From positions 2,584,501-2,648,500 of the forward strand of contig NZ_BPIM01000001.1 in NCBI RefSeq assembly GCF_026004115.1: 64,000 nucleotides of DNA, written 5' to 3'. This DNA comes from Meiothermus sp. (GTDB lineage Bacteria; Deinococcota; Deinococci; Deinococcales; Thermaceae). Below the pieces are notes generated by a model that ran no database searches, was not told where the DNA came from, and saw only the letters and a list, made by a program, of their open reading frames with translations. The translations under genes and the position numbers were made by a program. Of the stretch, positions 1-64,000 are shown piece by piece; positions within the stretch are counted from its first letter, which is position 1; each line of letters opens with the position of its first letter.

Positions 1-825
<825 letters not shown>

Positions 826-837
826 GCCAACATGCCA

Positions 838-866
838 AGAATACACCGTCGGCAGGCCAGGCCCAA
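838..866 (-). promoter_or_regulatory. Promoter of glnS
   Basis: On the minus strand a TTGGGC -35 (861-866) is separated by exactly 17 nt from a TATTCT -10 (838-843). The -10 ends 12 nt before the ATG at 825, giving a very short leader. TTGGGC or TTGGGG recurs as a -35 ahead of the menC-like and TauE genes, which supports the reading. Confidence 0.6.
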
Positions 867-897
867 GGAAGCCTGTTCCAAATTGAACCTTCGTCTT

Positions 898-1941
898 TTA
901 TACCTTTACCCAGGTGTTCTCCTGGCAACTCTGCACGGCGGCGTCAATCACCTTTTGGGCGATGAGCCCATCCTCGAGGCTCGGGATGGGTTGCTGGTTC
1001 TGGGCGACGGCTTCCATGAAGCGCCGGGCCAGTTCCACAAACTGGAAATAACCCCACGAAGCGTCCAGATTGCGGCCCCGGAGGAACCCCGCATCCACAG
1101 GGACTTTCTGGTAGTGGCCGGGGCGCTGGGCCAGCTCGAGGGTGTAGCTGCTGCCCCGGCCCCACAGGGCGGGCGAGAGCTTAAGGGCACCCTTGCTGCC
1201 CTGGATTTCCAGCTCGAGCCGCTGGTCGGTCCCAATGTGCACCCTCGAGAGCGAAAAAGCCCCGCTAACCCCTCCCAGCCGGGCCAGCACCGCCCCTTCG
1301 TCCAGGTTGGTGACGGGGTCGGGCCGCTGGAAGTGGATGTGCCCCTGGGCCATGACCTGGGTGAACTCGAGGCCCGTCACCATCCGCACCAGATCAAAAA
1401 GATGGGCCCCCAGGTCGGCCACCGCGCCCCCGGCTCCCCCGGTTTCGGCCTTGGCCCGCCAGGGGGTGGGGCCCCCTGGGTCGCCCATGAAGCCGCCGTG
1501 GAAGTAGCCCCTCAGATAAAGCACCTCGCCAATCTCGCCGGTGCGCACTAGCTGCTGGGCCATCTCGGCGGCCAGGTCGCCCCGGCTGGTGAAGGCGGTC
1601 AGGCCGATGCGCCCAGAGGCCCTGGCAGCCTCCAGAATGGCCTGCCCCTCCGCTAAAGTACGGGCCAGGGGCTTATCCATGAAAAGGTGCTTGCCCGCCT
1701 GTAAAGCCTGGATGCCCAGCGGGGCATGGGTATGGTCGGCAGTGGAGATGGCCACCCCATCGCAGGCGGCCAGCAGGTCTTGATAGTGTTCAAAGGCGCT
1801 GCTGCCGAACTGCTCGGCCAGTTTTTGGGCGTGGGCCGGGGTACGGCTATAGATGCCCGCGATGGTGGCCCCTGCATCCCTGAAGGCGGGAAGGTGGGCA
1901 AAACCGGCCCACCAGCCTGCACCTACGATACCAATTCGCAT
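898..1941 (-). CDS. Gfo/Idh/MocA family oxidoreductase
   Basis: NAD(P)-dependent dehydrogenase of 347 residues, the usual family length. The N-terminus has a Rossmann dinucleotide motif, GIVGAGWWAG (residues 3-12), followed by the CDGVAISTADHTH and GKHLFMDKPLA segments; the lysine in the latter is the typical catalytic or cofactor residue of the family. The C-terminal alpha/beta domain carries the substrate pocket. The ATG at 1941 follows an AAAGGAGC ribosome site. The substrate cannot be read from sequence; sugars, inositols and sugar acids are all used by relatives. It is divergent from the second family member at 2201, and they are only distantly similar. Confidence 0.88.
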   Translation of the reverse strand: MRIGIVGAGWWAGFAHLPAFRDAGATIAGIYSRTPAHAQKLAEQFGSSAFEHYQDLLAACDGVAISTADHTHAPLGIQALQAGKHLFMDKPLARTLAEGQAILEAARASGRIGLTAFTSRGDLAAEMAQQLVRTGEIGEVLYLRGYFHGGFMGDPGGPTPWRAKAETGGAGGAVADLGAHLFDLVRMVTGLEFTQVMAQGHIHFQRPDPVTNLDEGAVLARLGGVSGAFSLSRVHIGTDQRLELEIQGSKGALKLSPALWGRGSSYTLELAQRPGHYQKVPVDAGFLRGRNLDASWGYFQFVELARRFMEAVAQNQQPIPSLEDGLIAQKVIDAAVQSCQENTWVKV

Positions 1942-2200
1942 AAGACGCTCCTTTCAGTCAAAACGGGCTACATATTCAGGCTATAGCAAAAAAGGGCAGA
2001 AAATCCCCCTTTTCCCTCAGAAGGCCCAGACCTGGAGGGAGATGGCCCAAGGGGGCTTCTTGCACGAGGGTCATCGCCACGATTCGTTGGTTTTTTGGAC
2101 GGTAGCGGCGGGCTCGAGCAAGGCCAGCGGGTAGCCCAGCAGCTTCTAGAGACCTTGCAAAAGCCCTAGAATATCGGTAGCTTGTGCTTGGAGTGATACC

Positions 2201-3241
2201 TTGACCTTGCCCATCCATGTGGCCCTCATAGGTTACGGCATGGCCGGACAAGTCTTTCATGCCCCGGTGATTCAGGCTGTGCCGGGACTGCGCCTGGTGA
2301 CCATCCAGAGCAGCCAGCCCCTGAAGGTGCAAGCCGACTGGCCCCAGGTCTGGATCAGCACAACCTTCGAGGAGGTTATCCAGACCCCCCAGATCGACCT
2401 GGTGGTGATTGCCACCCCCAACCACACCCACTTCGAACTGGCCTGGCGGGCCCTCGAGGCGGGCAAGCATGTGGTAGTGGATAAACCCTTTACCCTGCTG
2501 GCCCAGGAAGCCCGGGCCCTGGCCGAGCTGGCCCAGATGCAAAATCGACTGTTATCGGTTTTTCAGAACCGCCGCTGGGACGGCAACTTCCTATCCCTGC
2601 AAAGGATGCTAGAGGCCGGTACTTTGGGGGAGGTGGTCTACTTCGAGTCCCACTTCGACCGCTACCGCCCGGCGGTGCAGCCCCGCTGGCGTGAACAGGC
2701 TGGGCCGGGCAGCGGAATCTGGTACGACCTGGGGCCCCACCTGGCTGACCAGGCCCAGTTGCTTTTTGGTTGGCCCCAAGCGGTTTTTGCCGATATTGCT
2801 CCGCAAAGGCTCGGTGCCGAGGCCCCCGATTACTTTCACGTCCTGTTGCGCTACCCCAGGCTGCGGGTGGTGCTGCATGCCAGCGCCCTGGTACCTGGGG
2901 GTAGTCCGCGCTTTGTAGTACACGGCACCCAGGGCAGTTGGGTGTGTTATGGCCTCGATACGCAAGAAAAGTCCCTTCGGGAAGGCTCGCATCCGGGTGG
3001 GCCGAACTGGAGGCCGGTTGGGGGTGAGGCCTGGCTTTACCGACCCGGTCAGCCCTCCGAGCTGGTAGACGTGGAACCTGGCGATTACCGTCGCTACTAC
3101 GCGGGAGTACGCGATGCCATCTGGGAGAAGGGGCCCAACCCGGTGCCGCCCGAGCAGGCCGTGCGGCTGATGGAGCTGCTCGAGGCCGCCATACAAAGCG
3201 CCGCAGAACGCCGGGAGATTTCCCTGGGGGTGGAAGAATGA
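2201..3241 (+). CDS. Gfo/Idh/MocA family oxidoreductase (YdgJ/IolW-like)
   Basis: Second NAD(P)-dependent dehydrogenase of the region, 346 residues. The nucleotide motif is ALIGYGMAGQVFHAP near residue 8, followed by DLVVIATPNHTHF and GKHVVVDKPFTL. The pattern GxGxAGxxFHxP is typical of the YdgJ/IolW-like branch, which reduces scyllo-inosose or related cyclic sugars; this substrate is inference. The start is a TTG at 2201 that begins the conserved N-terminus; no better ATG lies nearby. Its stop overlaps the ATG of the next gene (ATGA), so both are probably translated together. The 259-nt gap upstream, shared with the divergent dehydrogenase, shows no other gene. Confidence 0.87.
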   Translation: MTLPIHVALIGYGMAGQVFHAPVIQAVPGLRLVTIQSSQPLKVQADWPQVWISTTFEEVIQTPQIDLVVIATPNHTHFELAWRALEAGKHVVVDKPFTLLAQEARALAELAQMQNRLLSVFQNRRWDGNFLSLQRMLEAGTLGEVVYFESHFDRYRPAVQPRWREQAGPGSGIWYDLGPHLADQAQLLFGWPQAVFADIAPQRLGAEAPDYFHVLLRYPRLRVVLHASALVPGGSPRFVVHGTQGSWVCYGLDTQEKSLREGSHPGGPNWRPVGGEAWLYRPGQPSELVDVEPGDYRRYYAGVRDAIWEKGPNPVPPEQAVRLMELLEAAIQSAAERREISLGVEE

Positions 3242-3729
3242 ACCTGGAACAAGACCTGAAGGTGCTTGCTGAACAGGAGGCCCGCCTGCGCTTCGAACAG
3301 TTCAATGCTGCGACCGCCTGGGTGTTGGGACAGCAACTCAAATTGGCGGCTGAGCAGCTCCATAGCGCCATTGCGATGGATATTAGCTTCTTTGGACAGC
3401 CGCTCTTTTTTTATGCCATGCCGGGCGCTACCCCCGACAACGCCGAATGGATACGGCGCAAGCGCAATGTGGTGCAGCGTTTTCACCGCAGCTCCTATGC
3501 GGTGGGCCTCATGCTGAAGCACAAAGAGGTCGGTCTCGAGGAGCGTGGCCTGGACGCGCGCGATTTTGCTGTCCACGGCGGTAGCTTTCCTATCTTTGTA
3601 AAAGGGGTGGGTTGCCTGGGGGCCATTACGGTCTCGGGGTTGCCGCAGCGCGAAGACCACGAGCTGGTGGTGGAGGTACTGGCCAACTACCTGGGTGTCC
3701 CCTACGAGGAGCTGGCCCTCGACCCATGA
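3238..3729 (+). CDS. UPF0303 / haem-degrading-domain family protein
   Basis: Protein of 163 residues resembling the UPF0303 family (related to the HbpS/GlcG-like fold, COG4702). Recognisable features are the LxxxNAxxAWxLG helix near residue 22, the PLFFYAMPGATPDN segment, RKRNVVQRFHRSSYA, and the C-terminal VHGGSFPIFVKGVGCLGAITVSGLPQ. No signal peptide is seen, so it is probably cytoplasmic. The biochemical role is not established in general; some relatives bind haem or small cofactors. It overlaps both neighbours by ATGA junctions, forming a three-gene operon with the dehydrogenase and the aminotransferase, so it may belong to the same catabolic pathway. Confidence 0.8.
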   Translation: MNLEQDLKVLAEQEARLRFEQFNAATAWVLGQQLKLAAEQLHSAIAMDISFFGQPLFFYAMPGATPDNAEWIRRKRNVVQRFHRSSYAVGLMLKHKEVGLEERGLDARDFAVHGGSFPIFVKGVGCLGAITVSGLPQREDHELVVEVLANYLGVPYEELALDP

Positions 3730-4919
3730 GCGGCATGGGTTCCATCCGCTTTGGTAGGGAGATGCTCCGGCACTGGCCGCTTGACCCAGCCATCACCTAC
3801 CTCAACCACGGCACGGTGGGCGCCACCCCCAAAAAAGTTCTAGCCGAACAGCAAGCCCTGCGGGAGGAGATGGAGCGACAGCCCGCGCGTTTTTTGCTCC
3901 GGGAGCTGTCGGCCCTGTCGGGCGCCTCGAGTCGCCCGGTGCCCCGGTTGCGCGAAGCCGCCGAGGCGGTGGCCCGGTTTGTGGGCGCTAGAGGCCAGGA
4001 TCTGGTGTTTGTCGACAACGCCACCACCGGGGTCAATGCGGTGCTGTGTTCCCTGGATTTGCGGCCAGGGGACGAAATTCTGATTACCAACCTGGCCTAT
4101 GGCGCGGTGGCGAACGCAGCCCGCTTTGTGACCGAGCGGGCTGGGGCCCGCTTGGTGATGGTGGAGTTGCCATTTCCGCTCTCCAATCGGGCGCAAACTG
4201 TATCGGCTTTTGCAGAAGCCCTAACCCCCCGCACCCGTCTGGCCATCCTTGATCACATTACCTCCGAAACTGCCCTGGTGCTGCCGCTGGCCGAGATGGC
4301 GGCTTGCTGCCGGGCGGCTGGGATACCGGTGCTGGCTGATGGTGCCCATGCGCCGGGGGCCATACCGCTGGACATTCCCAGCCTGGGCGTGGACTACTAC
4401 ACCGGCAACCTGCACAAGTGGGCCCTGGCCCCCAAGGGCTGCGGATTTTTGTGGGCTGCCCCGGAACGTCAGCCAGACCTTCACCCGCCCGTAATTTCCT
4501 GGGGTCTGGGGCAGGGCTTCACCCAGGAGTTCGACTGGGTGGGCACCAAAGATCCCACACCTTATCTGTCCGCGCCAGCAGCCCTGGATTTGCTTCGGGA
4601 ATGGGGCTTGGCGGCCATACGCGACTACAATCACCGCCTCGCCTGGCAAGCGGCCCTGATGCTCACAAGCCGATGGGGATTTGAACCTCCCGCGCCCGAG
4701 GCGATGGTCGGGTGTATGGTTACCGTGCCCCTGCCTGGGTCTTTGGGAAAAACCCGCGAGCAGGCAGCCCGGTTGCAGTACGCCCTCTTGTACGAGCACC
4801 GGCTCGAGGCCCCCATTCTGTGCCGGGATGAGCGCTTGTGGGTGCGGATCTCAGCCCAGGTCTATAACGAGCTCGAGGATATTGAGCGCCTGGCCCGTGC
4901 CGTCGAGAACTATCGGTAA
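3726..4919 (+). CDS. Class V aminotransferase, isopenicillin-N-epimerase/cysteine-desulfurase-like
   Basis: PLP enzyme of 397 residues. The N-terminus has YLNHGTVGATPKKVL, the substrate-entry motif of the isopenicillin N epimerase-like branch; the region VFVDNATTGVNAVL binds the PLP phosphate; ADGAHAPGAIPLD contains the cofactor-contacting Asp and His; and the Schiff-base lysine is in TGNLHKWALAPKG. The frame is open further upstream, but the ATG at 3726 overlaps the previous stop (ATGA) and starts just before the conserved region, so it was chosen. The exact reaction (epimerase, lyase or aminotransferase) cannot be decided. A strong hairpin follows its stop. Confidence 0.88.
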   Translation: MSGMGSIRFGREMLRHWPLDPAITYLNHGTVGATPKKVLAEQQALREEMERQPARFLLRELSALSGASSRPVPRLREAAEAVARFVGARGQDLVFVDNATTGVNAVLCSLDLRPGDEILITNLAYGAVANAARFVTERAGARLVMVELPFPLSNRAQTVSAFAEALTPRTRLAILDHITSETALVLPLAEMAACCRAAGIPVLADGAHAPGAIPLDIPSLGVDYYTGNLHKWALAPKGCGFLWAAPERQPDLHPPVISWGLGQGFTQEFDWVGTKDPTPYLSAPAALDLLREWGLAAIRDYNHRLAWQAALMLTSRWGFEPPAPEAMVGCMVTVPLPGSLGKTREQAARLQYALLYEHRLEAPILCRDERLWVRISAQVYNELEDIERLARAVENYR

Positions 4920-4923
4920 CTGG

Positions 4924-4953
4924 AAACGCCCGCAATGGCTCCTGCGGGCGTTT
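4924..4953. terminator. Bidirectional intrinsic terminator between the aminotransferase gene and tRNA-Ser
   Basis: Perfect 11-bp stem AAACGCCCGCA (4924-4934) and TGCGGGCGTTT (4943-4953) with an 8-nt loop. It ends in TTT on both strands and lies between two convergent transcripts, so it can stop both. Confidence 0.8.
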
Positions 4954-4956
4954 GGC

Positions 4957-5047
<91 letters not shown>

Positions 5048-5082
5048 AGGATGTGCTGTACCTGCCAGAGCAGGCAAGCCTG

Positions 5083-5111
5083 AGTGTACAGGGCGGTATA
5101 AGGAGCGTCAA
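5083..5111 (-). promoter_or_regulatory. Promoter of tRNA-Ser
   Basis: On the minus strand TTGACG (5106-5111) and TACACT (5083-5088) are separated by 17 nt. The -10 lies about 35 nt before the mature 5' end, leaving room for a short leader trimmed by RNase P. Confidence 0.75.
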
Positions 5112-5123
5112 GCTGGGCTGCGT

Positions 5124-5129
5124 TATACT
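5124..5129 (+). promoter_or_regulatory. -10 box of a leaderless promoter for the PIG-L deacetylase
   Basis: TATACT ends 6 nt before the GTG start at 5136, the spacing of a leaderless transcript. No clear -35 is visible, because the upstream bases are shared with the divergent tRNA promoter. Confidence 0.5.
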
Positions 5130-5135
5130 CTGGGC

Positions 5136-5801
5136 GTGCGTTTACTTGCTGTCTTTCCTCATCCCGACGACGAAATAGGGGTTTCCGGTACCCTGGCCAA
5201 GCACGTCTTGCGCGGCGACGCGGCCAAGATTCTCTGGCTCACCCGAGGGGAGCTGGCCAGCCAGTTTGGCGATACGCCCCCCGAAGAGGTAGCCCGCATC
5301 CGCGAGGGACACGGTCATGCGGTGGCTAAAATGATTGGCGCAGAGGCTGAGTTCCTAAATTTTGCCGACTCGAGCCTGACCGGTGGCCGCGAAGAGGCCC
5401 TGGCCATAGCTCGGGTGGTAGCGAGCTGGAAGCCTGATGTGGTGGTGACCTGGAACCCCCATGATGTGCACCCCGACCACCGGGCGGCCTACTGGGCCAC
5501 CCTCTCGGCGCTCAAGTTTTGCCGCATTCCCAAACTGGTGGGCGAACCGTACCGCAAGCCCGTGCGCTTGCTGCACTACTACCGCAGCGATATTCCAAGA
5601 CCTGTGGTCTATGTGGACGTGGGTGAAGAGGGTCAGGCGGTAGCCGACCGGGTCTTTGGCTTTTATCGCGACTTCTACCAATGGGAGTACAGCCTGGAGG
5701 CATTCAGGGCGAATCGCTCGAGGCTGGGGGCTGAGGTTTCAGTAAAGTTTGCGGAGCGTTTTCAGGCAGAGGCTCCGCTGGCTCATCCTTTTCTGGGTTG
5801 A
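5136..5801 (+). CDS. PIG-L (LmbE) family deacetylase
   Basis: Zinc-dependent N-acetylglucosamine deacetylase family, 221 residues. The metal-binding motif FPHPDDE is at residues 7-13 and the second HPDH motif lies in NPHDVHPDHRAAYW near residue 110. LTRGE and EFLNFADSSL are typical of BshB-like enzymes that deacetylate GlcNAc-malate in bacillithiol synthesis; that assignment is inference. The frame is open far upstream through the tRNA, but the GTG at 5136 is placed 6 nt after a TATACT box and begins the conserved protein, so it is preferred. The 3' end overlaps the convergent CLC-type gene by 98 bp. Confidence 0.87.
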   Translation: MRLLAVFPHPDDEIGVSGTLAKHVLRGDAAKILWLTRGELASQFGDTPPEEVARIREGHGHAVAKMIGAEAEFLNFADSSLTGGREEALAIARVVASWKPDVVVTWNPHDVHPDHRAAYWATLSALKFCRIPKLVGEPYRKPVRLLHYYRSDIPRPVVYVDVGEEGQAVADRVFGFYRDFYQWEYSLEAFRANRSRLGAEVSVKFAERFQAEAPLAHPFLG

Positions 5802-7035
5802 GCTCTTCCACTTCAAAGCTACCCCGTGGGCTGGTGAAGGTATAGGCAGCAAAAGCGGCAATGAGGGTCAGGGGTAGCAGGCTATAACCCCCAATTTCAC
5901 CTGCCAGCACCACCGCTGCAAAGGGTGCGCGGGCGATGCCTGCTAACAGGGAGGCCATGCCCACCAGGGCGGCGGTTTCGGGAGAGGGTGCGATGGAGGT
6001 AAAAATCTGGCCCAGCAGCTGCGCCAGAATTAGCCCGCTAAGGCCGCCCAGGGTTAGGGCCGGGGTGAGCTGCCCGCCGTAGGCCCTTACGCCGCCACCC
6101 AGAATCAGCAAGGCGAGCTGCACCAGGAAGAGCAACCCCAGGAAAGGCAACGTCAGAATAGGAGACGTGCCAAGCTGAACCCAGGGCAGTCCGCTACCGA
6201 TGGCCTCCGGCATCAAAAGCAAGACCCCCGCCAGCACCAGCCCGAAGAGGGCATGGCGTACCCCGAAGGTGAGACGCCGCAAAAAGCGTTGTAGAAACCG
6301 CTCGGCCTCGAGCCACAGGGTGCCCACTCCAGCACACACCAGACCAATCGCCAGGCCAAAGAAAAGCTGCGGCCACTCCAGCGGCCCCGGGGGCAACTCG
6401 AGCAGCGGTCCATACCCGTGAAAAAGCCCGTAAACCGTAAATCCGGCCAGGGCTCCAATCAGTGCTGGAGCCAGAGCACCGACCTCGAGAGCCAACCCCC
6501 GGTAGACAATCTCGCTGGCCAGGAGTGCGCCGGCCATGGGCGCATGGAAGGCCGAGGCAAACCCCGCCGCCATGCCCGCAAAGGGCAGAAACCGACTCGA
6601 CTCGCCCAGCGGGATGCGCCGCCCCATCACGCTGCCAACCCACAGGCCCAGCGCGGCCATGGGCCCCTCGCGGCCCAGGGGGGAACCCGCGCCAAGCTGT
6701 ACCAGCGAACCGATGATGCCCCGAAAATACTCGCTGGCCCGTACCGGGCGCCCCGCGCGGTAGGCTGCCAAAAGCCAGCCCAGCCCCCGGCCCGAGCCCA
6801 GGTAGCTCGAGGCGGCGAACACCAGCGGCAACAACAAGGCCAGCCACCAGAAGGCAGGCCCGCGAAAAATCTGGGAAAGGCCGCCCTCGCCCGGCAGGCC
6901 GGGGGGCAGGTAACCCAGGGTTTCGCCCAGCAGATAGCGCTCGATTACCCCCAGCACGAACACAAACCCGGCGGCAAAAACCCCGGTCAGGGCCCCCACA
7001 AAAGCGCTGTACAGGATAAGCGCACCGATCTGCAT
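5704..7035 (-). CDS. CLC-family chloride channel/transporter-like membrane protein
   Basis: Integral membrane protein of 443 residues with about ten hydrophobic segments. The hallmark GREGP motif with the gating glutamate is at residues 121-125, followed by GLWVGSVMGRRI. The usual GSGIP motif is not clear in its normal place; GSGLPWVQLG occurs later, and the third motif is the divergent GGQLTPALTLGG. There is no C-terminal CBS pair. The ATG at 7035 was chosen because upstream codons encode a non-conserved extension that would run into the preceding gene. The last 32 codons, rich in Pro and Glu, lie on the antisense strand of the PIG-L gene. Confidence 0.82.
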   Translation of the reverse strand: MQIGALILYSAFVGALTGVFAAGFVFVLGVIERYLLGETLGYLPPGLPGEGGLSQIFRGPAFWWLALLLPLVFAASSYLGSGRGLGWLLAAYRAGRPVRASEYFRGIIGSLVQLGAGSPLGREGPMAALGLWVGSVMGRRIPLGESSRFLPFAGMAAGFASAFHAPMAGALLASEIVYRGLALEVGALAPALIGALAGFTVYGLFHGYGPLLELPPGPLEWPQLFFGLAIGLVCAGVGTLWLEAERFLQRFLRRLTFGVRHALFGLVLAGVLLLMPEAIGSGLPWVQLGTSPILTLPFLGLLFLVQLALLILGGGVRAYGGQLTPALTLGGLSGLILAQLLGQIFTSIAPSPETAALVGMASLLAGIARAPFAAVVLAGEIGGYSLLPLTLIAAFAAYTFTSPRGSFEVEELNPEKDEPAEPLPENAPQTLLKPQPPASSDSP

Positions 7036-7058
7036 AAAAATCCCGGCACAACGGCCGA

Positions 7059-8189
7059 CTACCAGGATTGTACTTGGGAAACCGGCGTTCCGCGGGTGAT
7101 GCGGGGTGCTTCCAGCCCCAGCACCCGGTAACCGTTGCGCGTAGCAGCCCGCACCAGTACCCGGGGGTCTACCCGCTCCCACAAAAAGAGTGCCTCGTTT
7201 CGCACGTCCAGGTCAGGGCTGCTGCTGCGCGAGTCGGTACCCAGGGCGGGCTCGAGGCGATGTTTGAGGTACAGTGCCCAGGGCATCTGGCCGCAGGCCA
7301 GGCCCTCGTTGCTGCGCGGACAGGCGACCACCTTCGTACCCGACTGGGCCAGCATCTGCACCTCTTCTTCGTCCACCCGCACCCCATGCACCACCGTCAG
7401 GTGCGGCCCCAGCACCCCGAGTTCGGCCAGGTAGCGCACGGGCGTGAGGCCGGGGGGGTTCTCGTAGGCCGCAAATCCATACTGCAACGGAATTTCCTGC
7501 AAAGGGCCGGTGCCCTGGGTCATCAGTAGGGTTTCATCGGGGCTTTCGGCCACGTGCATTTGCAGGGGGAAGCCCTCGAGCCGGGCAATCTCGACCAGCT
7601 TTTTGAGCAGGGCCGGGCTCACGTTGTAAGGTGTGTGCGGTGAAAGCCCCACCCTGACGGCGCCGTTTCGTTTGCGCCACTTCGTCAAGCGATGGGCAAC
7701 CCGGCGGGCTACTTCGTCGGCCTGGGCTGGGTTGCGCTGGATGACCTCGAGGTAAGCCACCCCAGGCAGGGGGCTATGCTCCAGCAGCCACTCCACAATT
7801 TCGGGCCTGTATACGATGTCCCCAAACCCCCCCACGCGCAAGGTTTGAAGCTCGTTCAGACCCTGTAAGGCTGCCTCCTCGGTGCGCTTTGAACCGTGGT
7901 CAATCACGTGCTTGATGAAGTCGGTGTAGCTGCCGCGAAAATAGGGAACCGCGGTCAGATCCAGGTGGGTATGGGCGTTGACCACCGGCGGCGTGAGGGC
8001 TTTGCCCTTATGAACGAGGGGTGCTTGGGGATAGGTTTTTCGCAAATCGGTCAGGGGGCCTGTGGCCGCGATGTGCTGGCCCACCACCACCAGGCCGCCA
8101 TTTAGCATGGGCGTACCGAAACCGACGTAGACCACCTCGGCAGTCCAGATTTCAGGTGCAAGAATCAGGGTTTCCTCCCGTGTGTCCAA
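7059..8189 (-). CDS. Amidohydrolase, ATZ/TRZ-type deaminase (possible aminodeoxyfutalosine deaminase)
   Basis: Metal-dependent hydrolase of 376 residues. The metal motif NAHTHLDL is near residue 71; LSPHTPYNVSP, QMHVAESPDE (metal His), VVHGVRVDEEEV (His) and ACPRSN...LGTDSRSSSPDLDV (catalytic Asp) follow in the order of the chlorohydrolase/SAH-deaminase superfamily. Members of this group in Deinococcus-Thermus include the deaminase of the futalosine menaquinone route; that role is inference. The start is a TTG at 8189, chosen because the beta-sandwich N-terminus begins there. It lies 23 nt upstream of the CLC gene and is probably co-transcribed. Confidence 0.78.
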   Translation of the reverse strand: MDTREETLILAPEIWTAEVVYVGFGTPMLNGGLVVVGQHIAATGPLTDLRKTYPQAPLVHKGKALTPPVVNAHTHLDLTAVPYFRGSYTDFIKHVIDHGSKRTEEAALQGLNELQTLRVGGFGDIVYRPEIVEWLLEHSPLPGVAYLEVIQRNPAQADEVARRVAHRLTKWRKRNGAVRVGLSPHTPYNVSPALLKKLVEIARLEGFPLQMHVAESPDETLLMTQGTGPLQEIPLQYGFAAYENPPGLTPVRYLAELGVLGPHLTVVHGVRVDEEEVQMLAQSGTKVVACPRSNEGLACGQMPWALYLKHRLEPALGTDSRSSSPDLDVRNEALFLWERVDPRVLVRAATRNGYRVLGLEAPRITRGTPVSQVQSW

Positions 8190-8297
8190 GGCTAAAGGCT
8201 CCAGGCCAAAAGCTCAAAAAAGCCGATGGTCAATGGTCTGCGACCGAGTATTCGCGGAATCTGCAGCATGAGCAGCGCCCGACCAACCCCTTCGCTA

Positions 8298-9131
8298 TCA
8301 GCCCATCCGCTCCAGCACATAGCGGTTGGGGCCGCGCAGAAAGTCTATGGCATGGTAGCCCTGGGCGAAGTAGTGCCCGAACAGTTCTCGGCTGTGCAAG
8401 CGCCACTGGTTGGCCAGGCCTGGGTCGGTCTTTAAAATGTGCCCCCAATCCTGGGGGATTTGCACCAGAATCTGCCGTTCGGACAGATCCAGATGGAGCC
8501 CGACCGGTTTTTGCTGCTCCACCACATTGGCCTGCCGCAGACCCTCTATGCTGGGGGCCGGTGGCGGCGCGTAGATGCGGCTGAACACCCGGGGGGAACG
8601 CAGCTCCCAGACCGCGTAGGCCCGGTCTGAAGGTGCGCCAGCGTTGATGCCGCCCATGGCACCATAGCAGTTGGGGATGTAGCGATTGAAGGTTGCACCC
8701 AGCTTGCGCAGGTTGAAATGGGCGTTCAGGCTGCGCAGAGGGTCGAAGGTCCAGACCACCCGCTCGTAGCCCCTGCTGAGGGCCCAGTCACGCTGGTAGC
8801 GCTTGAGCAACAGACCAATCTGGCTGCCCTGGTACTCCGGCAGCACCCCGGCCATGTGCGAGTGGTGTTCGGTGGGGCGGTTGGTGGGGAAGCCGAAGAT
8901 GAAACCCACCAAAACCGCATTCTCAGCCACCCCTTTCTCCCTCGAGGGGGAAAAGGGGTTGGGGGATTGGGGGTGAAGGTAGGCCCCTGCCAGCAAGGCC
9001 CCTTCGTGGATCAGGGCCATCAGGGTTCCGCTGCGAAGGATGTCGCTGGGGTCGTTCCAGATGGCTTGCTCGAGCCGGGGAATTTCGGCTATCTCCTCGG
9101 GTTCGTGCAGTTCGCGAATTACCAGGTTCAT
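8298..9131 (-). CDS. GNAT N-acyltransferase (COG3375-like, partner of N-succinylamino acid racemase)
   Basis: Protein of 277 residues with a GNAT core: HSHMAGVLPEYQGSQIGLLLKRYQRDWAL contains the acyl-CoA pyrophosphate loop (QGSQIGL), followed by WTFDPLRSLNAHFNLRKLGA. This arrangement matches the COG3375 group often encoded next to MenC-like N-succinylamino acid racemases. In the Geobacillus system such an enzyme succinylates D-amino acids before racemisation. Here it begins 6 nt after the racemase stop, so the pair is one operon. Oddity: residues around 53-66 (PQSPNPFSPSREKG) are encoded by an imperfect palindrome that looks like an inserted small repeat. Confidence 0.8.
   Translation of the reverse strand: MNLVIRELHEPEEIAEIPRLEQAIWNDPSDILRSGTLMALIHEGALLAGAYLHPQSPNPFSPSREKGVAENAVLVGFIFGFPTNRPTEHHSHMAGVLPEYQGSQIGLLLKRYQRDWALSRGYERVVWTFDPLRSLNAHFNLRKLGATFNRYIPNCYGAMGGINAGAPSDRAYAVWELRSPRVFSRIYAPPPAPSIEGLRQANVVEQQKPVGLHLDLSERQILVQIPQDWGHILKTDPGLANQWRLHSRELFGHYFAQGYHAIDFLRGPNRYVLERMG
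8930..8958. repeat. GC-rich inverted repeat inside the GNAT gene
   Basis: The sequence around CTCCCTCGAGGGGG folds into a long imperfect hairpin with arms CCCCTTTCTCCC and GGGGGAAAAGGGG. It is in frame and adds a Pro/Ser-rich loop between two beta strands. The look is that of a small palindromic intergenic repeat that has entered a coding region. Confidence 0.5.
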
Positions 9132-9137
9132 AACGGG

Positions 9138-10253
9138 TTACTGGCTGCTTTTGCTGATGTAAGCCGATTTCTCGGTCAGTTTCTGGATGAAGTCGCGCTT
9201 TGGCGTCACGCCCAGTCCCGGCCCCTGGGGTACGGGCATCAGGCCGCCTTTGGCCTCGAGGGCTTCTTCGATGATGTCCTCCTGCCAGTAGCGGCTGGCG
9301 CTGCTGGTATCGCCCGGTTTGATGAACATGGGCAGGGTGGCCACGTGAATGTTGGCGGCCCGGCCAATACCGGCTTCCAGCATCCCGCCCATCCAGACCG
9401 GCAGGCCGTAGCTCTGGGTAATGTCGTGGACTTTGCGGCTGGCCAGGATGCCACCTACCCGGCCGGGCTTCAGGTTGATGACCCGTCCGGCCCCAATCTC
9501 TAAGGCCTTGCGGGTGTCCTCCGGCGAGGTGATGGACTCGTCCAGGCAGATAGAAGTGGAAATGGCCGCCTGCAGTTTGGCGTGGTCCAGGATGTCGTCG
9601 AAGGCCAGGGGCTGTTCGATGTAGTCGAGGCCGGCAGCGTCCAGGGCCTTGAAGGTGGAGATGTGGTTGAGGCTGTAGGCCGAATTAGCGTCCACGGTCA
9701 GGTTGGCCTCGGGGTAGGCTTCGCGCACCGCCAGGGCCAGCTTTACGTCCCAACCCGGCTTGATCTTCAGCTTGATGCGCTTGTAGCCATCGGCCAGCCC
9801 CTTGCCTACCTTCTCGAGGGTGGCCTCGAGGCTCGGCTCGATGCCCAGGCTAATGCCCACCGGAATCTGGGTGCGCACGCCCCCCAGCACCTTCCAGAGG
9901 GGCTGGCCCAGGCTCTTGCACCACAGATCCCAGAAGGCCATCTCGAGGGCGGCTTTGGTCATCTTGTTGCCCCGGAAGCCGGCAATCTCGGCCCAGAACT
10001 GCTCGGGGTTGGCGAAGTCCTGGCCCAATACCTTGGGAATGAGCAGCGCTTCCAAAAGCGCCCAGGCCCCCGGAATGGTTTCCTCGCGGTAGTGGGGGGT
10101 GAACTCCATCACGGTCTCGGCGTACCCCTCGAGGCCTTCGCCATACAGGGTCAGGACGATCAGGTGGCGCATGGTCTGTACGCCAAAGGAGGTCTCGAAG
10201 CGGAACTTGAGCGGCAGGGAGACTAAGCGGAGCTCGGCAGCTTCAATTTTCAT
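9138..10253 (-). CDS. menC: o-Succinylbenzoate synthase / N-succinylamino acid racemase (enolase superfamily)
   Basis: Enolase-superfamily enzyme of 371 residues. The catalytic residues are visible: KLK at 161-163, metal ligands D188 (VDAN), E213 (EQP) and D238 (LDES), and the second base K262 (NLKPGRVGG). These match the MenC2/NAAAR subgroup, which either dehydrates SHCHC in menaquinone synthesis or racemises N-succinylamino acids. The adjacent COG3375-like acyltransferase argues for the racemase role; a futalosine-type menaquinone route, if present, would make a classic MenC unnecessary. The symbol follows the family name and does not settle the activity. Confidence 0.85.
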   Translation of the reverse strand: MKIEAAELRLVSLPLKFRFETSFGVQTMRHLIVLTLYGEGLEGYAETVMEFTPHYREETIPGAWALLEALLIPKVLGQDFANPEQFWAEIAGFRGNKMTKAALEMAFWDLWCKSLGQPLWKVLGGVRTQIPVGISLGIEPSLEATLEKVGKGLADGYKRIKLKIKPGWDVKLALAVREAYPEANLTVDANSAYSLNHISTFKALDAAGLDYIEQPLAFDDILDHAKLQAAISTSICLDESITSPEDTRKALEIGAGRVINLKPGRVGGILASRKVHDITQSYGLPVWMGGMLEAGIGRAANIHVATLPMFIKPGDTSSASRYWQEDIIEEALEAKGGLMPVPQGPGLGVTPKRDFIQKLTEKSAYISKSSQ

Positions 10254-10259
10254 GCCCGT

Positions 10260-10288
10260 ATGCTAACGCCAAGACGATAAAACCCCAA
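10260..10288 (-). promoter_or_regulatory. Leaderless promoter of the menC-like gene
   Basis: On the minus strand TTGGGG (10283-10288) and TAGCAT (10260-10265) are 17 nt apart, and the -10 is 6 nt before the ATG at 10253. Confidence 0.6.
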
Positions 10289-10346
10289 CACGCCCTCAAA
10301 TAGAGCAGACATGCTTCACATGGTATCGTGAAATGATGCACAAAAA

Positions 10347-11078
10347 CTACCTCCGGTGCCAGGCCTCAAACACAAAAACCGCACTCTCGGGGGTGAGGGG
10401 CTCTTTGTGGAATCCGCCAAAAAGCCGGTAATCGAAGCTAAAAGCCCGTAGCCAGCGCTCGAGTTCGTAACGGGTGTAGTAGCGCTGGGTCAGGGTATGG
10501 CGCTGTCGCTTGAGGTTTCCTGTGGGCGTAAGGGTGTCTACCAGGTAGTGCGTGAGAAGGGCCTGGGCCGTGGGATGATGCTCCTGGTGGAGAAAGACCT
10601 CCGTTTGACCGTAGCTACCCTCGTGCTGTACAACCCCCTGCGGGCCAATATGGGCCGGGTTGTATACGTCGAAAGCAAAGCGTCCGCCCGCTTCCAGGTG
10701 GGCCCGAACACCTTCCAGCGTGGCATCTTGCTCGTCCAGGGTATAGAGGTGCATCAGGGCGTTGAAGGGGGCGATGATCAGGGGAAACTGCCGTTTGAGC
10801 TTGAGTCGGCGCATGTCGCCGGCCAGCCACTTTACGCCCAGGCCCTGGGTGTGCCTGGCGCCCAACTTGCGCATCTGTTGGGCGGGTTCCAGCGCCCATA
10901 CCTCCACGCCCTGCCGTGCCAGGGCCCTGGTAACCCGCCCGGTTCCGGCGCCGAGTTCCAGCACCGGGCCGCCGTAGTCGCGCGACAGGCGGGTGTAGAA
11001 CTCGAGGTCGTCGGTATAGTGTTGGTATTGCAAGTGGTAGAACGGGGCAAGGGGCGAGTAGTCCACTCGAAAAATCAT
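10347..11078 (-). CDS. Class I SAM-dependent methyltransferase
   Basis: Protein of 243 residues with the SAM-binding glycine motif GPVLELGAGTGRVTRALA near residue 37, the acidic ribose-binding residue in VWALEPAQ, and WLAGDMRRL for adenine contacts. These fit a COG2226/Methyltransf_25-type fold. The substrate is unknown. An in-frame ATG also exists at 11099; 11078 is preferred because the protein starts with MIFRVDYSPLAPFYH, typical of the family, and the longer form adds only seven non-conserved residues. Monocistronic, with IS-derived sequence upstream. Confidence 0.85.
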   Translation of the reverse strand: MIFRVDYSPLAPFYHLQYQHYTDDLEFYTRLSRDYGGPVLELGAGTGRVTRALARQGVEVWALEPAQQMRKLGARHTQGLGVKWLAGDMRRLKLKRQFPLIIAPFNALMHLYTLDEQDATLEGVRAHLEAGGRFAFDVYNPAHIGPQGVVQHEGSYGQTEVFLHQEHHPTAQALLTHYLVDTLTPTGNLKRQRHTLTQRYYTRYELERWLRAFSFDYRLFGGFHKEPLTPESAVFVFEAWHRR

Positions 11079-11224
11079 AACCCTGGACGGGTATGCCACT
11101 GGTGCACGGGTAACTTATTTTTAGCACATTTTGAAACACGTTGATTGCCCAAAATTGCGACGCGCGGCTTATTGAAAGAGACTGGAGTGCATACCGAATT
11201 CCTGGTTGCCAGACTGCTCATGCC

Positions 11225-11295
11225 GGATTCAAAAAGATAGTCACTCAAGCCAAAAAATCTAGAGGCCATCTTTTTGAATCCTAGAGCACGGCTTT
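11225..11295. repeat. Hairpin repeat, copy 1 (inverted partner at 16811-16887)
   Basis: A ~70-bp element whose outer arms, GGATTCAAAAAGAT and ATCTTTTTGAATCC, form a hairpin around a core with an A-run followed by TCTAGAG. The reverse complement of 16811-16887 matches it nearly base for base, including the outside flank CTAGAGCA. It may be a small non-autonomous mobile element or a shared hairpin of an island boundary. Confidence 0.7.
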
Positions 11296-11640
11296 GTGAC
11301 GACTCCCCGTTCTTCAGAACGGGGCTTCTCGGTTCTCACGGGACGGCCCTTGCCGCTCCCGTCCCCGAAGGTTCCGTCCGGGCCCAGAAAAAAACTCGAC
11401 TTCGTATCGGCAGGCGAGCGCAATGCTTCCCGCCCCGCCTTGGCGGGGCGGATGCCACGGGTGTTCGCTTGGAGTTTACCGATCGAACCGCACCGCGCCG
11501 TAGCGCGGCGCATGGAACCCCCTACTCCAAGTTTCAAGGTGCACGGGGAATGCTGTCCCCAGGATATATCAGGATATATTGTTCACCATGCTATGAGCTC
11601 CTACGGAGCACATGGGGGAGTTCTGCTCTGAAGAGGCGGG
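11296..11640 (-). pseudogene. IS200/IS605-type tnpB 3' remnant with right-end hairpin
   Basis: On the minus strand a frame open from at least 11582 to about 11290 encodes a basic tail (LKLGVGGSMRRATARCG, then KAGREALRSP, then RTEKPRSEERGV) of the sort that ends TnpB proteins of Thermaceae and Deinococcus. It is followed by a GC-rich right-end segment with a perfect hairpin CCCCGTTCT/AGAACGGGG at 11305-11324. No RuvC or zinc-finger part and no upstream transposase remain, so this is a decayed end of an element. In an intact element this segment would overlap the guide (omega) RNA scaffold. Confidence 0.5.
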
Positions 11641-11670
11641 GGATTATAGCTCCCCCACACCCCCTCGCTT

Positions 11671-12951
11671 TTATAACATGCTCTGCACAAGTAGATACAG
11701 GTTTAAAGCGATGATGACTGATGCTACCAGCCAGCCCATCAACTTGATGGGCTGGCTGATCACCAAGTCGCCCATGAGCCGGGGGTTGCCGACGAAGATG
11801 AGCAATGGAACCAAGGCAAAGGGAATAGCGAAGGAGAGCACTACCTGCGAAATTACTAACACCCGGGTAGGATCAAAGCCCAGAAGAATCACTGCAAAAG
11901 AAGGCACCAGGGTGACCAGCCGTCGCACCCAGAGGGGGATGCTGAAACCCACAAAGCCCTGCATTACCACCTGACCAGCCAGGGTGCCCACGGTGGTGGA
12001 GGACAGACCCGAGGCCAGCAGAGCAGTAGCAAAGACCCCTGCTGCCAACGGTCCCAGCAAGGGAGAGAGGGTCTGGTAGGCGGTGGTGATATCGGCAACG
12101 TCGGCGCGGCCGGTGTGATGAAAGGTAGCGGCTGCTGACACCAGCATGGCCATGTTGACAAAACCCGCAATGGAGAGGGCCAGTACCACGTCCAAGTTGT
12201 TATAGAACAGCAGTTTGCGCTTTAGGGCGGTGTTGTGGACGGGAACCCGCTGCTGCGAAAGGGCAGAGTGTAGGTAGATCACATGGGGCATGACGGTAGC
12301 GCCCAGAATGCCAACCGCCAGCAGAATGCTTTCGCTGCCTTTGAACTGTGGCACAAAGCCTGCCACAAGCCTGGGGTCGGGGTGGGCAAAAAACAGCTCC
12401 AGTACGTATGCTATAGCGATCACCCCCACCAGCACAGCGATGGCCGCCTCGAGCGGGCGGAAGCCGTAGCGCTGCAATCCTAGCAGGGTAAAGGTAGCCA
12501 GTGCACCAAGCGCAGCCCCCCAGACCAGAGGTAACCCCAGCAGAAGATGGAATCCTAGTGCGGCCCCGATAAACTCGGCTAGGTCGGTGGCAATGGCTGC
12601 GAGTTCGGCCTGGATCCAGTAAAAGATGCGCGCCGAGGGCCGGTATTCTTGCCGAACCACCTCGGGTAGGCTTTTCCCCGTGGCGATGCCCAGCCGGGCC
12701 GAGAGGCTTTGAATGAGCATGGCCATCAGGTTGGATAAGAGCACCACCCACAAAAGCAGGTAGCCAAACTGGGCTCCGGCCTGGATGTTGGTGGCGAAGT
12801 TGCCAGGGTCCATATAAGCCACGCTTGCTACAAAGGCCGGTCCTAAAAAGGGCAGCAGTCGGGCCAGACCGCGTTTACTGGAGTGGCGCTCCAGTACCTG
12901 TAAGGCCTCTTGCTGGGTTTTTTTGTCGCTCAGGGGACCGCGGTTGAGCAT
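11671..12951 (-). CDS. mntH: Nramp-family divalent metal transporter (MntH-like)
   Basis: Proton-coupled Mn(II)/Fe(II) importer of 426 residues in the cytoplasmic membrane. The TM1 signature DPGNFATNIQAG is near residue 58, with the metal-binding Asp and Asn, and the TM6 motif MPHVIYLHSAL carries the metal-ligand Met and the conserved His. About eleven hydrophobic segments follow the family pattern. The ATG at 12951 is preferred because it lies 4 nt after the upstream stop at 12956. It is the last gene of an AI-2E permease/SDH protease/mntH operon, so metal uptake is probably co-controlled with membrane proteolysis. Confidence 0.92.
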   Translation of the reverse strand: MLNRGPLSDKKTQQEALQVLERHSSKRGLARLLPFLGPAFVASVAYMDPGNFATNIQAGAQFGYLLLWVVLLSNLMAMLIQSLSARLGIATGKSLPEVVRQEYRPSARIFYWIQAELAAIATDLAEFIGAALGFHLLLGLPLVWGAALGALATFTLLGLQRYGFRPLEAAIAVLVGVIAIAYVLELFFAHPDPRLVAGFVPQFKGSESILLAVGILGATVMPHVIYLHSALSQQRVPVHNTALKRKLLFYNNLDVVLALSIAGFVNMAMLVSAAATFHHTGRADVADITTAYQTLSPLLGPLAAGVFATALLASGLSSTTVGTLAGQVVMQGFVGFSIPLWVRRLVTLVPSFAVILLGFDPTRVLVISQVVLSFAIPFALVPLLIFVGNPRLMGDLVISQPIKLMGWLVASVIIALNLYLLVQSML

Positions 12952-12955
12952 TTGA

Positions 12956-13789
12956 CTACCTTGGCCTGGGGCCCTCGCGTCTATAGGGTAGCGGCACGTA
13001 CTGCACACTGGGTCGGTTCCCCCTGGGCTGAGGGTAGAGCTCCATCAGGTTGTAGACCTCGGCAGGCATTTCTGTGGAAATAGGCAGACCCATGCTTTTA
13101 GCTTCCTCGGCACTGATGGGATAATCGTGGGTCCAGGTACCCTGGGAAAGTTTATGAGCTAAGGCCTCGGCCTGGGTTTCCTCCAGGTGTTTGTGCAAAA
13201 GGTTTTTGGCAGTAGCCTTGACCTGCAGTAGGGCCTTTCGGGCTTGATCAGCCATGATTAAGGTTTCGTCGTCAATTTTTTCGATGGGCTTTTGCTCCAG
13301 CACCTTCAGGATTGAGACGGCGGGGTATTGACCGAGCTGGGGATCTACCGGGCCGAGTACCGCGTTGGCGTCCAAGACAATTTCGTCGGCAGCCAGAGCG
13401 ATCAGAGTACCCCCCGACATAGCGTAGTGGGGCACAAAGACCGTTACTTTAGCTGGATGGCGCAGGAGGGCCTCGGCGATCTGTTCGGCAGCCAGCACCA
13501 AGCCACCCGGAGTGTGCAATACCAGATCGATGGGTACTTGTGGGTCCGTGAGACGAATGGCCCGCAAGACCTGCTCGGAGTCGTCGATATCAATGTAGCG
13601 CGATAGGGGTAGGCCCAACAGGGCAATGGCTTCTTGTCGGTGAATCAGGGTGATAAGGCGGCTATTGCGGCGGCGCTCGAAGGCCTGGAGGCTTCGGGCT
13701 CGAGCTAGCTCCAACATCTGGCGCTGAAACAAGGGACTCAGGAACGAAAGCAGCAAAAAAAGCCAGAATAGGTTGTTCAGGATTTCCAT
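12956..13789 (-). CDS. SDH-family Clp-fold serine protease (ClpP class, membrane anchored)
   Basis: Protein of 277 residues. One N-terminal membrane helix (LFWLFLLLSFLSPLF) is followed by a ClpP/crotonase fold: DLVLHTPGGLVLAAEQIAEALL, VPHYAMSGGTLIALAADEIVLD with the likely nucleophilic serine in MSGG, and AVLGPVDPQLG. This is the pattern of the PF01972 serine dehydrogenase proteinase group, related to SppA. It probably cleaves membrane or signal peptides; the substrate is unknown. The ATG at 13789 (MEILNN) was preferred over an upstream alternative because it begins at the membrane anchor. Confidence 0.82.
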   Translation of the reverse strand: MEILNNLFWLFLLLSFLSPLFQRQMLELARARSLQAFERRRNSRLITLIHRQEAIALLGLPLSRYIDIDDSEQVLRAIRLTDPQVPIDLVLHTPGGLVLAAEQIAEALLRHPAKVTVFVPHYAMSGGTLIALAADEIVLDANAVLGPVDPQLGQYPAVSILKVLEQKPIEKIDDETLIMADQARKALLQVKATAKNLLHKHLEETQAEALAHKLSQGTWTHDYPISAEEAKSMGLPISTEMPAEVYNLMELYPQPRGNRPSVQYVPLPYRREGPRPR

Positions 13790-13855
13790 GGTTTGTAAGC
13801 CTCCTTTACATTGCAAGGTGTTTTTTGCGGTATGCCGTGTCTTTACCTAACAACT

Positions 13856-14938
13856 TTATCTTGATGCAATCGGTGGCCAAGAGTCCTCGAGCCAGAGCTT
13901 GATGGTAGCGGTTGTCGGTACGGCCACCAGCATCCCCACCACCCCGGCCAGCCGCTCCCCTAACAACAGCGCCAGTAACACTGTGACCGGGTGCAGCGAG
14001 GTGCTCTGCCCCACCAATAGAGGGGCCAGCAGGTGTCCTTCGAGCTGAGCAGCAATCAACAATACCAAGAGAGCTTTTAGCACCATCAGACCCCCCAATG
14101 GAAGGGCGGCAAAAACCACCATTACTGCGCCCAGGGACAGGCCCAGGTAGGGAATGAGTTCCAGCACACCCACCAGCATACCCAGTGGTAAAGCCAGCGG
14201 CACCCCCAACAGGCTCAGGCCAAGCCCTACCAGCGCCCCCAGGCTGACTGCTACAAGCAGTTGTCCACGGAAATAGCCCATCACGGCCCGCTCGAGGTAA
14301 CCCATCTTCCGCTCAGCCCAGGCCCGCCCGGTGGGTGGCAATCGGTAGAACAGGCTTCGGCCCATACGAGGGCCATCGGCCAGCAGATAGATAAACAGCA
14401 CCACAAAGGCCGCTAGCTTGACCGCGCCGCCAAACAGGAGGGTGAGGGCAGGGATAAGCCCGCTCTGGGCGAAATTGCCTAGCCGGGGGATTAGCTCAGC
14501 GGAAAGGCCCCGCAAGAGCTCGCCCAGGCTGCCGTAGGCTTGCTCGAGGGCCCCCACCAACCAAAAGGGTAAGCCCGAGGCTTGCAGCCATCCGGGTAGA
14601 TGATTCCACCAATCGGCCAGATGGCCGGCAGTGCCAGGCAGCGTGGCGGCGTACTGGGCGAGTTGCTCGGCTACACGCACCAGCTCTACGCCCAACAGAC
14701 CAAGCCCTAGCCCCAAAAGTAGCAGAACCATTCCCAGGGCAAGGCTGCGGGGCAGCCGAAGGCGCTCCAGCCGATCTACCAGCGGGCGCACCAGGGCCGC
14801 CAGCAACAAAGCCCCCAGAAGAATCCCCCACAGATCCGCGGTGAGATACAGGAAACGGGCTACCAGGAGGAGCAGCAAGAGGCCAACCAGCCCCCGCACA
14901 TAAGGGCTTCCCCACAAGATCACAAGACCCTCGAACAC
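13856..14938 (-). CDS. AI-2E family transporter (PerM/YdiK-like)
   Basis: Membrane protein of 360 residues with about eight hydrophobic segments. The conserved C-terminal PF01594 core is recognisable: GYFRGQLLVAVSLGALVGLGLSLLGVPLALPLGMLVGVLELIPYLG and later LVGQSTSLHPVTVLLALLLGERLAG. Family members export AI-2 or act as Na+/H+ or small-molecule exporters; the substrate here is unknown. The GTG start at 14938 is 5 nt downstream of a -10 box that follows a tandem GTAAA operator, so the gene heads an operon with the protease and mntH. Confidence 0.85.
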   Translation of the reverse strand: MFEGLVILWGSPYVRGLVGLLLLLLVARFLYLTADLWGILLGALLLAALVRPLVDRLERLRLPRSLALGMVLLLLGLGLGLLGVELVRVAEQLAQYAATLPGTAGHLADWWNHLPGWLQASGLPFWLVGALEQAYGSLGELLRGLSAELIPRLGNFAQSGLIPALTLLFGGAVKLAAFVVLFIYLLADGPRMGRSLFYRLPPTGRAWAERKMGYLERAVMGYFRGQLLVAVSLGALVGLGLSLLGVPLALPLGMLVGVLELIPYLGLSLGAVMVVFAALPLGGLMVLKALLVLLIAAQLEGHLLAPLLVGQSTSLHPVTVLLALLLGERLAGVVGMLVAVPTTATIKLWLEDSWPPIASR

Positions 14939-14943
14939 GCCTC

Positions 14944-14975
14944 AAGTTAAGGATAGTGGGTAAAGGTTGGGTAAA
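14944..14975 (-). promoter_or_regulatory. CpxR-like tandem operator and -10 before the AI-2E/protease/mntH operon
   Basis: On the minus strand, TTTAC (14971-14975), N6, TTTAC (14960-14964), N10, then TAACTT (14944-14949) ending 5 nt before the GTG. The halves are 11 bp apart, as for OmpR-family dimers, and occupy the place of a -35. The same design is seen at 27121, 32804 and 44262. Confidence 0.65.
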
Positions 14976-15066
14976 GATGGAGGTCTGGCATTGCAAAAGC
15001 CTGGGGATCATCCAGCGGGAGGGCAGGAGCCAGGTTGAGGAATTTCCCGGCTAATCCTCGGGAGAG

Positions 15067-15100
15067 CCCTTGACTCTTCCCCAGGGGCAGGCCCCATACT
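15067..15100 (+). promoter_or_regulatory. Promoter/operator of the MerR-family gene
   Basis: TTGACT begins near 15070 and a CATACT-like -10 lies about 20 nt further, the long spacer typical of MerR-controlled promoters. A CCCC/GGGG-rich dyad fills the spacer. The GTG start at 15107 lies only a few bases downstream, so the mRNA is nearly leaderless. Confidence 0.5.
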
Positions 15101-15106
15101 AACCCC

Positions 15107-15943
15107 GTGAACGAGCCCGCCAGCAAAACCCCCATCCACCACCTGACCATCGGGGAGTTCTCCCGGCGCTCGCGGCTCTCCTTCAAGGCGCTGCGGCTAT
15201 ACGACGCGATAGGGTTGCTCCCCCCGGCCTACGTGGATGGTGAGTCGGGCTACCGCTACTACCGCGAAGACCAGCTCGAGCGGGCCAAGCTGATCGGGCT
15301 CTTGCGACAGCTCGAGATGCCGCTCGACCGCATTGCCGCGGTGCTCGAGCTGAGCGGGGCGGAGGCCGTGCGCGCGGTAGGGCAGTACTGGGAAGAGGTT
15401 GAAGGGGAACTGAAAACCAAGCGGGCGCTCGTTCGCTACCTCGAGGGCTACCTCAGCGGCAAAGGAGAAACCATGTACGAGATACAAACCCGAGAAGTGC
15501 CCCAACAGAAGGTCGCGACGATCCAGAGGAGCGTAAATATCAAAGACCTTAGCCTTTTCATTGAGGAGGCGTTCAACGAACTCTACAGCCACATCACTGC
15601 CTCCGGCCTCGAGATGAAAGGGTTCCCTCTGGTGATCTACCATGGCGAGGTCAACGAAGACTCCGATGGGCCGGTGGAGGTGTGCGTGCCCTTCGAGGGT
15701 AACTTGGAGCCCGCCGGGCGAATCCGGGTGCGGCTCGAGCCCGCCCACCGCGAGGCCTTCACCCGTATCAGCAAGGCCCAGGTCAAGTTCCCCGTCATCC
15801 TGGGGGCTTACGACGCGGTGGCGAATTGGCTGAAGGATCAGGGCAAGCCTATGAGCGACTCCGCCCGAGAGGTCTATTTCGCCCGTTGGGATACCCTTGG
15901 CCCCGACGACCCGGCCTGCGACGTCGCCTTCCCCTATGTATGA
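15107..15943 (+). CDS. MerR-family regulator with GyrI-like effector domain (BmrR type)
   Basis: DNA-binding regulator of 278 residues. The winged helix is seen in IGEFSRRSRLSFKALRLYDAIGLLPPAYVD and SGYRYYREDQLERAKLIGLLR, followed by a coiled-coil dimerisation segment (VEGELKTKRALVRYLEGYL). The C-terminal half, from about residue 120, is an AraC_E_bind/GyrI-like ligand domain ending in the family motif AREVYFARWD. Such proteins sense bulky cationic or drug-like ligands and untwist a long-spacer promoter. The start is GTG. It is divergent from the AI-2E transporter, a plausible but unproven target; autoregulation is likely. Confidence 0.87.
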   Translation: MNEPASKTPIHHLTIGEFSRRSRLSFKALRLYDAIGLLPPAYVDGESGYRYYREDQLERAKLIGLLRQLEMPLDRIAAVLELSGAEAVRAVGQYWEEVEGELKTKRALVRYLEGYLSGKGETMYEIQTREVPQQKVATIQRSVNIKDLSLFIEEAFNELYSHITASGLEMKGFPLVIYHGEVNEDSDGPVEVCVPFEGNLEPAGRIRVRLEPAHREAFTRISKAQVKFPVILGAYDAVANWLKDQGKPMSDSAREVYFARWDTLGPDDPACDVAFPYV

Positions 15944-15953
15944 GGAGCGTAGC

Positions 15954-16604
15954 GTGAACCAAGCTATCCTCGAGTTCTGCACCGCCCACAGCCCCTTCAG
16001 CGATCCTGCCAAGTACGCTGATCTCCTAGAGATTCTGCCGGAAGACATCCCCGGTCTGTGCCAAGCCGTGTGGGGCCCAGGTCATCGGCTCGCTCGAGCT
16101 GTTCAACTTCGCCGAGGGCTATAGCATGAACTTCGACCTGGCCCCGCTGGCAACCCAGATCAGCAACAACAACCCCGCCGAATACGTGCTCAGCCGGAGC
16201 CTACAGATCGACCCCTTTGCCGCGATCAAGAGCCTGGTCAGTTTCCTGCTGGGCTCGGGGGCGGGGAACAGCCTGGGGCTTGACCCCATCCGCCTCAACC
16301 TGGCTTCGGTACAGTCGCCGCTGATCCAGTCGGTCACGGCGGATTCGAGCATCTCTGGCACGACCGTAGCGGTCCGGCTCGACCCAAATTTGGCCTGCTC
16401 TACAATGTGCAGAAGGTTCAGCTCATCCGCAGGGAGACCAACGGTACGCTGACCTTGGTCCAGGAGAGGACCCCCAGCAGCAGCGGCCAGACCACCTTTA
16501 ACTTTAGCCTTCTAACGGGTACGAGCCTGGCCAACCTGTACGTTACAGTGGTGCCTGTGGTGCTCTCTGAAATCCCGCTGGGAACCGCCAAGGTGCAATA
16601 AGAT
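15954..16604 (+). pseudogene. Decayed chimaeric gene: transglutaminase-like N-terminus joined to a secreted-protein fragment
   Basis: From the GTG at 15954 about 45 codons read like the start of a transglutaminase-related protein (LEFCTAHSPFSDPAKYADLLEILPEDIPGL), then the similarity stops. From about 16078 another frame reads QVIGSLELFNFAEGYSMNFDLAP and continues to 16385, where an AAATTT run breaks it. One extra A would give DPKFGLLYNVQKVQLIRRE and continue to the stop at 16601. This looks like a deletion junction plus a frameshift. The second part is not recognised; it is Asn/Ser/Leu rich with beta-type repeats, as in surface proteins. No function is expected. Confidence 0.6.
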
Positions 16605-16622
16605 GTAGAGCGGCCTCCCGCG

Positions 16623-16652
16623 AATACCCGCTATAGCGCTGTAGCGGGTATT
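16623..16652. terminator. Hairpin terminator after the decayed gene
   Basis: AATACCCGCTA (16623-16633) pairs with TAGCGGGTATT (16642-16652) over 11 bp with an 8-nt loop; short T/A tracts lie on both sides. Confidence 0.7.
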
Positions 16653-16731
16653 TCATGCCAACTTTACGGTAAGCCATGCCTACCCGTCCGTTGCCCTTGG
16701 AGCTGCACCTAACGATTGATACCAGATTCGA

Positions 16732-16778
16732 TTAGTTCGTCCCTGTTTGGTGACGAACTAACCCGACTGAAGTTATCC
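16732..16778 (+). repeat. Hairpin plus conserved tail (copy A; copy B at 42888-42939)
   Basis: A perfect 10-bp stem TTAGTTCGTC/GACGAACTAA is followed a few bases later by GACTGAAGTTATCCGCGTA. At 42888 a different stem, ATCGAGCCGGTTC/GAACCAGCTCGAT, is followed by GATTGAAGTTATCCACGCA. The tail is conserved while the stem is not, which suggests a small repeat family or a processed RNA end. Confidence 0.45.
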
Positions 16779-16810
16779 GCGTAGCGGAGGGCGATACCGC
16801 CCCTTAGAAA

Positions 16811-16887
16811 GCTTTGCTCTAGGATTCAAAAAAATAGTCTCTAGATTTTTTTTTGGTTTGAATAACTATCTTTTTGAATCCGGTATG
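16811..16887. repeat. Hairpin repeat, copy 2 (inverted partner at 11225-11295)
   Basis: The element reads GCTCTAGGATTCAAA at its left and TTTTTGAATCCGG at its right, with a T-run core. Its reverse complement matches copy 1 almost completely. The two copies face each other across 5.6 kb. Confidence 0.7.
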
Positions 16888-17046
16888 ACTGTAATTGGCC
16901 AATACAACTGATACTCTTTTGAGGAACCGACCCCCCTTGCATGCCAGAAACTTCAATAAGAAAACATCCATTTAACCGTGGCTCTCTTCATGAAAGCGGC
17001 CGCTGCCGCTTCGGCTTCATCGGAACCTTCACCGCTTTCTCAAGCG

Positions 17047-17080
17047 CTGCAACCTTCCTGCAAGGTAAGTGGACTACTTT
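17047..17080 (+). promoter_or_regulatory. Tandem-repeat operator and -10 before the PepSY gene
   Basis: CTGCAACC (17047-17054) and CTGCAAGG (17058-17065) are direct repeats with an 11-bp period. TACTTT (17075-17080) starts 17 nt after the second repeat begins. The same geometry occurs at 17693-17726. An OmpR-family activator replacing the -35 would fit; the halves also give a dyad ACCTT-N5-AAGGT. Confidence 0.6.
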
Positions 17081-17119
17081 GGTCTCGTCCAGGCCAAGGC
17101 CTGGCAAGGAGGAACAAAG

Positions 17120-17518
17120 ATGAAAAGGTATGCAAAAGTGATTGTGTTGGCAACATCGGCTCTTCTGGGATTGACGGCTTTTGCCCAGAAAACGGGACAG
17201 GGTGGCAGCCAGTACCCTACCTACACCGGCAGCTTGCCAGTACAGGAGAACCTGAGTGCCCAGCAGTACCAGGCCCTGGCCAAGGTCTCGATGCAGGATG
17301 CGATTAAGGCTGCCCAGAGCGCGCTTGGCAGCACGGCTACGCCCACCAAGGTTAAGCTGGGGGTGGAAAACGGCTACCTGGTCTGGGAGGTGGTGCTCGC
17401 TGGACAGGAGGTCAAGGTGGATGCGGGCAACGGTAAGGTGTTGCACCAAGAAGCCCAGGGCAACGCAGAGGAGAACGATGGCGAAAACGATGGTGAGAGC
17501 AACGAAGACAACGGCTAA
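17120..17518 (+). CDS. Secreted PepSY-domain protein
   Basis: Protein of 132 residues. A signal peptide (MKRYAKVIVLATSALLGLTAFAQ) is followed by LSAQQYQALAKVSMQDAIKAAQSAL and VKLGVENGYLVWEVVLAGQEVKVDAGNGKVL, the alpha-beta pattern of a single PepSY domain. The tail is highly acidic (Glu, Asp, Asn and Gly repeats). PepSY proteins sit in the periplasm or at the membrane and may inhibit proteases or sense conditions for two-component systems. AAGGAGGA at 17106-17113 is a strong ribosome site for the ATG at 17120. It is followed by a terminator, so it is transcribed alone. A damaged copy of its 5' end lies at 22300-22421. Confidence 0.85.
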   Translation: MKRYAKVIVLATSALLGLTAFAQKTGQGGSQYPTYTGSLPVQENLSAQQYQALAKVSMQDAIKAAQSALGSTATPTKVKLGVENGYLVWEVVLAGQEVKVDAGNGKVLHQEAQGNAEENDGENDGESNEDNG

Positions 17519-17532
17519 GCTATGAACCCACG

Positions 17533-17561
17533 GCTGCCGGGTGAATCCCGGCAGCATTTTT
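17533..17561 (+). terminator. Intrinsic terminator of the PepSY gene
   Basis: GCTGCCGGG (17533-17541), a 5-nt loop, CCCGGCAGC (17547-17555), then ATTTTT. Confidence 0.85.
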
Positions 17562-17692
17562 ACCTTGCAACATGGATATGCATCCTGCGTCCGGCTGCCG
17601 GTTCAAGGTCCGGAACTCCCGCAGGGCTACTCGGGCGGTAACCTTCAAGCCCTCCGGCAGCTTCCGCGCAAGCGGGGAGGGTTGTCAGAGCC

Positions 17693-17726
17693 CCGCAACC
17701 TTGCTGCAAGGTTAGCCTGCTACGTT
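17693..17726 (+). promoter_or_regulatory. Tandem-repeat operator and -10 before the ABC-transporter operon
   Basis: CCGCAACC (17693-17700) and CTGCAAGG (17704-17711) repeat with an 11-bp period. TACGTT (17721-17726) begins 17 nt after the second repeat starts, exactly as at 17047-17080. The preceding 130 bases after the terminator show no gene. Confidence 0.6.
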
Positions 17727-17764
17727 GCTCGCTGTCGGGGGAAGGCCCCGATAAGGAGAGAAGC

Positions 17765-17800
17765 ATGTTGAAAACCCAGATGAAAAGGAGGCTGCCATGA
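17765..17800 (+). CDS. Short leader peptide coupled to the next gene
   Basis: An 11-codon frame (MLKTQMKRRLP) begins with ATG after an ATAAGGAGAG ribosome site and ends in a TGA that overlaps the ATG of the next gene. Its inner AAAAGGAGG is also the ribosome site of that gene. This could couple translation or adjust it; it may equally be a chance frame. Confidence 0.4.
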   Translation: MLKTQMKRRLP

Positions 17801-18339
17801 AGCGACACCTGGTTCTCACAGCCGTCTTTTGGAGCCTGGCCGTGGCCCAAACCTCGTATGTGCCTGAGCCCAACCGTGGGGGCGACATCCCGGACAACCA
17901 AGCCTTTGTGCGCTATGCCCACCCCGCAGGCTACAGCCTCGAGGTTCCCGAGGGCTGGGCGCGCACCGTACAGGGCAGCAGCGTCCGCTTTGAAGCCAAG
18001 CTCAACCGCCTGAGCGTGGTGCTGCGGAAAGCCTTGGCTGCTCCTACCGTGGCCGGGGTGCAGGACAAGGAGGTGAGGGCCTTGCAAAAGGAAGCTGGCG
18101 TCAAGATACAGTCGGTGAGGGCAGTTAAGCTGCCTTCCGGCAGCGCCGTGCGGGTGAGTTACGAAGCGCAGTCCCAGCCGAACGCCGTAACCGGCCAAAA
18201 AGTATGGTTGGAGAACGACCTGTACCTGCTGTACAAGAACGGTCAGGAAGCGCTGCTAACCCTCTCGACCCCCAAAGGAGCCGACAACGCCGATGCCTGG
18301 CGGCGGATTGTGGAATCCTTCCGATGGGAGCGGCCATGA
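17797..18339 (+). CDS. Secreted protein of unknown function (PsbP/DcrB-like fold suspected)
   Basis: Protein of 180 residues with a short signal peptide (MKRHLVLTAVFWSLAVAQ). The mature part begins with a low-complexity linker and then reads YAHPAGYSLEVPEGWARTVQGSSVRFEAKLNRLSVVLR..., and ends with LYLLYKNGQEALLTLSTPKGADNADAWRRIVESFRW. The pattern of a GYSLxVPxGW opening and a DxWxxIxxSFxW ending is common in PsbP/DcrB-type periplasmic proteins. It is the first full gene of an operon with two ABC ATPases and a permease, all joined by ATGA-type overlaps, so it is probably the extracytoplasmic partner of that transporter. Confidence 0.65.
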   Translation: MKRHLVLTAVFWSLAVAQTSYVPEPNRGGDIPDNQAFVRYAHPAGYSLEVPEGWARTVQGSSVRFEAKLNRLSVVLRKALAAPTVAGVQDKEVRALQKEAGVKIQSVRAVKLPSGSAVRVSYEAQSQPNAVTGQKVWLENDLYLLYKNGQEALLTLSTPKGADNADAWRRIVESFRWERP

Positions 18340-18995
18340 GCGTGCTCGAGGCCATCGACCTGTACCGCTTCTATCACGTTGGGGATGAGGAAGTCAGGGC
18401 GCTGCGCGGGGTGAGCCTGCGCATTGAGCCGGGTGAACTGGTGGCGGTGGTGGGAGCCTCCGGCAGCGGCAAGAGCACCCTGCTGGCCTGCTTGGCTGGG
18501 CTGGACGAGCCCGACGGCGGTTATGTGAGTGTCGCAGGCCAGCGCCTGACCCGCCGCTCCGAGGAGGAGCGGGCCGAGCTAAGGGCCCGCCACGTGGGGG
18601 TATTGTTGCAATCCGACAACCTCTTCGAGCACCTGAGCACTCTGGAAAACGTGCAATTCGCCACCCTCTTAGCCCACCAGAGCCCGGCGGGAGCGGCGGA
18701 TTGGTTGCAGCGGCTGGGGTTGGGCGAGCGGCTGTACGCCCGGCCCTCACAGCTCTCCGGCGGCGAGCTGGCGCGGGCCGGTTTGGCCGCAGCCCTGGCC
18801 GCCCAGCCCACCCTTTTGCTCGCCGACGAGCCCACTGCCGAGGTGGACGCCGAAACCGAGGCGCTGGTGCTGGGCGAGATGGAAAGCTTCTGCGCCCGGG
18901 GCGGGGCCGCCCTGATCTCCACCCACAGCCCCGAGCTGGCCCGCCGGGCAGGCCGAGTGTTGCACATCCGGGATGGGAGGTTCGCCCATGCCTGA
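18336..18995 (+). CDS. ABC transporter ATPase, LolD/MacB type (copy 1)
   Basis: ATP-binding subunit of 219 residues. Walker A is GASGSGKST near residue 37, the Q-loop is LLQSDNLFEHLSTLENV, Walker B is LLLADEPTAEVD, and the H-loop is ISTHSPELA. The signature motif is LSGGELARAGLAAALAA, which lacks the usual QQR(V/A)A and its arginine; this is a clear deviation from the next ATPase. The ATG at 18336 overlaps the previous stop. It probably energises the FtsX-like permease at 19659. Confidence 0.88.
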   Translation: MSVLEAIDLYRFYHVGDEEVRALRGVSLRIEPGELVAVVGASGSGKSTLLACLAGLDEPDGGYVSVAGQRLTRRSEEERAELRARHVGVLLQSDNLFEHLSTLENVQFATLLAHQSPAGAADWLQRLGLGERLYARPSQLSGGELARAGLAAALAAQPTLLLADEPTAEVDAETEALVLGEMESFCARGGAALISTHSPELARRAGRVLHIRDGRFAHA

Positions 18996-19662
18996 AGCCT
19001 TGGTGGAGGTGCGTGGGGCCCGCCGGAGCTATGGGTTGGGCGGAGGAGAAACTGTGGCCCTGGAGCGAGCCACCTGCCGGGTGCTGCCGGGCGACCGCAT
19101 CGCCCTGCTGGGGCCTTCGGGCTCGGGCAAAAGCACCCTGTTGCACCTGATGGGAGGACTTGAGCGGCCCACCTCCGGTTCAGTGAGGTTCCCCGCGCTC
19201 GGTGAGCCGGACGAACTGCGCCCCGGCAAGGTGGCCTTCGTGTTTCAGGCGCAGAGCCTTCTGGCGCCCCTGACAGCACTCGAGAACGCTGCCTTGCCGC
19301 TGGTGCTGGGCGGGGTGGAGGAGCGCGAGGCCGAGATTCGGGCGATGGAAGCCCTGGAGCGGCTGGGTCTGGAAAAAGTTGCCCAGCAGCTTCCCGAGGA
19401 GCTATCGGGCGGGCAGGCCCAGCGGGTCGCGGTAGCGCGTGCCCTGGCGGGGAGTCCCCGGCTAATTCTGGCCGACGAGCCCACCGGACAGCTCGACAGC
19501 GAGACCGGAGCGCAGCTGATGGATACCCTGCTGGGGGCCCTCGAGAACACCGAAACGGCTCTGGTGGTCGCCACCCACGACCTCGGCGTAGCCCGCCGTA
19601 TGGACTGGGTTTGGCAGATGCGGCGCGGCGTGCTGGACACCGGAAAAGGAGTACCGGCATGA
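18988..19662 (+). CDS. ABC transporter ATPase, LolD/MacB type (copy 2)
   Basis: ATP-binding subunit of 224 residues with Walker A GPSGSGKST, Q-loop VFQAQSLLAPLTALENA, canonical signature LSGGQAQRVAVARAL, Walker B LILADEPTGQLD and H-loop VATHDLGVA. The ATG at 18988 overlaps the end of copy 1 by 8 nt. Two different ATPases before a single large permease suggest a heterodimeric nucleotide-binding pair in which this one holds a complete signature site and copy 1 a degenerate one. That is inference from the motifs and gene order. Confidence 0.9.
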   Translation: MPEALVEVRGARRSYGLGGGETVALERATCRVLPGDRIALLGPSGSGKSTLLHLMGGLERPTSGSVRFPALGEPDELRPGKVAFVFQAQSLLAPLTALENAALPLVLGGVEEREAEIRAMEALERLGLEKVAQQLPEELSGGQAQRVAVARALAGSPRLILADEPTGQLDSETGAQLMDTLLGALENTETALVVATHDLGVARRMDWVWQMRRGVLDTGKGVPA

Positions 19663-22295
19663 CCCTGGCCTGGCTCCGCGGATTGCTCACCCGGCGGCCC
19701 TGGCGGGTGTGGGGTGCAGCCACCGGCGTTGCGCTCACGGTGGCTTTCCTGGCCTGCCTGGGGGCCTTCCTCACCCGCAGCACCGCCACCATGACCCAGC
19801 GGGCGGTGGAGGGGGTTGCGGTGGACTGGCAGGTGTTGCTGGCCCCGAACGCCGACCTCGGCGCGGTGAAGGGGGCTATACAGGCCGTGGGCGTGAAAGC
19901 CCTCGAGCGGGTCGGCTACGCCGATGTGGCGGGTTTCAGCGCCCGCACCGGCGGGACCGTGCAGACCACTGGCGCGGGCAGGGTGCTGGGGATTTCCAGC
20001 ACCTATGCGCTTCATTTCCCCAAGGAAATCCGTCCCCTGGTCGGCGGTGCTCAGGGGGTGCTGCTGGCCCAGCAGACCGCCGCCAACCTGCACGCCGCGG
20101 TGGGCGACACCGTTTTCATCCATCGCCTAGGACTACCGCCGGTGAGCGTACGGGTCGCGGGGATCGTGGACTTGCCCGAGGCCGACTCCTTGTTCCAGGC
20201 GGTGGGCGCCCCCAAGGGGCTGGCCCCACAGGCCCCGCCGGACAACGTGCTTCTGTTGCCAGCAGCGCAGTGGCACGCCCTCTTCGACCTGCAGCGGGCC
20301 GTCCGGCCCGACAGCGTGCGCGAGCAGTTCCATGTCCGGCTTTCGACATCGCTTTCCAAAGACCCCGAGGCAGCCTATGTTCAGGTGCAGCGGCTCGCCA
20401 AACATACCGAGGTCAAGGTAGCAGGTGGAGCGGTGATTGGCAACAACCTGGCCGCCCGGCTGGATGGGGTGCGGGCCGATGCCCTCTACGCCCAGGCCCT
20501 TTTTCTTTTTTTGGGCGTTCCCGGCGTGATCCTCGCGGCCTTGCTGACCCTCGGCGTGGCGGGGGCCAGCGGGGGAGAGCGCCGCCGCGAGGCCGCGCTG
20601 TTGCGGATGCGCGGGGCGGGGGTGCGGCGGGTGCTGGGGCTGGCCTCGCTCGAGGCGGGATGGGTAGCCTTCGTCGGGCTGCTGGGCGGCTTGGCTCTGG
20701 CTTGGCTTGCCGAGCGCGTCGCCCTGCCGTCGGACTCGAGCCTACGCTCGGTCTGGACGCTTTTGGCGGGTGCTTTCGGGGTGCTGCTGGCGGTCTCGGT
20801 GGTGCTCGTCCCCACGCTCCTGGCCCTACGCAATCAAACCGTGAACGCCGCGCGGCAGAAGGTAGGAAGGGCCAGCGCCCCGTTGTGGCAGCGGCTTTAC
20901 CTCGACCTGGGGCTTTTGGCTTTGTCCGGGGCGCTGTTTTGGCGCAGCACCGCAGGCGGTTACCAACTGGTGCTGGCCCCCGAGGGGGTGGCGAAGGCCA
21001 GCGTGCAGTACGAGTCCTTCATCGCGCCTCTGGCCCTATGGGTAGGGGCTACCCTGCTCGCGGTGCGGCTGCTGGATTGGGCCTTAGGCCGCCGCAGCCT
21101 TACCCCGATCCTGCGCTCGCTGGCGGGAAACCTTGCTCCCAGCGTTGCGGCCACCCTGGAGCGGCAGCGAAGCCTGCTCTCGCGCGGCGCGGTCCTGGCC
21201 GCGCTGGCGGTGGCCTTTGCGGTCTCCACCTCGATCTTCAACGCCACCTACGGCGGCCAGTCGCGGGTGGACGCGCTGCTCACGAACGGGGCCGACGTCA
21301 CCGTGACCGGAACCGCAGCCCATCCGGCGGAGAGCCGGCTTTCTGCCCTGAGAGCGATCCCCGGCGTGGCCGCCGCCCAGCCGCTCCAGCACCGCTTCGC
21401 CTACGTGGGCAACGACCTCCAGGACCTTTTTGGCGTAGATCCAGCCCACCTCACCGAGGCCACCCGGCTGGTAGACGCCTACTTCCGCGGGGTCACGGCC
21501 CAGCAGGCGCTGCAACTGCTGCGCTCGAGGCCCGACGCTCTGCTTGTCTCGCAGGAAACAGTCAACGACTACCAGCTCAAGGTGGGCGACCCGCTGCGCT
21601 TGCGATTACTGGACGCTCGAGACCACCAGTATCACGTCGTCCCCTTCACCTTTGTGGGCGTGGTGCGGGAGTTTCCCACCGCCCCTAAAGACTCCTTTCT
21701 GGTGGCCAACGCTGATTACGTGGCCGCACAGACCCACGCCAGCGCTGCCGAAGTGGTTTTGCTGCGGGTGAACGGCAACCGCACCGAGGTGGCATCCTGG
21801 GCGGCTCAAATCGTGCGCGACCTGCCGGGGGCAACGGTCTCAGAACTCGGTGCGGTACAGCAGCGCATCGCCTCGAGCCTCACCGCGGTCAACGTGGCGG
21901 GGCTCTCCCGGCTCGAGCTAAGCTTCGCCGCACTGCTCCTGGCCGCGGCTACGGGGCTGGTGCTGCTCTTGGGCCTTACCGAGCGACGCCGTAACTTCAC
22001 CGTGCTGAGCGCACTCGGTGCGAAGCCAAAGCAGCTCGCGGCCTTCCTATGGGGTGAAGGGCTCGTCGTGGCCGGAGCAGGCAGCCTGGCTGGCTTGCTC
22101 ATCGGGCTGGGCGTGGCGCAGCTTTTGGTCAAGTTGCTGAACGGGGTGTTCGACCCGGCCCCGGAGCGGCTGGCCATACCCTGGGGTTACCTGGCCGCGC
22201 TGGCTCTCGCCGCTTTTCTTTCCACCGTGCTCGCAGTGAATGCAGCCAGGGCCGCGAGCGGCAAGAGTCTCACGGAGGTGCTGCGCTCGGCCTGA
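19659..22295 (+). CDS. FtsX-family ABC permease, large (MacB/LolC-E type)
   Basis: Membrane protein of 878 residues. One TM helix near residue 20 is followed by a large extracytoplasmic domain (about 45-280), three or four TM helices (about 285-400), further helices near 430-500, a second extracytoplasmic domain, and a final FtsX core with LLLGLTERRRNFTVLSALGAKPKQLAAFLWGEG and three more helices. Both FtsX halves are thus in one chain, as in lipoprotein- or peptide-handling transporters of mechanotransmission type. The ATG at 19659 overlaps the previous stop. Likely function: moving a lipid, lipoprotein or antimicrobial compound across or out of the membrane. Confidence 0.88.
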   Translation: MTLAWLRGLLTRRPWRVWGAATGVALTVAFLACLGAFLTRSTATMTQRAVEGVAVDWQVLLAPNADLGAVKGAIQAVGVKALERVGYADVAGFSARTGGTVQTTGAGRVLGISSTYALHFPKEIRPLVGGAQGVLLAQQTAANLHAAVGDTVFIHRLGLPPVSVRVAGIVDLPEADSLFQAVGAPKGLAPQAPPDNVLLLPAAQWHALFDLQRAVRPDSVREQFHVRLSTSLSKDPEAAYVQVQRLAKHTEVKVAGGAVIGNNLAARLDGVRADALYAQALFLFLGVPGVILAALLTLGVAGASGGERRREAALLRMRGAGVRRVLGLASLEAGWVAFVGLLGGLALAWLAERVALPSDSSLRSVWTLLAGAFGVLLAVSVVLVPTLLALRNQTVNAARQKVGRASAPLWQRLYLDLGLLALSGALFWRSTAGGYQLVLAPEGVAKASVQYESFIAPLALWVGATLLAVRLLDWALGRRSLTPILRSLAGNLAPSVAATLERQRSLLSRGAVLAALAVAFAVSTSIFNATYGGQSRVDALLTNGADVTVTGTAAHPAESRLSALRAIPGVAAAQPLQHRFAYVGNDLQDLFGVDPAHLTEATRLVDAYFRGVTAQQALQLLRSRPDALLVSQETVNDYQLKVGDPLRLRLLDARDHQYHVVPFTFVGVVREFPTAPKDSFLVANADYVAAQTHASAAEVVLLRVNGNRTEVASWAAQIVRDLPGATVSELGAVQQRIASSLTAVNVAGLSRLELSFAALLLAAATGLVLLLGLTERRRNFTVLSALGAKPKQLAAFLWGEGLVVAGAGSLAGLLIGLGVAQLLVKLLNGVFDPAPERLAIPWGYLAALALAAFLSTVLAVNAARAASGKSLTEVLRSA

Positions 22296-22299
22296 GCGT

Positions 22300-22421
22300 G
22301 GTGCAGTACGCCCGTGGTCTCGTCGGCAGGAGGAACCTGGATGAAAAAGTACGCAAAAGCGACTCTGTTTGCAATCTTGGCCCTTTGGGGCAAGTTGCGC
22401 TACAGCGGTCTGCCCCAGTAG
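22300..22421 (+). pseudogene. Truncated duplicate of the PepSY gene 5' end
   Basis: The stretch GGTCTCGTC...AGGAGGAAC...ATGAAAAAGTACGCAAAAGC repeats the leader and first codons of the PepSY gene at 17085-17140. It codes only 26 residues (MKKYAKATLFAILALWG...) before a TAG at 22419. The signal peptide is recognisable, but no PepSY domain follows. It marks a partial duplication that lost its body. Confidence 0.7.
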
Positions 22422-22473
22422 CCTTTTACCGTGGCCATACCTTGGATTGTCCAGCTCTTCCGAGAGGTTTAGT

Positions 22474-23727
22474 GTGAGCAAAAACAAACCACCGCACCTG
22501 CTATCGCTCAGGTTTTTTGCATCAAGCGAGCAATCTGGCGAGATTTCATATGACTGGAAGAAGGTGGGTTTACCTGGGGTGGTGGGGTTTCTCCTCTCGC
22601 TCGCTCTGATGGCCTGCAAATCACAACCCCAAACAGCCACCCCATCGGTACAAGGGGCTTCGAGCCCGCCTGCTCCTACCGCGGTAGGCTCCCCCCTATA
22701 CACCGGCCTCCCGGGGATGCCGCCGTATGATCCGCACAACGTGTATGCTTTCACCCAAGCGGGGATGCTTGCGCCTGCGGTGAAGGATTTTCCCCAACGG
22801 GTATATGTACCCGATGGCAAGACCAACCGGCTTTACGTGATCGACCCCAAGACCTACCGGATCGTAGATAGTTACCCTGTGGACGCCGTGCCCCAGCACG
22901 TGGTGCCCTCCTACGACCTCAAGACACTCTACGTGGTGAACGACGTGGGTCAGACCCTCATCCCGGTAGACCCCAAGACCGCCAAGCCCGAGCTCCGCAT
23001 ACGGATTGCCGACCCATACAACCTATACTTCACCCCCGACGGAAAATACGCGCTGGTAGTGGCTGAGGTCAAACAAAGGCTCGACTTCTATGATCTTCAG
23101 ACCTGGCGGCACAAAAGCTCAATCTCTGTTCCCTGCAAGGGGGTCAACCACATGGACTATAGTGCCGACGGGCGTACCCTGGTGGCGGCCTGCGAGTTCA
23201 GCGGAGACCTGCTGAAAATCGATGTGGCCGCGCGCAAGCTCCTAGCCAAGATTAGCCTGGGGGGAATGCCTCAGGACGTCAAACTCTCGCCCGACGGCCA
23301 GATATTCTACGTAGCCGACATGATGGCGGGCGGGGTACACCTGATCGACGCGGAGAAGTTTCAGCCGATGGGCTTCATCCCTACCGGAAAGGGGGCCCAT
23401 GGCCTCTACCCCAGCCGCGACGCGAAGTACCTGTACATCTCCAACCGGGGAGAGGGCTCGGTGAGCGTGCTGGAGTTCGCCACCCGTAAGCTGGTGGCCA
23501 AGTGGAAGATCCCCGGTGGGGGTAGCCCGGACATGGGCGGGGTCTCGGCGGATGGGAAGCAACTGTGGTTGGCCGGGCGCTACCACGGGGAGGTCTACGT
23601 CTTCGACACCGACCCGAAGCAGGGCGGCCTGATCCGTCGCATCAAAGTGGGCAAAGGGCCGCACGGGCTGGCCATCTACCCCCAGCCGGGCCGGTACTCG
23701 CTAGGGCATACCGGGGTGACCCGATGA
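22474..23727 (+). CDS. YncE-type beta-propeller lipoprotein (YVTN/cytochrome-D1-like repeats)
   Basis: Exported protein with a lipobox LALMAC about 45 residues after the GTG at 22474; the Cys is followed by a Pro/Ser/Ala linker and then seven-bladed-propeller repeats such as VYVPDGKTNRLYVIDPKTYRIVDSYPV, PQDVKLSPDGQIFYVADM and GAHGLYPSRDAKYLYISN. The fold resembles YncE and NirF-like proteins that act in the periplasm. The start is uncertain: the 22474 form gives an unusually long n-region, and a GTG at 22564 would give a normal signal. It overlaps the next gene by ATGA, so it heads an operon with a deacetylase, PAP2 phosphatase, RR and HK. Confidence 0.78.
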   Translation: MSKNKPPHLLSLRFFASSEQSGEISYDWKKVGLPGVVGFLLSLALMACKSQPQTATPSVQGASSPPAPTAVGSPLYTGLPGMPPYDPHNVYAFTQAGMLAPAVKDFPQRVYVPDGKTNRLYVIDPKTYRIVDSYPVDAVPQHVVPSYDLKTLYVVNDVGQTLIPVDPKTAKPELRIRIADPYNLYFTPDGKYALVVAEVKQRLDFYDLQTWRHKSSISVPCKGVNHMDYSADGRTLVAACEFSGDLLKIDVAARKLLAKISLGGMPQDVKLSPDGQIFYVADMMAGGVHLIDAEKFQPMGFIPTGKGAHGLYPSRDAKYLYISNRGEGSVSVLEFATRKLVAKWKIPGGGSPDMGGVSADGKQLWLAGRYHGEVYVFDTDPKQGGLIRRIKVGKGPHGLAIYPQPGRYSLGHTGVTR

Positions 23728-24461
23728 GAAGATGGCTTGGGATCGGCCTGCTGCTATGGGGAGCAGTATGGGCTGCCCCCGCGCCGATTACCCACGGTTC
23801 CCGGCAGCATCCGCGGATCGCCCTTACTTTCGACGCCGACATGACCCCGGGCATGCGGCAAAACCTGCAGAGCGGCCGGGTCAAAAGCTACAACCCCACC
23901 GAGCTGTACCGCTTGTTGGAGCAACACCGGGTCAAGGCCACCTTCTTCCTGAGCGGACTCTGGATAGAAGCCTACCCGGAGCAATCCCGCAGGCTGGCGC
24001 AGAATCCTCTGTTCGAACTGGAAAACCACAGCTATAGCCACCCTGCTTTTGCGCAACCCTGCTACGGGCTACCTACCGTCCAAGCCGCCGAGAAAGCTGC
24101 GGAAATTCGTAAGGTTCAGCGCTTGCTCGAGGGCCTAGGGGTCAATAACCGTTATTTTCGCTTTCCGGGGGGCTGCTATGGCCCCGACGATCTGGCCTTG
24201 GTGAAGCGGCTGGGGCTTCAGGTGGTGCACTGGGACGCGGCGGGGGAGGATGGGGGGCAGACCGACCCTGGGGTGATTGTACGCAACGTGCTGAGCCGGG
24301 TGCAAAATGGTTCTATTATCGTACTGCACAGCCAGGGTGGACCGCGTCTCCCCGCCACGCTTCCGGCCCTCAGGCGGCTGATTCCGGCCCTGAAGGCCCG
24401 GGGTTTTACCTTTGTCAAAGTCTCTGAGTTGCTTGCTGAACCAGCCGGTATGCGCAAGTGA
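23724..24461 (+). CDS. Secreted polysaccharide deacetylase (NodB domain), first copy
   Basis: Protein of 245 residues: signal peptide MRRWLGIGLLLWGAVWA, then a NodB domain. Motif 1 is LTFDADM (catalytic base and metal Asp), motif 2 is HSYSHP (two metal His), motif 3 is RFPGGCYG, and motif 5 is IIVLHSQGG. It removes acetyl groups from cell-wall or exopolysaccharide GlcNAc outside the cytoplasm. The ATG at 23724 overlaps the preceding stop. A related, longer deacetylase is encoded at 29226. Confidence 0.87.
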   Translation: MRRWLGIGLLLWGAVWAAPAPITHGSRQHPRIALTFDADMTPGMRQNLQSGRVKSYNPTELYRLLEQHRVKATFFLSGLWIEAYPEQSRRLAQNPLFELENHSYSHPAFAQPCYGLPTVQAAEKAAEIRKVQRLLEGLGVNNRYFRFPGGCYGPDDLALVKRLGLQVVHWDAAGEDGGQTDPGVIVRNVLSRVQNGSIIVLHSQGGPRLPATLPALRRLIPALKARGFTFVKVSELLAEPAGMRK

Positions 24462-24476
24462 TATTGGGAGGACATC

Positions 24477-25133
24477 GTGATTAAATCATCCCGCCAAATT
24501 CTTAAGTCGGTGCTCTTGTGGGTTCCACTCTGGCTGCTGGCTCTTTTGTTCCTGAGCCTGCTGGGGTTTGTGGGGCTGGCCGAGGACGTCTACGAACGGG
24601 AAGGGTTTTTTTTTGACGGGCCGGTGCTGGCCTTTTTGCACGCCCAGCAGAGCGACGTGTGGAACACGCTGGCCCTGGCCTTCACCCAGTCCGCCTCCGC
24701 TCCGGTGGTCGGGGGGCTCGCCCTGGGGGTGCTGGTCTGGGCCTATTTCCGTCGGCTGGGGTGGCCTGTTTTCGCTCTAGGTCTGGGCGGTGCGGTGCTT
24801 CTGAACCAGGCCGCCAAACTCTTTTTTGCCCGCGCCCGGCCTCATCTCTTCCCACAGCTCACCCCTGAACACGACTACAGCTTCCCCTCCGGCCACACCA
24901 TGGCCAGTCTGGCCCTGGTGCTCGCGTTGTACGCATTGCTGATGCCCCGCTTTCCCCACGTGGCCCGCTGGCTTTTGGGCCTGGGCTTGCCGTGGGCCTT
25001 GCTAGTAGGCCTCTCCAGGCTCTACCTCCAGGTACACTACCCTTCGGACGTGCTGGCAGGGTGGGCCTTGAGCTTTCTGTGGGTATTTGGGGTGGGGCTT
25101 TGGTACCGCTGGGCGGTGGGCGGGAGGGGTTAG
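24477..25133 (+). CDS. PAP2-family membrane phosphatase
   Basis: Membrane protein of 218 residues with five or six helices. The three PAP2 motifs are present: KLFFARARPHL, PSGHTMASLA and SRLYLQVHYPSDVLAG. Such enzymes dephosphorylate undecaprenyl pyrophosphate or phosphatidylglycerol phosphate at the outer membrane face. The GTG start at 24477 follows a GGGAGGAC ribosome site. It lies directly before a response regulator gene (3-nt gap), hinting at an envelope-linked regulatory unit. Confidence 0.87.
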   Translation: MIKSSRQILKSVLLWVPLWLLALLFLSLLGFVGLAEDVYEREGFFFDGPVLAFLHAQQSDVWNTLALAFTQSASAPVVGGLALGVLVWAYFRRLGWPVFALGLGGAVLLNQAAKLFFARARPHLFPQLTPEHDYSFPSGHTMASLALVLALYALLMPRFPHVARWLLGLGLPWALLVGLSRLYLQVHYPSDVLAGWALSFLWVFGVGLWYRWAVGGRG

Positions 25134-25136
25134 CCA

Positions 25137-25793
25137 ATGCGTATTTTGCTGGTGGAGGACGACCTCGAGGTAGGGGCTTTGGTCAAAGAGACGCTCGAGG
25201 CCGAACCCTATGCAGTGGACTGGGCCCAGGATGGCGAGGAGGCGCTGGGGCTTTGGCAGAGCTTTCCTTATGACCTGATGGTGCTGGATGTGGGCTTGCC
25301 CCGGCGGGATGGTTTCAGCCTGCTGACCCACCTGCGCGAGCAGGGCTGGGCGGTGCCGGTTCTGGTGCTGACCGCCCGAGATGGCCTGGACGATCGGGTA
25401 CGGGGGCTGGAAGGGGGGGCCGACGATTACCTGGTCAAACCCTTCCACCTGCGGGAACTCAGGGCCCGGGTGCGGGCCCTGCTGCGCCGCTCCAGGGGTG
25501 TTTCTAGTAACCGGGTTGAGGTTGGTCGGCTCTCGCTCGACATCCGGGCCAAGCAGGCCTGGTGGGCAGGAGAGGCGCTCGAGCTATCCGCCAAGGAGTG
25601 GCTAATCCTAGAGTTTCTGGCTCTCCATGCCGACACTTTTTATCCCCGGGAATTGCTTTTGGAGCACGTATGGCCTGGTGAGGCCAGCATTGACCCGCGC
25701 AGCCTCGACCCCTATATCTCCCGTCTGCGCCAAAAACTAACTCCAGAAGCCATCGAGACCCGACGTGGGCTGGGCTACCGGTTGGTCGGATGA
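25137..25793 (+). CDS. OmpR/PhoB-family response regulator (RR1)
   Basis: Regulator of 218 residues. The receiver domain has LVEDD at the N-terminus, the phosphoacceptor D51 (LMVLDVGLP), Thr in VLTARD and Lys in YLVKPFH. The winged-helix DNA-binding domain starts near residue 125 and ends with IETRRGLGYRLVG. Its stop overlaps the kinase ATG. No promoter lies directly ahead; it is transcribed with the PAP2 gene. Candidate targets are the tandem repeats at 17047 and 17693, by proximity only. Confidence 0.92.
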   Translation: MRILLVEDDLEVGALVKETLEAEPYAVDWAQDGEEALGLWQSFPYDLMVLDVGLPRRDGFSLLTHLREQGWAVPVLVLTARDGLDDRVRGLEGGADDYLVKPFHLRELRARVRALLRRSRGVSSNRVEVGRLSLDIRAKQAWWAGEALELSAKEWLILEFLALHADTFYPRELLLEHVWPGEASIDPRSLDPYISRLRQKLTPEAIETRRGLGYRLVG

Positions 25794-27108
25794 GTCTTCG
25801 CCTGCGACTTACGCTATTCTACGCCCTGCTGGTCGGGGGGTTTTGCTGCTGGCCGGGGTGGGGCTGCGGCTGGGCTTGGAGCGCATTTTGCAAGATGAGC
25901 TGAACCAGAGCCTTCAAGCGGCGCTGATTCTGGCCGAACCCTGGGTCAATAGCGACAACGGTCGCCTAAGCCTCAGTCAGGAGGGTGAATTGCCGCCGCA
26001 ACTGCCACCCGACCTGGCGTTGCTACTGTATAGCCCTCAGGGCCTGGTAGAGGCATTGGGTCAAAAACCTAGACCTTTACCTGTCGCGCAGACCGGTTGC
26101 TTTGCTGCTGTGGGCTGGTGGTTTTGTGGGCGCAAAGTAGAAGGGGCTACCCTGCTAGCAGGTCGGCCCCTGGCGGGGATCGAGGATAGCCTGACCGCAC
26201 TCAACCGGGTGCTCTGGGTGGTCGCGCCGGGAGCTTTGCTCCTGGCGTTGGGGCTGGGCTACTTTTTGGTAGGGCGGGCGCTCAGTCCGGTACGCATTCT
26301 CACCGAGGCTGCCCGTGAGCGGGCTGTTGGTCGAATCTGGAACCGCCCCCTGCCCCAGCCCCCGGTGCGAGACGAGCTTTTTACCCTCAGCCAGGCCTTC
26401 AACGCGCTGCTGGAGAGCCTGGGTGAGCTGATCGAAAATGAGCGGCGCTTCACCCAGGATGCTGCCCACGAGCTGCGCACCCCGCTTACGGTGCTTCTAG
26501 GGCGGCTCGAGCAGGCCCAGGAAAAAAACCTTGACCCCCAGGTAGCCCGTGCCCTGGAACAGGCTTACCGCTCGGCTCAGCGGCTGTTGGCTTTGGTAGA
26601 AAAGCTGCTGCACCTGGCCCGAGCCGAGGCTGGCCAAGGGCTGTTGCGAGAGCCGGTGCTGCTCAACCGAATGCTTAGCGAGGAGGTGGAGGACTTGAGG
26701 CCGCTGTTCGAGGCAAAAGGCTTGGCCTTACGGGTCTTCTTGCCGGAAGAACCGTTGGAGGTGATGGGGGATCGATTGGCTTTAGGGCTGGCGCTGCGCA
26801 ACCTTCTTGAGAACGCCCTCAAGTTTACGGTTGCGGGCGAAGTGCGCCTGACCTTGCGCAAAGAGGGTCAAGAGGCGCTGTTGCAGGTGGAAGACACCGG
26901 AGGAGGCTTCCCAGAGGAGGCGCTGCCCCATCTGTTTGAGCGGTTCTATCAGGCCCGAGTAGAGCACCGCCGCAGTGGGAGCGGCCTGGGGCTGGCGCTG
27001 GTTGCGGCTATTGTGCGCTGGCACGGAGGAACCGTAAAAGCAGTCAACCTTTCCCCGGGAGCCCAGATTGGGGTTCGTTTGCCACTGCACATCGGATCCG
27101 GCCGCTGA
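25790..27108 (+). pseudogene. Sensor histidine kinase HK1 with a frameshift at a G6 run
   Basis: The frame from ATG 25790 (ATGA overlap with RR1) reads MSLRLRLTLFYALLVGG and then fails at GGGGGG (25835-25840), reaching a stop soon after. The -1 frame continues without break as VLLLAGVGLRLG..., with a HAMP region, H-box DAAHELRTPLTVLLGR near 26460, N-box NLLENALKF, G1 VEDTGGGFP and G2 SGSGLGLALV, to 27108. One more G, or slippage at the G run, restores a normal kinase of about 438 residues. All catalytic motifs are intact, so the gene may well be functional; a sequencing error or slippage must be separated from true inactivation. Confidence 0.8.
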
Positions 27109-27120
27109 TTCCAACCCACT

Positions 27121-27152
27121 TTTACCCAATCTTTACTTGGGCGACGTACTCT
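27121..27152 (+). promoter_or_regulatory. CpxR-like tandem operator and -10 before RR2
   Basis: TTTAC (27121-27125), N6, TTTAC (27132-27136), N10, then TACTCT (27147-27152). On the other strand this is GTAAA-N6-GTAAA, close to the E. coli CpxR box (GTAAA-N5-GTAAA). The position suggests activation and autoregulation of the second two-component pair. Confidence 0.7.
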
Positions 27153-27171
27153 AACATTCTATGAGGAATCT

Positions 27172-27852
27172 ATGCGGGTGCTTTTGGTAGAGGATGACCC
27201 CCGGCTGGCTGCGTTGATTGCGGAGGGATTACGCGACGATGGGTTGATGGTGGATCACGCCCCTAACGCCGCCATCGGGCGGGGCATGGCCGAGCTGGAA
27301 GCGTATGATTTGCTGATCCTGGACGTGATGCTGCCGGAGGGCCCCCAGGCTGGCTTTGACCTGGCCCGCGCGCTGCGTAACCGGCGGGACAAAACCCCTA
27401 TCTTCTTCCTAACGGCTCTAGGGGATATAGACTCCAAGCTCACCGGGCTCGATACCGGGGGGGACGACTACCTGACCAAACCCTTTGATTTTCGTGAACT
27501 CAGAGCCCGTATCCGGGCCTTGGTGCGGCGGGCCAGAGGTGAGGCGGTCAATCGGATCCCCCTACCGGGGGGCTATACCCTCGATCTTGCAGCCCACCAG
27601 GTGCTGAAAAACAACAAGCCAATCCCGCTTACCCCGAGGGAGTACGCCCTGGTAGAGTGCCTGGGGCTAAACCCGGGCCGGGCTTACAGCCGCAACAGCC
27701 TGATCGAGCGGGTCTGGCCCGGGGAGAGCGAGGTGGACACCAAGGTAGTGGACGTATATGTCTCGAGCCTGCGGCGCAAGCTGGGGGAGGACTTCGTCGA
27801 AACGGTGCGGGGGCTGGGTTATCGGCTGGGGCGGATGGAGGAGAGCCCTTGA
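27172..27852 (+). CDS. OmpR/PhoB-family response regulator (RR2)
   Basis: Regulator of 226 residues with LVEDDP, phosphoacceptor D51 (LLILDVMLP), FFLTALGD and YLTKPFD, then a winged-helix domain ending VETVRGLGYRLG. It is preceded by its own promoter carrying a tandem GTAAA-type box, so it is the best candidate for the factor that binds all such boxes in this window. The stop overlaps the TTG start of the kinase gene. Confidence 0.92.
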   Translation: MRVLLVEDDPRLAALIAEGLRDDGLMVDHAPNAAIGRGMAELEAYDLLILDVMLPEGPQAGFDLARALRNRRDKTPIFFLTALGDIDSKLTGLDTGGDDYLTKPFDFRELRARIRALVRRARGEAVNRIPLPGGYTLDLAAHQVLKNNKPIPLTPREYALVECLGLNPGRAYSRNSLIERVWPGESEVDTKVVDVYVSSLRRKLGEDFVETVRGLGYRLGRMEESP

Positions 27853-29159
27853 GCCTGCGCTGGCGGCTAACCCTTTATTACACGGGTATTTCTGCAGGGT
27901 TGCTGCTCCTGGGTAGCCTGGTTTTGTTTTTGATGCTGCGCACCACTTTACAGCAGGCTCTTGATGACTCCTTACGCGAGGCCGTTGCTCTGGCTACAAG
28001 CCAGCTTGAGCCGAGTCTGCCCGATGCTACTGAAAGCACAGAACTGTTCCTAACTAAGCTGCCAGGATCCATAGTGCTACTGGTGTACAATTCCCGCGGC
28101 CTACAGGTTAGGAGCTACGGGGTTCCCCCTGTGCGTACGACCCCGCTGCCCGGCTTTAGCTCGGTGGATGGCACCCGCATCTATGGTGAAATCTTAGCCG
28201 ATGGAAGCGTAGTGCAAGTGATGCGCTCTGAGTCTGAGACCCGTCGCAGCATTCGCCGCGTACAGGAGTTACTGCTCCTGAGCCTTCCGTTGCTGCTGCT
28301 GCTGGGCCTGGGAGCAGGCTACCTGCTTGCCGATCGCGCCCTGCGTCCGGTGGATCAGGTGACCCGCTTGGCAGCTCAGATAGCGGCCTCGGGGCGCTAC
28401 AGGCAGCGGGTTCCTGAGAGTCCCGGCACAGATGAAATGGCCCGCCTGACCCATACCTTCAACGCCATGCTGTCTCGCCTTGAGCAGGCTATAGAACGCG
28501 AAAAAGCTTTTGCCCTAGCCGCAGCTCACGAACTGCGCACTCCGTTGAGCCTGCTTCAGGGACGGGCCAGCTTAAGTTTGGAAAAACCACGTTCGCCAGA
28601 GCAGTATCGTCAGGCCCTGGTGGAGATTGCCCATACCGCGGAGGATCTCGCACAGGTCATTGAGGCCCTGTTGTTACTGGCGCATACCCAGTCGCCCTTT
28701 GACCCAAAGCCCGTGGAACTGGATCTGCTGGCGCTAGAGGCTCAGGAATCTTTGGAGGGGTTGGCTAAAGAGCGACAGGTGCGTTTGGTGCTACAGCTCG
28801 AGCGCGCTCCCTGTAGAGGTGACCCCCTCACCTTACGAACGGCCATCACCAACCTGCTCTCCAATGCCATCAAGTACGGGCCGCTGGGGGGTAGGGTCTG
28901 GCTGCGCACCCGGTGCGAGGGGAGGCTAGCGGTGGTGGAGGTGGCCGATGAGGGGTCGGGCATTCCCCCCGAGCAGCTCGAGCGCCTTCTGCAGCCCTTT
29001 CAACGTGGGATAGGTACCCAGGGGGTGCGCGGGGCTGGGCTAGGCCTGACCCTGGTCATGGCCATTGCGGAGCAGCATGGGGGGGGGTTGAGACTGCAGA
29101 ATGTCCCTGAGGGGGGGCTGTTGGCCCGCTTGGAGCTGCCGGCGAGCGGCTCATGTTAG
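27849..29159 (+). CDS. Sensor histidine kinase (HK2), partner of RR2
   Basis: Membrane kinase of 436 residues. TM1 lies near residues 8-32 (LYYTGISAGLLLLGSLVLFLML), a periplasmic sensor of about 110 residues follows, and TM2 is LLLSLPLLLLLGLGAGYLLA. Then come a HAMP region, H-box LAAAHELRTPLSLLQGR, N-box NLLSNAIKYG, G1 DEGSGIPPEQL and G2 GAGLGLTLVMA. The start is a TTG overlapping the RR2 stop (TTGA), the only start in place. The sensor domain is not recognised; given the box before htrA, envelope stress is a plausible signal. Confidence 0.9.
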   Translation: MSLRWRLTLYYTGISAGLLLLGSLVLFLMLRTTLQQALDDSLREAVALATSQLEPSLPDATESTELFLTKLPGSIVLLVYNSRGLQVRSYGVPPVRTTPLPGFSSVDGTRIYGEILADGSVVQVMRSESETRRSIRRVQELLLLSLPLLLLLGLGAGYLLADRALRPVDQVTRLAAQIAASGRYRQRVPESPGTDEMARLTHTFNAMLSRLEQAIEREKAFALAAAHELRTPLSLLQGRASLSLEKPRSPEQYRQALVEIAHTAEDLAQVIEALLLLAHTQSPFDPKPVELDLLALEAQESLEGLAKERQVRLVLQLERAPCRGDPLTLRTAITNLLSNAIKYGPLGGRVWLRTRCEGRLAVVEVADEGSGIPPEQLERLLQPFQRGIGTQGVRGAGLGLTLVMAIAEQHGGGLRLQNVPEGGLLARLELPASGSC

Positions 29160-29225
29160 TCTGGTTTGTCGGTTCTATACCGCTTTTGTACGCTTGGGGA
29201 ATTTACAATCATGTCCGGTGCTTCT

Positions 29226-30458
29226 ATGCGAGTATCTTCCTTTTTTTTAGTTTCATGGTTTCTTGCGACCTGCGCGGCTTCACCGGCTCCCTTGCCTAAA
29301 ATCGTGCCGGTGGTGCCCGGCGAAACTCAGCCCGTTGCTCCTGGAACCCGGATCGCTCAAGCGCTGCCCCAGCTCGAGATACTTCCTTCCATTCCCGAAG
29401 TGCGCAAAGTTGAGTACGCCTCCAATGGCTTTATCGAGGTGGCTCACGCCCTGGTGCTGATAAGCGATACACAACCGGCCTATATGTTGCGCAAGGCCCA
29501 GCAGGTGGTTAACCGGGTGTTTATGGCCCGGCCTAGCCTATCCGAGGTGGATGTTTCACTGTATCGGCAAGACCAATACGCTGGCTTCGGCGGTCCTCTG
29601 CCACACTTTACTGCCTCGGTACCTCGAGCCCGACTCGAGGCTTTCGAGCGCCTGACCCCTACGAACTTCCAAAGCTATGAACGGTTGTGGGCCAATCCCC
29701 GCGACTACCTCTATGGCCCTTTTCGTAGCCCCAGCGACGATCTGGAAATTGCTCTGCATTTCCAGGGCTCTCCCGCCCAGCTTATAGCCCAACAGCTCGA
29801 GCAAGCGGCTGCAGCCCTCCAGGGTGGGGCCGTAGGAAACCGCTTCTACCACGGCAACCCTGCCCTTCCCTTGGCAGCTCTCACATTCGATGACGCCCCG
29901 CATCCGCTTTTTGCCCCGCTGCTTTTGGACACCTTACGTCGGATGGGGGTCAAAGCCACCTTCTTTTGCATTGGACGTAACGCCCTGGCCTATCCCTACT
30001 TCGTTCGTGACATGGTTCACGAGGGTCACGAGGTCGGCAATCACACTTTTCATCACGTCCGCCTCAACAACCTCGATAAAGCCAGGGTTCTGATGGAGAT
30101 TCAGTCTGCAAATCAGCTGCTTGAGGGCATTACTGGGCGCTCGGTGCGCTACTTCCGTCCCCCTGGGGGGCGCTTCTCGCCTACCGTGCTCGAGGTCATG
30201 CGCGAGCTAAACATGACCTTGGTCTTCTGGACCGACGATCCTGGCGACTTCCAAAATCTACCCGAGGCCACCCTTGAGAGCCGCCTAGATCGTAGGCTCC
30301 GCCAAGGAGGGATTGTGTTGCTCCATGACAATGTGCGCTCGACCCTCGAGATTCTGCCAAATTTCCTGCGCCTTGCCGAGCGGCGGGGAATCCGACTGGG
30401 CACGGTAGATGATTTGGCTCAAAACCGTCTTAGCACGACACTCCCGCCGAGCCCTTGA
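29226..30458 (+). CDS. Exported polysaccharide deacetylase (NodB domain), second copy, with N-terminal extension
   Basis: Protein of 410 residues. The N-terminus (MRVSSFFLVSWFLATCAAS) has a possible lipobox LATC. About 190 residues of unrecognised domain follow, then a complete NodB domain: LTFDDAPHP, GNHTFHHVRL, RYFRPPGGRFS, VFWTDDPGDF and IVLLHDN. It should remove acetyl groups from wall or surface glycan. In-frame ATGs also exist at 29211 and 29166; 29226 gives the best signal peptide. A TACAAT box lies just upstream near 29203. The N-terminal domain may bind the substrate. Confidence 0.82.
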   Translation: MRVSSFFLVSWFLATCAASPAPLPKIVPVVPGETQPVAPGTRIAQALPQLEILPSIPEVRKVEYASNGFIEVAHALVLISDTQPAYMLRKAQQVVNRVFMARPSLSEVDVSLYRQDQYAGFGGPLPHFTASVPRARLEAFERLTPTNFQSYERLWANPRDYLYGPFRSPSDDLEIALHFQGSPAQLIAQQLEQAAAALQGGAVGNRFYHGNPALPLAALTFDDAPHPLFAPLLLDTLRRMGVKATFFCIGRNALAYPYFVRDMVHEGHEVGNHTFHHVRLNNLDKARVLMEIQSANQLLEGITGRSVRYFRPPGGRFSPTVLEVMRELNMTLVFWTDDPGDFQNLPEATLESRLDRRLRQGGIVLLHDNVRSTLEILPNFLRLAERRGIRLGTVDDLAQNRLSTTLPPSP

Positions 30459-30551
30459 CCAAACGAGAATAGTTCGGTATCACCGCAGTTTTCCCTTTTT
30501 GAATTCAAATGCTTTTCATCGCCAGGGACTTATCAATAGGGGGTTGAAAGT

Positions 30552-31664
30552 ATGACATATGTTCAGAAAAAGCAGGACACCCCACTGCCTTTGCACAAAA
30601 CCCCCGGACGTTTAGACTCGCTGGATGTGTTCCGCGGTCTCACTATCCTGCTGATGCTGCTAGTAAACAACGTTGCCCTTGACGCCCAAACCCCGTATCT
30701 GCTGACCCATGCACCCTGGAATGGTGGGGTGTATCTGGCCGACCTGGTGTTCCCCTGGTTCTTGCTGGCTGTGGGTGTAGCCATCCCCTTCGCGGCGACA
30801 AGCTTCCGGAAGAAAAATCTCCCAGGCTGGCGCTATGACCTCAAGGTTCTCCAACGGAGCATCTTGCTTTTTGGGTTGGGTCTGGCAATCGTTAGCAGTA
30901 TAGCCAAGCGCCCCGTCTTTGCACTGGACGTGCTTCAGCTCATCGCAATGGCTTATCTGGTCGCGGCTTTGCTGTACGACCTTCCCGTCCATCGCCGGGC
31001 GATGATCGCGGGGTTTTTTCTAGTGGCTTACTGGGCGGCCATCCGCTACTTGCCGGTACCAGGGGTAGGACGGCCCATTTTCGAGGAAGACCAAAACCTG
31101 ATCCTGCACTTCAACAACACCTTTTTGAACGCGGTTAATCTGCGGGGGCTGCTCTCGGTAATCCCGACATCGGCTTTGGTGATGCTGGGAAGCCTGATCG
31201 GGGATTTATTCCGCCTCGAGATGTCCTTTTTACGCCGCACGGCCTGGCTTTTCGGGATCGGCCTGGGCCTCACTGCCCTGGGAATGCTGTGGAATCTCAG
31301 CCTGCCCTATAGCAAAACTTTCTGGACTCCTTCCTATATTTTGCTCGCGGCGGGATTGGGCGCTCTCCTGCTGGGGGTCTTTCACTGCCTGGTGGACGCC
31401 CGGGGCTGGCGCGGCTGGGCCTTCCCGCTCAAGGTGTTTGGTTCGAACGCTCTTTTTGCCTACGTGGTGCCGATCCTGGTCAAGGTTTGGCTGTTGCAGG
31501 GAATGAAGATAGATGGAGCCTCGGTTCAACAGTATGTTCTCAATTTCTGGCAAGGCTTGGCCGGGAGTTATGGCGGAGGCTGGCTCTATACCCTCAGCTA
31601 CATCGCTTTCTGGTGGCTGGTGCTGTGGGGGCTGTATTGGAGGGGAATTTTCTTGCGGGTTTGA
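30552..31664 (+). CDS. Membrane acyltransferase, DUF5009 / HGSNAT-like (COG4299)
   Basis: Integral membrane protein of 370 residues with about ten helices. The N-terminus RLDSLDVFRGLTILLMLLVNN and the following APWNGGVYLADLVFPWFLLAVGVAIPFA are the diagnostic start of the heparan-alpha-glucosaminide N-acetyltransferase-like family, which moves acetyl groups across the membrane to amino sugars. Next to two polysaccharide deacetylases it may re-acetylate or otherwise modify the same glycan; this is inference. The ATG at 30552 follows a GGGGGTTGAAAG ribosome site. The ~110 nt after the stop show no gene before the IS. Confidence 0.85.
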   Translation: MTYVQKKQDTPLPLHKTPGRLDSLDVFRGLTILLMLLVNNVALDAQTPYLLTHAPWNGGVYLADLVFPWFLLAVGVAIPFAATSFRKKNLPGWRYDLKVLQRSILLFGLGLAIVSSIAKRPVFALDVLQLIAMAYLVAALLYDLPVHRRAMIAGFFLVAYWAAIRYLPVPGVGRPIFEEDQNLILHFNNTFLNAVNLRGLLSVIPTSALVMLGSLIGDLFRLEMSFLRRTAWLFGIGLGLTALGMLWNLSLPYSKTFWTPSYILLAAGLGALLLGVFHCLVDARGWRGWAFPLKVFGSNALFAYVVPILVKVWLLQGMKIDGASVQQYVLNFWQGLAGSYGGGWLYTLSYIAFWWLVLWGLYWRGIFLRV

Positions 31665-31781
31665 GAGCCGTTCCTACGAATAATACCAACCTGGACAGTT
31701 AGCCTTGAGGGTTGTTCCAAGTTCCGTCAATCGGCGACCGTTTCCCTTACTGCTTCTCTCAAAATCAGCTGCGGGATATTA

Positions 31782-32767
31782 TGTTGCAAAGTTCCCTCTA
31801 TGCAGCAAGCCCACTAACGGTAGGCGTTGTAGACCAATGCCTTGACCCGGCACTCCCGCATCTGCAGGCGGGGTTTGCGCGAACGCACCCCCTCACCGAA
31901 CTATACGTTACTTGCGTTTGAGCACCGATATCACCGTCTCGCTCTTCCAGCGCTGCCCAAACAGACCGTCGAGCCACCCCTCGCTCCGCTCGGCGAAAAT
32001 ACGCCTCGCCTGAGATACCAACTCGGCTCGCGCCTTGCGCTCCGTCGCCTTCAAAGCCCCCCTACGCCGAACCGGCGGAATCAGGTCACGCAACCCTACC
32101 CCCGTCCATCAAACCCAGCGTCGGCCAGGATGATCCAGCGCCCGCGTTGCCCATAAGGGCTCACCCTGCGTTTGAGCGTGGAGAGATGGGAGCTGTCCCC
32201 ACTGGGGCCTCTACCCGAGAGCACACTCAGGATCAGCTGACTGCGCGTCCCCACAGCATAGGTTCCCTTCACCCATGCCCGAAAGGGTTTACCCCGCCGG
32301 GTCTGAAAGCAGGCGCGGGCCTGGGTGGGGCGAAACCCGGTGCTATCTAAGGCTACGGCCTCCTCCACCACCCCTAAGCTTTGCAATAACTGCCGGCTCA
32401 TCTCATCCAGGTGACTTGCACGAAAGCGCTGATACATCCGGCTGAGGGTGCTGTAGTGAGGCGCCGCTTCAAGTCCCAGTTCCTCCCGGAGTTCCTGGCT
32501 CATATGCAAAAGCTCTACAAAGTCACGGTAGCTCATCTTGAAGTAGAAAGACATCAAAACGCAGGCGGCCAGTTGGGGGAGGGGTGTATTTCTTGGGGCT
32601 GTTGGGGTGGCTGTACTTGGGAAAGACCGTTGGGGTTTGGGCATAGATGATTCGCGCAACCTGCAGGTGGAGACTCCGTCGTGGCTGGGTTGCTATACCC
32701 GCCCGGCGAGAACGTTTTGGGGAGCGTTGTTGACCCATCAGGCTCCATTATTACAAACCTTGCAACA
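31782..32767 (-). mobile_element. IS5-like insertion sequence, degenerate
   Basis: About 986 bp bounded by inverted ends TGTTGCAAAGTT (31782-31793) and AACCTTGCAACA (32756-32767), 11 of 12 matching. It contains a DDE transposase on the minus strand broken into three frames. No clear target duplication was seen. Confidence 0.65.
31908..32738 (-). pseudogene. IS5-family DDE transposase, two frameshifts
   Basis: Three minus-strand frames join into one protein. The first (from 32738) reads VFPKYSHPNSPKKYT and leaves frame at the ACCCCTCCCCC run (about 32575-32584). The second gives PLPQLAACVLMSFYFKMSYRDFVELL, ALDSTGFRPTQ and ILADAGFDGRG, then stops at a TAG right after a G5 run (32099-32103). 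The third continues LRDLIPPVRRRG and ends with RWKSETVISVLKR. LDSTG, LADAGFDG and the final Glu region are the DDE triad blocks. One extra base in each run restores a single frame, so this is either decay, slippage or base-calling error. Confidence 0.75.
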
Positions 32768-32803
32768 GAGCAAAGTTTTGTCGTGTGCTAAGGGGCCCGA
32801 CTT

Positions 32804-32835
32804 TTTACCGAACTTAAACCATACCCAGCTACCCT
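32804..32835 (+). promoter_or_regulatory. CpxR-like operator and -10 before the Rieske operon (copied from htrA)
   Basis: TTTAC (32804-32808), N6, TAAAC (32815-32819), N10, TACCCT (32830-32835). The bases TTTTTACCGAACTTAAACC are identical to those upstream of htrA at 44278-44296 (minus). Confidence 0.65.
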
Positions 32836-32875
32836 CTAGGCTGTGCTTGCGGATGCAAGCCGAGGAGAGACAGCC

Positions 32876-32971
32876 ATGAAGAATACCGTACTCAAAACCT
32901 CCAGCCCGTTGTCGATAGTGGTGCTTTCCGGTTTGGCCTTAGGGCAGGGTTACAGCATTGCCCTGGAGTAG
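32876..32971 (+). CDS. Short leader peptide derived from the HtrA signal sequence
   Basis: A 31-codon frame reads MKNTVLKTSSPLSIVVLSGLA... and stops at TAG (32969-32971). Its first ten residues are identical to those of HtrA at 44221, and the leader GCTTGCGGATGCAAGCCGAG before it is the same too. The TAG overlaps the GTG of the Rieske gene by one base (TAGTG), so ribosomes may pass straight on. It has a signal-like hydrophobic stretch but no mature part. Confidence 0.6.
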   Translation: MKNTVLKTSSPLSIVVLSGLALGQGYSIALE

Positions 32972-33600
32972 TGAGTGTTATGGAAGAGCGTGGAGCCCAG
33001 ACGGAAGAAGCGGAAGAGCGGGCTATGCCTACCCGCCGGGCGGTCTTGCAGGCCGCCATCGGTACTGCGTCGATATTTACTGCTTTATCTGTTCTGTATG
33101 TAGGGGCGGGTTTGATCCCAAGAGTCACCAAGACCCCCGAGAACGCACCGCCCCAGGTCGGAGATATCCTGGTCTATGCTACCGGGGACAAAATAAACCA
33201 ATCGGTTCAGGTGACGGACCTGCCCGAAGGAGGGCCGTTTCTGCTGGCCTTTCCCATGGATCCCAAGACAAAAGTAGTGCGCAACAAGGAACTTAAGAAC
33301 ACCCTATTGATCCTAAAGCAAGCCCCCAGCAGCTACGATCCTCAAGTAGCTGCCCATGTATCCGAGGGCGTTGTTTGCTATTCTGCCATCTGCACGCATC
33401 TGGGCTGTACGGTAAGTCTGTGGGAGGCTAGTCAGAAGTTGCTACGATGCCCCTGTCACGGCGCACTCTATGACCCTCGCCTCGACAAAGTGGTGGGTGG
33501 GCCAGCACCTCAGCCCCTGGCCCAACTGCCCATTCGTATAGAGGGCTCCCAAATCGTGGTAGCGGGCGAGTTCCTGGGCCCGATAGGAGCACAGGTTTAG
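32971..33600 (+). CDS. Rieske [2Fe-2S] iron-sulfur protein
   Basis: Protein of 209 residues. The N-terminus has a twin-arginine-like PTRRAVLQAAIG followed by one membrane helix (TASIFTALSVLYVGAGLIP), as in bc1-type Rieske proteins. The cluster motifs are CTHLGC at 141-146 and CPCHG at 160-164, supplying two Cys and two His ligands plus the disulfide pair. It would serve as electron carrier of a cytochrome bc-like complex or an arsenite-type oxidoreductase. No cytochrome b gene is adjacent; EamA and UspA genes follow. The GTG start overlaps the upstream leader-peptide stop. Confidence 0.9.
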   Translation: MSVMEERGAQTEEAEERAMPTRRAVLQAAIGTASIFTALSVLYVGAGLIPRVTKTPENAPPQVGDILVYATGDKINQSVQVTDLPEGGPFLLAFPMDPKTKVVRNKELKNTLLILKQAPSSYDPQVAAHVSEGVVCYSAICTHLGCTVSLWEASQKLLRCPCHGALYDPRLDKVVGGPAPQPLAQLPIRIEGSQIVVAGEFLGPIGAQV

Positions 33601-34026
33601 ATGGCAAACTGGGCGGTGTGGGCTCTGCTCTCAGCCTTCTTCGCGGCTCTGACTGCCATTCTGGCCAAGCTGGGCCTTCGTGGCGTAGATTCTGATTACG
33701 CCACCCTGATTCGCACTTTTCTGATTTTTTGGGCTTTGTTGGGGTTTGTGGTGTTGACAGGAAAATGGAGCGATCCCCTGAGCCTGCCGGGTTCTACCTG
33801 GCTTTTTCTGGGGCTCTCGGCACTGGCTACCGGGGCCTCCTGGGTGGCTTACTTCCGGGCTTTACAGCTCGGCGAAGCCCACCGGGTGGCCCCGGTGGAC
33901 AAGCTTAGTGTGGTGCTGGTGGCTCTACTGGCCATGCTTTTTCTTGGAGAACGCCCGAGCCTGCGGGAATGGATGAGTATCACCCTGGTCACCCTGGGGG
34001 TACTGGTACTGGCTCTCAAGCGCTAG
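33601..34026 (+). CDS. EamA-family transporter, half-size
   Basis: Membrane protein of 141 residues with about five helices, a single EamA (DMT) unit: WALLSAFFAALTAILAKLGL, a short loop, three helices, and LMGERP-like VLVALLAMLFLGERPSLREW followed by a last helix. Half-size members act as homo- or heterodimers. The substrate is unknown. The ATG follows the Rieske TAG without a gap, so they are co-transcribed. Confidence 0.87.
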   Translation: MANWAVWALLSAFFAALTAILAKLGLRGVDSDYATLIRTFLIFWALLGFVVLTGKWSDPLSLPGSTWLFLGLSALATGASWVAYFRALQLGEAHRVAPVDKLSVVLVALLAMLFLGERPSLREWMSITLVTLGVLVLALKR

Positions 34027-34043
34027 CCTGTAAATAGGCTTTT
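34025..34043 (+). terminator. Weak hairpin after the EamA gene
   Basis: AGCCT (34025-34029), a 6-nt loop, AGGCT (34036-34040) and TTT. The 5-bp stem is short, so termination is probably partial. Confidence 0.35.
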
Positions 34044-34088
34044 GGGTCTGCAGATGTCTTTTGAATCCCGTGTCTGAAAGGAGTGTGT

Positions 34089-34919
34089 ATGTTCGAACGA
34101 ATCCTGGTTCCCTACAACAGCGGTACTAGTGCCCAGATGGCCTTGCAGCAGGCCATTCAGATCGCCCAAAGTCACGGCGGAATTATCCACGGGCTCAACG
34201 TCTTTGACCCGGCGCCCTATCAGAACGAACCTCTGCTAATGGACATGGGCAACGGCCTGCCGCCCCAGCCCGTAGATCCAAATCTATCTGTGGAGGCCCA
34301 TCTGCTTAAAATTGCCGAGGATCGAGCTAAGGAGAGTCTTGATCACTTCGAGCGTGAATGCCAAGCTTCCGGTGTGCGTTTTACCTCTGAGTTGCGTATG
34401 GGGAATGTGGCCTACCAGGTGCTTGAGGCCGCTCACCAGGCTGATCTAATGGTATTGGGCAGACCCACAGAGACCCGCAAGTTGCGTGGCCTGGTGGATA
34501 CCTGGGTGCGCCGCAGCCCTGTACCGGTATGGTTGGCGGTGGAGGCCCCGACACAACCTCAGCAGGTACTACTGGCTTACGATGGCGGGACGCGTGCAGC
34601 GGATGCACTACAGGTAGCGGCCCGACTGGCCCAGAGCTGGCAGCTACCTCTGGGACTGCGAGTCGTACGGGAGGTGGGCCGAGTGGACGAGGCGACCCTG
34701 AAACAGGCCGAGGGTCTATTGCACGAGCTGGGCATAGACCCTGTTTCTGCGGAACTACTTTCGGGACGTCCGGTGGAAATGCTGCTCTCGCTGACTGAGC
34801 CAAGCTCTATTTTGGTAATGGGCACCCATGGTCACGGGGTTTTTTGGGGTCTACGCTTTGGCCGAACGGTGGACGGATTGGTACAGGGAGCCAGGGGAGC
34901 CTTGCTGATTTGCCCCTGA
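34089..34919 (+). CDS. Universal stress protein, two UspA domains
   Basis: Cytoplasmic protein of 276 residues with two tandem Usp folds. The first begins RILVPYNSGTSAQMALQQA and ends MVLGRPTETRKLRGLVDTWVRRSPVPVWL; the second begins QVLLAYDGGTRAADAL and ends LVMGTHGHGVFWGLRFGRTVDGLVQGARGALLICP. The ATP-loop pattern G-x2-G-x9-G is kept only loosely in the second domain. The ATG at 34089 is placed 7 nt after AAAGGAG; an earlier in-frame GTG at 34083 is too close. Likely a stress-response protein. Confidence 0.88.
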   Translation: MFERILVPYNSGTSAQMALQQAIQIAQSHGGIIHGLNVFDPAPYQNEPLLMDMGNGLPPQPVDPNLSVEAHLLKIAEDRAKESLDHFERECQASGVRFTSELRMGNVAYQVLEAAHQADLMVLGRPTETRKLRGLVDTWVRRSPVPVWLAVEAPTQPQQVLLAYDGGTRAADALQVAARLAQSWQLPLGLRVVREVGRVDEATLKQAEGLLHELGIDPVSAELLSGRPVEMLLSLTEPSSILVMGTHGHGVFWGLRFGRTVDGLVQGARGALLICP

Positions 34920-35031
34920 GAACTGGAGATCCTTGGGTGCACCACTGCGCCCGATACAGGCGCTGGTGAGACGAACGCCTCCGAGAGGTGTTATGTCTGG
35001 ACTTACGCGGTGCTGAAGATCCCCGATAAAA

Positions 35032-35058
35032 TGGGCCTCCGGTAACTAGGGAGGCCCA
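35032..35058. terminator. Terminator at the end of the glucoamylase gene
   Basis: TGGGCCTCC (35032-35040) pairs with GGAGGCCCA (35050-35058). On the minus strand it is followed by TTTTATC, so it stops zwf-glucoamylase transcription. The glucoamylase stop codon lies in its loop. The rest of the 34920-35031 gap holds nothing recognisable. Confidence 0.75.
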
Positions 35059-37340
35059 ATGAATTGGAGAATCTCCACCCTGTAGTCCCGCCCTTCCCAC
35101 CCCTCCTCGAAGCGCCGGGTGAACTCGAGCGAGCGGTGCCCCTCGAGCTTTGCAGCATTGAGCTGAACCCCAAAACACCCCAGCCCCAGCGCGGTGGCAG
35201 GCAGCTCCTGTACCCCTTGCCAGCCGTCAAAGCCAAAGTGCAAGGTGAAGCGCCGCGTCGCCTCGACCCGGAGGGTTTGGTCGGGGCGGATGACCCGGTA
35301 GGGCGTGTCGGTGCGCCAGTGCAGGATCTCGGGAGGGCGGGGGCTTTGATAGCGCTGGGCTACCTCCTGGAACCACTCGCTGGGATGTGCTTGCTGCCAG
35401 GCCAGGAAGAGCTTGAGGTACTCGGCATGGGCCCAGACCAAAGGCATCGCGCTGCCGGTGGGCCGCCCGGGAAATAGGCCCCGTTCGGGGATCGGCGGGC
35501 TGTCCCAGACCTGCTCCGGGATCAGCCCCCCCAGGCTGGCCGCACGTGCCATGGCCCAGAGATGGGGCCGGGGGTCTTCCCCCGCCAGAAGGGCGTAGTG
35601 GCCACGCTCCCCGCTCAGCAGGGGCCAGGCCCGGCCCACCCCGTTTCCGTCAAAGGGAGTCCCGTCGGGGTGCTCGCCGTAGCCGTCGTGGTTGTAGCGG
35701 TGGTAAAAAGGACCGCTGGGAGTCTCCACCCGCAGCAGAGCCTCTGCCAGCCGTAGGGTATCGCGGATGCGGGGGTCATGCGGCGAGCGCAGCCCAAGCC
35801 GTACCAGGTAGAGAAACTCCAGCCCCACCAGCTCCTCGGCCGCTACCTGCTCACCCTGGCGGTTCTGCACCAGCACCCGGCCCCGTAGGCCCATCGTCCC
35901 TGGGGGTCGGATGCGCACGTAATGGCCCCGCACCCCGTGCTGATGGTCAAGGGGGGTATTCTCCACAAAGGTCCACTCCTCGATCCGCTCGTTCCAGGCA
36001 TCGGCCAGTGAGAGGGCGTAGCTTCGCTCGGGTTCCTCCAAAAAGGCTGCCCCCGCCACCAGCGCGGCCACCTCTACCCCCAGGGTGAAGGGGTTGGCTC
36101 CAGCGTTCTCCTCCCAGCGGTCTTGGGGGCTATAGGGGCCGTTTTGGGCGATAAAACCAAGAGCCTTTTGCACCATCCGCTGCACCTGGGCCCGCTCGGC
36201 TAACCCCCCCTCTTCTTCCAGCCGCGCCGCCAGTAGCACCGGTAGGGCTACCTCGTCGAGCTGGAGGCCCTGCCAGTAGGCCCGCCCATCGGGGTAGAAG
36301 TTCTGCTGCCAGCTTCCATCGGGCCGCTGAGTGGCCACGAGGTAGGCCAGCATCCGCCGGGCGTCCTGCACCTGGCCCGCCGCAAGCAGGGCCATCCCGG
36401 CTTCCACCGCGTCGCGCGGCCAGACCAGGTGGTAGCCGCCGGGGTCGTCGTGGGAGGAGCCCCAGGGGGTGGAGAGGCTGGCCACCACCGCCCCGGGGTA
36501 GGTCGCATCCTCATGCACCCGCAGCACCATGGCCGAGGTACGGGCCATCCGGGTGAGTTCCGGACTCGCTCCCTCGACCTTGAGCCCCCTAGCCCAGGCC
36601 TCCCAGCCCTCCAAGTAGCGTGCCCGCACCGCCCCGTAGCCTTCAGCCAGGCTCGAGGCGGCCAGGGTGTGTGCCCCCTCTGGGATCTTGGCAAACCCCA
36701 GGGCCAGCACCCCCGCGGGGGCCAACAGTTCGCCCATCAGGGCCACATTGCCTCCCTTGGCCTGGCGGAAGCCCCAGGTCATGGCCCCGTTCCGTTGAAA
36801 GTCCTGCCAGCCGTCGGAAAAGCCCACAAAACCCGCACTGGCCCGGGTAAATCCTGGTGCGGCCAGGAGGGCCAGCGCGGCCATCCCTTTCTGGGCATAA
36901 AGCACCGACCCCTCCACCCAGGCGGTGTTGTCGTGGCCGCTGCTGCTCAGGTGGGGGGCCAGCAGCGGATACAGCCGGAAGCCTTCTCCTTCCAGCCGGT
37001 AGTACACCAAGACCACATCGCGGCTGGGATCGGCCAGGAACTCCAGGTTCAGCGTGTAGCCCTCGCCCCGGTGCAGCACCTGGGGTAGGGGTATCTCGGG
37101 GGCCGGGGTCGAGAGGGTATAGGAGCGCACCCGCTTGACCTCGTGCCAAGCCCCCTCGCGGGCCACGATGAAGCCCAGGTCGCGGATCTGCGGCTCGCCG
37201 GTAGAGGGCCAGAAGACCTCGTTAAGGATGCCGTGCCCCAGGGTGAACCAGACCCGGGAGATGCCCAGGGCCGCGCCCACCAGATCCTTATCGCTGGAGG
37301 CCCAGGTAGGAGGAATGCCCGGCGCGCCAAAAGCTTCCAT
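35046..37340 (-). CDS. Glycoside hydrolase family 15 (glucoamylase / glucodextranase-like)
   Basis: Enzyme of 764 residues with the bacterial GH15 plan: an N-terminal beta-sandwich (to about 270) with LGISRVWFTLGHGILNEVFWP, and an (alpha/alpha)6 barrel. Catalytic-site landmarks are YHLVWPRDAVEAGMALL, RWEENAGANPFTLGVEVAAL with the general-acid Glu, and GSAMPLVWAHAEYLKL with the general-base Glu. No signal peptide is seen, so it should act inside the cell on maltodextrin or glycogen ends to release glucose. The ATG at 37340 overlaps the zwf stop, linking glucose release with the pentose phosphate pathway. Confidence 0.9.
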   Translation of the reverse strand: MEAFGAPGIPPTWASSDKDLVGAALGISRVWFTLGHGILNEVFWPSTGEPQIRDLGFIVAREGAWHEVKRVRSYTLSTPAPEIPLPQVLHRGEGYTLNLEFLADPSRDVVLVYYRLEGEGFRLYPLLAPHLSSSGHDNTAWVEGSVLYAQKGMAALALLAAPGFTRASAGFVGFSDGWQDFQRNGAMTWGFRQAKGGNVALMGELLAPAGVLALGFAKIPEGAHTLAASSLAEGYGAVRARYLEGWEAWARGLKVEGASPELTRMARTSAMVLRVHEDATYPGAVVASLSTPWGSSHDDPGGYHLVWPRDAVEAGMALLAAGQVQDARRMLAYLVATQRPDGSWQQNFYPDGRAYWQGLQLDEVALPVLLAARLEEEGGLAERAQVQRMVQKALGFIAQNGPYSPQDRWEENAGANPFTLGVEVAALVAGAAFLEEPERSYALSLADAWNERIEEWTFVENTPLDHQHGVRGHYVRIRPPGTMGLRGRVLVQNRQGEQVAAEELVGLEFLYLVRLGLRSPHDPRIRDTLRLAEALLRVETPSGPFYHRYNHDGYGEHPDGTPFDGNGVGRAWPLLSGERGHYALLAGEDPRPHLWAMARAASLGGLIPEQVWDSPPIPERGLFPGRPTGSAMPLVWAHAEYLKLFLAWQQAHPSEWFQEVAQRYQSPRPPEILHWRTDTPYRVIRPDQTLRVEATRRFTLHFGFDGWQGVQELPATALGLGCFGVQLNAAKLEGHRSLEFTRRFEEGWEGRDYRVEILQFIGPP

Positions 37341-38782
37341 CAATCGCCTCCTAAGGGCCGCCATGCGTGGCCGTCGTCCATCAACCGGGCCATTCCCAGC
37401 GGCCCCTCCGATCCGGCGGAGTAGGGCTCGGGCTGACCGAGCTTCCAGGCAGCGAGCACCGGCTCCAGAATGCGCCAGGCCCACTCCACCTCGTCGAAAC
37501 GCAGGAAGTGGGTTCGGTCGCCCTGTAAAGCATCCAGCAGAAGCTGCTCGTAGGCCGTGTAGGGGGCATCGCCGGGCTGTTCGTAGGGGGCCTCGAGGAC
37601 TACCGGTCGGGCCTCGAGCGCGAGCCCCGGGATCTTGGCCCAGGCCACAAGCTCGAGGGATTCCCGGGGCTTCATACGCAAAACCAGCCAGTTGCACCCA
37701 GGGGCCTTGGGGCCAAAGAACCGCATGGGCACGTCGTGGAACTGCAGCGCTACCTCGGCGTAGTCGGCGTGAAGCCGTTTGCCGCTGCGCAGATAAAAGG
37801 GCACCCCGCGCCAGCGCCAGTTATCCACATACAGCTTGAGGGCGGCGAAGGTCTCGGTGGTGGAGGCGGGCGGGATGTGCGCTTCCTGCCGGTAGCCCGG
37901 TACCGCCTGCCCCCCCAGGCTTCCGGCGGCGTACTGCCCCCGTACTGCAAAATCGTCCACCTGCGCCGCTGGGATGGATCGCACCGAGCGCAACACCTCA
38001 ACCTTGTGCTCGCGCAGCACCTCGGAGTCCCATACCGAGGGGGGCTCGAGGGCCATCAGGGTAAAAAGTTGCATCAGATGGTTTTGCAGCATGTCACGTA
38101 AGGCCCCAGCACGGTCATAGTAGCGCCAACGGCCCTCCAGGCCGAGGGTTTCGGCGTAGGTAATCTGGACTTGCGCGATGTGCTGAGCGTTCCAGATAGG
38201 CTCCAAAAAGCGGTTGGCAAAGCGGAAGACCAGGAGGTTCTGGGTGGTCTCCTTGCCCAGAAAGTGATCGATGCGGAAGATCTGGTCTTCCCGCCAAAAG
38301 CGGTGCATCTGCCCACGCAGGGCCTCCGCAGAGGCCAGATCGTAGCCGAAAGGCTTTTCCACGATCAGACGGCGGAAACCCTGATTATCGCCATTCAGCC
38401 CAGCTTGCCCCAGCCCCTCCGCGGCCTGGCCGAATAGATCCGGGGGCAAAGCCAGGTAAAAGAGGGCGTTTTCGGTGAGATCTGCTCGTAGAACGGACAG
38501 CTTCTCGGGGCTCAGGTCGCCCGCGCGGTAAGCGATCCGCTCCCGCAGCCCGCCCCAGACCGCGGGATCGAACTCCGGCACAAAGCGGCGCAGGGCCTGC
38601 TCGAGGTGCGCCAAAAACTCCTCCCGCTTCCAGTCTTTTTCTGCATATCCTAGTAGCGATACCCCCTCCAGATGACCCCGCGTATATAGTCGGTACAGTG
38701 CAGGCATCAGCAGCCGCTGGGTCAGGTCACCGGTTGCACCCAGGATGACCAGGGTTGTGGCATCAGGCGTTTGTGAGTTCAT
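37340..38782 (-). CDS. zwf: Glucose-6-phosphate 1-dehydrogenase
   Basis: First enzyme of the oxidative pentose phosphate pathway, 480 residues. LVILGATGDLTQRLLMPALYRL is the NADP-binding Rossmann motif (residues 12-33); EKPFGYDLASA and the active-site RIDHFLGKET carry the catalytic His and the phosphate-binding Lys. LDALQGDRTHFLRFDEVEWAWRI is the typical C-terminal stretch. Partners gnd and pgl are encoded 2-4 kb away on the other strand. The ATG at 38782 is 8 nt after a possible GAGCAT -10 that follows a weak GTAAA-type repeat. Confidence 0.95.
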   Translation of the reverse strand: MNSQTPDATTLVILGATGDLTQRLLMPALYRLYTRGHLEGVSLLGYAEKDWKREEFLAHLEQALRRFVPEFDPAVWGGLRERIAYRAGDLSPEKLSVLRADLTENALFYLALPPDLFGQAAEGLGQAGLNGDNQGFRRLIVEKPFGYDLASAEALRGQMHRFWREDQIFRIDHFLGKETTQNLLVFRFANRFLEPIWNAQHIAQVQITYAETLGLEGRWRYYDRAGALRDMLQNHLMQLFTLMALEPPSVWDSEVLREHKVEVLRSVRSIPAAQVDDFAVRGQYAAGSLGGQAVPGYRQEAHIPPASTTETFAALKLYVDNWRWRGVPFYLRSGKRLHADYAEVALQFHDVPMRFFGPKAPGCNWLVLRMKPRESLELVAWAKIPGLALEARPVVLEAPYEQPGDAPYTAYEQLLLDALQGDRTHFLRFDEVEWAWRILEPVLAAWKLGQPEPYSAGSEGPLGMARLMDDGHAWRPLGGD

Positions 38783-38790
38783 ATGCGCCT

Positions 38791-38822
38791 ATGCTCTGTC
38801 TGCGGGGTTAGGATTTGGTAAA
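38791..38822 (-). promoter_or_regulatory. Possible CpxR-like operator and -10 of zwf (weak)
   Basis: On the minus strand TTTAC (38818-38822), N6, CTAAC (38807-38811), N10, GAGCAT (38791-38796), then 8 nt to the ATG. The geometry equals that of the four stronger sites, but the second half matches only 3 of 5 bases. Confidence 0.35.
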
Positions 38823-38867
38823 AAACAGGCTTCAGCCTCAAACCTATCGACCTCGAGCAACTCCAGC

Positions 38868-39365
38868 TCACGCATTTCCCGGGGAGGCTTGGTTTTGACT
38901 GAGCCGCAATGCTTCCTCCGCGGTCAGACCGTTTTTGATGGCCAGGGCCAGCAACAGACGGTTTTGATACTCGATATGCCTCAATAGGGTCTCGATTTCT
39001 TGCTCGGCCTTAACGTTAATCTCGTAGTCGTGCTCAGCACGTAGTTCCGCGTGGCGGCTTTGCAGATTTTGTCCAAGCATGATCAGGGGCATCAAAAAAA
39101 GCTGAATCATGTTTGATATGAACAGCCAAAATACGAAGGCCATTGGCGGATCGAATTTAAGGTGCGGTGGAGCCAAAAAGTTCCAGGAAAGCCACAACAT
39201 CGTCCAGGTGAACACGATCAGAAAAAACCCCATACTGCCTACGCGTTCCGTGATCCAAACTGCAAGGCGTTCCAGGGGAGAAAGAGAAGCCTGATGAAGT
39301 TGGTTGACGTTGCGCACGGGTTTGCGCCGTTTTAGGATTTCGATAATATTGGGCGGTAGTTCCAT
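38868..39365 (-). CDS. DUF1003 membrane protein
   Basis: Protein of 165 residues with two central helices: SMGFFLIVFTWTMLWLSWNFL and DPPMAFVFWLFISNMIQLFLMPLIML, preceded by LERLAVWITERVGS and followed by a charged helix (GQNLQSRHAELRAEHDYEINVKAEQEIETLLRHIEYQN). This is the diagnostic DUF1003 pattern; function unknown. The ATG at 39365 gives MELPPNIIEILKRR; the frame is open further upstream but would overlap the divergent TauE gene and its promoter. Confidence 0.87.
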   Translation of the reverse strand: MELPPNIIEILKRRKPVRNVNQLHQASLSPLERLAVWITERVGSMGFFLIVFTWTMLWLSWNFLAPPHLKFDPPMAFVFWLFISNMIQLFLMPLIMLGQNLQSRHAELRAEHDYEINVKAEQEIETLLRHIEYQNRLLLALAIKNGLTAEEALRLSQNQASPGNA

Positions 39366-39377
39366 AGCGTATAGAAT
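39349..39377 (+). promoter_or_regulatory. Promoter of the TauE/DUF1634 operon
   Basis: TTGGGC (39349-39354), 17 nt, TAGAAT (39372-39377), then 12 nt to the ATG at 39390. The -35 lies inside the first codons of the divergent DUF1003 gene. Confidence 0.65.
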
Positions 39378-39389
39378 ACGCCTGTAGGC

Positions 39390-40232
39390 ATGAGAGAACT
39401 CGAGCTCTCCCTTCTTTTGTTCCTGGGCAGTCTGCTGGCCGGAGGGGTGGGGGCCCTCACCGGGCTGGGCGGTGGGGTGATTTTGGTACCCATGTTGGTG
39501 CTGGGCTTCAAAGTTGATCTGCACTACGCCCTGGGGGCCTCGCTGGTCTCGGTTATCGCGACCTCGAGCGGGGCTGCTTCGGCCTATGTGCGTGAGGGGT
39601 TTTCCAATCTTCGCATCGGGATGTTCCTGGAGATAGCTACCACCCTGGGGGCCTTGCTGGGGGCTTACCTAGTAGGGATCCTTCCTAAAAGTTGGATCGC
39701 TACGGTGTTTGGCTTAGTGCTAATGTACTCGGCCTACCAGGGCTTCCAGGATCGACACAAAGATGAAGAACCCAGCACTAAGCCTTCTGACCCCTTAGCG
39801 GTGCGCTTGCGCATGGAAGGTACTTACCCCACCTCCCAGGGCCCCGTACCCTACCGGGTGTACCGTGTGCTGGCCGGATTTGGACTCATGGGGATAGCTG
39901 GGCTGCTTTCAGGGCTTCTGGGTATTGGCTCGGGGGCACTGAAGGTACTGGCCATGGATCGGGTAATGGGCCTGCCCTACAAGGTTTCCACCACCACCTC
40001 TAACTTTATGATTGGGGTAACCGCAGCGGCCAGTGCAGGGGTCTATCTTAGCCGGGGCTACATTGATCCCCTGCTGGCCATGCCGGTCATGCTGGGCGTG
40101 CTGATTGGCTCGTTGATGGGGGCTCGTATCCTAACCCGGGCTGCCCCGGCACGACTGCGGTTGCTTTTTGTTGGGGTGATCGCCCTACTGGGGGTGCAGA
40201 TGATTTATCAGGGCCTTCGAGGCGGGCTATGA
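39390..40232 (+). CDS. TauE/SafE-family anion (sulfite/sulfonate) exporter
   Basis: Membrane protein of 280 residues with about eight helices in two repeats. GALTGLGGGVILVPMLVLGF and the second-half IAGLLSGLLGIGSGALKVLAMDRVMGLPYKVSTTTSNFMIGVTAAASA are the paired family signatures. It probably exports sulfite, sulfoacetate or a related anion. The following gene (DUF1634) overlaps by ATGA, a pairing often seen with this family. Confidence 0.9.
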   Translation: MRELELSLLLFLGSLLAGGVGALTGLGGGVILVPMLVLGFKVDLHYALGASLVSVIATSSGAASAYVREGFSNLRIGMFLEIATTLGALLGAYLVGILPKSWIATVFGLVLMYSAYQGFQDRHKDEEPSTKPSDPLAVRLRMEGTYPTSQGPVPYRVYRVLAGFGLMGIAGLLSGLLGIGSGALKVLAMDRVMGLPYKVSTTTSNFMIGVTAAASAGVYLSRGYIDPLLAMPVMLGVLIGSLMGARILTRAAPARLRLLFVGVIALLGVQMIYQGLRGGL

Positions 40233-40588
40233 ACGACCGGCAGATGGAACTATTCCTGGGTAACTTGCTGCGGGTAGGGTTGTTTCTGGCAGGGGGGGTG
40301 GTTTTGCTGGGAGGGGTACTCGAGCTCATGCACCATGGGTATGACGTCGTCCGCTTCGATATCTTTCGTGGAGAGTCCGCGGGCTTGCGCTCACTGGATG
40401 GCATCTGGAATGGGATCATTGCCGGTCAGCCCCGCGCCCTCATTCAGCTGGGAATCTTACTGTTGGTGGCTACCCCCTTGTTGCGGGTCGCTGTATCGGC
40501 CTTTCTCTTTGCTCGCCAAAAGGACGCTGTTTTTAGCACGATCACCTTGGTGGTGCTGTGTATCTTGCTGTATAGCTTGAATCATTAA
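40229..40588 (+). CDS. DUF1634 membrane protein
   Basis: Protein of 119 residues with three helices: LLRVGLFLAGGVVLLGGVLEL, LIQLGILLLVATPLLRVAVSAFLF and a C-terminal TITLVVLCILLYSL. PxLRVxxS in the second helix is typical of DUF1634. It is probably an accessory subunit of the upstream TauE exporter; the function is unproven. The stop is followed after 9 nt by gnd. Confidence 0.87.
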   Translation: MNDRQMELFLGNLLRVGLFLAGGVVLLGGVLELMHHGYDVVRFDIFRGESAGLRSLDGIWNGIIAGQPRALIQLGILLLVATPLLRVAVSAFLFARQKDAVFSTITLVVLCILLYSLNH

Positions 40589-40597
40589 GGGGGGATT

Positions 40598-41506
40598 ATG
40601 CACGAGATCGGTATGGTTGGCTTGGGTCGCATGGGTGGTAACATGGCCCGGCGTTTGTTGAGAAAAGGCTTTAGGGTGGTGGGTTTTGATCGAGACCCAG
40701 AGGCGCTGCAAAGCATAGATTCCATCGTTCCGGCCCAATCCGTTAAGCACCTCTGTGAGCTGCTCAACCCACCTCGTCTGGTCTGGCTAATGCTTCCTGC
40801 AGGAAGCATTAGCCAGGCGGTGTTTCAAGAGCTTACCTCCTTGCTATCCCTGGGCGATTTGGTGGTGGATGGCGGCAATGCGTACTACAAAGACAGCCAG
40901 GTGCGTGGCGCCGCTTTGGCGGAGCGGGGCATACTCTTTGCCGATGTAGGGGTTTCTGGGGGGGTGTGGGGTTTGGAAATAGGATATGGCCTGATGGTCG
41001 GTGGTTCTAAAGAAACACTCCATAGGTTGCAGCCCTTTCTAGAAACATTAGCACCCGCATCCGATCGGGGCTGGGCGCACTTGGGGCCGGTAGGGGCAGG
41101 CCATTTTGCCAAGATGGTGCACAATGGTATCGAATATGGCATGATGCAGGCTCTGGCTGAAGGACTGGATTTGATTCGTCGAAAAAGTGAGTTCGGTATT
41201 GACCTGGCTGTCTTAACCCATGCTTGGCGGGAGGGCACCGTAATTCGAAGCTGGCTACTGGATCTGGTGGCCGAGGGGTTGCGGAAAGACCCCGAGCTTA
41301 AGGGCATCGCTCCGATAGTAGCCGACTCAGGTGAAGGGCGCTGGATGGTGTCGGAGGCTCTCGAGCTGGGGGTGGCCCTGCCAGCAATAACCAGCGCACT
41401 ATTTGTGCGCTTTGAAAGCCAGGATCGAGAAGGGTATGACCGCCGTTTATTGGCCATGATGCGCCACATGTTTGGCGGCCATTCGGTAGAGTCCAATGGG
41501 CTTTAG
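40598..41506 (+). CDS. gnd: 6-phosphogluconate dehydrogenase, decarboxylating (short YqeC/Gnd type)
   Basis: Third enzyme of the oxidative pentose phosphate pathway, 302 residues, the short NAD-type form. Cofactor motif GMVGLGRMGGNMARRLLRKG (residues 4-23), WLMLPAGS, VVDGGNAYYKDSQ, the substrate motif GVSGGVWGLEIGYGLMVGG and the catalytic GAGHFAKMVHNGIEYGMMQ with active Lys are all present. Codons for WLMLPAGSISQ lie in a perfect 34-bp DNA palindrome. The stop overlaps the pgl ATG by 11 nt. Confidence 0.93.
   Translation: MHEIGMVGLGRMGGNMARRLLRKGFRVVGFDRDPEALQSIDSIVPAQSVKHLCELLNPPRLVWLMLPAGSISQAVFQELTSLLSLGDLVVDGGNAYYKDSQVRGAALAERGILFADVGVSGGVWGLEIGYGLMVGGSKETLHRLQPFLETLAPASDRGWAHLGPVGAGHFAKMVHNGIEYGMMQALAEGLDLIRRKSEFGIDLAVLTHAWREGTVIRSWLLDLVAEGLRKDPELKGIAPIVADSGEGRWMVSEALELGVALPAITSALFVRFESQDREGYDRRLLAMMRHMFGGHSVESNGL
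40783..40816. repeat. Perfect 34-bp palindrome inside gnd
   Basis: The two 17-nt arms are exact reverse complements around the centre CTGCAG (40797-40802), with no spacer. Left arm CTGGCTAATGCTTCCTG. It lies within the conserved LMLPAG codons. Confidence 0.95.
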
Positions 41507-42143
41507 CGTACAAGTCTCTCCCACCCCGGAAGCGGTGGCCGAGGCCTTGTCTGATAAGCTAGCTCAACAACTCCGACACGGTGGGCGGGCGGTTCTGGCG
41601 GGAGGGCAGACCCCTTTGCCAGCCTACGAGCAGCTAGGCCGGTGCGCGCTTCCCTGGGAGAAGATCGAGCTGGTTCCATCCGATGAGCGCTGTGTTGCAC
41701 CCGAATCACCGCTTCGCAACGACCGCCAGATTGGCCGGGCGCTGGGCCTTGAGCAGGTATGCCTGCATCGCTTTCCTGTAGAACAGGGGTCGGTAGCAGC
41801 AGCCCTACAAATGGAACCTGTGGTTGCCCGCATGTTACCTTTTACAACCGTAGTGCTGGGCCTAGGGGAAGACGGACATACTGCTAGCCTGTTTCCAGGA
41901 CTTCCAATACCGGCAAAGGCCCTGGTTGCGCCAGTGCTAAGAGCTCCAAAACCCCCACCCGAGCGAGTGACCCTCACTCCTCTGGCCCTGGCGCAGACTG
42001 AGCTGCTGGTATTGGTGGCAGTTGGCCTTTCCAAACGGGAGGCTCTGCGAAGGGTGCTGGCAGGGGAGGCCCTACCGCCCAATCAGATTAAGGCGCCTCA
42101 ACGCATTGTATTTTGTGATCACGCAGCCTATCCTGATTCTTAA
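41496..42143 (+). CDS. pgl: 6-phosphogluconolactonase
   Basis: Second enzyme of the oxidative pentose phosphate pathway, 215 residues. AVLAGGQTPLPAYEQL, WEKIELVPSDERCVAPESPLRNDRQI and VVLGLGEDGHTASLFPG are the family motifs, the last with the catalytic His. The C-terminus RVTLTPLALAQTELLVLVAVGLSKREALRRVL is also typical. With zwf and gnd the whole oxidative branch is encoded within 5 kb. Confidence 0.92.
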   Translation: MGFSVQVSPTPEAVAEALSDKLAQQLRHGGRAVLAGGQTPLPAYEQLGRCALPWEKIELVPSDERCVAPESPLRNDRQIGRALGLEQVCLHRFPVEQGSVAAALQMEPVVARMLPFTTVVLGLGEDGHTASLFPGLPIPAKALVAPVLRAPKPPPERVTLTPLALAQTELLVLVAVGLSKREALRRVLAGEALPPNQIKAPQRIVFCDHAAYPDS

Positions 42144-42227
42144 ACCCACCGGTTGTTGGGCGATAGTTACAGAACGGATCGCTACAAACTACGACTTCTA
42201 CCAGGCTACTATCTTGGTCAGGCTTTG

Positions 42228-42887
42228 ATGACACCACCCCCCCAAAACCTCAGCAGGATTCGCCCCGCACAACCCGAAGATCTGGAAACCATGGGACGGG
42301 TCGCCTATTTGACTGGTTTTTTTGGTGAGTCTGCGGCAGTTTATTTCCCCAGCCTCTCCCTTTTTCGGGATCTTTGGATCAAACCCTATCTCTATGGTGC
42401 TGGGATGTGCAACTGGTTGGCTGAACTTGATGGGATAGTTGTTGGGTACATTGTTGGTGCATCCGATACACAAGTCTACAGGCAATACTTCTTACGTTCC
42501 GCTTTTGAAATGCTAAAGAACGCTATGGCGGGAAAGTATCCTGGCCTGGTTGGGTGCGTTCCCTACCTGCTCAGGGCTGCCTGGTACAGCAATCGTAGGG
42601 CTCCAGCAGAACTGTATCCAGCTCATCTACACATCAATCTGCTCCCCCAGGCAAGAGGATTTGGGCTCGGCCATCAATTGCTGGAAGCCCATCTGAACTG
42701 CCTGAGGGCAAGAGGTGTTCGCGGTGTTCAGCTTTCGACCACTCGAGAGAATGACAGGGCCCTTAAGCTTTATGAAAAGTTTGGCTTTGAGGTCTACATA
42801 GAGTGGAGAAGCCCGCTTTGGAAACCCTGGTTGGGCCGAGAAGCTACACATCTGACCTTGGTCAAAGACCTGAGGGCGCAATACTAG
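42228..42887 (+). CDS. GNAT-family N-acetyltransferase
   Basis: Acetyl-CoA-dependent transferase of 219 residues. Motif A is HLHINLLPQARGFGLGHQLLEAHL with QARGFGLG as the CoA pyrophosphate loop, followed by GVRGVQLSTTRENDRALKLYEKFGFEVYIEW, the motif B end of the fold. The substrate is unknown. The ATG at 42228 gives MTPPPQNLSRIRPAQPEDLE; the frame is open upstream, but those codons are not family-like. A TACTAT -10-like hexamer lies at 42207-42212. Confidence 0.83.
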   Translation: MTPPPQNLSRIRPAQPEDLETMGRVAYLTGFFGESAAVYFPSLSLFRDLWIKPYLYGAGMCNWLAELDGIVVGYIVGASDTQVYRQYFLRSAFEMLKNAMAGKYPGLVGCVPYLLRAAWYSNRRAPAELYPAHLHINLLPQARGFGLGHQLLEAHLNCLRARGVRGVQLSTTRENDRALKLYEKFGFEVYIEWRSPLWKPWLGREATHLTLVKDLRAQY

Positions 42888-42949
42888 ATCGAGCCGGTTC
42901 AACCCGGTTAGGCGTCGAACCAGCTCGATTGAAGTTATCCACGCAACCG
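42888..42949 (+). repeat. Hairpin plus conserved tail (copy B; copy A at 16732-16778)
   Basis: Stem ATCGAGCCGGTTC (42888-42900) and GAACCAGCTCGAT (42917-42929), 12 of 13 paired, then TGAAGTTATCCACGCA. The tail is shared with copy A although the stems differ. It lies between convergent GNAT and htrA genes and could also act as a terminator. Confidence 0.45.
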
Positions 42950-43009
42950 AGAGTGAAAAATACTCCTAGCCCACAATACCTGACTATGCTAAGTATTCAG
43001 CAACCGCTT

Positions 43010-44221
43010 TCAGTTACTGGCGATAATTTGCGGCGTTACCGAGATACTGAGGGTTTTACCCTCGCGCCAGACTTTGAGGGTAACGGGCTGGTTATTGGCA
43101 CCTTCCAGCACCCCCCGCAGGTCGTTAATGTCTTGGACTGGATTGCTGTTGGCTTCTAGGATAATGTCCCCATTGAGTCCCACCTGCTGTACTGAGCCAT
43201 CCGGCGATTGCACCTGGATGAACCGAGTGGGTGCCTTAAGGCCAGCCTTTTCCGCAGGGGAACCCTTCTGTATGCTTTGAATCATCAGGCCCTCTTCAGG
43301 CAGGTTATTGGTTTGGAGTACTTGAGGACTATAGGCCGCCAGTGGTATCACCGAGACCCCCAGGCGCGGACGAGAGGCCAGGATTTCTGTGTCGCTAATA
43401 TTTTTGCCTTGCTCGAGCGGAGCCAAATACTGCTTTGCCAGGTTTATTGGAATAGCGAAGCCTACCCCGGCGTTTTGGGCGTTGCCAAACTGGCCCGTGG
43501 GGGAGAGGATAGCGGTGTTGATGCCGATGACCTCGCCCCTGGAGTTGAGCAAAGGTCCGCCAGAGTTACCCGGGTTGATGGCCGCGTCGGTTTGGATCAG
43601 GGTCGGCACCAGCGCGTCTACTGCTCCTGGGTTGCGCCGTACCGCCGATACAATACCGGTTGAGACACTGTACTCCAATCCAAAGGGGTTCCCAATAGCA
43701 ATAGCTTTTTCGCCCACCAGCACCCGGTCGGAGTTGCCCAGGGTAAGGGGCTTGAGCAGGTTGGCTGGAGCCTGCACCTGGATCACTGCCAGATCGAGGG
43801 CCTGGGCGCTTCCCAGCACCTTGGCGGGATAGAGCTTGGGGCCGTCCTTGAAGCGCACCGTAATCTGGTTGGCTCCCTGCACCACGTGATAGTTGGTCAG
43901 GATATGGCCCTGCTTATCCAGCACGAATCCTGAGCCGGTGCCCTGCTGGGGCTGAGGCTGCAAGAAGGGCGCAAAGGGTTGGAGGTTATTGGGTAGATTG
44001 GCGGCAGGGTTGCTGCGCACCGATATATAGACCACCCCCTCGCTGGCCGACTGGGCAATATCTACAGTGTTGCGCTCGTCGGGCAGAAGTCCCTGGAGCG
44101 CACTAGGAGCCGGACTGGAAGCGGCGCTGGGCTGACCCTGACTGAAAGCGAACCACAAGACTGAGCCGGAAATCACCGCCAACGCTAATAGGCTGGAGGT
44201 TTTGAGTACGGTATTCTTCAT
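43010..44221 (-). CDS. htrA: HtrA/DegP-like serine protease with PDZ domain
   Basis: Exported or membrane-anchored protease of 403 residues. The N-terminal helix SLLALAVISGSVLWFAFS is a signal or anchor. The trypsin-like domain carries the triad H112 (TNYHVV), D143 (LDLAV) and S220 (GNSGGP); one PDZ domain follows from about 310 (LGVSVIPL...GSPAEKAGLKA...NGDIILEANSNPV). It degrades or refolds damaged envelope proteins. The ATG at 44221 follows GAGGAGAGACAGCC. Its promoter has a tandem CpxR-like box, which matches the control of degP in E. coli. The same leader is duplicated before the Rieske gene. Confidence 0.93.
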   Translation of the reverse strand: MKNTVLKTSSLLALAVISGSVLWFAFSQGQPSAASSPAPSALQGLLPDERNTVDIAQSASEGVVYISVRSNPAANLPNNLQPFAPFLQPQPQQGTGSGFVLDKQGHILTNYHVVQGANQITVRFKDGPKLYPAKVLGSAQALDLAVIQVQAPANLLKPLTLGNSDRVLVGEKAIAIGNPFGLEYSVSTGIVSAVRRNPGAVDALVPTLIQTDAAINPGNSGGPLLNSRGEVIGINTAILSPTGQFGNAQNAGVGFAIPINLAKQYLAPLEQGKNISDTEILASRPRLGVSVIPLAAYSPQVLQTNNLPEEGLMIQSIQKGSPAEKAGLKAPTRFIQVQSPDGSVQQVGLNGDIILEANSNPVQDINDLRGVLEGANNQPVTLKVWREGKTLSISVTPQIIASN

Positions 44222-44261
44222 GGCTGTCTCTCCTCGGCTTGCATCCGCAAGCACAGCCAGA

Positions 44262-44293
44262 AGAGTAGGATTTGTAGGTTTAAGTTCGGTAAA
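44262..44293 (-). promoter_or_regulatory. CpxR-like operator and -10 of htrA
   Basis: On the minus strand TTTAC (44289-44293), N6, TAAAC (44278-44282), N10, TACTCT (44262-44267). The arrangement is the same as before RR2 at 27121. Confidence 0.7.
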
Positions 44294-44388
44294 AATACCT
44301 CCGGCCAACTACCGTGTGATGGGCCCAGCGTAGTAAGCAGGCTGGAACCGGTTCTTTTTCCAACCGGCGACGATAGACCGGGCTAACT

Positions 44389-45378
44389 TCAACGCAGCGG
44401 ATGAGCCGAGGGCTCCGGCAGCGGTAGCGGGCTTAGAAGCTCGTTTTGCCGCACAAAGGCCTCCATGAAGCGCCCAATTATAACGATCTGGCTACGGTGG
44501 GCTCGGATAGCCTCGAGCTTTCCCGCGATTTGCTCCTGGCTTAGATCCACTCGTTCCCAAGGCAGCCCCCTGCCCCTTGGGGGGGGCTCGAGGGGAAGGT
44601 TGATGTGCATTCCCTTGGGCAGGGGCCACTCCAACCCCCCGTGCACGATCCAGAAGCGGCCTTTGCTCAGCTCTTGTCGCTTGCCTAAAAGGCGCAGGGC
44701 CAGGTCGCCGGTGGCTCGGTGGTCGGGGTGGGCGTCTTGAGGGCTGGGGGCCAGCACTACTGTGGGCTCGATCTGGTCAAACAACGTTTCCAGGTCGCGC
44801 TCGAGGTTTTCCCCTGTATAAAAGGCTCCTGGTGATTGGGTGCCGGGGTAGGGCACCCGGTTCACTCCGGTATGAGGAGCCGTAAAAGGCACATAATAAT
44901 AGTCGAGAAAAAGCCGCAGAAGCCCCTGATCCGGATAGCCTAGAAAGTGCAGGTTGGCCTGGGGAATCCCCAGCACTCGGGCGGCCGCGCGGGCCTCGTT
45001 CATGCGCTGCTGGCCCAGCTCGAGCATGGCTTTATCGCCGGGGTCGGGGGTGCGGCGCAAGAGCACTGCGTCCCACTCAAACCCGTCGCCGCTGGTGAGC
45101 CAGATGATATAGACCTGGGCTCCGGCGGCCACAGCTTGTTGCAGCATCCCAGCGCAGCACAAGGTTTCGTCGTCGGGGTGGGGGGAGAGCAGGAGTACCC
45201 GGTCAGTTGAGCCGAATCCGGGTGCCCTGGGCAAAGCTGCAACATGTGGGGAGTAGTAGAGTCGGTAGCCCAGAGCGATTATGCCTGGTGCATTAATCCA
45301 CAAGGCCAAAATCAACAACAGTAAAAAAAGGAGCAAGAAGCTTGTATGGCGTCGCCTAGGCCTGGGTTTCTTAATCAT
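44389..45378 (-). CDS. PIG-L family deacetylase with N-terminal membrane anchor
   Basis: Protein of 329 residues. One N-terminal helix (SFLLLFLLLLILALWINAPGIIALGY) is followed by a PIG-L domain with LLLSPHPDDETLCCAGML and PSPQDAHPDHRATGDLALRLL as metal motifs. The domain probably faces outside, unlike the short cytoplasmic enzyme at 5136. It would deacetylate GlcNAc in a lipid- or wall-linked glycan; the substrate is unknown. The gene reads away from the IS at 45499 and has a plain ATG at 45378. Confidence 0.85.
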   Translation of the reverse strand: MIKKPRPRRRHTSFLLLFLLLLILALWINAPGIIALGYRLYYSPHVAALPRAPGFGSTDRVLLLSPHPDDETLCCAGMLQQAVAAGAQVYIIWLTSGDGFEWDAVLLRRTPDPGDKAMLELGQQRMNEARAAARVLGIPQANLHFLGYPDQGLLRLFLDYYYVPFTAPHTGVNRVPYPGTQSPGAFYTGENLERDLETLFDQIEPTVVLAPSPQDAHPDHRATGDLALRLLGKRQELSKGRFWIVHGGLEWPLPKGMHINLPLEPPPRGRGLPWERVDLSQEQIAGKLEAIRAHRSQIVIIGRFMEAFVRQNELLSPLPLPEPSAHPLR

Positions 45379-45385
45379 TACGGTT

Positions 45386-45498
45386 CTAGCGTTTGATCGT
45401 TTGAATGTGCAGAATGGATGGAGTAGTCGGCTTTACTTTAGCCTGCCCTAACCATTGTACCCCAATGTAGATCAGAGCAATGCTCAACAAGGCCCCCA
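45386..45498 (-). pseudogene. Orphan C-terminal fragment (membrane helix) left of the ISKra4-like element
   Basis: Reading away from the IS end, the frame gives LGALLSIALIYIGVQWLGQAK and then a short polar tail to a TAG. A lone hydrophobic helix with a C-terminal tail suits the anchor of the dihaem cytochrome that ends abruptly on the other side of the IS. The join is one base out of frame as it stands. Confidence 0.5.
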
Positions 45499-46848
45499 GG
45501 GTGTGTCCTAGATTTAGGCAACTAGGCTGCAGTAGGGAAAGCGCCGTGTCGGACGGCGTGGAAAGGTGTGACGGGGCTGTAGGAGAAGAACCGCGAGCGG
45601 ACCAGGGCCTTAGCGCTCGCTCCGGATTCGCTCCAGTGGGCCCCGGTGATCTTGAGTCTTTGGCCGATGACGTGCTTGTTGGCGCCTTCGATCTGACCTG
45701 AGCCGATGACCTCAATACCTTCCCGCTCGAAGCGGGGATAGTCGGTGTGGTCGAGGTGGGCCTGCTTTTGCAAGAAGCGGAGGGCTTGATGGGCCTCTGG
45801 GTTGATGGGCTGATCGCGGAGGTTGAGGTTGAGCCAGCGCTGGATACTTATCTCTCCCCGAAGCAGAGCCTGTCGCTGTTCTTGACGGTGAGCCTCGGAA
45901 TAACCGAGTCCCGTCATCAGGGTGTCGAGGTAGGTGCTGGCGTGGTAGACATCCAAGATGTGTCGGTGAACCCCCAGTTCGCCAAAGAGTTCGGCGATCC
46001 AGGCCGCCCCGTCACTGAGGCCAATCAGGGAGTCGGATTGGCGAACGCCCGCATGGCGGAGCAGGCCATGCACCTGGGGGGCGAACGCTGTGGCGGTGGT
46101 TAGGGCACTCACGTAGTACCGCTGGCTTGGGCAGCGCATCGGGTACACTACCGCACTTTTGACCTCCCGCCACTCGATGCCGCCCTCCACCTGGGCCGCC
46201 ACCAGACAGCCATCCACCTCCACACACCAGCGCCGGCCCCGTTCCCCCTCCCGCCCCCTCAAGGGCTGCTGCGCCAGTTGGGTTAGCCTTTCACGACTCA
46301 GCTCTTGCTCGTGCTGCTCCAGCCGAATCCCCAGCACCTGCAACGAACTCTTGCCCACCTTCACCCCCCACTCCCCCAACCACGCCTCAGCCTCTCGGTA
46401 GGACATCCGTAGGGTCGTCCCATGTATACGCCGGAGGCACTCCGGCAAGTAGCCGCTCTCATCCAGGCTCTCGTCGCGATACCCCTGGCCCTGATGACCA
46501 CACCCGCAGCGATACCGATACCGCTGCACCTCCACCTCTCCCCACAGGCTCCCTACCTTCACCCGATGGCTTCGGCTACCCCTCAGCTCCTTCCCGCATC
46601 CTCCGCACGTTTTTTTTTGACCCCTTTGCCCTCTCCTCCGCTTCCTGTACCCCGCTCTCCCTTTTCCACCATCTCCTGCATCATCAGCCGCTGGATCTGT
46701 TTGCCAAACTCAATCACCAGCAACTCCTGCTCGGCTATACTCTTCCCCTCTCCCAGCCGCTCGTACTCATCCACCAACTGATGCATCCGTTCCCGTATTT
46801 CGCTCATTCCAACAGTTTAGGCTGTTTGCCTATTTTTAGGACACACCC
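45499..46848 (-). mobile_element. ISKra4-like insertion sequence
   Basis: About 1350 bp with inverted ends: GGGTGTGTCCTAGATTTAGG at 45499 and, on the opposite strand, GGGTGTGTCCTAAAAATAGG ending at 46848. The transposase on the minus strand fills it. Flanking bases share TGGG on both sides, a possible short target duplication. Confidence 0.8.
45522..46807 (-). CDS. ISKra4-family transposase, expressed through an A9 frameshift
   Basis: Two minus-strand frames make one protein of about 428 residues. The first (46807-46583) reads MSEIRERMHQLVDEYERLGEG...LLVIEFGKQIQRLMMQEM and reaches a nine-A run (46610-46618). In the -1 frame the protein continues TCGGCGKELRGSRSHRVKVGSLWGEVEVQRYRYRCGCGHQ, with paired Cys motifs, and then a DDE-like core (CVEVDGCLVAA, IGLSDGAAWIAELF, DVYHASTYLDTL) with the late Glu in GSGQIEGANKHVIGQRLK. 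A9 is the classic slippage run of Thermus dnaX, so the shift is probably programmed, not decay. Confidence 0.8.
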
Positions 46849-48022
46849 CCCAACCAGGGGTTGCTTTTTGGCGCCGAGTGGCTTCTTGTAAAATGGTGTC
46901 TAAAGTCACGTCCTCATAGCCCTTGCTCGAGGCGGGAACTACCCCTGGGTGCTCGAGCATCCACAACGCCACTGCATAGGTGGGGTTGATATGTCCTTCT
47001 TTAACCATAGCGGGTACAGGTCCCCCGATGGCTTCTGCATCAAAGGCTTTTAGGGTTATCGAGCCCAGCGGATAAAACTTCTCGGCCCAAGTGAAAAGTG
47101 CACCGTAGCCCTGCCAGGTGATGTACTGCTCTGGCTTAGGCACCGAACCTACTGCATTAAGGGTGCCGTTGGGGATGGTTTTGATGAACAAGGTTACCCG
47201 CCAGATATCCTCAACGGTGAGACGGTTGCCAAAGTTCTCCATCAACGCTCCCGGTATTCCTCGCAGGATACGCCAGTAATAGGCTCCTGGACTGGTATCG
47301 GAGCCGTGAGTTTGGTCATCGGCCACATTGAACCCGGGGGGCTGGGGGTTTGCAAAACGGGCTGCAGGGCCCTTGCCATCTCCTTGGGGACCGTGGCAGC
47401 CGGTGCACATCTGCAAGAAGAGTGCTTTGCCTCGCAAGAGGTTCTGCTCATTAACCGGCAAAGGGTTTTCATGGAACCAGTAGCCTCGCTCCATGGTCAT
47501 AAGGTTGTGGATGGCCCCTGGTGTAGGGCCATTCCCAGGAACCCCCGCGGATCCCCGGTTACCCCCCGGTAGATTCCCCACAGCCACGTTGAGGGCCTTC
47601 ATGTTCTGCTGGTGCAACCTGCGAGCGGCGGCAGCTTTTCCGCCCAGCTCCTGCATAAAGGCGGTTAGGTCGGCCACCTCACCCACGCTCAAAAACTTGA
47701 ACTGTGGCATCAGCGAGGGAGGGTTGGCGTACCGGGGGTTCCAGAAGTGAACATAATGCCAGTCATCGGGGTGCAGACCTCCTTCTTGCGAGAGATCAGG
47801 TCCAGTGCGTACAGTGCCGAACAGGTTGGGTGTCCATTTCTCACCGGGCCAGTCACCTGCTTCAGAGATACGGTTATAGACGTAGTACTGGCCCACCTCA
47901 TAATCCTGAGGCCGGGAGAAGCCAGAGTGGCAAAGGAAACAACCGTTTCTCTGGAAAATTTGCTTACCCCGCCACGCTCCTAATCCGATACCCCCAACCC
48001 TCAGAGGCCGGGAAGACCTCAC
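46817..48022 (-). CDS. Dihaem cytochrome c, FixO/CcoO-like fused to a second cytochrome domain; 3' end cut by IS
   Basis: Protein of 401 residues as read. Haem site 1 is CFLCH at 28-32 in a FixO-like context (GKQIFQRNGCFLCHSG, TGPDLSQEGG, DDWHYVHFWNPR, LMPQFKFL with the axial Met). Haem site 2 is CTGCH at 206-210 in LRGKALFLQMCTGCHGPQGDGKGPAA. It should pass electrons to a terminal oxidase. The last ten residues (GVCPKNRQTA) are encoded by the IS end, and a membrane helix lost from the C-terminus may lie at 45386-45498. The 5' end is also doubtful: no signal or anchor precedes haem site 1. Confidence 0.8.
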   Translation of the reverse strand: MRSSRPLRVGGIGLGAWRGKQIFQRNGCFLCHSGFSRPQDYEVGQYYVYNRISEAGDWPGEKWTPNLFGTVRTGPDLSQEGGLHPDDWHYVHFWNPRYANPPSLMPQFKFLSVGEVADLTAFMQELGGKAAAARRLHQQNMKALNVAVGNLPGGNRGSAGVPGNGPTPGAIHNLMTMERGYWFHENPLPVNEQNLLRGKALFLQMCTGCHGPQGDGKGPAARFANPQPPGFNVADDQTHGSDTSPGAYYWRILRGIPGALMENFGNRLTVEDIWRVTLFIKTIPNGTLNAVGSVPKPEQYITWQGYGALFTWAEKFYPLGSITLKAFDAEAIGGPVPAMVKEGHINPTYAVALWMLEHPGVVPASSKGYEDVTLDTILQEATRRQKATPGWGVCPKNRQTA

Positions 48023-48069
48023 CTACATCCGTGAGCGCACCGAATACCGGGCCAGACCCGGCTAGGTAA

Positions 48070-48480
48070 GAAAACTGCCTGGCAGAGGAGCCGGTGGGGC
48101 TCCGCCCGGTTGCAGGCCCTTGTTGCCCACAAAGCCTCGATTTATGGCTCGATCACCGCCTGGGTGGACGCGCACTACACCAGCCAGTGCCGACCCCGAT
48201 GCAGACACGGCACCAGGGCCAACCGTTCGGGTGCTGGCTCTTGTTCGTGAGCGAGGGGTTCATGCTGATCTCGTTTCGGCTAGAAACGTTCCTTTGAGAA
48301 TGCTCCTCATCCGGCAGAACTGGATAAACACAGGGTTCCGCTCAGCCACCCCCGATGTTCGAGGCATGTACCCGAGCGCAGCTACCGCGGACGAAGAAGC
48401 CAAAGCCAGAGGCCTGTAAAGGTATCTGGAACTGCGGTGCAGTCTATAGGCTAGTCCCCGCCGGACTGCGTCGGTATGGT
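48070..48480 (+). pseudogene. IS605-type tnpB remnant, frameshifted
   Basis: One frame reads LVAHKASIYGSITAWVDAHYTSQCRPRCRHGTRANRS, the zinc-finger/RuvC-III end of a TnpB-like protein in which a second Cys pair would follow. After a shift another frame gives VHADLVSARNVPLRMLLIRQNWINTGFRS, the usual next block, ending at 48419. Bases 48420-48480 (ATCTGGAACTGCGGTGCAGTC) look like the element's right end. The front half of the gene is absent. Nothing else is seen in the 48023-48634 gap apart from the promoter at 48552. Confidence 0.6.
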
Positions 48481-48551
48481 GGGGGGTAGTTGATGAAATC
48501 CCCTTAGCATAAGTATCCCCGGGATGTGTAGATGCAGGCTTTGAGATTCAC

Positions 48552-48586
48552 CTTTCCACCGTCTTCCCACACAAAGGGACTACCCT
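48552..48586 (+). promoter_or_regulatory. Tandem-repeat operator and -10 of the 48.6-kb module
   Basis: CTTTCCAC (48552-48559) and CTTCCCAC (48563-48570) repeat with an 11-bp period; N10 then leads to TACCCT (48581-48586). The layout equals the other two-component-type promoters here. CACAAAGGG and CCCTTGTG around it also form a dyad. Confidence 0.5.
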
Positions 48587-48634
48587 TGTGGACGCCCCTG
48601 GGGATGGAAGACCCCAAGGGGCAAAGGAGGAAAT

Positions 48635-49222
48635 ATGAAGAAGCAGATGCTCCACTTTCTGACCGCCTCGGCGCTCTTGGCCCTTCCGGTGTTGGCCCAG
48701 CCTGCTCCTCCACCCCCTGGTGGCCCGGGGATGGCTCCGCCCCCAACGACCATGCCTTACGGCTACCGCGAGGCGGAGAAGGCCCAGCGGGAGATCAGCC
48801 GGGCGCAGTACCTGGCTGGCATCGTGGGCCAGGCGCCCCTCAAGGGGGAGGCCGACGCCCTGTTGCGGCGGGCCCAGCAGGAGTACCAGGCCCAGGCCTA
48901 CTTCCGCGCCAAGGAGCTGGCCAAAGCCGCCGGGGGAATCTACGAAGCCCTGCGCTTCCAGGAGGTGGCCCCCCGGCAAGCGGCCCCCTATGGCCCTAAG
49001 GATCGGAAGAAGGCTTACGAGGCCCCTTACCGCGCCCAGGAGGCCATCGCCCGCGCGGAGTACGAGGCCAGCTACTACCGGGTGAACCAGCCCTTGTTGG
49101 GCAGGTTGCTGAGCGAAGCCAAGCGCTTGCTGGCCTCGGGGAGCGACCTGGCGCGGGCGGAGGCGGCCCACCGCCTGGCGCGTGCGACCCAACACCTTAT
49201 TAAGGCCGAACGCGGGTTCTAG
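48635..49222 (+). CDS. Secreted helical protein of unknown function
   Basis: Protein of 195 residues. Signal peptide MKKQMLHFLTASALLALPVLAQ, a Pro/Gly linker (PAPPPPGGPGMAPPP), then an Ala/Arg/Glu-rich helical domain (REAEKAQREISRAQYLAG, LRRAQQEYQAQAYFRAKELAKAA, ARAEYEASYYRVNQ...). No known family was recognised. A strong GGAGG ribosome site lies upstream and a strong terminator downstream. As the first gene after an RR-type operator it may be the main output, or a periplasmic stress sensor analogous to CpxP/Spy; that comparison rests on its size and helical make-up only. Confidence 0.7.
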   Translation: MKKQMLHFLTASALLALPVLAQPAPPPPGGPGMAPPPTTMPYGYREAEKAQREISRAQYLAGIVGQAPLKGEADALLRRAQQEYQAQAYFRAKELAKAAGGIYEALRFQEVAPRQAAPYGPKDRKKAYEAPYRAQEAIARAEYEASYYRVNQPLLGRLLSEAKRLLASGSDLARAEAAHRLARATQHLIKAERGF

Positions 49223-49233
49223 TCCTCTGGCCT

Positions 49234-49263
49234 CGAGGGGGGGATTCCCCCCCTCGCTTTTTT
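49234..49263 (+). terminator. Strong intrinsic terminator
   Basis: CGAGGGGGGG (49234-49243), loop ATT, CCCCCCCTCG (49247-49256), then CTTTTTT. It separates the secreted-protein gene from the lipoprotein/PepSY/RR/HK genes, so the latter depend on read-through or an unseen promoter. Confidence 0.9.
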
Positions 49264-49273
49264 GGGAGGTCTT

Positions 49274-49702
49274 ATGCGCAAGTTTCTGCTCTTGGGAACG
49301 GGGATCTTTGCTCTGGCAGCCTGCGTGCCCTATCCTGACCCCAAACCCCGGTTCTGGGGACCCAAGGAAGCGGAGTTTCTCGCCCACACCCTGGAGGCCC
49401 TGCTCCTCCTCGGCCTGGTGGTCGGCCTGGGGGTGCTTGCCGCCTGGTGGCTGGTGGGCCGTGGCCGCCAGGGGAGGGCCGGGGGCACGCTTGGCCTGCC
49501 CTCGCGCAAGGAAGGTCTCTTGGCGTCGCGGCTTGTGGCCCTGCGGCAGCAGGCCAGCACCCTGCCCGCGGAAAAGGCCGAACGGGTGATGGCCTTGGTG
49601 GTGGAGGCCTGGGAGGCCTGGGGCCAGGGAGAGGTGGCGCGGGCGGAAGCCCTGGCCGCCCGGGCCGAGGCGCTGGTGGACCTGCTACGCGAGGACGCCT
49701 AA
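49274..49702 (+). CDS. Small lipoprotein-like membrane protein of unknown function
   Basis: Protein of 142 residues. MRKFLLLGTGIFALAAC has a lipobox (LAAC) with Cys at 17. A helix (ALLLLGLVVGLGVLAAWWLVG) follows near residue 44, then a basic stretch and an Ala/Glu-rich helical tail (AERVMALVVEAWEAWGQGEVARAEALAARAEALVDLLR). The family is not recognised. The ATG at 49274 follows GGGAGGTCTT. It is the first gene of an operon with PepSY, RR and HK. Confidence 0.7.
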   Translation: MRKFLLLGTGIFALAACVPYPDPKPRFWGPKEAEFLAHTLEALLLLGLVVGLGVLAAWWLVGRGRQGRAGGTLGLPSRKEGLLASRLVALRQQASTLPAEKAERVMALVVEAWEAWGQGEVARAEALAARAEALVDLLREDA

Positions 49703-49703
49703 A

Positions 49704-50153
49704 ATGCCGGGTATGGTGCTTGCCCTCCTCCTCCTCTCCGCCTGGGCCTGGGGGCAAGCGCCCCGCCCCCTCAGCCCCGAAGAGGCCTTCGGTGTGGTCA
49801 GGGCGTACCTGGGCCAGGGCAACTTGGAGCAAATCTACAAGTTTGAGTACGGCCTGAAGAAGAAAGAGGGGTGGCTGGTCTACGAGTTTCAACTGGCCGG
49901 GGTGGAGGTCTGGCTGGAGGCTGGTAGCCGGCGGGTGGTGCTGTACCGGCCCAAGAAGCCGCCCAAGCACCTGGCCGAGCCCCACATCCCCTTTCCCAAG
50001 GCCCTGGGGCTGGTGCGGGCCCGGTACGGGGAGCCCTGGAAGCTGGAGCTGAAGCCCAAGCCCAAGGAGGGGCTCCTGGTCTGGGAGGCCAAGGGGCCTT
50101 TCGGCGAGGCCTGGCTGGAGGCGGCCACGGGAAAGGAGGTGTTCCGGCGGTGA
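49704..50153 (+). CDS. Secreted PepSY-domain protein
   Basis: Protein of 149 residues: signal peptide MPGMVLALLLLSAWAWGQ, then two PepSY-like units (LSPEEAFGVVRAYLGQG...GWLVYEFQLAGVEVWLEAGSRRVVLY and FPKALGLVRARYGEPWKLEL...GLLVWEAKGPFGEAWLEAATGKEVFR). It starts 1 nt after the previous stop and its TGA overlaps the GTG of the response regulator. PepSY proteins coupled to RR/HK genes may modulate the sensor; the same trio, in looser order, occurs at 17.1-27.1 kb. Confidence 0.82.
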   Translation: MPGMVLALLLLSAWAWGQAPRPLSPEEAFGVVRAYLGQGNLEQIYKFEYGLKKKEGWLVYEFQLAGVEVWLEAGSRRVVLYRPKKPPKHLAEPHIPFPKALGLVRARYGEPWKLELKPKPKEGLLVWEAKGPFGEAWLEAATGKEVFRR

Positions 50154-50806
50154 GGCTCCTCCTGGTGGAGGACGAGCCGGAGGTGCTCCGCCTCTTGCGG
50201 GAGGTCCTGGAGGAAGCGGGCTGGGCCGTGGACGAGGCCACCGGGGTCGCCGAGGCCTTGGGGCTTCTGGAAGCCTTTCCCTACGACCTTCTGATACTGG
50301 ACCTGGCCCTGCCCGACGGGGACGGCCTCGAGGTCCTCCGCTCCGTCCGCCTGCGGAAGATGCCCCTGCCCGTGCTCATCCTCACCGCCCGGGACGCCCC
50401 GGAGGCCCGGGTCCTGGGGCTGGAACAGGGGGCCGACGACTACCTGGTCAAACCCTTCTACCCGCAGGAGGTGGTGGCCCGGGCTCGAGCCCTCCTGCGG
50501 CGAAGCCGGGGCCTGGCCGAGAACTGGCTGCGCCTGGGACGCCTGGAGCTGGACATCGAGGGGCGCCAGGCCTTCTGGCAGGGCCAGGAGGTGCGGCTAT
50601 CCGCCCGCGAGTACGCCCTCCTGGAAGCCCTGGCCCTGCGGGGGGAGGGGTTTTGCCCCCGGGATTACCTGGTGGAAAAGGTCTGGAGCGGGGAGGAGAG
50701 CGTGGACCCGCGCACCGTGGACACCTACATCAAGTACCTTCGCCGCAAACTGACCCTCGACGCCATAGAGACCGTGCGCGGGCTGGGGTACCGCTTCCTG
50801 GGATGA
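50150..50806 (+). CDS. OmpR/PhoB-family response regulator (RR3)
   Basis: Regulator of 218 residues: LVEDEPEV, phosphoacceptor D51 (LLILDLALP), LILTARD, YLVKPFY, and a winged helix ending IETVRGLGYRFLG. It resembles RR1 more than RR2 in linker and length. GTG start, overlapping the PepSY stop by 4 nt. The repeat at 48552 is its likely target by proximity. Confidence 0.92.
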   Translation: MRLLLVEDEPEVLRLLREVLEEAGWAVDEATGVAEALGLLEAFPYDLLILDLALPDGDGLEVLRSVRLRKMPLPVLILTARDAPEARVLGLEQGADDYLVKPFYPQEVVARARALLRRSRGLAENWLRLGRLELDIEGRQAFWQGQEVRLSAREYALLEALALRGEGFCPRDYLVEKVWSGEESVDPRTVDTYIKYLRRKLTLDAIETVRGLGYRFLG

Positions 50807-52005
50807 GCCTGCGCACCCGCTTCGCCCTCTACGCTGCCCTCGCGGTAGCCCTGGCCCTGGGGGTATCGGCCCTGGCCCTGCGCGAGGGTTTGCGGGCCTT
50901 TCTCCTGAGCCAGGCCGACCGGGAGCTCAGGGCCCTGCTCCAGGCGGTGGTTCCGCGCCTGCTTCACGACGAGGAAGGGACGCTACGCCTGGACCTGGAC
51001 GGGGGGCTTTTCTCCTCCCTGAAGCCGGACACCCTCGTGCTGGTGGTGGGCCCGGAGGGAATCCAGGACGCGGCAGGCTTGCTCCCTCCCCCGGCGGAGC
51101 TGGAGGCCTTAGCCCAGGGGAAGGCCGAGGGCTACCTCCTGCAGGAACAACCGGTGGGCGGGGTCCGGGTGTTGGCGGCGCTTCGGATGGAAGAGATGCG
51201 CCAGGTGGTGGCCCTCCTGGATCGGTTGCTGCCCTGGGTTCTGCTCTTAGGGGGCGGAGTGGCGATGCTCCTGGCCCTGGGGCTCGCCACCCGGGCCCTG
51301 GTCCCCCTGGCCCGGACCACCCGGGCCGCCCTGGCCCTGGCGAAAGAGCAAGCCTGGAGTCGCCGGCTGCCCATCCCCCCTAACCCGGACGAGGTGGGGA
51401 AGGTGGTGCAGGCCTTCAACCAGGTTCTGGAAGTTCTGGAACAAGCCCTGGCCTCCGAGCGGCGCTTTGCCCAGGAGGCCGCCCACGCCCTGCGCACCCC
51501 CCTGACCGTGCTCCTGGGCCACCTGGAGCGGGGGCGCCTGGAGGAGGCCCGAATCCAGGCCCAGCGTCTGCGGGAGCTGGTGGAACAGCTCCTCCTGCTG
51601 GCCCGGGCCGAGGTAGACGCCCTGGCGCGGGCCCAAGTAGAACTGGACACCCTGGTTTTTACTGAGGCCGAGGCCCTGCGCCCGGCCTTCCAGGCCAGGG
51701 GGTTGCGGCTGATCGTGGATCTCCCTGAAGAACCCACCGGTGTCCTGGCCAACGATCAGGCTCTCCGGGCGATGGTGGTGGCCTTGCTGGAAAACGCCCT
51801 GCGGCACACTGCCAAAGGGGGAACCGTGCGGATTGGAGTGAGGGGAACCCACCTTTGGGTATACAACGCACCCAGCCATCCCGAACCGGGCACGGGCCTT
51901 GGTCTGCGGTTAGCCAACACCCTGGCGCGGGCCCAGGGGGGGAGCTTACAAGCGGTGGAGGAGGGGAAGGGATTTTTTGTAACACTTCGCTTGGATGGGC
52001 CATAG
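50803..52005 (+). CDS. Sensor histidine kinase (HK3) with divergent catalytic motifs
   Basis: Kinase of 400 residues: TM1 near 5-27, a short periplasmic domain of about 100 residues, TM2 (LLPWVLLLGGGVAMLLALGLA), HAMP, then EAAHALRTPLTVLLGH where the usual acidic residue after the H-box His is Ala. N-box LLENALRH is present, but the G1 box (DxGxG) is replaced by VYNAPSHPEPGTGLGLRL, keeping only G2. ATP binding or phosphatase function may differ from normal kinases. The ATG overlaps the RR3 stop (ATGA). Confidence 0.88.
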   Translation: MSLRTRFALYAALAVALALGVSALALREGLRAFLLSQADRELRALLQAVVPRLLHDEEGTLRLDLDGGLFSSLKPDTLVLVVGPEGIQDAAGLLPPPAELEALAQGKAEGYLLQEQPVGGVRVLAALRMEEMRQVVALLDRLLPWVLLLGGGVAMLLALGLATRALVPLARTTRAALALAKEQAWSRRLPIPPNPDEVGKVVQAFNQVLEVLEQALASERRFAQEAAHALRTPLTVLLGHLERGRLEEARIQAQRLRELVEQLLLLARAEVDALARAQVELDTLVFTEAEALRPAFQARGLRLIVDLPEEPTGVLANDQALRAMVVALLENALRHTAKGGTVRIGVRGTHLWVYNAPSHPEPGTGLGLRLANTLARAQGGSLQAVEEGKGFFVTLRLDGP

Positions 52006-52143
52006 GCCCCTTGGATGCCTGATGAGGAAGTTCCGCTCTAGGCGCTGGGTGCTTGACGGAGTTTTGCGCTCGCCCCCGCCAGTGGCATGGGGTCTACCAT
52101 CGCTGACGACTTTCCGTTCTTCTAGATCAAGGAGTCGCCACCG

Positions 52144-52458
52144 CTAGATCACCCGCCAATGGCACACCCGCAAGACCACGATGGTGATTTTTTGATCCTG
52201 GATGGGGCAGATCGGGCGATAATCCCCTACCCGGTATTTCCAAAACCTGCCGAGTTCCGGCCCATGCAGCGCCTCCTCGATGCTGCGCGGGTCGTCCAGC
52301 ACGGCCACAGACTCCTTGGGTAAGCGCAGCGCCAGCATTGATATGCAAGCATGGCAGCTCGAGGCCCTCCTAGCGGGAGAGTTCGTCCGGGGCCCAGGCT
52401 CGGTGCGTGAACCCTCGCAAAGCGCAGCCAGGAGTGCTTCAGACGCTTGGTGTTGCAA
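52144..52458 (-). pseudogene. RelE/ParE-type toxin remnant
   Basis: The C-terminal half reads VAVLDDPRSIEEALHGPELGRFWKYRVGDYRPICPIQDQKITIVVLRVCHWRVI, matching RelE/ParE toxins, where GRFWKYRVGDYR is diagnostic and the end is normally GHRREVY. Here the end is broken and the N-terminus is replaced by a Cys/Arg/Ser-rich stretch. No antitoxin gene is seen. Probably inactive. The remaining bases of the 52006-52625 gap show nothing recognisable. Confidence 0.6.
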
Positions 52459-52625
52459 AAAATGCTCCTATCTAGGCGACCTGATTGGGTCTTATGTACC
52501 CACCAAGCCTCCCCTCACGGCCCCACGCCACAGCATTCATCCTTTTTGTTTGGAATGAGTTCCTACCGGTTCAAAGCGTTTGTTGGCAGCAGCCTGAGTA
52601 ATTCAAAGTTTTCAGAAAAAACCTG

Positions 52626-52655
52626 TTGACAGAAACAATCAAATACAGTCATAAT
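52626..52655 (+). promoter_or_regulatory. Promoter of the DeoR-led carbohydrate cluster
   Basis: TTGACA (52626-52631), 18 nt, CATAAT (52650-52655), 11 nt before the ATG. AATCAA-type repeats (52637, 52654) around the -10 are candidate operator halves for autoregulation by the DeoR-family protein. Confidence 0.75.
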
Positions 52656-52666
52656 CAATCACAACC

Positions 52667-53398
52667 ATGCTTGCCTCAGAGCGTCAACAGGCCTTACTGG
52701 CCCTGCTAAAGCAAAATGGGGCTTTCCGCACCAAGGATCTGGCCAGGGAGCTGGGTGCTTCTGAAGCCACGATCCGGCGAGATCTTAGAGTACTTTCCGA
52801 GCGCGGCGAGCTTCATCGAGAGCATGGAGGTGCTGTCGTTTTGGAGCAGGAACCGCCCTATTCAATCAAAATCGGAAAGAATCAAGCGGTTAAGGAGGCC
52901 ATTGCCCGGAAGGCTCTTCAGTACGTGGAGGAGGGCATGACCCTGATCCTTGACTCCGGCACCACCACGCTCGCCCTGGCCCGTCTACTTGCAGGCTTGC
53001 GGGTACGGGTATTTGCCCTTGATTTGGTGGTGGCCCAAACCCTAGCCCAGGGCCATACCGAGGTATGGCTGCCTGGGGGTCTGGTTCGCAATGGCTTTTA
53101 CAGCCTGACAAGTCAATGGGTCCTGGAAAGCCTGGCCCAGATCAAGGCCGACTTGTTTTTCCTTGGAGCAGATGCTTTTGATCTTTTCGAAGTCACCAAT
53201 CACACCCTGGAGGAGGCCTTTGTAAAGAAAAAGGCGCTGGCTGTGGCCGATAGAACTGTATTGCTGGCGGATGGCAGCAAGTTTGGGCACAAAGCGGTGG
53301 CTCGAGTAACCCCACTCAGCGCCTTGTTTCGTATGGTGACAGATCTGGAGCATCCTGCGCTGGCCGAAGTCGTTCCTGTGGAGGTCGTCCGTGCATAA
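52667..53398 (+). CDS. DeoR/GlpR-family transcriptional regulator
   Basis: Repressor of 243 residues. The N-terminal HTH is MLASERQQALLALLKQNGAFRTKDLARELGASEATIRRDLRVLSERGELHREHGGAV, matching the DeoR signature. The C-terminal sugar-phosphate-binding domain has LILDSGTTTLALARLL and FFLGADAFDLFEVTNHTLEEAFVKK. It probably represses this cluster until a phosphorylated sugar binds. The stop overlaps the next GTG by 8 nt, tying regulator and pathway genes together. Confidence 0.9.
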   Translation: MLASERQQALLALLKQNGAFRTKDLARELGASEATIRRDLRVLSERGELHREHGGAVVLEQEPPYSIKIGKNQAVKEAIARKALQYVEEGMTLILDSGTTTLALARLLAGLRVRVFALDLVVAQTLAQGHTEVWLPGGLVRNGFYSLTSQWVLESLAQIKADLFFLGADAFDLFEVTNHTLEEAFVKKKALAVADRTVLLADGSKFGHKAVARVTPLSALFRMVTDLEHPALAEVVPVEVVRA

Positions 53399-54191
53399 GT
53401 TTAAGGAGCTTTTTGGCTACAAACCCATTATTGCCATGGTGCATCTGGACGCCCTGCCGGGCACCCCTCTTTATCGAGGCAGCATGGAGGCCATTTTGAA
53501 TGGAGCTAGGCAGGATCTGCAGATTTTGCAGGAAGCAGGAGTCGATGCCGTAATGTTTGGTAACGAAAATGACCGGCCTTACGAGCTTTCGGTTAATCCC
53601 GCCTCGGTGGCAGCCATGGCTTTTGTGATTGGGCGTTTGCGCGATGAGATTCGGGTGCCGTTTGGTGTCAATGTGCTTTGGGATCCCATGGCCAGCATGG
53701 CCCTTGCTGCCGCTACAGGGGCTCGATTTGTGCGCGAGGTGTTTACCGGTCTTTACGGCTCAGACATGGGTTTGTGGAGCGGGCGAGCGGCAGAAGCACT
53801 CCGTTACAGGCGTCTTTTAGGATGCGACGACGTGTTTTTGCTGTACAACGTGAGTGCAGAGTTCGCCTCGCCGCTGGATAATCGCAGCCTGGTCGAACGA
53901 GCCCGTAGTGCGGTCTTTTCCAGTTTGGCCGACGCCATATTGGTCTCTGGGCCCATGACCGGCGAAGGAGCTCGTCTGGAGCATCTACAAGCAGTTAAAG
54001 CAGCTTTACCCGACCTACCGGTGCTGGCCAACACGGGCGTGCGGCACGAGACGGTAGCAGACGTCCTCGAGGTGGCCGATGGAGCCATTGTGGGCACGGC
54101 CTTCAAACGCGATGGGCACACTTGGAACGAAGTGGATCGCGAGCGTGTTCAGCAATTCATGGCTATTGTGCGAAAGACCAGGGGGTCTTGA
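53391..54191 (+). CDS. BtpA/SgcQ-family TIM-barrel protein
   Basis: Protein of 266 residues with GYKPIIAMVHLDALPGTP at the N-terminus, DAVMFGNENDRPY, VPFGVNVLWDP, FVREVFTGLYGSDMGLW, ILVSGPMTG, and LANTGVRHETVADVLEVADGAIVGTAFKRDG, the diagnostic PF03437 blocks. Members include photosystem I-related BtpA and SgcQ of the uncharacterised E. coli sgc cluster; the reaction is unknown, although a nucleoside- or sugar-phosphate-type barrel enzyme is likely. GTG start, overlapping DeoR. It overlaps the kinase gene by 1 nt. Confidence 0.87.
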   Translation: MHKFKELFGYKPIIAMVHLDALPGTPLYRGSMEAILNGARQDLQILQEAGVDAVMFGNENDRPYELSVNPASVAAMAFVIGRLRDEIRVPFGVNVLWDPMASMALAAATGARFVREVFTGLYGSDMGLWSGRAAEALRYRRLLGCDDVFLLYNVSAEFASPLDNRSLVERARSAVFSSLADAILVSGPMTGEGARLEHLQAVKAALPDLPVLANTGVRHETVADVLEVADGAIVGTAFKRDGHTWNEVDRERVQQFMAIVRKTRGS

Positions 54192-55663
54192 TGGTCATTG
54201 GTTTGGACATTGGCACCAGCTCGGTCAAGGGTGTTCTGCTGGACGAGGCCGCACAGGTTATAGCCCAGTCTGAACATCTGCACCGCCTTCACCATCCGGC
54301 TTCCGGTTGGGCCGAGGAGGATCCTGAGGACTGGTGGGCGGGCACTCTGGCCGTCTTGCGACTGTTGAGAGAAGAAGCTCGAGGCGCCCCCATCGATGGG
54401 CTGGGCGTTTCTGGCATGGTACCGGCAATGGTGTTGCACGGGAGCAAGGGCCAGGTACTCAGGCCCTCCATCCAGCAAAACGACGCCAGGGCAGTAAGAG
54501 AAATTGCGCTTCTTAGAGAATTTTTTGCCGATGAGGCCCTATTTGCTCGTACCGGGGCAACCTGGAACCAGCAGGTCGTAGCTCCCAAACTGCTTTGGAT
54601 CAAGCGCAACGAGCCCGAAGTGTGGAGCCATTTGGAATGGCTGAGCGGCTCCTATGAGCACATTGTCTACAAGCTGAGCGGATCTCGATACACGGAAGCC
54701 AACTGGGCACTAGAGTCCGGGCTATGGGATCCGTATAAGGCGGTCTGGCTAGAGGAGGTTCTGGATTACCTGGAGGTGCCTCCGGGTCTGCTGGCGCCGG
54801 TGCGTTTTCCCCAGGAGGTAGTGGGCTACCTTAGGCGAGAAGTAGCGGGGCTAACCGGCCTGCCGGAAGGGCTACCGATTATCGCTGGAAGTGCGGACCA
54901 CATTGCAGCCGCCCTGGCCGCGGGCTTGCAGCAAGAAGGGCAGGCCGTTATTAAGCTGGGCAGTGCGGGCGACTTTTTGTATGTGAGCCCTACCTTTACC
55001 CCGCTGCGCGAACTTTACATTGATTACCACGACCTTCCAGGACTTTATGTGCTCAATGGCTGCATGGCCAGCTCGGGTACGCTGCTGGAGTGGTTTCGGC
55101 GCAACTTCCGCCCAGGCGCAAGCTTTTCCGAGTTGGATGCCGAGGCGGCTCGAGTGATCCCGGGGGCTGAAGGGCTGGTGGCGCTACCTTACTTTCTTGG
55201 CGAGAAGACGCCTTTCAGCGATCCACTAGCCCGCGGTAGCGTCCTGGGTCTTACTCTTCAACATACCCCTCCCCACCTCTACCGGGCTTTGCTGGAAGCG
55301 GTAGCTTACGCATTCAAGCACCACGTGGAGGTGCTGGAGTCTTACGGCCATCGAGTGCACCGTTACACAGTGATGGATGGGGGTGCGCGAAGTCCGCTTT
55401 GGCGCAAAATCTTGGCCAGTGTTCTAGGTCAAGAGGTTCATTTTCTGGCCCAGAGTGTGCAAGGTAGCGCTTTCGGTGTGGGGTTTCTGACCGGCATGGC
55501 CCTGGGCCGGTGGGATCTGGAGAGCCTGCCGCTCGAGGTTGCTGGCAGCACCGCACCAGAGGAAAGCTGGGTTGATTTATACCAACCCATCTATCGGCTT
55601 TACCGAGAGGCCTACCCCAGTTTGCGGGGCTGGTTTGCTCAGTTGGGAGGAATACATGCCTAA
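54191..55663 (+). CDS. FGGY-family carbohydrate kinase
   Basis: Sugar kinase of 490 residues. N-terminal phosphate loop IGLDIGTSSVKGVLLDE, the xylulokinase-like HHPASGWAEEDPEDWW, IQQNDARA, PIIAGSADHIAAALAAGL, VIKLGSAGDFL, and the C-terminal VMDGGARSPLWRKILASVLGQEVH. It phosphorylates a pentulose, polyol or related sugar; the exact substrate is not visible. The ATG overlaps the preceding TGA (TGATG). It ends 8 nt inside the next gene. Confidence 0.87.
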   Translation: MVIGLDIGTSSVKGVLLDEAAQVIAQSEHLHRLHHPASGWAEEDPEDWWAGTLAVLRLLREEARGAPIDGLGVSGMVPAMVLHGSKGQVLRPSIQQNDARAVREIALLREFFADEALFARTGATWNQQVVAPKLLWIKRNEPEVWSHLEWLSGSYEHIVYKLSGSRYTEANWALESGLWDPYKAVWLEEVLDYLEVPPGLLAPVRFPQEVVGYLRREVAGLTGLPEGLPIIAGSADHIAAALAAGLQQEGQAVIKLGSAGDFLYVSPTFTPLRELYIDYHDLPGLYVLNGCMASSGTLLEWFRRNFRPGASFSELDAEAARVIPGAEGLVALPYFLGEKTPFSDPLARGSVLGLTLQHTPPHLYRALLEAVAYAFKHHVEVLESYGHRVHRYTVMDGGARSPLWRKILASVLGQEVHFLAQSVQGSAFGVGFLTGMALGRWDLESLPLEVAGSTAPEESWVDLYQPIYRLYREAYPSLRGWFAQLGGIHA

Positions 55664-56426
55664 CGCCCTCGTAACCGGTGCAGGAAGCGGTATTGGTCAG
55701 GCCATTGCGGCCCGGCTGGTTCGGGAAGGATTTCGGGTCTGGGTAAGCGACCTCGAGCCCATACGGGCCGAGCAGGTGGGCAAGGCCCTGGGGATGCCCC
55801 ATCTGGCCGTGGATGTGACCAGCCGGAGCGCCCTGGAGGAAGCTGCGAGGCATATTTTCGCTAGCGACCATCGGCTCGATGTTCTCGTGGCCAATGCCGG
55901 GGTCTCTACCATGAACCCCTTCCTGGAGCTGAGCGAAGAGGAGTGGGATTTTAACTTCGCAGTCAATGCGAAAGGCACCTTCCTCACCTTGCAGACCTTT
56001 GCCCGCCAGATGGCCCAACAACCCCTAATGACCGGGCGGGAAGTGCGCGGAAAACTCATCGCTACTGCCTCGATGGCTGCCCGCCAGGCCGCGCCCTTGC
56101 TGGCGCACTACTCGGCCAGCAAGTTTGCGGTCTTGGGTCTGGTACAGGCTATAGCGAAAGAGCTAGCGCCGCTGCAGCTAACGGTCAATGCGGTTAATCC
56201 AGGTTTTGTGCAGACCCAAATGCAGGAAAGAGAGGTGGCCTGGGAGGCCCGCCTGCGTGGGCTTAGTCCCCAAGCAGTATTGAAAGACTATGTGCGACAG
56301 ACACCCTTGGGCCGTCTACAACGCCCCGAGGACGTGGCGGCTGCTGTGGCTTTTCTGGTGGGTCCCGACTCCGACTTTATTACCGGAGAGGCTATGGAGG
56401 TCAATGGTGGGGCCTGGATCTTCTAA
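55656..56426 (+). CDS. Short-chain dehydrogenase/reductase
   Basis: SDR of 256 residues. Cofactor motif VTGAGSGIGQAIA (residues 7-19), an Asp after the second strand (VSDLEP) pointing to NAD, NAG motif VANAGV, catalytic YxxxK as YSASK, and the C-terminal FITGEAMEVNGGAW. It probably interconverts a polyol and a ketose ahead of the FGGY kinase, as in ribitol, arabitol or sorbitol pathways; this is inference from neighbours. The ATG at 55656 overlaps the kinase end. Confidence 0.9.
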   Translation: MPNALVTGAGSGIGQAIAARLVREGFRVWVSDLEPIRAEQVGKALGMPHLAVDVTSRSALEEAARHIFASDHRLDVLVANAGVSTMNPFLELSEEEWDFNFAVNAKGTFLTLQTFARQMAQQPLMTGREVRGKLIATASMAARQAAPLLAHYSASKFAVLGLVQAIAKELAPLQLTVNAVNPGFVQTQMQEREVAWEARLRGLSPQAVLKDYVRQTPLGRLQRPEDVAAAVAFLVGPDSDFITGEAMEVNGGAWIF

Positions 56427-57216
56427 CCGCTGGCTGGCCCTTGTGGGTCATGTGGGTTTGTGGTTCTTTAGCCTGATCTTCCTTTTGCCTTTGGGCTGGG
56501 TGCTCCTGCGGGCGCTGTCCTCGGAAGGGCAGCCCTTCAGCCTGGCCAGCATGACCTTTGATAATTTTGCCAGACTGATTCAAGGGCCCTTCGGCTTGGG
56601 TTTGCGCAACAGCTTATGGGTTGGAGCTGGGGTGGTGGCCCTGGGTCTGCCCCTGGCTGCGCCTTTGGGCTATGCCCTGGCGCGTTATAACCTGGGGGGA
56701 CATGCCTTGCGCTTTGGGGTGCTGGCTACCCAGATGCTGCCGCCTATTGTGCTGGCTCTTCCGCTATTTGCCCTCTTTCGGGCGGTGGGTCTAAGCGGAA
56801 GCTTAGGGGGGCTGATAATTGCCTATCTGGCATTCGCCCTGCCCTTTATGACCTGGCTGCTGATGGGCTTCTTCCGAACATTTCCGCGTGAGCTGGAAGA
56901 GGCTGCGCGGGTAGACGGAGCCGGTTTTCTCTACATCTTCACTCGCATTGTGTTGCCCCTTTCCGCACCGGGCCTGTTTGCTGCAGGGGTGATGGGTTTT
57001 TTGCTTTCTTGGAACGAGTTTCTTTTGGCGCTTTTGCTTAGCGGACGTGAATCGCAGACTGTTCCCGTAGCGCTCTCCACCTTTATCACCCAGCGCGGGG
57101 TGCTATTCGCACAGGTGGCTGCTGGGGTCGTGCTGGCGGTGCTTCCGGTGGCCTTACTGGCCAGGATCATAGATCGCTACCTGGTGGAAGGACTGACCCT
57201 GGGGGCGGTGAAGTAA
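56404..57216 (+). CDS. Carbohydrate ABC transporter permease, MalG type (system A)
   Basis: Membrane protein of 270 residues with six helices. The EAA loop EEAARVDGAGFLYIFTRIVLPLSAPG is near residue 170. SWNEFLLALLLSG and the helix after it are typical of MalG/UgpE. The ATG at 56404 lies 23 nt before the SDR stop; a later start would lose the first helix. MalG-type is placed before the binding protein and the MalF-type permease, an unusual order. Confidence 0.87.
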   Translation: MVGPGSSNRWLALVGHVGLWFFSLIFLLPLGWVLLRALSSEGQPFSLASMTFDNFARLIQGPFGLGLRNSLWVGAGVVALGLPLAAPLGYALARYNLGGHALRFGVLATQMLPPIVLALPLFALFRAVGLSGSLGGLIIAYLAFALPFMTWLLMGFFRTFPRELEEAARVDGAGFLYIFTRIVLPLSAPGLFAAGVMGFLLSWNEFLLALLLSGRESQTVPVALSTFITQRGVLFAQVAAGVVLAVLPVALLARIIDRYLVEGLTLGAVK

Positions 57217-57227
57217 AGGAGGTTGGC

Positions 57228-58484
57228 ATGAAGTGGTTGTTGGCTTTAGGTGCGGTGTTCGGCTTAGCAGTGGCCCAAGGGGTTACCCTCCAGGCTTTGA
57301 TGGAGGATGTTCCCGAAACCCAGATGATCGAAAAACTTTTGCCCGAGTTCGAGCAGAAAACCGGCATCAAGGTGGTCTTCGAGAAGGTGCAGTACGGGGC
57401 CATGCACGACAAGCTGGTATCGCAGCTTTTGTCCCCCCAAAGCAGCTACGATTTCCTCCAGGTAGACTTTCTATGGGCGGGGGAGTTCCCCGCTGCCGGT
57501 TGGCTGGAGCCGCTCGAGCCCTATGTGCGCAAGAGCAACTTCGATCTCTCGGTCTATTACCCCTCCATGCTCGATCTGGTGGGCTACTACCAGAAGACCC
57601 TGTATATGATACCCATGTACAACTATGCCATGGGCCTTATCTACCGAAAGGATCTGCTGGCCCGCAAAGACCTGCAGGACAAGTTTAGGGCCCAGTTCAA
57701 AGTGCCGCTGGCGCTACCCAAAAATCTCGATGCATATGCTCAGATCGCAGGCTTTATGCACAAGAATGCAGGGCTTTCAGGGGTAGCCATGCAGGGCCAG
57801 CGCGGTGATCCCAACTTCATGGAGTTTTCCAACTACCTCTTTGCGGCAGGCGGACGCTACCTTGACGATAAGAACCGCGTTGTTCTCAACAACCCCATGG
57901 GCCAGAAGGCCTTGCAGACCTATGTCCAGATGATTCGCAACTTTGCCCCCCGAGGGGCCCTCAATTTTAACCTTGACGACACCTTCCGGGTTATGTGCCA
58001 GGGCCAGGCCTTCAGTATGGTCACCTACTGGTGGATGCTGCCGCAGCTAGATAACCCCCAGCAATGCCCAAAGGTGGCCGGTAAGGTAGCCCTGGCCCCG
58101 ATGCCGGGCGGAAAGGGTGTCAACGGGGGCTGGGGCTGGGCCATCCCCAAGAACTCTGCAAACAAAGAGGCAGCCTGGCAGTTTATTAGCTGGGTGGAAT
58201 CAAAGGAAGTGGTGCTCAAGCGGGCGCTGGCCGGGCATGCTCCTACCCGAAGCGACGTATTCCAAAATGCTGAAGTTTTAAGCAAATATCCCTACTACAA
58301 GGAAGCTCAGGTCATTATCTCAGGCGCGCAAAAGGTACCCATCTTCGCCTTCACTGCTGAGATGGAAGACGTGGTGGGTCGCGAAATTAGCCTTGCCGCA
58401 GGGGGCCAAAAGAGCACTGCAGCCGCTTTGCAGGATGCTGCCAAGGGCCTCGAGGCGCTGCTGCGCAAAGCCGGCCTGCGTTAG
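57228..58484 (+). CDS. Extracellular sugar-binding protein (system A)
   Basis: Family 1 solute-binding protein of 418 residues. Signal peptide MKWLLALGAVFGLAVAQ, then VTLQALMEDVPETQMIEKLLPEFEQKTGIKVVFEKVQYGAMHDKLVSQL, typical of the polyol/oligosaccharide group, YDFLQVDFLWAGEF, and WGWAIPKNSANKEAAWQFISW. No lipobox Cys is seen. RBS AAAGGAGG lies directly upstream. It should deliver the substrate to the permeases at 56404 and 58494. Confidence 0.9.
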   Translation: MKWLLALGAVFGLAVAQGVTLQALMEDVPETQMIEKLLPEFEQKTGIKVVFEKVQYGAMHDKLVSQLLSPQSSYDFLQVDFLWAGEFPAAGWLEPLEPYVRKSNFDLSVYYPSMLDLVGYYQKTLYMIPMYNYAMGLIYRKDLLARKDLQDKFRAQFKVPLALPKNLDAYAQIAGFMHKNAGLSGVAMQGQRGDPNFMEFSNYLFAAGGRYLDDKNRVVLNNPMGQKALQTYVQMIRNFAPRGALNFNLDDTFRVMCQGQAFSMVTYWWMLPQLDNPQQCPKVAGKVALAPMPGGKGVNGGWGWAIPKNSANKEAAWQFISWVESKEVVLKRALAGHAPTRSDVFQNAEVLSKYPYYKEAQVIISGAQKVPIFAFTAEMEDVVGREISLAAGGQKSTAAALQDAAKGLEALLRKAGLR

Positions 58485-58493
58485 GAGATTTGT

Positions 58494-59327
58494 TTGAAGC
58501 GTGTAGAAGGGGTTCTGCTTGGCTTTCCCGGACTGCTGGTGCTAGCCGGAGTGGTTGGCGTGCCGCTCTTCTACACCCTGGGAATCTCACTAACGAACTA
58601 TACTTTTTTGCGCCCTGGTTGGGAATGGGTGGGCCTCGAGAACTACCTCGAACTGGCTCGAGACGTCTATTTTATTCACGCTTTAGCGCTAAGCGTGCTC
58701 TACGTAGTCCTCACAGTGGGCCTTTCCCTGGGGCTGGGGCTGCTGCTAGCTGTGTTACTGCAACAGCCCGTACCTCTTCGAGGCTTTCATTACTTTGCGG
58801 TAAGTTTGCCGATGCTCATCGCACCGGTAGGGGTGGGCCTCATTTGGAAAATGTTGCTTCATCCTGAGCTCGGCCCGCTGGGGCGTCTGACCGGTTTGGA
58901 CTTTCTGGGTGATGTCCGGCTGGCTTTATTAACCTTGATTTGTATTGATGTCTGGCAGCAGGTTTCGCTGGTGGCGCTGATTCTTCTGGCAGGCTTGCGC
59001 AGCCTGCCCAAAGAGCCCCTCGAGGCTGCCGTTGTGGATGGGGCTACCCCCTTCCAACGCTTCCGCTACGTTACCCTGCCCCTGTTGCAGCCGGTGTTGG
59101 TCATCCTGGTAATCCTGCAGACCGTTGCGGAACTCCGCACCTATGACCTGGTTTATGTGCTCACGCGGGGAGGGCCAGGGAGCGCTACCGAGCTTGTGAG
59201 TTACTTTATTTACCGCAAGGCCTTCTTAGGTCTGGATCTTTCGGCTGCTAGCGCCATGGCCTTCGTTCTTTTATTGGCCAGCCTGGGTTTGGTAGCCCTG
59301 TATTACCGCTGGCTGATACGCTTGTGA
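58494..59327 (+). CDS. Carbohydrate ABC transporter permease, MalF type (system A)
   Basis: Membrane protein of 277 residues with six helices. EAA loop LEAAVVDGATPFQRFRYVTLPLLQPV near residue 180; TRGGPGSATELVSYFIYRKAF near 223 is a family hallmark. TTG start at 58494 after GGAG, the only start before the first helix. Works with the MalG-type protein at 56404. Confidence 0.88.
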   Translation: MKRVEGVLLGFPGLLVLAGVVGVPLFYTLGISLTNYTFLRPGWEWVGLENYLELARDVYFIHALALSVLYVVLTVGLSLGLGLLLAVLLQQPVPLRGFHYFAVSLPMLIAPVGVGLIWKMLLHPELGPLGRLTGLDFLGDVRLALLTLICIDVWQQVSLVALILLAGLRSLPKEPLEAAVVDGATPFQRFRYVTLPLLQPVLVILVILQTVAELRTYDLVYVLTRGGPGSATELVSYFIYRKAFLGLDLSAASAMAFVLLLASLGLVALYYRWLIRL

Positions 59328-59348
59328 CAAAAGGGGTGAAAAGTCTTA

Positions 59349-60365
59349 GTGGTGGAGCTTCGTACAGTAACCAAGTACTTCGGACGTGCCCTGGCAGTGG
59401 ATAGGGTAAGCCTCGAGGTTCGAGAAGGGGAGTTCTTCAGCCTCCTGGGGCCTTCGGGTTGTGGTAAAACCACCACCCTCCGCCTCATTGCTGGATTTGA
59501 GCGGCCGGAGAAGGGAGAGGTGTTCCTGGCGGGAGAGCTGGTGAACCAACTGCCGCCTGAGCGACGGCCCATCGGCATGGTTTTTCAAAACTACGCCCTC
59601 TTCCCAAATATGACTGTCTTTGGCAACGTGGCCTTTCCCATGAAGCTAAAGCGCTTGCCCGACGAGAAGGTAAAAAAGCGGGTGCTGGAACTGCTGGAAA
59701 TGGTGCATCTTACGGGGCTAGGGGGCCGCTACCCGAGGGAACTCTCTGGAGGACAACAACAGCGGGTAGCCCTGGCCCGGGCCCTGGCTCGGGAGCCCAA
59801 GATGCTCCTGCTGGATGAACCCCTCTCGGCTCTGGACGCCAAGATTCGGGAGGAACTCCGGGGCGAGTTCAAGCGCTTACAACGGGAGACGGGCCTTACC
59901 ACCCTATATGTTACCCACGACCAGGAGGAGGCCCTGGCCCTCTCCGACCGCGTGGCGGTAATGCGGGAGGGCCGGGTAGAGCAGGTGGATACCCCTGAGG
60001 GGATCTACGCCCTGCCCAAGACCGCTTTCGTGGCCCGCTTTGTAGGCCAGGGGGTGCTGGTGCCTGGGGAGGCGCAGGGTGGTTTTTTCCATCGAAATCG
60101 TCCCTGGCCTGTGCAGGTGGAAGGAGAGGGCAGGGGCCACCTGCTTCTGCGCCCTGAAGCCTTAGCGGTCTCCGAGAAGGGCTTTCTGGATGGAACAGTG
60201 CGCCTGGCCACCTACCTGGGAAGCCTGGTGCGACTGGAGGTAGAGGTGGAAGGCGAAGGTCTCTTACTTAAGGTGGACGTGCCCCCAGTGGGGGCCCCTC
60301 CCATGGGTGAGCGGGTGCGGCTTTGCTTGCCCGAAAAGGCCCCATTTGTAAAGGAGAAGGTATGA
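59349..60365 (+). CDS. ABC transporter ATPase, MalK/PotA type
   Basis: ATPase of 338 residues. Walker A GPSGCGKTT (near 34), Q-loop VFQNYALFPNMTVFGNV, signature LSGGQQQRVALARAL, Walker B MLLLDEPLSALD, H-loop THDQEEAL, and a C-terminal TOBE/OB region from about 235. GTG start. It is the only ATPase gene near two sets of permeases, so it may serve system A (MalF/G-type), system B (PotB/C-type) or both. Confidence 0.9.
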   Translation: MVELRTVTKYFGRALAVDRVSLEVREGEFFSLLGPSGCGKTTTLRLIAGFERPEKGEVFLAGELVNQLPPERRPIGMVFQNYALFPNMTVFGNVAFPMKLKRLPDEKVKKRVLELLEMVHLTGLGGRYPRELSGGQQQRVALARALAREPKMLLLDEPLSALDAKIREELRGEFKRLQRETGLTTLYVTHDQEEALALSDRVAVMREGRVEQVDTPEGIYALPKTAFVARFVGQGVLVPGEAQGGFFHRNRPWPVQVEGEGRGHLLLRPEALAVSEKGFLDGTVRLATYLGSLVRLEVEVEGEGLLLKVDVPPVGAPPMGERVRLCLPEKAPFVKEKV

Positions 60366-61177
60366 CCCTGGGCTTCCGTCCCCCCAAGGATCCCACGAGT
60401 TTCCTTGACTACGCCGAGAGGCTCGAGGGACGCTACGGCTTCATAGAGATTCCGGGAAGTGCGGTGGAGAGCTTGGCGCAGGTGTCCCTCGAGGCCCGCG
60501 CCATGGGCTACGACCTGACCCTACACGCCCGCTACCAGGATATCTACCCCGCCTCCCCCGAGCCCACCATCCGTGAAACCTCCCTCCGGATACTGGAAGA
60601 GGATCTGATTAGAGCGGCCCGTATGGGGGCTATGCTCGTTAATGTCCACGCAGGCAACATCCCCTGGACGGACTATCCTCCCTCAGGCCTCTCCCCGGCC
60701 CACCAGGCGCTGAGGGAGGCAGAACAAAAGATGCGGGAGGAGGCCCTAGAGCGCGCACTGGAGGGCTTTTCCCGCCTCACCAAGCTTGCCTCGAGCTTAG
60801 GAGTGCGTCTCGCTTTGGAAAACCTTCCTGCCCCGCAGGAGTTCCCGCGTACCCCGGGGGAGATGACCCAGTTTCTGGAGGTGCCAGATCTCTATTTTTG
60901 CTTAGACCTAGGCCATGCCCGAATGGCAGGAGAACCCACGGAGGGTTTCCTCGAGGCCCTGGGTGAAAGGCTCGTCCATGTGCATGCTCACACCAACGAT
61001 GGATACTTCGATCTCCACCTGCCCCCCGCTTCCGAGGAGGTAGTCCCCTTTGCGGGGCGCCACTGTACCCTGCTGGTGGAGCTACCCCCACGGGGCGTAG
61101 AGGAGTATCTAGAGCTATACCAGAACTGGGCCTTAGCGGGGCTTGTCCCCGAGGCAATAGGAGGTAAAGTAAGATGA
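60362..61177 (+). CDS. Sugar phosphate isomerase/epimerase (xylose-isomerase-like TIM barrel)
   Basis: Protein of 271 residues. The barrel strands show TLHARYQDIYPAS, LVNVHAGNIPW, VRLALENLPAPQEF (metal Glu), LYFCLDLGHARM (metal Asp and His), LVHVHAHTNDG (metal His) and LLVELPP (metal Glu), the AP-endonuclease-2/Hps-type metal site. It likely isomerises or epimerises a sugar or sugar phosphate of this cluster. The ATG overlaps the ATPase stop; its stop overlaps the next ATG, so it sits inside a transport operon. Confidence 0.85.
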   Translation: MTLGFRPPKDPTSFLDYAERLEGRYGFIEIPGSAVESLAQVSLEARAMGYDLTLHARYQDIYPASPEPTIRETSLRILEEDLIRAARMGAMLVNVHAGNIPWTDYPPSGLSPAHQALREAEQKMREEALERALEGFSRLTKLASSLGVRLALENLPAPQEFPRTPGEMTQFLEVPDLYFCLDLGHARMAGEPTEGFLEALGERLVHVHAHTNDGYFDLHLPPASEEVVPFAGRHCTLLVELPPRGVEEYLELYQNWALAGLVPEAIGGKVR

Positions 61178-62280
61178 AGAAAACCTGGACGCGTTACGCA
61201 GCAACCGCCTTGGCAGTTTTTGCTCTCGGTGCTGGCATTAGGGGATGGGAGGGCTTGGCCCAAGGCACGGCCCAGCTTCCTCCGGAGCTGAACAACGCCT
61301 ACATTCGCGATCTGGCGGCCAAAGCCCGGGCCGAGGGCGGGGTCATCAACACCTACGGGATGCCCAACGACTGGGCCAACTACGGGGAAATCTTCGCCGA
61401 GTTCCAGCGCCTCTTCGGTATCCGCCAGCAGGACATTGACATGGGGAGTGCCGTGGTTCTGGCCCGAATGCGTGAAGAGAAGGCCAGTAAGAACGACATC
61501 GCCGACCTCAAGCCTGCCTTTGCCATGAAGCTGGCCGAAGAGGGTCTCACCCTGCCCTACCGGGTCACTTCCTGGGTGGCCATCCCCCAAAGCCAGAAGG
61601 GTGAAGGAAAGGATAGCTCCACCTGGTATGCGGGCTACAAGGGTACCCTGGGTTGGATCGTGAACACCCGACTGGTGAAGAAGGTGCCCAAAACCTGGAG
61701 GGAACTGGAAAATGCGGAATACAAGGGTCTCATCCAGTATCAGGATCCACGAGCTACGGGTACCGGGGTGGCCACCATTATGACTGCGAGCTACGCCCTC
61801 AGTGGGGATCCTTATGGCAAAGCAGGTGTAGACTACTTTGCCCGGCTCCACAAGCTGGGCGTGATTGGTGCAGTAGAGCCTAAGGTGACCACGGCCAAAT
61901 TTGAACGGGGCGAGGTGGGTATTCTCATTAACTATGACTACAACCTTCTGGCCTGGAAGGAACGCTTTCCCTTTCCCACCGAAGTGGTGATTCCCCAAGA
62001 CGGCAGCCTGGCCAACGGCGGGGGTATCATCGCCGCCCGCAACGCTCCGCACCCCAACACCGCCAAACTCTTCCTGGAGTTCCTCTTTTCCAAATACGGC
62101 CAGGGCCTCTTCGCTAAGGCCTTCGTCTCCCCGGTTCGACCCGATGTAGAGCTTCCCAAAGAGGTGGCCGCTAAGTTCCCGCCAAAGAGCGCCTATGCCA
62201 AGGTGAAGTTCGTGGACTACCAGAAAGAGGAGGCCGCCTCCGAGACCCTGCAGAAGTACTACGCAGAGACCATCCGCTAG
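61174..62280 (+). CDS. Extracellular solute-binding protein, PotD/AfuA-like (system B)
   Basis: Family 1-type binding protein of 368 residues: signal peptide up to GLAQG, LAAKARAEGGVINTYGMPNDWANYGEIFAEFQRLFG, WYAGYKGTLGWIVNTRLVKKVPKTWRELENAEYKGLIQYQDPRATGTG, and VIPQDGSLANGGGIIAARNAPHPNTAKLFLEFLFS. The pattern is that of the AfuA/FbpA/PotD-like group, which in AfuA binds sugar phosphates. With the isomerase next to it a phosphorylated sugar ligand is a fair guess. It differs clearly from the binding protein of system A. Confidence 0.88.
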   Translation: MKKTWTRYAATALAVFALGAGIRGWEGLAQGTAQLPPELNNAYIRDLAAKARAEGGVINTYGMPNDWANYGEIFAEFQRLFGIRQQDIDMGSAVVLARMREEKASKNDIADLKPAFAMKLAEEGLTLPYRVTSWVAIPQSQKGEGKDSSTWYAGYKGTLGWIVNTRLVKKVPKTWRELENAEYKGLIQYQDPRATGTGVATIMTASYALSGDPYGKAGVDYFARLHKLGVIGAVEPKVTTAKFERGEVGILINYDYNLLAWKERFPFPTEVVIPQDGSLANGGGIIAARNAPHPNTAKLFLEFLFSKYGQGLFAKAFVSPVRPDVELPKEVAAKFPPKSAYAKVKFVDYQKEEAASETLQKYYAETIR

Positions 62281-62288
62281 AATCCCTA

Positions 62289-62315
62289 GGGGCGGGGATT
62301 CCCCTGCCCCTTTTT
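62289..62315 (+). terminator. Attenuating hairpin between binding protein and permeases (system B)
   Basis: GGGGCGGGG (62289-62297), loop ATT, CCCCTGCCCC, then TTTTT. It lies after the binding-protein gene and just before the permease ATG, a place where partial termination keeps the binding protein in excess. Confidence 0.75.
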
Positions 62316-62320
62316 ATCTT

Positions 62321-63127
62321 ATGCGCGGTGAACGTTTCCTCGTACTTCCAGGGTTCCTCTTCTTGGCCCTTTTTTTCGCCTACCCCCTGTGGGCCATCCT
62401 GGAGCGCAGTGTCTCGGGCCTCGAGGGGCTGACCCTGGCCCGCTACCTCAAGGCCCTAACGGCCCCCGCTTACCTCGAGGCCTGGCGCAACTCCCTCGTC
62501 TTTGCTACCGCCTCTACCCTTATAGCTGCCTTTGGTGGGGTCTTCGTTGCTTACTGGACGGCGGGGTTGCCCCTGAGACCCAAGCGCTTCCTTCTTTCCC
62601 TCTATGCTATCCCCATCTCCCTCTCAGGGTTGGTGGTGGCTTTTGGCTTTATCGTACTTCTGGGGCGCAACGGCGTGGTGAACCAGCTTTTCGCGGCTGT
62701 GGGCCTTCCGCGCTTTGAACTGTACAGTTGGATAGGGCTTCTTTTGGTCTTTCCCTTCTACAATATTCCCCTGTTTGCCCTTGCCCTCATCCCCCTTTTA
62801 GAGAGTCTAGGGCGGGATCTTTTAGAGGCCGCCCGGGCTTCGGGGGCCACGCCCTTGCAGGCCTGGGTGCGGGTGCTTCTCCCGAACCTTATGCCCGGGG
62901 TGTTAGCAGGGAGCGCTATCGTCTTTGCGGGAATGATGGGGGCCTTCGGTACCGCCTTGGCCCTCACTGGCTTTGCCAAGAACCTCCTCTCGTTGCAGAT
63001 CTACAGCCTGGTAGCCGAGAGCACCTTTGATCTGCCCCAAGCTGCGGCCCTGGCAGCGTTGCTTATGGCCAGCACAGGAATTGGGCTGTACCTCCTATCC
63101 CTCTGGGAAAGGCGGGTGCGGCGATGA
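62321..63127 (+). CDS. ABC transporter permease, PotB/ThiP-like (system B, first)
   Basis: Membrane protein of 268 residues with six or seven helices. EAA loop LLEAARASGATPLQAWVRVLLPNLMPG near residue 168. ATG at 62321 immediately after the hairpin T-run; no clear ribosome site, so start efficiency may depend on the hairpin. Its stop overlaps the next ATG (ATGA). Confidence 0.87.
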   Translation: MRGERFLVLPGFLFLALFFAYPLWAILERSVSGLEGLTLARYLKALTAPAYLEAWRNSLVFATASTLIAAFGGVFVAYWTAGLPLRPKRFLLSLYAIPISLSGLVVAFGFIVLLGRNGVVNQLFAAVGLPRFELYSWIGLLLVFPFYNIPLFALALIPLLESLGRDLLEAARASGATPLQAWVRVLLPNLMPGVLAGSAIVFAGMMGAFGTALALTGFAKNLLSLQIYSLVAESTFDLPQAAALAALLMASTGIGLYLLSLWERRVRR

Positions 63128-63891
63128 GGCTTTTGGGTTGGTTTTTCTTCACCTTCTTTCTGCTCTACCTGGTGCTGCCCATGCTGGCCACGGTGGTCTA
63201 CTCCTTCAGCCAGATGTGGCTGGCCATCCTGCCCGAAGGCTTTACCCTGGCCTGGTATCGCAAGATCTTTACCGACCCCAAGTACCTCGAGGGGGCCCTC
63301 CTCTCGCTGCGCATTGCACTTCTGGCCGTGGCCCTCAATGTGCTGGTGGGGGTACCCACGGCCTACGCTACCTACACCTGGGCAGGTCGGCTGGGAGATG
63401 GGCTCAGGCGACTCGTCCAGATCCTGCCCCTCCTGGTGCCCCCCCTCATTGTAGGCCTGGGCTTCCTCTTGGCCTTTAATCGTCCGCCCCTGGCCTTCTC
63501 AGGAACCTTCTGGATCGTAGTTTTTGGTCACGCGGCCTTGGGCTTTCCTTTCTTCTTCCGCACAGTGTATGCAGGTCTTTCGGGCCTCGAGGTGCGGCTT
63601 CTAATGGAGGCTGCCCAAGCCTCGGGGGCGGGGCTTTGGGCGCGGATGCGGTATGTCCTTCTCCCCAATCTCCTCCCGGCAGTTCTCTCGGGGGGCTTGG
63701 TGGCTTTTGCTATTTCCATGGGGGAGTTCGAGATCACCAGCATGGTGGCGGGCTTCGGCACCGTAACCCTGCCGCTTCTCCTCTTCCAAAGCCTGCGCGA
63801 GGACTTTCGGGCAGCTAGCGCCGTGGCGAGCGTGCTACTCTACACCACGCTTCTGGCCCTCATGGGCCTCACCCTACTCCGGCGGCGCTAG
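63124..63891 (+). CDS. ABC transporter permease, PotC-like (system B, second)
   Basis: Membrane protein of 255 residues with six helices. EAA loop LMEAAQASGAGLWARMRYVLLPNLLPA near residue 160, followed by SMGEFEITSMVAGFGTVTLPLLLFQSL, typical of the second permease of spermidine/iron/thiamine-like systems. It is the last gene; the remaining 109 bases show no recognisable feature. Confidence 0.87.
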   Translation: MRLLGWFFFTFFLLYLVLPMLATVVYSFSQMWLAILPEGFTLAWYRKIFTDPKYLEGALLSLRIALLAVALNVLVGVPTAYATYTWAGRLGDGLRRLVQILPLLVPPLIVGLGFLLAFNRPPLAFSGTFWIVVFGHAALGFPFFFRTVYAGLSGLEVRLLMEAAQASGAGLWARMRYVLLPNLLPAVLSGGLVAFAISMGEFEITSMVAGFGTVTLPLLLFQSLREDFRAASAVASVLLYTTLLALMGLTLLRRR

Positions 63892-64000
63892 GGGCGGTTT
63901 ATTCTCCCGCCGGGTAGTCGGGTGTGTTGTGTTTCACCAAAACGGGGCCAACCGGTGTGGATAGGGGAGGCAGGGAAGGTGGCCGCCACGTAATACCACG

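Follow-up and report, generated by a model that had tools for sequence, protein, structure and literature searches.

An OmpR/PhoB-family two-component system and its tandem-repeat promoter box as a putative transferable stress regulon in Meiothermus

The window analysed here is a 64,000-nucleotide stretch of DNA from a Meiothermus sp. It encodes an OmpR/PhoB-family response regulator (RR2), in which the receiver domain (PF00072) and the winged-helix Trans_reg_C domain (PF00486) both score above the Pfam cut-off, and a membrane histidine kinase (HK2), whose TTG start overlaps the RR2 stop and which adjoins RR2 in every relative examined. Polysaccharide deacetylase and acyltransferase genes directly 3′ of HK2 probably belong to the RR2 operon in this genome, and in relatives, homologues of this gene pair (~52% identity) stand behind another box promoter. 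The features of the window that concern this system are as follows.

11671..14938, minus strand: operon of an AI-2E family transporter, an SDH-type Clp-fold protease and mntH (Pfam/NCBIfam)
14944..14975, minus strand: promoter of the AI-2E operon, box 14959-14975 and -10 TAACTT 14944-14949, kept in relatives
22425..22456, plus strand: decayed box TTTACC-GTGGC-CATACC before the YncE operon, aligning with intact boxes in five relatives
22486..27108, plus strand: operon (start approximate) of a YncE-like beta-propeller protein, a polysaccharide deacetylase, a PAP2 phosphatase, the response regulator RR1 and the kinase HK1 (Pfam)
27121..27152, plus strand: RR2 promoter, box TTTACCCAATCTTTACT 27121-27137 and -10 TACTCT 27147-27152, with a conserved footprint in 7 genomes
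27172..27852, plus strand: RR2, the proposed reader of the box (Pfam Response_reg and Trans_reg_C)
27849..29159, plus strand: HK2, the proposed partner of RR2 (HAMP, HisKA and HATPase_c)
29166..31664, plus strand: polysaccharide deacetylase and HGSNAT-type acyltransferase genes (Pfam)
32804..32835, plus strand: duplicated htrA promoter (box and -10) ahead of Rieske-EamA-USP, part of a 131-bp copy
32876..32971, plus strand: 31-codon remnant of the htrA signal-peptide ORF, read from the sequence
32971..34919, plus strand: Rieske protein, EamA transporter and universal stress protein (USP) (Pfam)
35046..38782, minus strand: zwf (glucose-6-phosphate dehydrogenase) and a GH15 glucodextranase-like gene (Pfam/NCBIfam)
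38791..38822, minus strand: zwf promoter, box TTTACCAAATCCTAACC, a weak -10 GAGCAT and the ATG ~9 nt downstream, with boxes in relatives
43010..44221, minus strand: htrA, an HtrA/DegP-type protease with a PDZ domain (Pfam Trypsin_2 and PDZ; TIGR02037 below its cut-off)
44262..44293, minus strand: htrA promoter, variant box TTTACCGAACTTAAACC and -10 TACTCT, the variant being kept in relatives

An earlier note on this DNA had described TTTAC-N6-TTTAC repeats, placed N10 before a -10-like hexamer, at the RR2, htrA, Rieske, AI-2E and zwf promoters, and inspection of the sequence found all five sites as described. Comparative genomics also bore out a single shared promoter design, which in full is TTTACC-N5-TTTACC (an 11-bp repeat), 9 bp and then a TAnnnT -10, or one extra base per half-site relative to the N6/N10 pattern. 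The conserved repeat has the form of the tandem direct-repeat operators of the OmpR/PhoB family, with their period of ~11 bp. A genome scan with the bare TTTAC-N6-TTTAC returned 5 matches in the 3.35-Mb genome (2 strict matches within the window) compared to 3 for the reversed pattern, so the bare pattern alone is not enriched. A weight matrix was trained solely on 16 sites from other species, chosen from relatives with the earlier pattern already known, the related genomes being non-independent observations. With this matrix, the five sites are the top five of the whole window (AI-2E 33.2, RR2 31.5, zwf 21.6, Rieske 13.6 and htrA 10.6). Window-sized order-3 Markov sequences gave a mean of 0.67 matches of at least 10 and zero of at least 20 in 30 trials, and a background sample of 400 kb from the rest of this genome gave three matches of at least 10 and none of at least 13, none being as strong as the best four sites of the window. 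Envelope genes across the genome had been expected to collect the hits; instead, the strong sites in this genome are confined to the island, and a genome-wide search allowing up to three mismatches returned mostly intragenic, low-scoring sites outside the window. One weak site elsewhere in this genome (L041, 930-1532) is a 2-mismatch box, TTTACCTGGCCTTTAGC, ~19 nt before an Rrf2-family regulator gene. In six relatives, all 22 sites with at most one mismatch lie 5-108 nt before an ORF start.

RR2 at an identity of at least 90% is found in seven genomes including this one, the six relatives being at 90-94%. The distance from the start of the box to the RR2 ATG is 51 nt in all seven, and the box is invariant at 13 of its 17 positions compared to 0 of 59 upstream, with a pairwise identity of 0.91 against 0.31 upstream; the -10 retains its TA and CT. 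This retention of the box in the promoter of RR2 itself supports the earlier proposal that RR2 is probably autoregulated. Sites with at most one mismatch occur in 7/7 genomes that carry RR2 at 90% or more, compared to 9/43 others of the family, and the box-rich genomes are those with this RR2. Of five RR2 relatives in other families (50-71% identity), three (L014, L015 and L018) carry the box at a distance of exactly 38 nt upstream of the start. On Deinococcus plasmids, three of the four PAP2-RR-HK operons, with regulators 52-54% identical to RR2, have it 38-39 nt before the first gene in the form TATACC-N5-TTTACC or a close variant. The boxes of these more distant relatives score 6.3 to 19.4 individually, on a scale where the 95% and 99% levels for random 120-mers are 6.6 and 10.6 bits. 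A recognisable box before RR2 was not found in G001 and two more distant orthologues (L013, L016 and L017). In the Deinococcus plasmids (L276, L277, L278 and L279), a PAP2 phosphatase gene is followed by the RR2-like regulator and a kinase in 4/4 loci, PIG-L deacetylase and S8 peptidase genes lie nearby in 2/4, and PepSY genes lie upstream in 2/4.

The operons around RR2 have kept their boxes in relatives as well. In the AI-2E promoter, the GTG start lies 5 nt after the -10, and box, -10 and start distance are retained in G005, G018, G011 and G003; the gene order AI-2E/SDH-protease/mntH is identical in the first three of these. AI-2E orthologues (at least 73%) are restricted to box-bearing genomes, with the box kept in 5/5. 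The zwf site, which had first been called weak, is backed by a box directly before zwf in 5/5 promoters examined, the relatives being G005, G003, G020 and G023. With only 5-14 nt between the -10 and the start codon, leaderless mRNAs are likely for AI-2E and zwf, and going by its promoter sequence the AI-2E operon is probably transcribed in this form. The decayed box at 22425-22456 has a low matrix score in this genome; the order YncE-deacetylase-PAP2-RR1-HK1 behind it is retained in G005, G018, G020 and G023. Further boxed genes in relatives encode a Tat-signal TPR protein with deacetylase and acyltransferase genes, a Na+/H+ exchanger, a YflT-like stress protein and a molybdopterin oxidoreductase.

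The htrA box differs from the others in its second half-site, and this variant, TTTACC-N5-TAAACC, is kept in 5/5 relatives carrying this htrA (6/6 genomes including this one), as counted among orthologues that are 83-100% identical. A 131-bp segment that occurs only twice in the genome, in copies 87% identical to each other, supplies both the htrA and the Rieske promoter. The Rieske copy includes the htrA gene start, and the stop of the remnant ORF that it left overlaps the Rieske GTG start. The earlier note had counted four or five independent loci; the sites are real, but their independence is overcounted by one, since the Rieske promoter duplicates that of htrA and both sites represent one event. 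Rieske-EamA-USP stands immediately behind zwf-GH15, and on the same strand, in G005, and Rieske likewise comes after zwf-GH15 in G023, whereas in this genome the block is oriented the opposite way with the duplicated htrA promoter in front. Judging from gene order, the duplicated promoter may have restored the regulation of the Rieske block. A partial transposase ORF (DUF772/DDE_Tnp_1; 32096-32659, minus strand) adjoins the duplicated promoter and is perhaps linked to the rearrangement. The htrA leader also contains a hairpin, GCTTGC-GGAT-GCAAGC, just before the ribosome site (44210-44256, minus strand, and 32841-32887, plus strand), which in G011 and G003 reads GCCTGC/GCAGGC, a compensatory change; its folding z-scores are modest (-1.1 to -1.9), and the fold predicted for G005 differs. 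Deletion of degP in Meiothermus ruber impairs growth at 60 degrees and increases vesicle production (PMC8674399); that degP is possibly a ~60% paralogue and not this htrA.

Comparison of the island between genera points to horizontal movement. With chromosomal htrA-paralogue loci as the only core yardstick, two genomes of different genera, G005 and G018, are 95.4-97.8% identical over ~28 kb of the island, compared to 69-82% for two core loci, and the RR2 and zwf parts of this genome are 84-89% identical to those of G023 (another genus), compared to 68-77% for the core locus. Because identity of the island between genera is far above that of core loci, these alignments indicate that the regulator has been exchanged between genera together with its boxes and targets, as an island. 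A broader proposal, for and against which we consider the balance even, is that the island is a self-contained mobile stress regulon of the Thermaceae in which blocks cut off from their boxed promoters regain another copy, membership being kept while gene order changes. The duplicated htrA promoter ahead of Rieske-EamA-USP, and the deacetylase/acyltransferase genes behind RR2-HK2, would be two examples of such promoter replacement. If this is true, regulon membership persists through changes in gene order, and the island would be a clear case of a regulon that moves as a unit and whose wiring changes when a promoter is duplicated, with implications for the way in which transferred genes remain under control. 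The tLST is also a stress island that has moved horizontally and contains a DegP/HtrA protease; it carries kefB and degP (PMC8290217), and the islands of relatives here carry a cation/H+ exchanger. However, the tLST is proteobacterial and encodes sHsp20, ClpK, YfdX and HdeD, none of which Pfam recognised among the genes of the window that were examined (scans of the relatives' islands covered them in part), while the island here has its own two-component regulator and box. The tLST is probably a functional parallel and not a relative of the RR2 island.

We propose, with a probability of about 0.75, that RR2 and HK2 form a two-component system with its own regulon, in which RR2 is a PhoB-type activator of the island acting through the box. 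RR2 would bind TTTACC-N5-TTTACC as a head-to-tail dimer, and the bound box would stand in for a -35 element, 9 bp upstream of the TAnnnT -10, allowing RR2 to activate housekeeping RNA polymerase as PhoB does at pho boxes. It would switch on its own operon and the nearby htrA (envelope proteolysis), AI-2E/SDH-protease/Mn-transporter, zwf and Rieske-EamA-USP operons, and it may also drive envelope polysaccharide modification through the deacetylases and the PAP2 operon, whose box has decayed here. HK2 would sense a stress signal of the envelope type, as we infer from the targets: an HtrA-type protease, deacetylases, PAP2, Mn uptake, the NADPH supply by zwf and USP suggest envelope and oxidative stress, and the comparison of genomes is in keeping with the stress- and envelope-flavoured regulon that the earlier note envisaged. 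Its suggestion of an activator geometry, with the repeats in the place of the -35, likewise finds support among the relatives. The PhoB site replaces the -35, lies ~10 bp from the -10 and is involved in autoregulation. The pho box consists of two direct repeats with an 11-nt period, one subunit binding each repeat (PMC4415409). The 11-nt repeats and the -35 placement are thus shared with PhoB, but the half-site is TTTACC and not CTGTCAT, and the targets differ, with no phosphate-uptake genes at the sites found. RR2 as PhoB itself was rejected (TIGR02154, 171.3 bits against a cut-off of 296.2).

The same position of the box could also serve repression, with RR2 covering the -35 region and blocking RNA polymerase until a signal frees it, and the cyanobacterial OmpR-family regulator RpaB does repress from sites near the start while activating from upstream ones (PMC11633204). 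The aligned promoters, however, contain no TTGACA-like -35 at a spacing of 16-18 bp to the -10. Basal polymerase would therefore have a poor hold on them, and the constant spacing between box and -10 fits activation. We consider repression unlikely and activation the more probable role of RR2. RpaB also binds tandem (G/T)TTACA repeats (HLR1; PMC11633204), but with a period of 10 compared to 11 here, and the RpaB model gives RR2 146 bits, below its cut-off of 330.

A slightly less likely explanation is that the box is a generic operator for other OmpR-family regulators (RR1, RR3 or others) and that RR2 is merely one target. The host genome has 17 RR2-like matches, and G006 lacks RR2 but has two perfect sites and a further site with one mismatch; this last site precedes a different response regulator (39%), so the box may be read in G006 by a related regulator. 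In Thermus-like genomes (L127, L128, L130 and L132), a similar box is followed by a small Trp/Cys/Gly-rich ORF and then an OmpR-family regulator 38-41% identical to RR2, which suggests another autoregulated system that uses an operator of this type. In view of these exceptions, the operator type may be common to related regulators. Against the generic operator, every RR2 promoter at 90% or more is boxed, as are those of several 50-71% relatives including the Deinococcus plasmids, and in this genome the strong sites are grouped around RR2. RR1 as the sole reader was rejected because its occurrence mismatches that of the boxes: it is present (85%) in the box-free G001 and absent at 85% or more from G011 and G003, each of which has several boxes.

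It is very improbable that the repeats serve an alternative sigma factor as the -35 part of its promoters; the box does keep a constant place relative to the -10, but OmpR/PhoB dimers typically use tandem repeats with an 11-bp period (PMC4415409), the TAnnnT -10 is that of housekeeping promoters, and the box moves together with a response regulator. Least credible is the literal reading of RR2 as a CpxR orthologue with a Cpx regulon: TTTAC-N6-TTTAC is the reverse complement of GTAAA-N6-GTAAA, inside the published N4-8 range of CpxR (PMC5063474), and an htrA/degP-type target is shared, but the best models for RR2 are of the CusR, PhoB, CtrA and PmrA types, all below cut-off, with CpxR (cut-off 341) outside the best 25 NCBIfam matches, of which the 25th scores 103.6 bits. 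The specifically Cpx identity was thus not sustained, the best NCBIfam model of RR2 being of the CusR type (172 bits, below its own cut-off), and HK2 as CpxA was rejected as well (NCBIfam, 109 bits against a cut-off of 486). When GTAAA-N4-8-GTAAA is applied, the RR2 and AI-2E sites fit, while the htrA and zwf half-sites deviate. In addition, CpxR boxes function in both orientations (PMC5063474), whereas orientation and -10 spacing are fixed for the boxes here. 'CpxR-like' is therefore a resemblance only, and the repeat follows a design general to the OmpR/PhoB family.

The RR2-box regulon is a new example within a known type of regulatory system; in open-access papers, we found no description of this regulon or of an envelope-stress regulon for Meiothermus or Thermus. 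It offers a regulator, an operator with a fixed promoter geometry and a list of targets that are testable in tractable thermophiles. Outside this system, an Rfam scan of the window returned a single tRNA and nothing else; this tRNA-Ser (GGA) at 4957-5047 on the minus strand, also found by ARAGORN, lies inside the span of a predicted 288-aa plus-strand ORF (4935-5801).
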